Positions 1 through 25,382 of a stretch of DNA of 25,382 nucleotides are shown here, piece by piece. The translations under genes were made by a program, and so were the position numbers. The stretch is from a virus. Under the pieces are notes generated by a model. That model was not told the origin of the DNA. It worked only from the letters and a program-made list of their open reading frames with translations, and searched no databases. Positions within the stretch are counted from its first letter, which is position 1. Each line of letters opens with the position of its first letter. The stretch covers positions 1 through 25,382 of the IMG/VR virus record IMGVR_UViG_3300028581_002068. One strand, 5' to 3'.

Positions 1-1533
1 TGTTTGAACATTAATGCCCTGGGGCACTGCCCAATTTTTAGTGCTGGGCTGCAAGGTCACTCTGGGCCAGTTCATGTACTTTATTGGATTAATGTCTTTT
101 ACATTGTCAGCACGGTATTGCAAGGTTGGCATGATTTCAGCAGCATGCCATTGATTGCCAAATATGTAAGTCATAGGCGGTTCCCCGGGGTCTGGCACCC
201 AGGTAAAATCAAATTCAATGCCTTGGCTGCACAGTTGAGTCCAGTTGGATTGATCACTAAACAATTTGGCAGTGGGATAGTGCATGAACTTGCGCTGTGT
301 TGCACCCGCTGTGTGATATTCTACTGTGGGCATGATTTCTGCTGACCACCATTGGTTTCCAAACACATAGATCAAAGCAGGATCTCCCGGGTCAGGCTCC
401 CAAGACCAATCAAATTCACAATTGTGGTGTTTTACAAATTTGTCAGGATTGCTTTTGCGTTGTGCCTTGGGGTGATTCATGTACTTGATGTGTACAGCAC
501 CTGCGGCTCGATACTGCAATGCTGGACGTTGTTCTGCCGATAGCCATTGATTTCCAAACACATAGATATAGGGAGGATCTTTGGGGTTGGGCCGCCAACT
601 GTAATCAAAGTCTTCAATGTCGTCCAACAATTCAAAATTATCAGGCGCGGCTGCCGCCGTGGCCTTGATACAATCTATGTACTTGGTTTCCACTGCACCG
701 GGGACAGCATATGTCACTGTGGGCTCAAGCACAGCACGGTTCCATTGATTTCCAAACACATAGATCAAAGGTGGATCAAAAGGATTGGGTTCCCAGGAGT
801 GATCAAAATTGTCCACGGTCAGCTTGTGTTGGAACGAACTGGGCTGTGGTAGTCTACATGTTCGATCAGACATGTACTTGACTTCTGTTGCTCCTGGTAC
901 CACGTACTTTAAACTGACCTTGTGCTGAGGTGGGTGCCATTGATTACCCCAGGCATATATGTATGGTGGGTCTTTGGGATTTGGCACCCAGGACCAATCC
1001 CACTCACTTTGATCAATATCTTCGCATTCTTGCCAATTGTGTTTGCTCTGGGGCAGTTGTGCCATTGGCCAGTCTAAAAATTTCTGTTGTGTGGCACCAG
1101 GCACTGTGTAGGTTACCGTAGGCATGACTGTGCCGGACCAGTGCTGATTGCCAAACACATAGATGAAAGGGGGTTCCCAGGGATGAGGCATCCATGAATA
1201 ATCAAACTCACATTCGACCAAGGTTGTGTAATTTTGTTCATGTGGTCGGACTGGCACCAGTGCAGTGTGATGATAGTACTGTAATGTTTGAGCTTGTGTG
1301 GGCACAAGGCATGCACCAAACACGCCATCCCATTGTGATGGCCATGCATGTGTGTATTCAGCTTGCCATGGCACTGGTTCAAAAAGCCAATCCCAGTCGG
1401 TATAGTCATATAAGTAATTGATCCACCAGAAATATCTTGTGCCACTCAACTTCTGTGCATGCTCAACGCTGTCAGCTTTACGCTCATGTTCAAACAAGCC
1501 TGGTTTTTCCCCTGAATAAAATACGTCAAACAT
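1..1533 (-). CDS. Tandem-repeat protein of unknown function (3' end beyond the left edge)
   Basis: The reading frame is open from the ATG at 1533 to base 1: 511 codons with no stop, so the C-terminus is missing. The first 109 residues are rich in aromatics and hold a weak copy of the repeat near residue 47. Six clear copies follow, starting at about residues 110, 178, 243, 309, 374 and 441. Each is 65-68 residues with the core FDxSWxPxPxxPPxIYVFGNQW, then a PTVxYxxPGA stretch and a K(Y/F)M-type ending. The repeats are visible in the DNA as a period of roughly 195-200 bases. I see no signal peptide, membrane segment or known catalytic motif. I associate proteins with similar openings and W/Y-rich units with T4-like marine phages, but from memory and without a functional name. 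A role in surface glycan recognition or transfer would fit the neighbours but is a guess. The gene starts on the same CATG as the plus-strand operon. Confidence 0.85.
   Translation of the reverse strand, partial: MFDVFYSGEKPGLFEHERKADSVEHAQKLSGTRYFWWINYLYDYTDWDWLFEPVPWQAEYTHAWPSQWDGVFGACLVPTQAQTLQYYHHTALVPVRPHEQNYTTLVECEFDYSWMPHPWEPPFIYVFGNQHWSGTVMPTVTYTVPGATQQKFLDWPMAQLPQSKHNWQECEDIDQSEWDWSWVPNPKDPPYIYAWGNQWHPPQHKVSLKYVVPGATEVKYMSDRTCRLPQPSSFQHKLTVDNFDHSWEPNPFDPPLIYVFGNQWNRAVLEPTVTYAVPGAVETKYIDCIKATAAAAPDNFELLDDIEDFDYSWRPNPKDPPYIYVFGNQWLSAEQRPALQYRAAGAVHIKYMNHPKAQRKSNPDKFVKHHNCEFDWSWEPDPGDPALIYVFGNQWWSAEIMPTVEYHTAGATQRKFMHYPTAKLFSDQSNWTQLCSQGIEFDFTWVPDPGEPPMTYIFGNQWHAAEIMPTLQYRADNVKDINPIKYMNWPRVTLQPSTKNWAVPQGINVQT
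36..1206 (-). repeat. Six tandem ~66-codon repeats within the left-edge gene
   Basis: On the minus strand the units begin near 1206, 1002, 807, 609, 414 and 213. Their FGNQW-encoding cores are very similar in DNA, and on the plus strand read as variants of ccattgatttccaaacac. Linkers between cores diverge strongly in sequence and slightly in length (65, 66, 67 or 68 codons). This is a coding repeat under protein-level constraint, not a CRISPR array or satellite. A seventh, degenerate copy lies upstream near 1395-1320. Confidence 0.85.
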
Positions 1534-2695
1534 GATTAGAATAGATGAGATTTATGAAAATACAATTTGGCCTTGGTTACAAAAACATCATCTTGGTGTT
1601 AGGTTATGGTGGTGTGAACCGTTTGGCCGAACAGATCCTGATAGTTTAGTTAATTATGGCGGTGATGAGCTAACTGATAATAATTATATACTATTATGGG
1701 ATCAAGAACCTATTGATTTGAGCATACATCAGCCTACATTTGAGTCTGTAATTACTCATAATAAAGATTTGCAAGCAAGATGTGATCGACGCAACAGGCA
1801 AAATAAAATAGCAGTTGACGCTGGCTATCAAAAACCGTTGATCACTGATCGTAAAATTGGTGCCATTATCACCAGCGAAAAGAACAGTGAGTACGTACAA
1901 CAAGTGTGTGATCAATTTAGTTGGCGCCACTATTATTATTTTTTCCATGGATGGGCAGCACTGGACTGGTATCGCGGTTATAACCGAACTTTTTTGATAA
2001 AGCCATGGCCACAACGCAATATAAACAAAACATTTTTGGCTCCCAACAGAATTGTCGCCGGGCATAGACTGCACCGATTGCAAATGTTGTATTGGATTTT
2101 CAAATTAGACATGAACAACAATCATATATCATGTCCGCAAATGTGTCCAGCTGAAAATATTTCAATCTTGGATGCTGTACAACCACTCAAGAGCATGTAT
2201 CCAGATATTGAATCAGTGTTTGCACAACAGACTTTGCCTATGAATTTTGCCAACGAGACTGGGCATCCCATGCAATCATGTTGGTTGGATTTGTTTGACC
2301 AATCAGCAGAAAGTTTGTTATACTTGGTTACCGAAACTGTGGCCACTGGTCACAGGCATCACTTGACTGAAAAAACGTTCAAACCCATAGCCCTGGGCAT
2401 GCCATTTATTATAGTAGGCACCCAGGGCAGTTTACGGTATTTGCGCAGTTATGGGTTCAAGACGTTCGGTGACTTGTGGGACGAAAGTTACGATGATGAA
2501 CCCGATGATAGCCTGCGTATAGAAAAGATTGCACAAGTATTGAAACTACTTGACGGATTGGAAGAGCATCGCCAAGACATATTCGAATCTGCACATGAAA
2601 TCATTGAGCATAATTGGAATCATTTCTATGGCGGAGGGTTCGAAGCCATATTATGGCAGGAGTTACAGGATATGTTGCATGAATTTGAACTTTAA
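1532..2695 (+). CDS. Putative glycosyltransferase with GT10/exostosin-like C-terminus (paralogue 1)
   Basis: The protein has 387 residues. Its C-terminal third carries the signature shared by five proteins in this window: LVTET (265-269), LTEKTFKPI (278-286), a small-residue turn around 296-300, and GFKTFGDLWDESYD (308-321). An acidic T/S-EK motif followed by a loop is typical of the nucleotide-sugar-binding half of GT-B enzymes such as GT10 fucosyltransferases, so sugar transfer is the best guess, not proven. The middle has FHGWAALDWYRGYNRT and an HRLHRL stretch that resembles the N-R-HR block of the paralogues. No membrane segment is seen, so it is probably cytoplasmic. No strong Shine-Dalgarno sequence precedes the ATG, and this ATG overlaps the divergent gene's ATG. 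The first ~400 bases are AT-rich. The end overlaps the next gene by 17 bases, so the two are probably translated together. Confidence 0.75.
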   Translation: MIRIDEIYENTIWPWLQKHHLGVRLWWCEPFGRTDPDSLVNYGGDELTDNNYILLWDQEPIDLSIHQPTFESVITHNKDLQARCDRRNRQNKIAVDAGYQKPLITDRKIGAIITSEKNSEYVQQVCDQFSWRHYYYFFHGWAALDWYRGYNRTFLIKPWPQRNINKTFLAPNRIVAGHRLHRLQMLYWIFKLDMNNNHISCPQMCPAENISILDAVQPLKSMYPDIESVFAQQTLPMNFANETGHPMQSCWLDLFDQSAESLLYLVTETVATGHRHHLTEKTFKPIALGMPFIIVGTQGSLRYLRSYGFKTFGDLWDESYDDEPDDSLRIEKIAQVLKLLDGLEEHRQDIFESAHEIIEHNWNHFYGGGFEAILWQELQDMLHEFEL

Positions 2696-3866
2696 TTTTG
2701 TGGTAGATGCCACAGTCAAAGATAGAATATATCCTGCACTGGCACGCCACCAGGCTAGACCATACACACAGGCCTGGCATGAGTTTGGCCAACACTGGCC
2801 GTACACTACTCCTTTGCGACTGCAAGAATACTGCAATCAACATTCAGTGCCCATAAACATTTTTTCCATACATGATACACTGCCCGCAAATACCTTTTAC
2901 CCCATTGGCATTGGGTTTTTTGATTTTGACATTGATTATTTTGCGCTGTTGAATGATGATGTACAGCAACGTTTACTTCTTAGTGATTTAAGATTGTTGT
3001 TGTACTATCACGAAGGTGACAATCCTGCCCGTATCAAGGATCGACTAGACGTATTGGTCAAACAACATTGCCTGCCAGCGGATTGCTATGTGTTTGTCAG
3101 TGCAAATTCAGCGGCCGATCAACTGCCTGGATTTGTAACTTTTCATGATTTTGAATTGTGGTACTATCAACGCAATCTTACCTCAGAGCCGTTGCACATA
3201 CACAATGAACCACGAGAACGTGACTTTACCTGTCTAAGTAGAATGCATAAATCATGGCGTGCCACTGTGATGGCTGACATGTGGCAAAATGGGTTGCTGG
3301 ACAATTCCTACTGGAGTTATTGTGAATCTGCAGCAGGCACAGATGATGATTGTCCCATTGAAGTAGACATGATTTCTGTGCGCACCAAACTGGAGCAATT
3401 TTTGGCAAATGCGCCATACGTCAGCGACGAATTGGATTTTAATCAACGCAATGACCACAGTGTATTGATTCCCAAATATCATGTCAACAGCTATTGCAAC
3501 ATTGTGTTGGAAAGTCAATTTGACGTAGATCAATCCGGTGGATGTTTTATTACCGAAAAAACTTTCAAACCTATCAAACATGGGCAAATGTTTTTCGTAG
3601 CCGGCGGTGCAGGCAGTTTGCAAGCCTTGCGCAATCTTGGCTATCGTGTATTTGACGGCATCTTAGATAATCGTTACGACCAAGAACCCAATCACACTTT
3701 TCGATGGATCAAACTATGTGAGTCTATAAAGACCGCAAAGGAAATGTTGCCAGAACTGTTTGAACAGTGTAGAGCTGACATTGAACACAATCAACAATTA
3801 TTTCAATCCTCAAAGGCTGGACGTTTAAATAAGCTATTAGAAAGCATAAATGAACAACATTGTTAA
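2679..3866 (+). CDS. Putative glycosyltransferase with GT10/exostosin-like C-terminus (paralogue 2)
   Basis: The frame is open further upstream, but I place the start at the ATG at 2679 (MNLNFNFVVD), which has an AGGA about 9 bases before it and gives a 17-base overlap with paralogue 1. That yields 395 residues. The shared signature is present: a glutamate block near 277-280, ITEKTFKPI (291-299), a GGAGSL turn after it and GYRVFDGILDNRYD (321-334). The N-terminal half differs strongly from paralogue 1, so acceptor specificity probably differs. A middle block (RERDFTCLSRMHKSWR) matches the R-rich segment of the other family members. Function as a glycosyltransferase is inferred from the C-terminal pattern only. 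Its stop overlaps the start of the amidinotransferase gene by 17 bases, so all three plus-strand genes are probably one operon. Confidence 0.72.
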   Translation: MNLNFNFVVDATVKDRIYPALARHQARPYTQAWHEFGQHWPYTTPLRLQEYCNQHSVPINIFSIHDTLPANTFYPIGIGFFDFDIDYFALLNDDVQQRLLLSDLRLLLYYHEGDNPARIKDRLDVLVKQHCLPADCYVFVSANSAADQLPGFVTFHDFELWYYQRNLTSEPLHIHNEPRERDFTCLSRMHKSWRATVMADMWQNGLLDNSYWSYCESAAGTDDDCPIEVDMISVRTKLEQFLANAPYVSDELDFNQRNDHSVLIPKYHVNSYCNIVLESQFDVDQSGGCFITEKTFKPIKHGQMFFVAGGAGSLQALRNLGYRVFDGILDNRYDQEPNHTFRWIKLCESIKTAKEMLPELFEQCRADIEHNQQLFQSSKAGRLNKLLESINEQHC

Positions 3867-4878
3867 TTCTTATACCAGCTGGCAACCGCTTGAAGAAGTC
3901 ATTGTGGGTCGCGCCTACACACCAGACTATTTTGATTTCATAGATAACACACAGGTGCGCAACCAACTGCAACAAATTCTAGCGGAGACTGAAGAAGATT
4001 TGAACAATCTTGTCAAGACCATTGAACGTTTTGGTGCTGTGGTCAAACGTCCAGACTTACCCAACAAAGACAGTTTTATTTGGCATCAAACCGAAGGTGG
4101 CGGCGCACCACTGCCACCACTCACACCAAGAGATTGGCAGATTACCTTGGGTAACAAACTGTTGCGTGTGTTGGCCATGTCAGAACTGGATAATATTTGC
4201 AAACAATATGGCAATGCAGTGGTCAACCCGCATAAGAGTTCATGGGATCCCGATTGTATTCTAAATGGCGCATCAGCATCATGCATTGTACGTGTGGGCC
4301 GTGATGTGTTCTTTGACAATTCAGACTTTTTACGTCCCGAACAAACTCGTTGGATTATGGACAATGTGTTAGGACCAGAATATAGAGTACACGAAGCCAT
4401 CACGGACGGTCACGGCGATGCTGTGTTTGCTATATTGAAGCCTGGTGTGTTGCTTTCAAGCAAGCATGATGTGAACTTGAACTTGGCCGCAGACTTTCCT
4501 GGATGGGATGTTTGCAAAATCTGGGATAGTTCAATATGGGCTGCCATGGAGGTTGGCAAGTTCAAGTATGAACAAAGCCCGGGTGCTTGGTATGTACAAG
4601 GACAAACACCCACACCTGAATTTACAGACTTTGTTGACACTTATCTCACCAAGTGGACTGGCTTTGTTGCTGAAACTGTGTTTGATGTCAACTGTCTTGT
4701 GTTGGACGAGTCACATGTTATCTTCAGTGCATATAACAAGGAAGTATTTGACTACTGCCGCAAGCATCGGATTGAGCCTATTATCAGTGAACTGCGTCAC
4801 AGTTACTTTTGGGATGGTGGTATCAGTTGTTGCACCCAAGACATTCGCAGACGCGGTGGCTTAGAGACTTACCTTTGA
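3850..4878 (+). CDS. Amidinotransferase (glycine amidinotransferase/StrB-like)
   Basis: The protein has 342 residues. The family transfers the amidino group of arginine to a primary amine through a Cys thioimidate intermediate. The opening WQPLEEVIVG (11-20), a DGHGDAVF block with His188 and Asp190, and the C-terminal GGISCCTQDIRRRGGLETY are the evidence. The last closely matches the active-site segment of human AGAT, GGFHCWTCDVRRRG, so Cys327 is the expected nucleophile. It is somewhat shorter than AGAT (about 420 residues) and near the length of the bacterial aminoglycoside-pathway enzymes. The acceptor is unknown; in this context an amino-sugar or amine on a glycan is plausible. It is the last gene of the plus operon, and its stop overlaps the convergent minus-strand gene by 10 bases. 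An arginine deiminase-like hydrolase is a less likely alternative. Confidence 0.88.
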   Translation: MNNIVNSYTSWQPLEEVIVGRAYTPDYFDFIDNTQVRNQLQQILAETEEDLNNLVKTIERFGAVVKRPDLPNKDSFIWHQTEGGGAPLPPLTPRDWQITLGNKLLRVLAMSELDNICKQYGNAVVNPHKSSWDPDCILNGASASCIVRVGRDVFFDNSDFLRPEQTRWIMDNVLGPEYRVHEAITDGHGDAVFAILKPGVLLSSKHDVNLNLAADFPGWDVCKIWDSSIWAAMEVGKFKYEQSPGAWYVQGQTPTPEFTDFVDTYLTKWTGFVAETVFDVNCLVLDESHVIFSAYNKEVFDYCRKHRIEPIISELRHSYFWDGGISCCTQDIRRRGGLETYL

Positions 4879-5096
4879 TCGTCTAGTATTTTTCTGATGT
4901 GGCGCACGTTGCGGATTTCTTTGTAGATCTTGTATACACCTACAGGTCCGCGATTGGCAAACACCCAAGGAAACACACCGTGTATGTAACTTTTGACAGC
5001 AATAGCCACTAGCCCGTTGCTTTGTTTGAAACTGTGAGCTAGATGAGTCCAGTAGCCCATGTCAGAATCTTGTAAGTGTTGTCTTGCTGATTTCAT
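4869..5096 (-). CDS. Small DUF6356-like protein with one hydrophobic segment
   Basis: The protein has 75 residues. After a polar start it shows a YWTHLAHSFK stretch, a hydrophobic segment about residues 28-46 containing a conserved-looking YIHGVFPWVF, and a basic C-terminus. The H-rich start followed by an 'IHG-P-F' hydrophobic segment resembles the DUF6356 family of small, probably membrane-associated proteins. The family match is from memory and moderate. It is the last gene of the 23-gene minus-strand string, 9 bases after the methyltransferase, and ends convergently inside the last codons of the amidinotransferase gene. No Shine-Dalgarno sequence is obvious, so it probably relies on coupling. 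An internal Met (residue 13, MGYWTHL) is an alternative start. Confidence 0.65.
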   Translation of the reverse strand: MKSARQHLQDSDMGYWTHLAHSFKQSNGLVAIAVKSYIHGVFPWVFANRGPVGVYKIYKEIRNVRHIRKILDDQR

Positions 5097-5105
5097 AAGT
5101 GCAAT

Positions 5106-5891
5106 TCAAGGCTTTCCATTTTGATAAAATCTATTGGCAGTATCGTCAGAGCCTAATACAGGGGTCATTAGCAGTTCTCCTAAGCTTCTAGGCCAGGCTA
5201 ATATACTCATCAATCCACTTTTGCCAAAAATATTGTCAGTGTTGCCGGTAAAATTAGCAGGATTGTAGTTGTTGATTTGAGCCCAGTAAAATCTATATCT
5301 CTGCTCACCCAGCAGTAGGTATATATCTTTGAGGTCTGGTGATTCATGCGCTTCGTAGTAGATCACAGGGCAGTGTTGTTGTATGATTTGTCTACATCCT
5401 TGTAGCACTTGTAATTCGTGTCCCTCTGCATCAATTTTGATAAAATCTGGCAGCATCAATCCAGCAGTATCTAAATCAATGGCATTGACTGGAATTCCAG
5501 CGTTGTCATTAACAACTCTTACAGCCCCAAAATTGCTGACCTGGGCGGGGTCATAGTCCGAGATATAACAAGTTGATCTAGCATTGCTTACAGCATATTG
5601 TCCCAGAAATACATTGTCAAAATCTTCGGTGTTTTTTTCCAGCAGTGCATAGTTGCCAGGATGTGGCTCAAATGCATACACACGTTGAGCCCGAGTGGCA
5701 AATGCTGTGGTATGATACCCTATGTTGGCTCCCACATCATACACCACAGAACTATCACTTAAAAAACTCAGAATAAAATCAATTTCGCATTGACTGTATT
5801 CCCCATAATGTTCAAGGCTAGCACCAATCATTAGATCATTGCTGTTGTACCAGAACTGATCACAGTATCGAGTTTGAGTAGACTTGATCAT
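5106..5891 (-). CDS. FkbM-family SAM-dependent methyltransferase
   Basis: The protein has 261 residues, a usual FkbM length. FkbM enzymes O-methylate sugars and polyketides. Motif I is VVYDVGANIGYHT (49-61), motif II is FEPHPGN (74-80), and the family hallmark IKIDAEGHE is at 151-159. The C-terminal 80 residues (tyrosine/asparagine-rich, ending GLMSILAWPR and beyond) are less typical and may bind the acceptor. The start ATG overlaps the stop of the carbamoyltransferase gene by four bases (ATGA), indicating coupling. Methylation and carbamoylation of the same sugar is a reasonable inference. The methyl acceptor cannot be read from the sequence. Confidence 0.92.
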   Translation of the reverse strand: MIKSTQTRYCDQFWYNSNDLMIGASLEHYGEYSQCEIDFILSFLSDSSVVYDVGANIGYHTTAFATRAQRVYAFEPHPGNYALLEKNTEDFDNVFLGQYAVSNARSTCYISDYDPAQVSNFGAVRVVNDNAGIPVNAIDLDTAGLMLPDFIKIDAEGHELQVLQGCRQIIQQHCPVIYYEAHESPDLKDIYLLLGEQRYRFYWAQINNYNPANFTGNTDNIFGKSGLMSILAWPRSLGELLMTPVLGSDDTANRFYQNGKP

Positions 5892-7390
5892 GAATGTACC
5901 TTTACATCATATTCATATTCAAAACGATCCGCATCTGCTCGATTGTTGACCATGGGCTTGCCACGTATGTTCAAACTGGTGTTCAGCAACATGGGGCAAC
6001 CGGTTTGGGCATACCATGCTTCCAACAACTGTCTTATTCCTGATCCGTCCTTTGCCACCGTTTGTACTCTACTGGTGCCATCAACATGACATATAGCAGG
6101 GTAAACATTAGGTTGGCGACAACGAGCGACTGACTGCATATAATTGTGAGTATGCCAGCCAGACTCGATGTCAAAGTAATCATCAGCCAGTTCAGCCAAT
6201 ATGACAGGGGCGAAGGGTCTGAACTTTTGTCTGCGTTTGATTTCATTTACTCTGTCCTTGATTTCTGCACCACGGGGGTCTGCAAGTAGGCTCCGGTTGC
6301 CCAACGCTCTGGGCCCAAATTCAGCGCGACCGTTAGCCACTCCAACAATGCCAGTGCCGAGTAAAGTCCTAACAACACTATCGACAGGATAAGGGCCAGC
6401 AATATTGTGACCAAGGAAAGCATTGCGCCAATGCAGCCTCTTACCATACGCAAGAGCAGCAGCGCCAAGACTTGATCCGGCGTCTCCGGGGTTGGGCATG
6501 ATCCAAATATTGTCAAAGTATTCTCCTAAGTTTCGATTAGCCAAGCAGTTGAGTGCAACACCACCTTGATACACAAGATTGGTACTGAACTTGAAGTCTC
6601 TAGCACGTTGCATGACATTGCCTATCAAGCGTTCTAACAATGTTTGAGCACTAGCAGCAATGTCTTCATTGCTGAGACTGCCCATGAACTCGTCATTGAC
6701 TCCGGTGTGTAAGTTTTGTCCAAACTCTATTTCATCTAGATCACGAATCAACACTGCTTCCATAACATGATGGTAACTGTCTCTGCCATATGCAGCCATG
6801 CCCATGGTGATGTATTCTTCGTCTAGTGGGTGTAGGCCCACACGCTTAGTAATTGCACTATAAAAGAGACCCAGGCTGTGAGGGTAATGTTGTCCCCATA
6901 ATCGTAGGTACCGTGCTCGTCCTTGTCCATCATATTCTGCTCCCCAGATTGATATTGTGTCCCATTCGCCTATGGCGTCAATTACCACTACAGTGGCACG
7001 ATCATACGGGCTTGTTTGAAAGCCACCCGCAGCGTGTGAAAGATGATGATTGAAACTATGCACCTGCTTGGGTTTAATACGGCCTTGCAGTTGTGATTTT
7101 AAAATTTGGTTGACCGTTATTTTGTCCCATTCAACCCCCTGACCAGCATATAATTGTCGAAGTTGTTTGAGCCACGGCCGTTCATAATATGCCACAATTT
7201 CTGGAGTGCAGGACATTGGTCCATAATCATTGTAATATATTACATCATCTATTAGACCTGCACACAATTCAGCATCATTTTTCTTTTTGCTGTAGCGTTC
7301 TGAGTGGCCGGCAAACAAAATGTCGCCTTGGTTATTGATCACTGTGGCAGCAGCATCATGAAATCCAGCACTGATACCTAGTATATTCAT
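5888..7390 (-). CDS. Carbamoyltransferase, NodU/CmcH family
   Basis: The protein has 500 residues. The family forms carbamoyl-adenylate from carbamoyl phosphate and ATP and transfers the carbamoyl group to a hydroxyl, for example on Nod-factor sugars or antibiotics. The N-terminal Kae1-like domain starts MNILGISAGFHDAA and carries the metal-binding NHHLSHAA block (His115, His116, His119) and the ITMGMAAYG segment. The C-terminal YrdC-like domain has GRAEFGPRALGNRS, RRQKFRPFAPVI and NTSLNIRGKPMV. It is slightly shorter than the usual 540-600 residues, ending soon after the last conserved block, but all core motifs are present, so it looks functional. It overlaps the 33-residue ORF upstream and the methyltransferase downstream by four bases each. 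In this cluster the acceptor is most simply a nucleotide sugar or glycan hydroxyl. Confidence 0.94.
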   Translation of the reverse strand: MNILGISAGFHDAAATVINNQGDILFAGHSERYSKKKNDAELCAGLIDDVIYYNDYGPMSCTPEIVAYYERPWLKQLRQLYAGQGVEWDKITVNQILKSQLQGRIKPKQVHSFNHHLSHAAGGFQTSPYDRATVVVIDAIGEWDTISIWGAEYDGQGRARYLRLWGQHYPHSLGLFYSAITKRVGLHPLDEEYITMGMAAYGRDSYHHVMEAVLIRDLDEIEFGQNLHTGVNDEFMGSLSNEDIAASAQTLLERLIGNVMQRARDFKFSTNLVYQGGVALNCLANRNLGEYFDNIWIMPNPGDAGSSLGAAALAYGKRLHWRNAFLGHNIAGPYPVDSVVRTLLGTGIVGVANGRAEFGPRALGNRSLLADPRGAEIKDRVNEIKRRQKFRPFAPVILAELADDYFDIESGWHTHNYMQSVARCRQPNVYPAICHVDGTSRVQTVAKDGSGIRQLLEAWYAQTGCPMLLNTSLNIRGKPMVNNRADADRFEYEYDVKVHS

Positions 7391-7488
7391 TTGTAGATAA
7401 AAGGATCTCGTTTGCGAAGTTCTTTCAGCTTTTTACGATAACGTATTTCCAAGGTAATTCTATCCCAAAGTCTGCGTAGCCATTTCAT
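7387..7488 (-). CDS. 33-residue basic peptide gene
   Basis: A short ORF starts MKWLRRLWDRI and ends RDPFIYK. It is supported by position and signals: AAGGAG about 5 bases before its ATG, a start overlapping the stop of the upstream gene (ATGA), and a stop overlapping the carbamoyltransferase start (ATGA). The peptide is strongly basic (about 12 Lys/Arg in 33), predicted helical and amphipathic, with Trp3 and Trp8. It has no Cys. I associate short K/R-rich peptides ending in DPFIY with T4-like marine phages, from memory. Possible roles are a membrane- or RNA-binding peptide, a translational coupler, or, much less likely, a substrate of one of the radical SAM enzymes. Confidence 0.8.
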   Translation of the reverse strand: MKWLRRLWDRITLEIRYRKKLKELRKRDPFIYK

Positions 7489-8549
7489 TTTAGTCTCCTT
7501 ATTTGCTGTTCAGCGTAGTCTTGATCGCTCCAGCGATACTCGTATGTAGCTTCGGTATCACTGGTGCGTATTTTATACACATCAAGATAGGCAGCAATTT
7601 GTTGCCAAATTTGATTGTAGTCCAATGTGCCAAATGTTTTAGACAAATTAACTTGTGCTACCTTGGGATGCCCGATTGTCAATGACTTGTCTTCTGGATC
7701 AAAACCGTTGTTGGTCAACCATGTTCGGAATTCAGCAATCTTTTTTATTTGCCAGTGATACGCACCTGGGTCTCGAGCCCATTCAATATCAAAATCTCCA
7801 GCTGCCTCAGTTTGGTTGCGCAGACTGGTGGTTGTTAATTCATCTACATTGCGGCCTTCGTCATTGAACACTTCCCAATGTGCTTTGCTTACCGCTTTGT
7901 TCACACCCACATATACTCCGCCCATTTGACGATTAATTGTGTCTACACCAAACAATTCATAATCTTCTGTATCTAAAGTAAATCTTGGTGCATTGAGCCA
8001 ACACATTAGCTGGCTGGGTCTACGCCACTCAGGGGCCTGAACAACTTTGCGCATGCTCAGTACAAGACTTTCGTATTCATGACACAACAAGTTGAGTTGA
8101 CGTATGTGCCAACGTGTCACAGCATCTGCTTGCTTCCAGTAAGAACTCATGTGTCCTGAATGTCCTTGGAGATCTTCAAAATAGCGATGCAACCAATTCA
8201 TACGCTCATGATCAACATCCAGGTTATCTTGTATGGTCTCTGCTACTGTGAAGTGATCATCGATTGTATAACCCAAATTGGCTGTGTTAATGGCTGTGAT
8301 ACTGGCATTAATTTGATCAATAATGTATTCAGCAGTTCGTTCACTTTCGGTCCAGCCCAACCAACAGTAATTTTTTTCCAAATGCAAGTCATTACGTATG
8401 ATATTGTTCAATGCAGTCAGCCATTTACGACTGAGACTATTGTCTGCTACATCGATGCACAGTGTGAGCGTGTCTACTCCGCGCAGGTCTATTTCAATTC
8501 TATCAAGCAATGTTGTTCCACCATTCCAGCACCGCGGGTCTTTCAGCAA
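7485..8549 (-). CDS. Conserved-looking protein of unknown function, TTG start likely
   Basis: The protein has 354 residues and I do not recognise the family. The frame's most upstream plausible start is a TTG at 8549 with GGAG four bases before it, giving MLKDPRCWNGG and a 47-base overlap with the radical SAM gene, the largest overlap in the string. A second TTG about 13 codons in (LLDRIEIDLRG) is an alternative with no ribosome site. The protein is soluble-looking, Trp/Tyr-rich, with an RTWLTNNGFDP block near the end followed by IGHPKVAQVNL and a charged tail. No nucleotide-binding or metal motif stands out. Co-translation with the carbamoyltransferase through the small ORF suggests a role in the same modification step, which is inference. 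Confidence 0.8.
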   Translation of the reverse strand: MLKDPRCWNGGTTLLDRIEIDLRGVDTLTLCIDVADNSLSRKWLTALNNIIRNDLHLEKNYCWLGWTESERTAEYIIDQINASITAINTANLGYTIDDHFTVAETIQDNLDVDHERMNWLHRYFEDLQGHSGHMSSYWKQADAVTRWHIRQLNLLCHEYESLVLSMRKVVQAPEWRRPSQLMCWLNAPRFTLDTEDYELFGVDTINRQMGGVYVGVNKAVSKAHWEVFNDEGRNVDELTTTSLRNQTEAAGDFDIEWARDPGAYHWQIKKIAEFRTWLTNNGFDPEDKSLTIGHPKVAQVNLSKTFGTLDYNQIWQQIAAYLDVYKIRTSDTEATYEYRWSDQDYAEQQIRRLK

Positions 8550-9780
8550 GTATCTCCGTCATGGTAATCTTCTGTGTGCGTATGCTTTCTAATTGTAACA
8601 CACGATCCCGCCCACTTGCAAGACCTTGCCGGTAAGTATCTGGCCATTGTTCTTCAAATGTAGGGCGTGTTTTTAATTGCACCAACATGTCACGCAAAGC
8701 ACCATCTATTTCAAGTACTAGTTCGTCAATCCACGGGTCTAACAGCGTTCTAGGCAAGGCCAATGGACTCAACACAATGTCTGGTGAGAATGAGAATATC
8801 ACTTTAGCAAGGATGTCGACTCCGTGTGTTTGTGCAAGTTGTCTAATGCGTGTAACTTCGAACATTCCGGGCAGAGTGAGCGTAAAGTCAATTCGTACTT
8901 GACGTCGGTGACGTTGGATCGCAACTGCTTGACCAAAATTGTCAAGCCAGCGACCGTACTCAAGGCCTGTTCTAATGTATTCACCAATTGCGCCTGTGCC
9001 GTCGAGACTTGCACATATCTGCCAATCGCGCAGCCCGCTGAGAATATCGCGATATAAGTTAACACCTCGATAATCCACTCTGGATAGATTTGTATTGTAT
9101 CTAGCATATACCTTCGGCCCATCCCCTAATTCAACTATGCGTTTCATATAACGCCAATGTTGTTCGTACATCAAGGGCTCGCCACCTACCCAGTACACTT
9201 CTTCAACACGATGCTGTTCCACTGCTGCCGCAAACTCGGCTTCTATCTTGCTGTCTTGAAATGCAGAAATTTCTTGCCGCACTTCAGGTTTCATCCAGGC
9301 ATTCTTGGAATTTGACCAGTCAATCATGTTGTGTTGTCGCTGTTCTGTTTCCCAGCTTGAGCTCAGCATGTCACCACATGTTCTACATTTAAAATTGCAC
9401 AAGTTACTAAATCTATAATCCCAACTCACTGGCTGCATTGTGGTGCGGCCTGCGGTGTCTGTGGTCTCCCAGATGTCAGGATACTTATGTTTGAATAGTT
9501 GCCAAAAATATGTGCGGTAAACGTCGGTGTTCAACAGTTTGTTATTGCACACTTCACATTCAGGTAGTGTCTCTCCTGACATCATACGGCTACGCACACT
9601 CATCATGTGTGGTGAGTTCCAATGTTCATCCAGTGTGATAGGAATATACTTGCCAGTGCCCGCGGCTGTGTCTATGTATTGCTCAAAATTCTGCGCAGGC
9701 TCACGGCTTGCACAACACATGCGCCGTTCTGTTTGCGGACTCAAATAGGTATGCACCCAGGGCGCCATGCACAAGCTCAT
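8503..9780 (-). CDS. Radical SAM enzyme with extra N-terminal Cys cluster (A)
   Basis: The ATG at 9780 overlaps the epimerase stop by four bases, and I prefer it to an in-frame TTG at 9798; this gives 425 residues. The SAM [4Fe-4S] motif is CNFKCRTC (Cys128, Cys132, Cys135), and the SAM-binding GGEP follows in VYWVGGEPLM. Ahead of the barrel, Cys4 (LCMAPW), Cys22/Cys23 (RMCC), Cys75 and Cys78 (CEVC) look like ligands of an auxiliary cluster, a twitch/SPASM-like arrangement placed N-terminally. The motif GEYIRTGLEYGRWL is shared with the other radical SAM proteins here. The reaction is unknown: such families include peptide maturases and sugar- or alcohol-dehydrogenating enzymes. A link to glycan modification comes from context only. 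Confidence 0.9.
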   Translation of the reverse strand: MSLCMAPWVHTYLSPQTERRMCCASREPAQNFEQYIDTAAGTGKYIPITLDEHWNSPHMMSVRSRMMSGETLPECEVCNNKLLNTDVYRTYFWQLFKHKYPDIWETTDTAGRTTMQPVSWDYRFSNLCNFKCRTCGDMLSSSWETEQRQHNMIDWSNSKNAWMKPEVRQEISAFQDSKIEAEFAAAVEQHRVEEVYWVGGEPLMYEQHWRYMKRIVELGDGPKVYARYNTNLSRVDYRGVNLYRDILSGLRDWQICASLDGTGAIGEYIRTGLEYGRWLDNFGQAVAIQRHRRQVRIDFTLTLPGMFEVTRIRQLAQTHGVDILAKVIFSFSPDIVLSPLALPRTLLDPWIDELVLEIDGALRDMLVQLKTRPTFEEQWPDTYRQGLASGRDRVLQLESIRTQKITMTEILAERPAVLEWWNNIA

Positions 9781-10724
9781 AGTTGTGATTCGATCCAACG
9801 ATAAGTTTTTTCCAACCCTGATTCTAAGTTGTCTGGTGGTGCCCAGTCAAGCACTTGACGAATAAGAGTATTGTCGCTAGTACGTCCCATTACTCCCACA
9901 GGTCCGGGTACGTTCACGATGTCTACATTTTTACCGGCTATGTCCGTAATCAGACGCACTAGGTTATTGAGTGTGATTATTCTGTTAGATCCTATGTTGA
10001 TAGGTTGCGAGTAATCACTAGCCATTAGTCTTTGTATGCCTTCTATGCAGTCATCTATGTAGGTGAAACTGCGTGTTTGTGTGCCTGGCCCCCAGACTTC
10101 TACTGTGCCCGAACTTTCAGCCACTTTGCGACACAAGGCAGCAGGTGCTTTTTCTCTGCCACCGCACCAGGTACCTTCAGGACCAAACACATTGTGCAGT
10201 CTAGCTATGCGCACATCTATACCGTAGTTTCTGGCAAATGCCAGATATAGTCGTTCGCTGAACAACTTTTCCCAACCATATTCACTGTCGGGATAAGCAG
10301 GATATGCACTGGCTTCTGTCATAATGGGTGTGTTAGGATCAAGTTGATTGTGTGCAGGATACATACAAGCACTGCTGCTGTAAAAGATCTTGGGCGTCTT
10401 TTTGAATGTGATCTCATGCAAGATGTTCAAATTGATCAAAGCACTGTTGTGCATGATGTCTGCGTCATTGTTTCCTACAAACACAAATCCTGCGCCGCCC
10501 ATGTCAGCAGCCAGTTGATATATCTCATCCATGTCTTGCGTGATTAATTTGGTAACCTGCCGTTGGTTGCGCAGGTCAACTTGATGAAACTCATCTGCTG
10601 CAGTGGGACCAAACTCTGGCAGTTTGAGATCAGCTCCCACAACATAGTTCCCTTGTGCTTTCAAACTACGCACAAGATGACTTCCTATAAATCCACCGGC
10701 TCCGCATACCAATATTTTTTTCAT
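9777..10724 (-). CDS. GDP-mannose 3,5-epimerase-like SDR enzyme
   Basis: The protein has 315 residues, an extended short-chain dehydrogenase. NAD is bound by GAGGFIG (8-14). The family-specific blocks are LAADMGGAGF (71-80), YSSSACMYP (115-123) and GPEGTWCGGREKAPAA (181-196). Cys120, Tyr149, Lys153 and Lys192 line up with Arabidopsis GME Cys145, Tyr174, Lys178 and Lys217 at one constant offset of 25, so both the redox pair and the epimerising acid/base pair are present. The known reaction converts GDP-D-mannose to GDP-L-galactose (and GDP-L-gulose). The plant enzyme is longer at both ends. It overlaps its neighbours by four bases on each side. It probably supplies an activated L-sugar to the glycosyltransferases encoded nearby. 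A related GDP- or dTDP-sugar epimerase is the alternative. Confidence 0.9.
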   Translation of the reverse strand: MKKILVCGAGGFIGSHLVRSLKAQGNYVVGADLKLPEFGPTAADEFHQVDLRNQRQVTKLITQDMDEIYQLAADMGGAGFVFVGNNDADIMHNSALINLNILHEITFKKTPKIFYSSSACMYPAHNQLDPNTPIMTEASAYPAYPDSEYGWEKLFSERLYLAFARNYGIDVRIARLHNVFGPEGTWCGGREKAPAALCRKVAESSGTVEVWGPGTQTRSFTYIDDCIEGIQRLMASDYSQPINIGSNRIITLNNLVRLITDIAGKNVDIVNVPGPVGVMGRTSDNTLIRQVLDWAPPDNLESGLEKTYRWIESQL

Positions 10725-11329
10725 AATGTCTTTTTTATTTCTTCTATGTAATAATCAGCCACCTGTTGGTGTATCTGTCGGTCAGTGATGTGATAGTATG
10801 GTCGATACTCTCTAGTGACCGTATAGTCCCACAAATTAATACTGCTTCGCCAGTGGTTAAATTTTGCAAAATAATTAGTTGCCATCGGATGAAAGTTTGC
10901 ATGTTCAAACCCGCCTTGTGAAAAACAAAACGGTATACCAGTGTCGACTAGTTTTTGCAAAGTGTGTTCAACAGTGATTGTATTTTGATAAATTGCTAAA
11001 TTGATATCAAAAAATTCAGTGTAGTAGTCCTTTAGTATTTGCAGTTGTGATTTTGAAAAAGGTGTGGTTTGTGTGCTGGCAGTGTGGTAGCTAAACGGAA
11101 CATACTTGCCGTTGTGTAATTTTTCACTTCTGGTCACAGACGTAAATTGTACAATTACAAAGTCTGCACTGGCCGCAATGGCCCGATCTACTTGTTGAGC
11201 TATTAACAAATTGGTGGCAGCTATCTGACAAAGATTGCCGGTTGGAAATTGGTTGGCAACAATGTCTGCCCAGCAGTTTCCATACTCAGCATCGCTTACG
11301 CCAAAACTGTCCCCACAGATGTATATCAA
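10721..11329 (-). CDS. SGNH/GDSL-hydrolase-like protein, TTG start
   Basis: The protein has 202 residues. The opening IYICGDSFG places a nucleophile-like Ser8 in a GDS block, and the end has H180-IT-D183-RQI-H187, the usual Asp-x-x-x-His arrangement of SGNH hydrolases. The oxyanion Gly and Asn blocks between them are less clear (GN at 31-32 is a candidate). Such enzymes remove or transfer O-acyl groups on carbohydrates, which would fit a glycan cluster. The start codon is TTG: GAGGAG lies about 8 bases upstream and the TTGA overlaps the previous stop. Overlap with the epimerase gene is four bases. The family call is moderate because the sequence between the catalytic blocks is divergent. Confidence 0.75.
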   Translation of the reverse strand: MIYICGDSFGVSDAEYGNCWADIVANQFPTGNLCQIAATNLLIAQQVDRAIAASADFVIVQFTSVTRSEKLHNGKYVPFSYHTASTQTTPFSKSQLQILKDYYTEFFDINLAIYQNTITVEHTLQKLVDTGIPFCFSQGGFEHANFHPMATNYFAKFNHWRSSINLWDYTVTREYRPYYHITDRQIHQQVADYYIEEIKKTL

Positions 11330-12303
11330 TTCAAAAACTCCTCAATGTCATTTATGATTTCTTTAGCAAACTTTTTTTTAACGTATTCTAGATCAAAAAA
11401 TCTTGCATTGTTGTGCGCAAGTTTTTGTTGAGTCAGTTGGTCCCAGCCAGATGATTGACGATTGTGAGTATGAACTACGTCTCGAACCAGATCAAACACT
11501 GCTAGTTGCCGAGCTTGGTCTGATGGCACAACGTCATATGATTCACTCCACAGGTTTTCAAAAGTTTCAAATCCTTGTGCATGCAAAAATTTCAATGTAT
11601 TTACACTGCCGCACACAATCATGGGATGCCAATAGGCCAAGGGTTTGTAACTTTTTTCAGATATTTCAGTTTGATAACTTTTGCCTCCAGGGCTAGCAAA
11701 ATACCAATCACTGCGCATGTAACTTTCAACCACCAGACTCCAACAAGTGCTGTTGTACCATTGCGGATTCATGTAAAATTCCCAAAACACAGGTGTGGCT
11801 CGTTCTTGGTCATCTTGTATGAACCGACCACGGTCGACATAGCTCCACCGAGCATGAGCCAGTTGTGGTGCAAGGTCAGCGGCCACAGCGTCTCTGTGAT
11901 CTCTAACTTTGTTCATCAGGCATAGAAAATCATGGGTATAGTCAATTTTTGGTTTATACTGACTATACCCATTGTGATCTGCCAACAAGGCTGTGTGATA
12001 CCACACCCAATTTTTACATCTGAGATCCAATTTGTTGTTGTGCAATAGAAAACTACCACACTCAACATCGCTATCCCATAAATGATTGATCACAATTGAA
12101 TGTCCAGCGTCTTCCAGGGGCTTGTACCAAGGATCTGCTAAAAAATCTTGTTGAAATGTACTTACTACAAAATCGGTACGATCATATGAAACAGCGGGAT
12201 CAAACTCAACCATGTCATAATGCAGCTCTACCAACGGGCGAATAACACCGTCGTTGAAATTCACATAGTCGGCATCGCGATAAATCAGTTTACGTTTTGA
12301 CAT
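11326..12303 (-). CDS. Putative glycosyltransferase with GT10/exostosin-like C-terminus (paralogue 3)
   Basis: The protein has 325 residues, the shortest of the five family members. The signature is SLVVESY (189-195), ISEKSYKPL (214-222) and GFETFENLWSESYD (244-257). A middle block FLCLMNKVRDHRD (126-138) aligns with FLFLNGRLRPHRK of paralogue 4, an N-x-x-R-x-HR pattern that may mark the donor or acceptor site. The first 100 residues are unrelated to the other members at sight. No transmembrane segment. The start overlaps the end of radical SAM gene B by 14 bases. Glycosyltransferase activity is inferred. Confidence 0.72.
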   Translation of the reverse strand: MSKRKLIYRDADYVNFNDGVIRPLVELHYDMVEFDPAVSYDRTDFVVSTFQQDFLADPWYKPLEDAGHSIVINHLWDSDVECGSFLLHNNKLDLRCKNWVWYHTALLADHNGYSQYKPKIDYTHDFLCLMNKVRDHRDAVAADLAPQLAHARWSYVDRGRFIQDDQERATPVFWEFYMNPQWYNSTCWSLVVESYMRSDWYFASPGGKSYQTEISEKSYKPLAYWHPMIVCGSVNTLKFLHAQGFETFENLWSESYDVVPSDQARQLAVFDLVRDVVHTHNRQSSGWDQLTQQKLAHNNARFFDLEYVKKKFAKEIINDIEEFLN

Positions 12304-13504
12304 AGTTTATCAGAGCAGCTAGTTCAGGTTCAACATCTTGTAAGTTTTGATTGCGTTTGCGATCCAAGTCTGCAATTTTCATACGCAACATGAATCCATC
12401 AGTTGAAGCACCAGTATTCATAAAGTCCGCAATGCGATCAAACTCCTCGCGGTATTCAGGTGGCACATCTGCGTTCAGCAGATGTTGTGTTATGCCTGCC
12501 TTGGCTGTGTCAGGCAGTGTAGCAATACTAAAGTACCAAGCATCATGCATCATGTTCCAGTACACAAAGTCAAATCGTTGACATGCTATCCAGTGCGCCA
12601 ACTCATCAATATAACGAACATTGAACACATTTACTGTACTACAACACTGTAACTGCAAATTGAGAATTTGAGTTTTTAAATATTGAAATCTTGTGATGTT
12701 GTCCAATACCATGGCCCAGTCTGCATTGGTTCGTTGATATTCAAAACGAGCACCTATGTCATCAATGCTGAATGCAATTTCAACTGTTTTGAAATGCCGC
12801 CAAATGCCTTCGCCACGTTGGGGATATTGCGTACCATTGGTGTTGTAGTGTATTTCAACCTGATGTGCGATGCCACGGTCAATGATACCTTGCAACATGT
12901 CAAAATGCTGGTCAATCATGAACGGCTCGCCGCCAGTGAATTCAATGTAACGAATGTCTGTCAACACACTATCAATCTGTTGCCAGAACTGCTGATTCTC
13001 TCTGGGCCATGCTCCAGCACGTAGCATTTGATATGCATAAGTTTGTTTTTTGTCATGATCGGGGTGTAGATCATTCAGCTCTTCTGTGGCAAACTGACTT
13101 GAACTCCACGATCCACATATACGACATTTCAAGTTGCAGATGTTGCCCAGTTTCAAATCTAAAAACATCAAGGGTTTGGCATCTGCTGTCCACTCTGTGT
13201 CCGTAATTGAATGCTTGAGTCTGTCTAGCGTGTGCATGCGTTTGCTGGTGCGGCCACCGCGTTCTTCATTCCAACATTTGCGACACGTTTGTGGACGTTC
13301 ACCAGCAAGAAACTGCTCACGTAAACCACGCATGTGATTGCTATTTTGTATGTCAGCAAAGTTGGCAGTGCTTAATTCAAATTTGTTGCCGTTGTCATCT
13401 AATATTTCATCGTCAGCAAGACAACAAGGACGCACTGTGCCGATAGGGCTTGCTTCGATACTAACCCAAGGTAGTACGCAGAATTTATCGTGTGGTATGT
13501 TCAT
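12290..13504 (-). CDS. Radical SAM enzyme with extra N-terminal Cys cluster (B)
   Basis: The protein has 404 residues. The radical SAM motif is CNLKCRIC (Cys123, Cys127, Cys130), with FTGGEPFM as the SAM-binding block. The N-terminal cysteine set is Cys9 (FCVLPWV), Cys27/Cys28 (RPCC), Cys74 and Cys77 (CRKC), matching proteins A and C. FEYQRTNADWAMVL corresponds to the EYIRxG motif of the others but lacks the glycine. It overlaps gene C by four bases (ATGA). Its substrate is unknown; nothing in the sequence points to one beyond its neighbours. Confidence 0.9.
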   Translation of the reverse strand: MNIPHDKFCVLPWVSIEASPIGTVRPCCLADDEILDDNGNKFELSTANFADIQNSNHMRGLREQFLAGERPQTCRKCWNEERGGRTSKRMHTLDRLKHSITDTEWTADAKPLMFLDLKLGNICNLKCRICGSWSSSQFATEELNDLHPDHDKKQTYAYQMLRAGAWPRENQQFWQQIDSVLTDIRYIEFTGGEPFMIDQHFDMLQGIIDRGIAHQVEIHYNTNGTQYPQRGEGIWRHFKTVEIAFSIDDIGARFEYQRTNADWAMVLDNITRFQYLKTQILNLQLQCCSTVNVFNVRYIDELAHWIACQRFDFVYWNMMHDAWYFSIATLPDTAKAGITQHLLNADVPPEYREEFDRIADFMNTGASTDGFMLRMKIADLDRKRNQNLQDVEPELAALINYVKT

Positions 13505-14763
13505 TGCAATACTGCCAATTCTGGGATCACTGTGAGTATATTGTCTTTTCTAATGTCATCTAACTCGTATGTTTTGCGCCAGAACGTGTCTAGCAAATGT
13601 GTATTGTCCGTGGCCATCATAAACTTGACAGCACTTTCAAATCCCACTGTGGCTCGTTGCAATGGATCCTGATGTTTTAGCCAGTTGATATGATCAGTAA
13701 ACTTTGTTAGCAATTGTTTTTTGTATTCCGCGGGCGCGATATCTATTCTGTAGTGCGCAGGATCTTGTAATATGTTTACATTCAAATCTTGCGCACGAAT
13801 CAACCCACGTTCCGTCCAATCACGATGAAAGTCTGTTAGATGCCATGCATTCATAATACTGAGTGTGGGCGAGATATAAAAATCAACTTCAGGACATATC
13901 TGCAGCATGTCTCTGCGATTTTGTTCTACCACAGCCCAGTCTGTGCCTTTGCGAATGTACTCACCTCGTGCGCCTGAGTCGTCTAGACTTGCGCCTACTG
14001 CCACATTGTCAAACTGCCGCCAATATTCAAACACACTTCGGCCTCGGAGTTCAGTGTGAGTGAAGTTGGTGTTGTAAATCAATCGCACATCAAAGCGTTT
14101 TCTCCGGACCAACTCCGCTAGGATGTTATAGTGTTCTTCCATCAACAAGGGCTCGCCGCCAGCAAAGTAAATCTGTTCCACATAGTTCAAGTGTGGTTCT
14201 AGTTGTTCCCACATGTCTGTTTCAGTGCGCCCTGCATAGTTCAACACCGAGTTCTGCTCTTTCCAATCACCACCTGCTAACTTGGCTTGATCTTGATACC
14301 ACTGACTGCTGAATATGTGTCCGCAACTGCGGCATTTCAAATTGCATAAATTACTAAAACGAATATCCCAGTAAGTAATTTCAAAAGGATTCTCGTCTAA
14401 CTTCTTAATCTGGTGCCCGTGATGCTTGTTTGCACTCTTACGCCCACTAAAGAATCCATTGGCTTCTTGTTCATAACAACGACCACAGGCAGCATTAGGT
14501 GTTTCGGTCAACATGTCCTGGCGCAGTTGTTGCATGGGTGTGTCAGTCCATATTTGTTCCAAGGTATTTTTGCGGCAATTGCCCACCGGTCCTACAGACA
14601 TTTCAGCATGACAGCAAGGATATGCTTCACCTGTGGGGTAGGCATGCAGGTGTATCCAGGGATATATGCAGAATGTTTTTGAGTCTGTTAGTAAAAACTG
14701 CTCACGTTCAGTTAACTCTGTTGGCCGTACCAAATCAGTGCTGTTATACTTGTATTGAGTCAT
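13501..14763 (-). CDS. Radical SAM enzyme with extra N-terminal Cys cluster (C)
   Basis: The protein has 420 residues. The radical SAM motif is CNLKCRSC (Cys140, Cys144, Cys147) followed by FAGGEPLLM. Cys32 (FCIYPWIHLH), Cys50/Cys51 (YPCC), Cys93 and Cys96 (CGRC) form the putative auxiliary cluster set. It has about 23 more N-terminal residues than protein B. GARGEYIRKGTDW is the shared motif after the barrel centre. The PTGEAYPCC stretch resembles the PIGTVRPCC of B, showing common ancestry, but the C-terminal thirds of A, B and C are quite different, which suggests different substrates. Start ATG overlaps the end of gene D by 20 bases. Confidence 0.9.
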   Translation of the reverse strand: MTQYKYNSTDLVRPTELTEREQFLLTDSKTFCIYPWIHLHAYPTGEAYPCCHAEMSVGPVGNCRKNTLEQIWTDTPMQQLRQDMLTETPNAACGRCYEQEANGFFSGRKSANKHHGHQIKKLDENPFEITYWDIRFSNLCNLKCRSCGHIFSSQWYQDQAKLAGGDWKEQNSVLNYAGRTETDMWEQLEPHLNYVEQIYFAGGEPLLMEEHYNILAELVRRKRFDVRLIYNTNFTHTELRGRSVFEYWRQFDNVAVGASLDDSGARGEYIRKGTDWAVVEQNRRDMLQICPEVDFYISPTLSIMNAWHLTDFHRDWTERGLIRAQDLNVNILQDPAHYRIDIAPAEYKKQLLTKFTDHINWLKHQDPLQRATVGFESAVKFMMATDNTHLLDTFWRKTYELDDIRKDNILTVIPELAVLQ

Positions 14764-16090
14764 ACCATTCTTCTAGGTTAGGAAACGCTTTAGCAAAGAC
14801 TTTGTCCCTGCGTTGATCATACTGTGTGTAAAACTGTTTAAAGTCGTTTAACAGTTTTGGCATTTCAAATGCTTCTGAGTGTGGAGTTTTAACAACGTCC
14901 AAATAATCAATTAGCCGTAGCACATGATTTACTTCGTGTTCGTGCAAGCAAGGATTATCTTGATTGTGAAACAACCATGCTTCCAACTGCAAGCGATAAC
15001 CAGTACGTATGTTGTCTGGCAGCACTAATGCACTTTGGAAACTGGGAAAGCGCAAGATGTTCAATGTAAAGTTCAGTTGATCTCGACCATAACGTTGTTT
15101 CAATGTCAACATCATGTCAAGGTGACTCACAAGACTGTCCAAGCACAAGGCATTGATGGTACACATCACATGCACTGCACTGACAAATCTTCCTTCCAAC
15201 AAAAACAACACATTGTTGAGCCATTGGTTGTAGTCAAGGCCATCTCTAATATACTCTGCTTGCGCAAATGTGGCTTCCATTGAGGTATACAAATCCACCT
15301 TGGGCAATGGGGCAACGGCCACAGCAAAGTCTTTGATCTTGCTCATCTCAATGCCAAGATTTGAATTGATAGCCAACCGGGTCGTACTTCGTCCTTGATT
15401 GGTCTTGAACCATTCTATCAGTTTCCAAGTGTAACCCGACATCAAAGGTTCACCGCCGGTTATTCGCAGTTCTTGCAAGGTGCGGTGGAGGTCCGATTCC
15501 CACCAGTCGAAGAAGGCTTCCACGTACGGATTAGTCTCACCGAATTTATAAAGTTGACTACTATCATGAGTGTGAGTAAAATGGTTCCTACCATCGCTAA
15601 CCAATCCGACGTAGGGCCCATGTTTCCGGATGTCATTGACCCAAGTGGAACTAAAAGCAGGATTGCAATAAGAACAAGCAAATTGACAAGTGCGATCAAA
15701 ACTAATTTCGAGAGTTTTAAGATTGATGTCTTTGTGGTAGTTGTCACCGTAGTATGCATCGTTGATGTCCTTTATTTCATATATCTTTGATTTGTACACA
15801 CGGTCACTCACAGCGTTGGTGTCCATGTCTTCAATTTTCCAGCAGTACTCACAGCCAGCAGGACGTTTGCCCAGCACCATTTCTCGACGATCTGCTTTCT
15901 TTTGATCAGTATTGTGCAACAGCCTAGAGTTGTTAGAGACTTTATCAATGTCAATCAAATGAGCTGGCGGGTGATGGCAACTTGTGGTCTGCCCACTTCC
16001 TAACCAAATGGTAGCATTGTACCACTTCGCTGCACAAAAACTTGGGGATAACGGGTCTAGGACCTGTTGTTTAAATTCTAAATCATTCAT
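14744..16090 (-). CDS. Radical SAM enzyme, second subfamily (D)
   Basis: The frame is open upstream, but those codons lie inside the preceding gene and do not look conserved. The ATG at 16090 (MNDLEFKQQV) gives an 8-base overlap and a protein of 448 residues beginning like protein E. The radical SAM motif is CQFACSYC (Cys135, Cys139, Cys142) and ITGGEPLM follows. The N-terminal set differs from A-C: Cys19 (FCAAKW), Cys38 (SCHHPPAH), Cys80 and Cys83 (CEYC). The block RLLHNTDQKK is nearly shared with E. QAEYIRDGLDY is the common motif. It lies directly after a putative glycosyltransferase gene, as does E. No substrate is known. Confidence 0.9.
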   Translation of the reverse strand: MNDLEFKQQVLDPLSPSFCAAKWYNATIWLGSGQTTSCHHPPAHLIDIDKVSNNSRLLHNTDQKKADRREMVLGKRPAGCEYCWKIEDMDTNAVSDRVYKSKIYEIKDINDAYYGDNYHKDINLKTLEISFDRTCQFACSYCNPAFSSTWVNDIRKHGPYVGLVSDGRNHFTHTHDSSQLYKFGETNPYVEAFFDWWESDLHRTLQELRITGGEPLMSGYTWKLIEWFKTNQGRSTTRLAINSNLGIEMSKIKDFAVAVAPLPKVDLYTSMEATFAQAEYIRDGLDYNQWLNNVLFLLEGRFVSAVHVMCTINALCLDSLVSHLDMMLTLKQRYGRDQLNFTLNILRFPSFQSALVLPDNIRTGYRLQLEAWLFHNQDNPCLHEHEVNHVLRLIDYLDVVKTPHSEAFEMPKLLNDFKQFYTQYDQRRDKVFAKAFPNLEEWYDSIQV

Positions 16091-17186
16091 TGATGTATTG
16101 GGCCAAACGTTCTGGAAGCTCTGCACGTTCACGAGCATTGTGTTCGCGAAGTTGTTGATAGTTGTATTTACAAACGGATCTAGCGGCTTCCAAGAAACTG
16201 GCAGCACCATTGTAACATATATCTGCTACAACGTCAACTATTCTGTTGGCACGATCTCGAGGATCATCTATTAGATCAAATGTTTCATCAATCAGGTGCC
16301 CAAATGTTTGGAATCCTGCTGAGTGTAAATCCTTGTAGTATCCGCGGTTGGCTGCTGCCACAAATGGATGACACATGATCATGGGCTTCCAGATCTTTTC
16401 TGTGCGAAATGTGTACGGATAGTCGTAAATGGTTTCGGTGACCACACTGAAGTATGTGTCAATGTATGGTGCAGGATTGACTTCTGCATCGCCCCAGGTG
16501 TTGCCAAACAAGTAATGTTTTACAAATCCCCCGGGCACTGTGCTCATATTGGGCAATGCACGATCAATTTCATATTGTTTAGGCAATAATCGTATGGGTT
16601 CAGAATCGCCAATTTGTAATTGACTGCTCCAGGCCATTTCCACACGATCATTGAGATTGGTCCACAGTGCTCGATCCAGCAGTTTGCGATTGCGCATGGC
16701 ATCTATTAGGTACTTGCGATGTGGTCGTAACCGCCCGTTCAAAAACAAAAAGTCATAAGGCTTGTTGACTTTGTGATACAGTTGTGGATAAGACTCATGA
16801 GCACGTAAATTTTCCAGGTACTCTACAATGTTGGAGAAGTAGCAGTCTGTTTTGCAGTAACGCCATCCTGGCTCCATGTTGCCTGAGGTCAACAATAAAA
16901 TCTCACCTTGTCGTACTTGTTCTTTGATGCGCAACCGTGTGAGTTGCAACAGTATGGTTTCGCTGCCTTCTGCAGGATTGGAAAATACAATACGGCCAGG
17001 ATAATGCCTTGCCCATTCTGTGATTTCTGTAAAGTGATTTTTTAATGTCACACGCCCAACAATATACACATTGTTGGGATCAAGTACAATGTCAGTCCAC
17101 TGCCAGAAGCTGCCATCTGCATGTGTCTTGAGCAAATCCCATACCTCAGCCCATTCATCTACAATGATCTTACGATTGCCTAGCAT
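16083..17186 (-). CDS. Putative glycosyltransferase with GT10/exostosin-like C-terminus (paralogue 4)
   Basis: I choose the ATG at 17186 (MLGNRKII) over an in-frame GTG at 17195, because the strong GGGAGGAG ends only one base before the GTG but about 10 bases before the ATG. This gives 367 residues. Signature blocks are VVTET (248-252), RTEKIWKPM (261-269) and GFQTFGHLIDETFD (291-304). The central FLFLNGRLRPHRK block is the clearest version of the N-x-R-x-x-HR pattern of the family. The N-terminal domain has IVLDPNNVYIVGR, compatible with a Rossmann-like fold. It overlaps the previous gene by 17 bases and the following radical SAM gene D by 8, forming a two-gene unit repeated upstream as paralogue 5 plus gene E. 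Confidence 0.75.
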   Translation of the reverse strand: MLGNRKIIVDEWAEVWDLLKTHADGSFWQWTDIVLDPNNVYIVGRVTLKNHFTEITEWARHYPGRIVFSNPAEGSETILLQLTRLRIKEQVRQGEILLLTSGNMEPGWRYCKTDCYFSNIVEYLENLRAHESYPQLYHKVNKPYDFLFLNGRLRPHRKYLIDAMRNRKLLDRALWTNLNDRVEMAWSSQLQIGDSEPIRLLPKQYEIDRALPNMSTVPGGFVKHYLFGNTWGDAEVNPAPYIDTYFSVVTETIYDYPYTFRTEKIWKPMIMCHPFVAAANRGYYKDLHSAGFQTFGHLIDETFDLIDDPRDRANRIVDVVADICYNGAASFLEAARSVCKYNYQQLREHNARERAELPERLAQYINE

Positions 17187-18549
17187 GGTATGCACACTCC
17201 TCCCACCAGCTTCGCATCTCAGGAAATGTCTTCAAAAAGTCTGTGCCGCGTCTGCGGTCATGTTCGCTGAAGAAACGATAGAAGTCTGCTTTTGCACGAC
17301 TGTGATCTGTTAACTGTGCAGACCGCATCCAGGCAATGTCGCGATCCAGCCTATGCAATTCGTAATCTTTGAATCCTTTGAACGGTTCTTCTTCTGTTTC
17401 AATTTGACGTATCATCCATGCCCATAACAACTCCAGTCGTTCAACATAACTTTCTGGCAAGATTTGTAGGCTTTGCCAAGCAGGCTCACGCAACACAGGT
17501 GTATCAAACCACACACGTTGATAGTCCACACTGTATACCTTGCGTAGGCCTAGTATGCCAGCAAACAGTTGGTCTAAACTGGTCACACTTAAATTGTTCA
17601 TTGTGATGATAAATGTAAGACTTGAGTAGTTGGGCACTTGTGTGAGGAATTGATTCACTCGATCCCACAGCAGATCAAAGTCCAGGCCATTGCGCATGTA
17701 TTCCGCTTGCTCGCCCCAGCCATCCAGGCTCACATATTGCATGAAGTGTTCAATGCGACCATCACATATGGCCTTGACATAGGTCAAATACTTTTGCCAT
17801 GACTTCTCATCCACTGAGAAGTTGCTTGTGACATTCAAATGTAGTCGGGGACTGGGGTTGGTCAACACATAATCAAACACACGATATGTGTTCTTGTCCA
17901 GCAACGGTTCGCCACCAGTCATTCGGAAATGTTCTAAGTGAGGGTACAGGTCTGGCCACCAGGCCCAGAAGGCGTCAACATAAGGATTTGATTCTCTGGT
18001 TGGTATTGGCCTACGCTGACCCATAAAATGATCAGGAGAGTTGTGTGGACTGCTAGTAGGATAAGCACCCAGTCGTGCAACCTCATCTGCCCATGAGCTC
18101 GAAAACTGAGGGCTACAATAACTACACCTAAGATTACAAGCGTGATTAAAATTAACTTCAACATAACTGGGGATAACATTTTCCTCTCCTGTACTATTTT
18201 TTATTGATTCAAAATCCACCGCGGCCCAAGATTCACCTGAACGGTAGTGTCGATCACTGATCTTGCCCTGATCTTCCATGTTCCAGCAGTACTGACATTC
18301 ACTAGGTTTCACTTCTGCCAACATCATCCGACGTTGTTGTTTTTTATAATCAGTGTTGTGCAATGCTGACACATCTATTGCAATTTCTGCAGGATTGATT
18401 GGGTGCAATGGTGGATGATAGCATGAGTTGTTCATGCCTGTAGTCAAATGTAAACTGACCTGTTTCCACTTTGCTAAACATAATGCAGGACCTAATTGTT
18501 CTTGCATGTTTTCTGCGCTGCGCAACCAATGACTTTTGTTATTTTGCAT
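17170..18549 (-). CDS. Radical SAM enzyme, second subfamily (E)
   Basis: The protein has 459 residues. The radical SAM motif is CNLRCSYC (Cys138, Cys142, Cys145) and MTGGEPLL follows. The N-terminal cysteines are Cys24 (LCLAKW), Cys43 (SCYHPPLHPI), Cys85 and Cys88 (CQYC). Similarity to D runs the length of the protein: ALHNTDYKKQ, SNPYVDAFWAWW, QAEYMRNGLDFD and a C-terminal RRRGTDFLKTFPEMRSWW that parallels RRDKVFAKAFPNLEEWY. The HPP(L/A)H block between the first two cysteines is specific to D and E. It overlaps the upstream glycosyltransferase-like gene by 11 bases. The substrate is unknown. Confidence 0.9.
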   Translation of the reverse strand: MQNNKSHWLRSAENMQEQLGPALCLAKWKQVSLHLTTGMNNSCYHPPLHPINPAEIAIDVSALHNTDYKKQQRRMMLAEVKPSECQYCWNMEDQGKISDRHYRSGESWAAVDFESIKNSTGEENVIPSYVEVNFNHACNLRCSYCSPQFSSSWADEVARLGAYPTSSPHNSPDHFMGQRRPIPTRESNPYVDAFWAWWPDLYPHLEHFRMTGGEPLLDKNTYRVFDYVLTNPSPRLHLNVTSNFSVDEKSWQKYLTYVKAICDGRIEHFMQYVSLDGWGEQAEYMRNGLDFDLLWDRVNQFLTQVPNYSSLTFIITMNNLSVTSLDQLFAGILGLRKVYSVDYQRVWFDTPVLREPAWQSLQILPESYVERLELLWAWMIRQIETEEEPFKGFKDYELHRLDRDIAWMRSAQLTDHSRAKADFYRFFSEHDRRRGTDFLKTFPEMRSWWEECAYHARQS

Positions 18550-19600
18550 TGGAATACTTTGCGTTCATGAGATTTTGCCAGTTGCCCATATTTCTAGCTA
18601 ATTTTTTTAACAACAGCACATTCTTATGATTGTGCTCAATGTCTTGCCGACACTTGTCGTGAATAGAATGAATTTGATTGGTTCTAATTAGAGTATGCAA
18701 AATATCAAACACATGATTTACTCTGTGTATTCCAGAATCATTGTCGTAATCGGTTCCAAAAACATTTTTAAAGAATTTTATCCCTGTAAAATTTTGTGCA
18801 AAGTCTTCGTAATATTTACGATTCCACTTTGTTGCTAGTTCTAAAAAATGTCCAGCAAGCAATTCAGGATCTGATAATTTTTGTACTGCTTGTTTGCTTG
18901 CCACAAGCATGAATGGGCGACCATACTGCATTGGCCTAAGTATTTTTTCAGACACAGTAATAACGTCGTCTGCTGTTGATGTTTCAAACACTAATTCAAG
19001 TGCAATTTGTTTGTACACCTCTGCCCAACCTTGCGTTTTGTGTTTTCCAATAATTTGTTCATCAACTTGACCGATATCGCTGTAAGGAGCCAACTTTATG
19101 AGTTCGCTGTACCTACTGTCAGACTCGCACAGATATTTCAACAATGCGTTTGTATCAATATGTTTTTTTACATTGTGATGAAAACTACTAAGACCTTGAT
19201 CACGGAAATCAAATGTTTGATGGCGTGACACTGCCTGAAGTCTTTCTGCTGTGGCCCGACCTAAAAACATTCCATAACTTTTGGATCCGTCCCAGGGAGT
19301 GTGTCTAGGATGTGTTTTATCTAAAGATAAACAAGGAATAGATATTGGTTCTATTGTGTATTTACTGGAAACTTCAAAAATGTTGTTTGATGCTATCACT
19401 ATGTCCTTTGGGTTCCAGTTCCAAAAATTGCACAGTGTGTCGAGAAACTCACTCAACCCTGAATGTTTGAGTGATCGAGATTCTGGTGAAATCAAAATTA
19501 CTTTTCCATGTTTTTGCATGCTGTAAATTATTTTTGATGATAATTCAGCTTGATAAAATATTTCATTGTCCCCCCAGTGCTTTGTAATATCAACTTGCAT
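18539..19600 (-). CDS. Putative glycosyltransferase with GT10/exostosin-like C-terminus (paralogue 5, divergent)
   Basis: The ATG at 19600 (MQVDITKHWG) overlaps the aminotransferase gene by 11 bases and gives 353 residues; further upstream codons lie inside that gene and were left out. The C-terminal signature is reduced: LVFETS (203-208) and VSEKILRPMQYGRPFML (216-232) are there, but the 'GFxTFxxLxDExYD' loop is replaced by a longer, unrelated segment. It is therefore the most divergent family member. The FLGRATAERL block (112-121) resembles the R-rich centre of the others. Its DNA is visibly more AT-rich than most of the window, and lysines are frequent, which suggests a separate origin. 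Confidence 0.65.
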   Translation of the reverse strand: MQVDITKHWGDNEIFYQAELSSKIIYSMQKHGKVILISPESRSLKHSGLSEFLDTLCNFWNWNPKDIVIASNNIFEVSSKYTIEPISIPCLSLDKTHPRHTPWDGSKSYGMFLGRATAERLQAVSRHQTFDFRDQGLSSFHHNVKKHIDTNALLKYLCESDSRYSELIKLAPYSDIGQVDEQIIGKHKTQGWAEVYKQIALELVFETSTADDVITVSEKILRPMQYGRPFMLVASKQAVQKLSDPELLAGHFLELATKWNRKYYEDFAQNFTGIKFFKNVFGTDYDNDSGIHRVNHVFDILHTLIRTNQIHSIHDKCRQDIEHNHKNVLLLKKLARNMGNWQNLMNAKYSNAK

Positions 19601-20279
19601 TTGTAAAAAATGGATGATTAGATAAATTGGGGTAAAAATCTTTGCCTCGACGGTCCGGCCAGTCTTGGGGTCGTGCATCCATTAACAAAATGCCACGAGC
19701 TGCGTCTTCGGGAGTCATATACATGTGCCAGCCCTGAGAATCAATGCTGTCATTGGCATAAGTGGTTGATTGATTTCGGCCATCATATCTGGCTTTTTGC
19801 AACCAGGAAACAGCATCAATGTCATCCGTCAAAATGATCCCCCCACGTCCAATAGGTATGGCTTTTTTGGCCTGAAAACTCACAACGTGAAATCCGCCTT
19901 GATACATGTTTTGACGCCATTGAGGGGCTGCATCCCAAATTGGATAAGGATCAAGTTGATAACATCCAGTCCAGTCCATATCAACTAAATTCACTTGACA
20001 ACCAGCATGAATTATTTGCATGGCAACACTTACATAGGTATGAGCTGGAATATTGATAGTTCCTTTTGCTTTGAGATATTTTAAACATAAAAATATGCCA
20101 TGACTGCAACAATCAACTGCCACTGCATAACGCGACCCTGCATAGACTGCAACCTTGTGTTCAAAAATTTTTACTGTATCAAAAGGATCATCAAAACTGT
20201 ATCCTGCTGCCTCAAGTTGAGCAAGTTCAGGTCTTTGCAGGTGTTCAGGTATGACACCCAATGGCCATTCATGATACAT
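19590..20279 (-). CDS. Short DegT/DnrJ/EryC1/StrS-family aminotransferase
   Basis: The protein has 229 residues, against about 360-400 for the family, which makes PLP-dependent aminotransfer to keto sugars. The N-terminal PLP fold is recognisable: SRYAVAVDCCSHG (49-61), IPAHTYVSVAMQI (77-89), the cofactor-ring acid in IWDAAPQW (Asp116), and the Schiff-base lysine in SFQAKKAIPIGRGG (Lys139 expected). It ends after MTPEDAARGILL, near where the C-terminal domain would begin. No second frame continues it, so the shortening looks genuine, not a recent frameshift. AAGGGA lies six bases before the ATG. Overlaps with both neighbours are 11 bases. It may be a compact phage version or need a partner. 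It sits next to a PglD-like acyltransferase, which classically acts on its amino-sugar product. Confidence 0.85.
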   Translation of the reverse strand: MYHEWPLGVIPEHLQRPELAQLEAAGYSFDDPFDTVKIFEHKVAVYAGSRYAVAVDCCSHGIFLCLKYLKAKGTINIPAHTYVSVAMQIIHAGCQVNLVDMDWTGCYQLDPYPIWDAAPQWRQNMYQGGFHVVSFQAKKAIPIGRGGIILTDDIDAVSWLQKARYDGRNQSTTYANDSIDSQGWHMYMTPEDAARGILLMDARPQDWPDRRGKDFYPNLSNHPFFTNAS

Positions 20280-20898
20280 TTTTTTCCCTTATATCGCCAA
20301 TTCTACGTGCTGGAGTCCCTACATATACACCAGATTTCTCGATATCTTTAGTGATTGTACTACATGCTCCAACTTCGATATTATCACATAATTCAAGTCC
20401 ATTGAGCACTGCCGATTTGAAATTAAAAGTTGCGTTGTTGCCTACCTTAGTTTTGCCAGCAATCATTGTGCCTGAGTGTAGATGTACGTTATCACCAAGC
20501 TCAACATAGTGTGAAATCAAACAATACGATTCTATCATGCAATGTCGACCAATTTTACTGTGCGGCAATATTGAGTTAAATGGGCCAATAACAGTGCCTT
20601 TACCTATTACAGTAGTTAGATCTTTGGTATAGCAAACCACTGTATCATGCACATAAGTTATACAATCAAGTTGATTTGCATTGATATAATCAATTACTTT
20701 TAATCTCAACTTTAGGTCTAGGTTGAAAGCAACACCATATTGATATTGTGCATGATCAATTATGTGAAAGAATTCATCAGGATTTATCACTATGATCTCA
20801 CCGTGAAATTCTTGACTGAAAAAGTGTTTGGCTTCTAATACCAACGTACTTATTTCGTAGCCAATAAGACAGATGGGTTTTTGATTTGCAACAAGCAT
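20269..20898 (-). CDS. PglD/NeuD-like sugar O/N-acyltransferase, left-handed beta-helix
   Basis: The protein has 209 residues, the typical PglD/NeuD length. The first ~70 residues are a Rossmann-like domain (PICLIGYEIST). From about 95 on, hexapeptide repeats form a beta-helix: VIGKGTVIG, SKIGRHCMIES, ISHYVELGDNVHLHSG with the expected catalytic His, TKVGNNATF and IEVGACSTI, closing with the family ending GVYVGTPARRIG. Such enzymes acetylate UDP-4-amino-sugars or sialic acids using acetyl-CoA. A strong AAGGAG lies six bases before the ATG, and only three bases separate it from the upstream gene. The usual N-terminal glycine-rich loop (GAGG) is altered to GYE, so UDP-sugar binding may differ. 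The partner aminotransferase lies directly downstream. Confidence 0.88.
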   Translation of the reverse strand: MLVANQKPICLIGYEISTLVLEAKHFFSQEFHGEIIVINPDEFFHIIDHAQYQYGVAFNLDLKLRLKVIDYINANQLDCITYVHDTVVCYTKDLTTVIGKGTVIGPFNSILPHSKIGRHCMIESYCLISHYVELGDNVHLHSGTMIAGKTKVGNNATFNFKSAVLNGLELCDNIEVGACSTITKDIEKSGVYVGTPARRIGDIREKNVS

Positions 20899-20901
20899 TT
20901 T

Positions 20902-21504
20902 TTACTCCTTGATAAATGGTGCACAATGATCAACAATTTGCTGCCAGGAATCTACCATGGGCAATTTTAGTCTTGCAGATATAGCCCAACGAGCTCGAGA
21001 ATTTACAATAACATTGTGCGGAATTCCTACACTAACTAAAGTAGGCTGCAAACCGATGCAGCGACGATCCAGCACGTGATCTTTGATACTGCTATCGTCC
21101 CAGTTAAGATATTTTGTTTGCGCAGATGTCAATAGAGACTGTCCAGAGTCAAGAGGCATGTCGTACCAAATCATTTCACTGTCATCCATTGGATCTAACA
21201 CCCAATTTAAAGCTCCTATCACAATTCTACCGTCCCAAAACACATCTACATGTGCTCCTGGGTGTATATAATAAGGCTCGCGGAAGAATACCATAGCAGA
21301 TTTCACCGGAAGACCAATGCTGTGCATGCTATCTATCCATTTTTGTGACAGCAATTGATCCACATTGTGGTTCATGAAATTCCATACTCCAGCCGATTTT
21401 CCATTGTATTCTGAGTTGTTGTACAAGTTCTGAAAATCAAAATCTTCACGCACAGCATTGCTGATGTCAATGTTTAACGCATGCCAAGGTTTTTTATAAT
21501 CCAT
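20902..21504 (-). CDS. 2-oxoglutarate/Fe(II) oxygenase-like protein
   Basis: I place the start at the ATG at 21504 (MDYKKPWHAL), with AAGGA seven bases upstream and one base after the previous stop; this gives 200 residues. His85-x-Asp87 (PGAHVDVFW), a distal His163 (GIPHNVIVN) and Arg172 nine residues later (ARWAISARLK) reproduce the HxD...H...R metal and 2-oxoglutarate pattern of the double-stranded beta-helix oxygenases, with a PTLVSVGIPH approach typical of the prolyl/aspartyl hydroxylase side. The family would hydroxylate a protein side chain, sugar or lipid. Substrate unknown. The family call rests on spacing and hydrophobic pattern, so moderate confidence. The DNA is more AT-rich than the genes upstream. 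Confidence 0.72.
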   Translation of the reverse strand: MDYKKPWHALNIDISNAVREDFDFQNLYNNSEYNGKSAGVWNFMNHNVDQLLSQKWIDSMHSIGLPVKSAMVFFREPYYIHPGAHVDVFWDGRIVIGALNWVLDPMDDSEMIWYDMPLDSGQSLLTSAQTKYLNWDDSSIKDHVLDRRCIGLQPTLVSVGIPHNVIVNSRARWAISARLKLPMVDSWQQIVDHCAPFIKE

Positions 21505-21505
21505 T

Positions 21506-22432
21506 TTACCATCCTTCTTGCTGTCTAATAACATCAATCTCTCTGGTCATAATGTCACGATTGTGCCAGTTTGAACGATAATGTTGTTTGAAGAATCGAC
21601 TTTGTTCGCCTTCGAATATGGCCATGGGCAAGTCCAATTGACCGTGCAATTCATCTGCCACACGTCCACCCAACAGCCTTGGTTCGGAATCTTTTACCGT
21701 TTCCCAAATTTCAGCCAAGGCAGCAAAATCTTGCACTTCGCGGTGATCCCAGTTTGTGAGCATGGTCATGTAAGTGCCCTGTCTAGCACCAGCCATGGCC
21801 CATTGCCCATTGTTGACGTCTGCACCAATGTTGTGCCATATGGTCAAATGATCCAGGTTGCGCTTGTGTACCTGTTGTTGGAATTCTTCCACCGTGGGCT
21901 TTGCCCCTTTGTTCAAACACATTTTTACACCTTCGCGGAATCCAGCACGCCATGCTTGAAAAGGGGAACCATTGGGGTACGTGGTTGAGTAGCAGTTGTA
22001 CATGGCCCAATACAAAGGGTCAAAACAAAACTCCACTTCAGTCTCCACACGCCCGTCTGTGGCTTCGTGTGTGCGCATGTTCATTATAAATTCACGTGTC
22101 CACGAACTCAACCCACCATTGCCATACATCAGGCCATTGATGTGATTGCGGGCACGCCAACGAAACACGGCCTGTTCCCAATCGGGTGTGGCAAATGTCA
22201 ATGTTTGGTTAAAGAAGGCAGCATCGGGAATGTTGTCCCCGTCAATCAGTATAAAGCGTTCGGTGGTGCTGGCAGCAGCCGCTGCCTTGTGGGCGGCATC
22301 TGAGCCTTTGATGCCATCTACTCGCGTGGCCCATGGCACCATGTTCTTGATCTGTACCCAAAACTCTTCTTTTTCGGGCTCGTCGTAACTCAAGTATACA
22401 CAGTCCAAGTCTGCAATGTCAATTTGATTCAT
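21506..22432 (-). CDS. Putative GT-A-fold glycosyltransferase with DGD motif
   Basis: I choose the ATG at 22432 ([10 protein letters not shown]), giving 308 residues and a 14-base overlap with the chimeric gene; a GGAG lies 11 bases upstream. The N-terminus [14 protein letters not shown], the basic and Ala-rich [10 protein letters not shown] helix and the [10 protein letters not shown] block (Asp64-Gly-Asp66) are what one expects of a GT-A enzyme that binds a metal-nucleotide sugar through DxD. The middle has a YGNGGLSSW turn, and the C-terminal half is rich in Trp/His with a long helical end. Proteins with this opening occur in T4-like marine phages, as I recall. Donor and acceptor cannot be read. 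Confidence 0.72.
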
Positions 22433-22871
22433 ATGTCTTTTTACTCCAGCGGGTATGAGGTTGGTTCTCGGCAACGATTACAGCGACATTGTCAGGATGA
22501 CAAGGGGATCCAGAGTTGCCAGGAACCAATTTTGTTGTGGTTGACCAGGTTATTTCTACTAGTTTTCCATCACGCACACGCACGTTGGAAGCACTGCGAG
22601 CAAAAGTTGCCTGGTCAATCTCAATGTATGTACCAGGGCAATCTTCCATGCTGTAGAATAGTGGCCGACCATGTTCATCATAGTACAGCCTAAAGAATGG
22701 CTGAGGTGGCTCTGGTATTGCATGCAGCACAGCCCAAAACTCTTCTGGTGTCATTGTTGGCTGTTCAATCCCTACAACCAACTGGTCGCCCAGGCTCTTT
22801 GCGTAGTCAAGCAAGGCAATGTGTCCTACGTGTAGTATATCAAATGTGCCATTTACAAATACTTTTTTCAT
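22419..22871 (-). CDS. Chimeric protein: nucleotidyltransferase N-terminus joined to a phage small-protein module
   Basis: The ATG at 22871 overlaps the previous stop by four bases (ATGA), giving 150 residues. Residues 1-35 are the start of a cytidylyltransferase fold: [19 protein letters not shown] with HxGH (14-17) and LVVGI. The rest of that fold, including the ISSTxxR segment, is absent. From residue 40 ([11 protein letters not shown]) the sequence is a different module with [29 protein letters not shown] and a C-terminal [10 protein letters not shown] recall this second module as a stand-alone protein of T4-like marine phages. The internal Met at 22754 could be its own start. The fragment is unlikely to be an active nucleotidyltransferase alone. 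The fusion is seen directly; its consequence is unknown. Confidence 0.78.
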
Positions 22872-23638
22872 TGTGCCTGCCAATCTTTAACATGGTAATG
22901 AAACGCACCTGTTTGTGGCACAGTTTGTATGCGCAATCGCAATTCTTGATATTCCCACACCAGTTCATCCGGCCAGCGTTCAGTGTGTGTTCCTGCTATG
23001 TGTCGTTTCATATGCACTATTTTTGGGTATGTACTAAATGGCATGGTCACACGTTCTGGGCCCATGATTTCGGCAGCCATGGCATACACTAGATCAGTAG
23101 ACGGTACTTCATCTGGAAACTTTATGAGTTTTTTAAATTCTACCCAGTTGGCAAATATGTTTTCTACCCAGCCAAAGAACTCTTTCGCTGTTTCACTGCG
23201 CCGCCAGTATGTGACAGCATTGTACACGTCAGGCAAGTGGTTGGCATCAAATACTCTGCGGTAATGGCTTGCGGTGCTCACACGGTCTTTCCAATCTCTA
23301 CAGCCGGTTGATATCACAACATCTCTATGTCTGAACTGTGTCCACCAGTGATCAATGGGACTCACAATCAACATATCTGCTTCTAGTTTGATAGTTTCTC
23401 TAAATGGTGTGAGTCGAAACAGTTGTGCATCATTGGCAAATGGGTTGGCATCGGGCACAATCTGTCTGTGGTAGTCGTACATGGGGTCAGTGTCGGGGCT
23501 GTCTGTGACTAAACAGATACGTGCTGATGCATCCCAGTAGCGTATGGTCTTGGCCAAGGTGCGGGCACAGTCCTGGTAATCTACTGTGTCGCTGTTCACA
23601 GCAACAATCACATAACCTTGTTCGTCAGCTGGCTGCAA
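22868..23638 (-). CDS. Putative GT-A/GT8-like glycosyltransferase, TTG start
   Basis: The protein has 256 residues. The opening [13 protein letters not shown], the ICLVTDSP strand and the LEAD motif (85-88, a DxD variant) in [13 protein letters not shown] follow the layout of the GT-A protein encoded just upstream, its evident paralogue. [12 protein letters not shown] block follows. The start codon is TTG at 23638: GGAGGTGAT, a near-perfect anti-16S match, ends five bases before it, inside the last codons of the upstream gene. Loss of the first acidic residue (E for D) in DxD could weaken metal binding. It overlaps the chimeric gene by four bases. Confidence 0.75.
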
Positions 23639-24443
23639 CTATCACCTCCAAGTGTCGCTTGCACATGGCATGAAAGTCCAGTCCCTGCCAACTCATGGTT
23701 TTCAATTTGCCTTCTGCATTGGTGTATTCAATTTCGTAACTGTCTGGTTCAACGCAAGTCAGCTTATGCTCGGGTAGTACATTGAGCATGGGACGAAATA
23801 TAGTATGCACCGATTGTTCAGCACCGGCCACTAGGCCCAAGGCAATGCTCAGCGCATAGTCATTGCGATAGTTGCTTTGGTGTATGCCATACAAGTCTCG
23901 ATAGTGTTGCCAGTTGGCTCGTATCATTTGCATGCTATCAAATATGTATTGGCTGACATTGCCACGACGGAACATCATCACAGTGGCCCACCACATGGGC
24001 ATTCGGTACTCACCAAATGTTTCAAGATTGGTCATGCTGCTGGGTTCGAATGCATCTCTAAAGGCTGCGAACTGTTGCGGTAGTTTCAATACATCCAACA
24101 AGGAATTGCTGGCCACAACATAGTCAGCGTCCAGTACCAGAGTTTGATCAAAAGGTGACAGTTCATAAGCATTGATGCGTCCAGCATTGTGCCAGGTCAC
24201 GTTGGCGTTGTAATCCGCAAAGTGTCTTGAGCCACCAGTATCCGGTGCTGTGACGATGATGTGGTCAAATGTATACTTTGCTGCCTCTTCAGGTGCATCT
24301 GTTACTACAGCCACAGGCAAGTTCAAGTGGCGACGAATGTTCTTTGCCGACCATGCTGCCATGGAGATGTAATCTGTGGCTTCATTGTTGAAGGCAAAGA
24401 TCACAACACCTTGACTCAACGTTTTTGGTTTAGTTCGTCCCAT
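23625..24443 (-). CDS. Putative GT-A/GT8-like glycosyltransferase with DAD motif
   Basis: I choose the ATG at 24443 (MGRTKPKTLS), preceded by GGAAAG, giving 272 residues and a 28-base overlap with the first gene of the string; an ATG four codons upstream is an alternative. GVVIFAFNNEATDY opens a Rossmann-like strand, VAVVTDAP follows, and LVLDADYVV (DxD at 105-107) is the metal/sugar-nucleotide site. WWATVMMFRRG and a helical NWQHYRDLYG region fill the acceptor half. It is paralogous to the next gene. Enzymes with this layout use nucleotide-hexoses; the specific sugar is unknown. Confidence 0.78.
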   Translation of the reverse strand: MGRTKPKTLSQGVVIFAFNNEATDYISMAAWSAKNIRRHLNLPVAVVTDAPEEAAKYTFDHIIVTAPDTGGSRHFADYNANVTWHNAGRINAYELSPFDQTLVLDADYVVASNSLLDVLKLPQQFAAFRDAFEPSSMTNLETFGEYRMPMWWATVMMFRRGNVSQYIFDSMQMIRANWQHYRDLYGIHQSNYRNDYALSIALGLVAGAEQSVHTIFRPMLNVLPEHKLTCVEPDSYEIEYTNAEGKLKTMSWQGLDFHAMCKRHLEVIVAAS

Positions 24444-24724
24444 TCTACTTTCCATGCGTTCATTTGTTCTTGCCAACGTTCGTGTGCTCGAGCAAACAAG
24501 TCTGTTACTGTAATTTTAACAGGGGTTTCATACAAGTCTAGTATCACAACATCCTTGTCTTGTGCGCAAGCCAACAGTGTGGTCAACAGGTCGGGACCGG
24601 CACGCCACATTCCACCCCCATAGGCAAACACCATTTTGGCTTCATATTTCTCTTTTAGCACCCGACGGGCGGCTGCATGATCAAATCGAGCTCGTGCGTG
24701 AGCAACTAGGGCATCAGTATTCAT
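24416..24724 (-). CDS. Small conserved-looking phage protein, first gene of the minus-strand string
   Basis: The protein has 102 residues. It is helical and charged, starting MNTDALVAHARARFDHAAAR, with a KMVFAYGGGMWRAGPDLL centre and an EMNAWKVEWDE-like end (QEQMNAWKVEWDELNQKR). I associate such proteins with marine T4-like phages but know no function. It is the first gene after the hairpin at 24758-24773 and probably the 5' gene of the transcript. No clear Shine-Dalgarno sequence precedes the ATG. Confidence 0.8.
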   Translation of the reverse strand: MNTDALVAHARARFDHAAARRVLKEKYEAKMVFAYGGGMWRAGPDLLTTLLACAQDKDVVILDLYETPVKITVTDLFARAHERWQEQMNAWKVEWDELNQKR

Positions 24725-24778
24725 AATGCATTGTACAGGAAAAACAGGGAAAAGTCTAGGGGCTGTTGCCCCTTTTGG
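24725..24778 (-). other. Only intergenic gap of note in the window (54 bases)
   Basis: The gap separates the structural gene from the biosynthetic string. It contains the hairpin listed separately. Nearer the next start, the minus strand reads TACAAT (24735-24730), which resembles a bacterial -10 box, but no convincing -35 box lies at the right distance, and transcription from it would begin at about the start codon. A promoter here is expected from the layout but is not demonstrated by the sequence. Confidence 0.5.
24758..24773 (-). terminator. Likely intrinsic terminator after the structural gene
   Basis: The minus strand reads AGGGGC-AACA-GCCCCT, a perfect six-pair stem with a four-base loop, beginning six bases after the TAA of the structural gene. 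It is followed by TAGACTTTT, an imperfect U-tract. The opposite strand has a cleaner run of T directly after the stem (GCCCCTTTT), so it could also work in the other direction, though no plus-strand gene runs into it here. Confidence 0.7.
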
Positions 24779-25382
24779 TTAGACTGTGGTGGCTGCTACT
24801 GCGGGTGTGCCCCATGACGCAGAGAGGTAAGTGGTGCTTGGTGGGAAGTATGTCACAATGGTACAGGGTGCTGTGCCCGGAGTGGCACCTGAGGCTGCGG
24901 TACCACCGGTAATTGGATCAGTACCACCCACAGGTGGTGTGTTGGAGTCACTGGCTGACCACAGTGTGGTAATGGTCAACACAGTGCTGGCTGCATTAAG
25001 ACTCAAACTGTGTTGTATAAAATTGGCAGTGTATGGCGCTGTATCTGCAAACTGTTTGTAAACAATGACTGCTGCTCCGCCGGGTGTGAGATCGAAAAAG
25101 CCTGTGGTAGTGGTCAAGGTGGTGGGTGTGCCTGTGCCGCCAATCTTGGTGGTGCCGGTGTAGACCTGACCAGCGATGGTTTGGCTGTAGGCACCGCCAG
25201 TGATAAAAATGTCGCCGCACAAGGTGGTAGCCAGATCATTCCATTCAGGATCACCAGTGAGTCCGGTACTGGATTTGGCCACATCAATTTTGATTCTGCC
25301 GCCAGCGTTGAAAAAATATCTAGCCGCGTTAGCTGATGCAAAAGTCACCGTATTGGTGAATGTGATGGTCCATGCACCGCCG
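24779..25382 (-). CDS. Phage virion structural / tail-fibre-like protein, C-terminal part (5' end beyond the right edge)
   Basis: The frame is open from the right edge to the TAA at 24779; 200 residues are visible and the N-terminus is missing. The sequence is rich in Gly, Thr, Ala and Ser with short alternating beta-type strands and almost no charge. The segment TFTNTVTFASANAARYFFNAGGRI is the best clue: I recall similar Ala-Arg-Tyr-Phe-Phe-Asn-Gly-Gly stretches in tail-associated structural proteins of T4-like and other tailed phages. Long Gly/Thr/Pro-rich low-complexity stretches near the end fit an extended fibre or decoration protein. It marks the edge of a virion module next to the sugar gene string and may be one of its targets, which is inference. 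Confidence 0.75.
   Translation of the reverse strand, partial: GGAWTITFTNTVTFASANAARYFFNAGGRIKIDVAKSSTGLTGDPEWNDLATTLCGDIFITGGAYSQTIAGQVYTGTTKIGGTGTPTTLTTTTGFFDLTPGGAAVIVYKQFADTAPYTANFIQHSLSLNAASTVLTITTLWSASDSNTPPVGGTDPITGGTAASGATPGTAPCTIVTYFPPSTTYLSASWGTPAVAATTV

Follow-up and report, generated by a model that had tools for sequence, protein, structure and literature searches.

Here, we describe a near-gapless, conserved viral operon that joins nucleotide-sugar-type genes, a glycosyltransferase (GT) family of predicted GT-B fold, five radical SAM (rSAM) enzymes and several group-transfer enzyme types, all beside a putative fibre gene. It was found in a window of 25,382 nucleotides, the whole stretch of DNA that was analysed (positions 1 to 25,382 of the IMG/VR record IMGVR_UViG_3300028581_002068). 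The reading we favour, at somewhat below even chances, is that this island assembles a glycan and tailors it by radical chemistry, and that the glycan is most likely carried on virion fibres. Radical enzymes are oxygen-sensitive and costly, and to our knowledge it is uncommon for a phage to encode more than one or two of them. The genes of the window are as follows, where R0 to R4 and G0 to G4 denote groups of rSAM and GT-like proteins.

1532..2695, plus strand: 'TEK-KP' GT-like, group G4, the modelled protein, predicted GT-B fold (pLDDT 88.3)
2679..3866, plus strand: 'TEK-KP' GT-like, group G1 (start inferred; ORF open from 2550)
3850..4878, plus strand: amidinotransferase-family protein (profile A9 matches to solved members)
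5106..5891, minus strand: FkbM-type methyltransferase (PF05050)
5888..7390, minus strand: carbamoyltransferase (PF02543 and PF16861; in 71 of 80 relatives)
7485..8549, minus strand: conserved protein adjoining R4 (cluster 3; 74 of the 80 relatives have it)
8503..9780, minus strand: N_Twi_rSAM, group R4 (NF033640, 263.5 bits)
9777..10724, minus strand: NAD-dependent sugar epimerase/dehydratase (PF01370, 146 bits)
10721..11329, minus strand: SGNH/GDSL-like (motif by eye; cluster 21, 6 loci; weak matches to function-less PHROGs)
11326..12303, minus strand: 'TEK-KP' GT-like, group G2 (family comparison)
12290..13504, minus strand: N_Twi_rSAM, group R0 (NF033640, 331.5 bits; PF13186, 24.1 bits)
13501..14763, minus strand: N_Twi_rSAM, group R2 (NF033640, 384.7 bits; PF13186, 41.2 bits)
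14744..16090, minus strand: N_Twi_rSAM, group R1 (NF033640, 279 bits; ORF open to 16210)
16083..17195, minus strand: 'TEK-KP' GT-like, group G0, between R3 and R1 (GT-B inferred from another member's model)
17170..18549, minus strand: N_Twi_rSAM, group R3 (NF033640, 316.6 bits)
18539..19678, minus strand: 'TEK-KP' GT-like, group G3 (family comparison)
19590..20279, minus strand: DegT/DnrJ/EryC1 aminotransferase-like protein of just 229 aa, possibly degenerate (PF01041, 60.7 bits, two stretches)
20269..20898, minus strand: hexapeptide-repeat acyltransferase-like (PF00132)
21506..22474, minus strand: conserved protein, its ILIDGDN motif the sole GT-A-like feature (cluster 2, alignment A8)
22419..22883, minus strand: cytidylyltransferase-like, near a heptose-1-phosphate adenylyltransferase PHROG (PF01467; phrog_7878)
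22868..23638 and 23625..24476, minus strand: two paralogues, GT-A-like by eye only (cluster 5; phrog_1903 for the first)
24779..25381, minus strand: end of a gene for a putative fibre or structural protein of the virion; the island lies downstream of it (cluster 7)

From R3 to R4 the operon runs R3, GT, R1, R2, R0, GT, SGNH-like gene, epimerase and R4, and three further island genes (from 1532, about 2679 and 3850) lie beside it on the opposite strand. Called genes between 7485 and 24724, taken from their earliest start codons, overlap or lie 3 bp apart, so that no precursor-sized gap for a separate, un-nested gene was found among them. An earlier note on this DNA had seen no obvious precursor peptide, which agrees with this spacing, and RiPP maturation has become a less likely reading because the operon offers no space in which a separate gene for a precursor could lie. 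The same note had placed the five rSAM enzymes within 11326-18549, in alternation with GTs; four of them do lie in that span but the gene at 8503-9780 lies outside it, and a GT does separate R3 from R1 but R1, R2 and R0 are consecutive.

Several partner genes could be characterised only through their relatives. The profile of the amidinotransferase family matched L-arginine:glycine amidinotransferase at E 4e-24 and, at E 1e-16, inosamine-phosphate amidinotransferase, and the single sequence of 3850-4878 gave no Pfam match at E 0.01. Profile searches of solved structures returned nothing significant for clusters 3, 5 and 2 (A6, A7 and A8). Cluster 2 is found in 77 of the 80 loci, an upper bound since single linkage merged two protein kinds in it (the 21506-22474 type and the 1-1533 type); its profile in the viral and bacterial neighbourhood scans is likewise mixed, and alignment A8 holds the 21506-22474 type only. 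Cluster 7 itself gave no PHROG match, and its upstream neighbour in relatives (L007:32-2047) matches PHROGs of virion structural proteins (E 1e-10) and of tail fibres (E 4e-4). Putative fibre genes (clusters 7 and 10) occur in 51 of 80 loci, a count limited by the 10 kb flank.

All five rSAM genes claimed beforehand are minus-strand ORFs whose products exceed the curated cut-off (170 bits) of NF033640 (N_Twi_rSAM, 'twitch domain-containing radical SAM') over nearly the full model length, with 264 to 385 bits; this radical SAM family is thus already named, and its title states no function. The motifs noted earlier were likewise present in all five, namely CX3CX2C, GGEP and an additional N-terminal cysteine set placed before the barrel, and the family alignment resolves the latter into four conserved cysteines. 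The full set of seven (CX3CX2C together with N-terminal C-X18-C-X40..51-C-X2-C) is found in 417 of 442 aligned proteins, the five of the window included; 7 of 449 sequences, shorter than 330 aa, were left out of this alignment. In the protein of 13501-14763, for example, the cysteines are C32/C50/C51/C93/C96, followed by C140/C144/C147. Two of the five also exceed the cut-off of SPASM PF13186 (21.5 bits), R2 with 41.2 bits over residues 32-97 and R0 with 24.1 bits. An rSAM structure predicted from an alignment of 12 close relatives reached a mean pLDDT of only 65, with most of the cysteine region below 50; DesII, BlsE and anSME were tied as its nearest folds, and the sulfatase- and peptide-modifying enzymes anSME, SkfB and SuiB differed from the sugar enzymes by no more than about 1 Z. 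The dN/dS values of the five proteins against L007 and L009 (0.04-0.12) point to strong purifying selection on all five orthologues.

The GT-like proteins encoded from 11326, 16083 and 18539 on the minus strand and from 1532 and about 2679 on the plus strand form one family, the 'TEK-KP' family of the earlier note, which has 231 matches among the ORFs of 82 loci (13 of them left out of the alignment by length; L063:5146-6195, which matched both profiles, was assigned to the GTs by score, 187 vs 44 bits). These proteins had no Pfam match over cut-off, GT profile A2 found nothing significant among solved structures, and a search of 50,697 phage records, run with three of the five GTs and without R1 and R3, gave no match for two of the GTs at E 1e-3 and for the third at 1e-5. 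The GT-like character proposed in the earlier note is nevertheless borne out for the one member that was modelled, 1532-2695, whose confident model (pLDDT 88.3) has a two-domain GT-B fold. Its best match is the T4 beta-glucosyltransferase (BGT) structure 1c3j (Z 11.6, 266 aligned residues, rmsd 4.3); other glycosyltransferase families are level with it or close, and the near folds include a fucosyltransferase (10.8), T4 alpha-glucosyltransferase (AGT, 10.4) and POGLUT (10.1). By title, nearly all of the 50 matches listed by VIA-align are glycosyltransferases or glycogen/trehalose-type synthases, which we take to be GT-B enzymes. We infer from this model that the other 'TEK-KP' proteins share the GT-B fold, with a predicted role in sugar transfer.

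The arrangement is conserved among viruses. We compared the window with 80 relatives, the best of at least 560 viral matches, and all five rSAM groups were complete, and in the same order, in 72 of these 81 loci, a recurrence that is far beyond chance. Among 57 non-redundant viral loci, 52 hold all five groups in one order, and 52 likewise carry a GT of group G0 between R3 and R1. Each of 20 large carrier records has 7-19 matches to the rSAM family, and in 14 of the 20 the T4-type capsid protein Gp23 scored over the cut-off, although these records are not all independent, as G001, G005, G010, G017 and G020 look like one virus by their identical scores. In the parts of the literature that our search reached, no description of a conserved five-rSAM island was found.

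Outside this island the association is looser. Of 80 divergent viral loci, 38 encode a 'TEK-KP' GT. Phages that carry the island also have additional rSAM copies elsewhere, at most two genes away from genes for terminase, SSB, helicase, SbcC-like and virion proteins. In 36 divergent non-cassette loci, island genes make up 54 of 262 neighbours within 3 genes of an rSAM gene vs 7 of 121 at a distance of at least 5 (p 1.4e-4, with the kinship of loci ignored), while no enrichment is seen there for the 'TEK-KP' GT by itself (6/262 near vs 1/121 far, p 0.44). Among the otherwise unlabelled neighbours of these loci, the near and far sets were reduced from 152 and 97 to 140 and 89 by removing near-duplicates and, in the far set, also frame-ragged ends. 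Sugar-related Pfam families were not clearly enriched in them (8/140 near vs 3/89 far, in the best 25 of 54 near and of 41 far families); in the same near/far comparison, QueC-like proteins were counted 13 times near and not at all among the far families listed (best 25 of 41), and Asp/Arg hydroxylases 10 times near and 5 times far among the families listed.

In bacteria, 2 of 12 genomes bearing N_Twi proteins encode a 'TEK-KP' GT; both belong to Bdellovibrionota and have the most rSAM matches (13 and 18), and their rSAM arrays hold one of three GT matches in one genome and the single GT match in the other. Pfam GT1/GT2 families were not enriched in bacterial N_Twi clusters (4 of 23 clusters, 3.95 expected, in six of the 12 genomes and with epimerase matches not counted). 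In Vibrio phage K566, two GT8 genes that exceed the Pfam cut-off are interspersed among four N_Twi-like rSAMs. As to the question in the earlier note whether the rSAM genes always travel with the GT family, rSAM and GT genes do occur together in the conserved island, in an unrelated Vibrio phage with other GTs and in two Bdellovibrionota arrays, but not as a rule, given the counts in divergent viral loci and bacterial genomes and the copies beside core genes. Homologues without GT partners, which the note had named as evidence against its view, are common. We therefore reject a universal rSAM-GT pairing, on account of the absent GT1/GT2 enrichment in bacteria and the extra phage copies by core genes.

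Under the favoured reading, the glycosyltransferases would build an oligosaccharide, and each rSAM enzyme would generate a 5'-deoxyadenosyl radical at its CX3CX2C cluster. A fully Cys-ligated N-terminal auxiliary cluster could serve as electron acceptor, as in the aminocyclitol dehydrogenase BtrN, and the different rSAMs may oxidise, epimerise or deoxygenate different sugar positions. Carbamoyl-, amidino-, methyl- and acyltransferases would cap the sugar, and the finished glycan on virion fibres might change adsorption or hide the particle. In favour of this reading are the fixed order of the rSAM groups with G0 between R3 and R1, the low dN/dS, the four N-terminal cysteines, the GT-B fold, the sugar-type and group-transfer partner genes, the island genes found near rSAMs in non-cassette loci, the Vibrio phage and Bdellovibrionota arrays, the putative fibre genes and the pelagimyophage literature. 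Against it stand the lack of GT1/GT2 enrichment in bacteria, the extra rSAM copies by core genes, the missing enrichment of the 'TEK-KP' GT and of sugar families (among those listed) in the non-cassette loci, and the weak rSAM model with its sulfatase- and peptide-type folds.

The same glycan machinery could instead act on the host envelope, rewriting LPS or capsule so that superinfection is blocked or release is helped. We regard this as unlikely, even though the nucleotidyltransferase is close to a heptose adenylyltransferase PHROG and the parts of PMC7029224 available to us propose surface alteration against co-infection for the host-recognition glycosyltransferases of pelagimyophages; the island stands next to a putative fibre gene, and in a Pfam scan of 27 window ORFs none of the families of flippases, ligases or O-antigen polymerases was found. 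Alternatively, the rSAMs might modify virion proteins directly (by epimerisation, thioether formation, carbon-carbon links or side-chain oxidation), with the GTs acting on the same proteins. This is consistent with the SPASM matches of two rSAMs, the peptide- and sulfatase-type folds near the weak model, the bacterial N_Twi clusters without GT1/GT2 enrichment and those extra copies that have terminase and virion-protein genes at most two genes away, but other extra copies adjoin SSB and helicase genes rather than virion genes, the operon has no precursor-sized gap, and most of the partner enzymes that can be recognised in the island are of sugar type, which together leave it rather improbable.

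Hypermodification of phage DNA, in which GT-B enzymes and rSAMs would decorate bases and thereby escape restriction, draws on the nearness of the GT model to T4 BGT and AGT and on the T4-type capsid of most carriers. The fold does not choose the acceptor, however, since the fucosyltransferase and POGLUT stand only 0.8 and 1.5 Z below BGT; no base-hydroxymethylating enzyme family was found in the 27 window ORFs scanned, and the neighbourhood of epimerase, amidinotransferase and fibre genes would be unexpected, so that we consider this very unlikely. Highly improbable, finally, is that infected cells make a diffusible small molecule, an oligosaccharide of aminoglycoside type that is modified by radical chemistry. 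Four-Cys twitch rSAMs, an amidinotransferase with kin of the inosamine-phosphate type, a carbamoyltransferase, a DegT-like protein and GTs do occur together, a set that we take to resemble aminocyclitol antibiotic pathways, but the DegT-like protein is short, a putative virion gene adjoins the island genes, and no cyclitol synthase, export or resistance family was found in the same 27 ORFs.

Glycan assembly with radical tailoring, as we favour it, would make the island a pointer to as yet undescribed chemistry of the phage surface or the envelope. A broader claim, possible but doubtful at present, is that it represents a new class of radical glycan biosynthesis, in which arrays of distinct N-terminal-twitch rSAMs act in sequence on a glycan grown by a new GT-B family. 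Such a class would be shared between large T4-type phages, Bdellovibrionota and, with other GTs, marine vibriophages, and would yield a heavily rewritten (aminocyclitol-like, amidinated, carbamoylated) sugar of the phage or cell surface. The 7-19 rSAM matches per record and the five orthologues kept in order under purifying selection make the chemistry of a family without stated function testable through one operon. Vibrio phage K566 is a named relative and may be available for experiments.

Compared with known systems, the modelled 'TEK-KP' protein resembles the T4 beta- and alpha-glucosyltransferases and an alpha-1,3-fucosyltransferase (presumably GT10) in fold, with Z of 10.4-11.6, but differs from them in sequence (6-10% identity) and the Foldseek E reaches only 3e-3. 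Vibrio phages K566 and K567 resemble the island in that glycosyltransferases are interleaved with their four N_Twi-like rSAMs, but these glycosyltransferases are of GT8 and GT4-like families, the rSAM identity is 19-24% and no island GT was found in the region by profile. According to the parts of PMC9012708 consulted, BtrN oxidises an aminocyclitol and its single auxiliary cluster is ligated by four cysteines, a number equal to that of the conserved N-terminal cysteines in the window rSAMs. The same source describes twitch/SPASM auxiliary domains as C-terminal extensions, unlike the window, where the cysteines lie before the barrel in five of five proteins rather than after it as in the classical BtrN and PqqE type; BtrN was absent from the 10 solved chains found by the rSAM profile search. 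The pelagimyophages, as far as the sections of PMC7029224 at hand describe them, are likewise large myophages, and their host-recognition region, called hypervariable there, has glycosyltransferases next to tail fibres and includes radical-SAM cassettes; these sections report freshwater genomes without radical SAM proteins and, unlike the present data, do not describe a conserved five-rSAM order. To the family NF033640 itself, the window adds an ordered island in which five orthologue groups stand together with glycosyltransferases.

All five radical SAM (rSAM) genes of the window (17170-18549, 14744-16090, 13501-14763, 12290-13504 and 8503-9780, referred to as R3, R1, R2, R0 and R4) exceeded the curated cut-off of the NCBIfam model NF033640 (N_Twi_rSAM), bearing out the earlier note's count of five. 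Since the generic Pfam Radical_SAM model scored below its family cut-off in four of them and gave no listed match for 14744-16090, NF033640 is the model that identifies these proteins; two of the five also passed the Pfam SPASM cut-off in their N-terminal part. Additional N-terminal cysteines had likewise been claimed, and these hold up across 442 aligned proteins from 82 loci (7 short proteins left out). The three SAM-cluster cysteines were kept in at least 99.8% of the proteins, the four N-terminal positions in 95.5-98.9% and the full seven-cysteine set in 417, with an N-terminal spacing of C-X18-C-X40..51-C-X2-C in the five main groups. Two further paralogue groups in or near the island (groups 5 and 7) had no member with the full set (0/13 and 0/4), and may either have lost the auxiliary cluster or have misplaced alignment columns. 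In a structure model of R2 (mean pLDDT 65, mostly below 50 in the cysteine region), the barrel part matched rSAM enzymes, with DesII, BlsE and anSME tied (Z 9.3-9.5).

The window, 25,382 bases long, corresponds to a single virus record. Its minus strand carries an almost gapless run of genes at approximately 5.1-24.7 kb, in which the called genes overlap except for a 94-bp space at 7.4 kb and one of 3 bp at 20.9 kb. Three genes lie on the opposite strand at 1.5-4.9 kb. The island, a conserved block of the five rSAMs, glycosyltransferases (GTs) and sugar-type partner enzymes, extends on one side to a conserved protein of unknown function and a carbamoyltransferase. On the other side it takes in the ILIDGDN protein (named for its motif), a cytidylyltransferase-like protein, a pair of paralogous proteins of unknown function and genes putatively encoding fibres, a label taken from the PHROG hits that the outermost gene gives in a relative. 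A DegT-type aminotransferase (19590-20279, minus strand) of 229 aa matched its 360-position profile in two stretches and is shortened or degenerate. A repeat protein stands at the edge of the window:

1-1533, minus strand, FGNQ/WGNQ repeat protein with six repeats about 66 residues apart, running past the window end

It had no match in the phage collection at E 1e-5, and its single Pfam match was sub-threshold.

The five window members of the GT-like family called 'TEK-KP' had no Pfam, NCBIfam or PHROG match over curated cut-off or at E 0.01, and the two Pfam matches that fell short of threshold (E 0.04 and 0.09) seem to be chance hits. A structure model of the member at 1532-2695, built with an 80-sequence alignment, was confident (pLDDT 88.3), and the best 50 rows of its VIA-align comparison were by title nearly all glycosyltransferases or glycogen/trehalose-type synthases, including T4 BGT (Z 11.6), a fucosyltransferase (10.8), T4 AGT (10.4) and POGLUT (10.1). 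By itself, Foldseek gave weak matches (best E 3e-3), and close viral matches were mostly uncharacterised proteins of uncultured phages. The predicted fold does not reveal donor or acceptor.

A scan of viral contigs gave at least 560 confirmed relatives, of which the best 80 loci were kept, a set biased to close relatives (69-90% identity to R2). Every one of these loci had two or more rSAMs and 77 had five or more; one or more TEK-KP GTs were present in 79. The rSAM tree sorted the proteins into five orthologue groups of 75-86 members each, two of the nodes that define them being poorly supported (0.48 and 0.65). Once loci with R2 more than 95% identical were removed, 52 of the remaining 57 carried all five groups, invariably in the order R3-R1-R2-R0-R4, and a TEK-KP GT group (G0) lay between R3 and R1 in 52 of the 57. 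In codon comparisons, the five rSAMs are under strong purifying selection (dN/dS 0.04-0.12 against the related loci L007 and L009; dS was saturated for four of five against the more distant L048).

Among 50,697 phage records searched with R2, R4 and R0, matches occurred in 2, 2 and 3, respectively, namely Vibrio phages K566 and K567 and a short marine single-cell record. K566 is a distant lineage with other glycosyltransferases: four rSAMs, called N_Twi-like from our rSAM profile and their cysteines, are interleaved with two GT8 genes that pass the Pfam cut-off and a GT4-like gene that stays below it. An LpxC-like gene (L006:24993-26259; PF03331, 140 bits) and an annotated PagP are also close to this region. 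A second viral scan, anchored on the K566 protein, yielded 80 divergent loci with 21-28% identity to that protein; at least 3 of them share contigs with the first set. At least two rSAMs were present in 78, and one locus (IMGVR_UViG_3300028557_000015) had ten consecutive N_Twi-like genes, with 11 of 15 ORFs in 17 kb. TEK-KP GTs occurred in 38, in 35 of them within three genes of an rSAM, and Pfam QueC matched 13 of 140 rSAM neighbours. Our score criterion split the loci into 44 island-like and 36 unlike; in the latter, ignoring kinship of loci, island-type genes numbered 54/262 within three genes of an rSAM versus 7/121 at five or more (p 1.4e-4), and the TEK-KP GT alone was not enriched (6/262 versus 1/121, p 0.44).

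The bacterial genome scan gave at least 21 loci, and profile searches of the DNA of these 21 found no TEK-KP GT. All 12 whole genomes examined had N_Twi genes over cut-off, with most matches (13 and 18) in two MAGs whose titles name Bdellovibrionia and Bdellovibrionales, which were also the only two with TEK-KP GTs. One of three such GTs in one MAG, and the single one in the other, lay inside the big rSAM array (chance by a simple estimate about 3% and 1%). Among the 12 genomes, the ILIDGDN family was confined to the same MAGs; one MAG has a copy within the array and a second copy elsewhere, and in the other the family lies outside the array. A carbamoyltransferase stood at the edge of one array, such a gene being present somewhere in 8 of the 12 genomes. 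Counting against a GT link, ordinary GT1/GT2 genes were not enriched near N_Twi clusters in the six genomes tested. By eye, the arrays of these MAGs (L208-L211) also seem to hold enzymes of the PP-loop (QueC-like) type, together with a protein of 505-507 aa resembling another kind of rSAM.

We examined 20 large island-bearing records (139-364 kb), 14 with a T4-type Gp23 capsid; they are not independent, as five (G001, G005, G010, G017 and G020) scored identically and probably represent a single virus. Each had 7-19 N_Twi matches at E 0.001. Ordinary rSAMs of 14 control genomes also pass this threshold, but no control genome reached the NF033640 cut-off; at least five matches per record, among those listed, exceeded it. 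TEK-KP GT matches numbered 3-14 per record. In 20 selected regions with additional rSAMs, setting aside L110 as an island edge, the GT was found in 2 of 19 (L117 and L126). Ten large neighbours, two or three genes or fewer from an rSAM, comprised a terminase large subunit, a phrog_1645 virion protein, two phrog_13484 virion-protein matches, SSB, an SbcC-like protein, a helicase, another rSAM and two uninformative cases; the family is therefore also dispersed singly across core regions. A 528-529 aa gene recurs two genes from an N_Twi-like rSAM in L113, L120, L124 and L127, and in L120, the one scanned, it is the T4-type terminase large subunit.

Glycan chemistry is indicated by the gene company in three settings: the island, K566 and the pair of large bacterial arrays. 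A serious rival is that the rSAMs modify proteins, because PqqE, SuiB and other enzymes that modify peptides contain SPASM domains (PMC9012708) and because many N_Twi members, extra copies in these phages included, have no GT nearby. A constant pairing with TEK-KP GTs, which the earlier note raised as a point to check, is not supported as a rule. For glycan chemistry, the likeness of the four-cysteine set to the twitch domain of BtrN suggests by analogy that the rSAMs would perform two-electron oxidations of sugar-like substrates; the presence of five conserved groups would fit five distinct steps, and the nearby fibre genes make the virion a possible target.

In PMC9012708, the twitch domain is described as extending the protein at its C-terminus and as holding one auxiliary cluster, which in BtrN has four cysteine ligands; the island rSAMs would bear the same kind of domain at the N-terminal end. 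The NF033640 family is named, with a title that gives no function, and no description of this island appeared in the open-access literature searched, most subscription papers and all bioRxiv preprints lying outside that search. Another large-phage lineage has glycosyltransferases (PMC12619734), the word 'radical' being absent from that main text. The nearest text is PMC7029224, in which pelagimyophages have a host-recognition region with glycosyltransferases and radical-SAM cassettes. On these grounds, the island is best classed as a probable variant form within a known kind, phage glycan or surface-modification islands.
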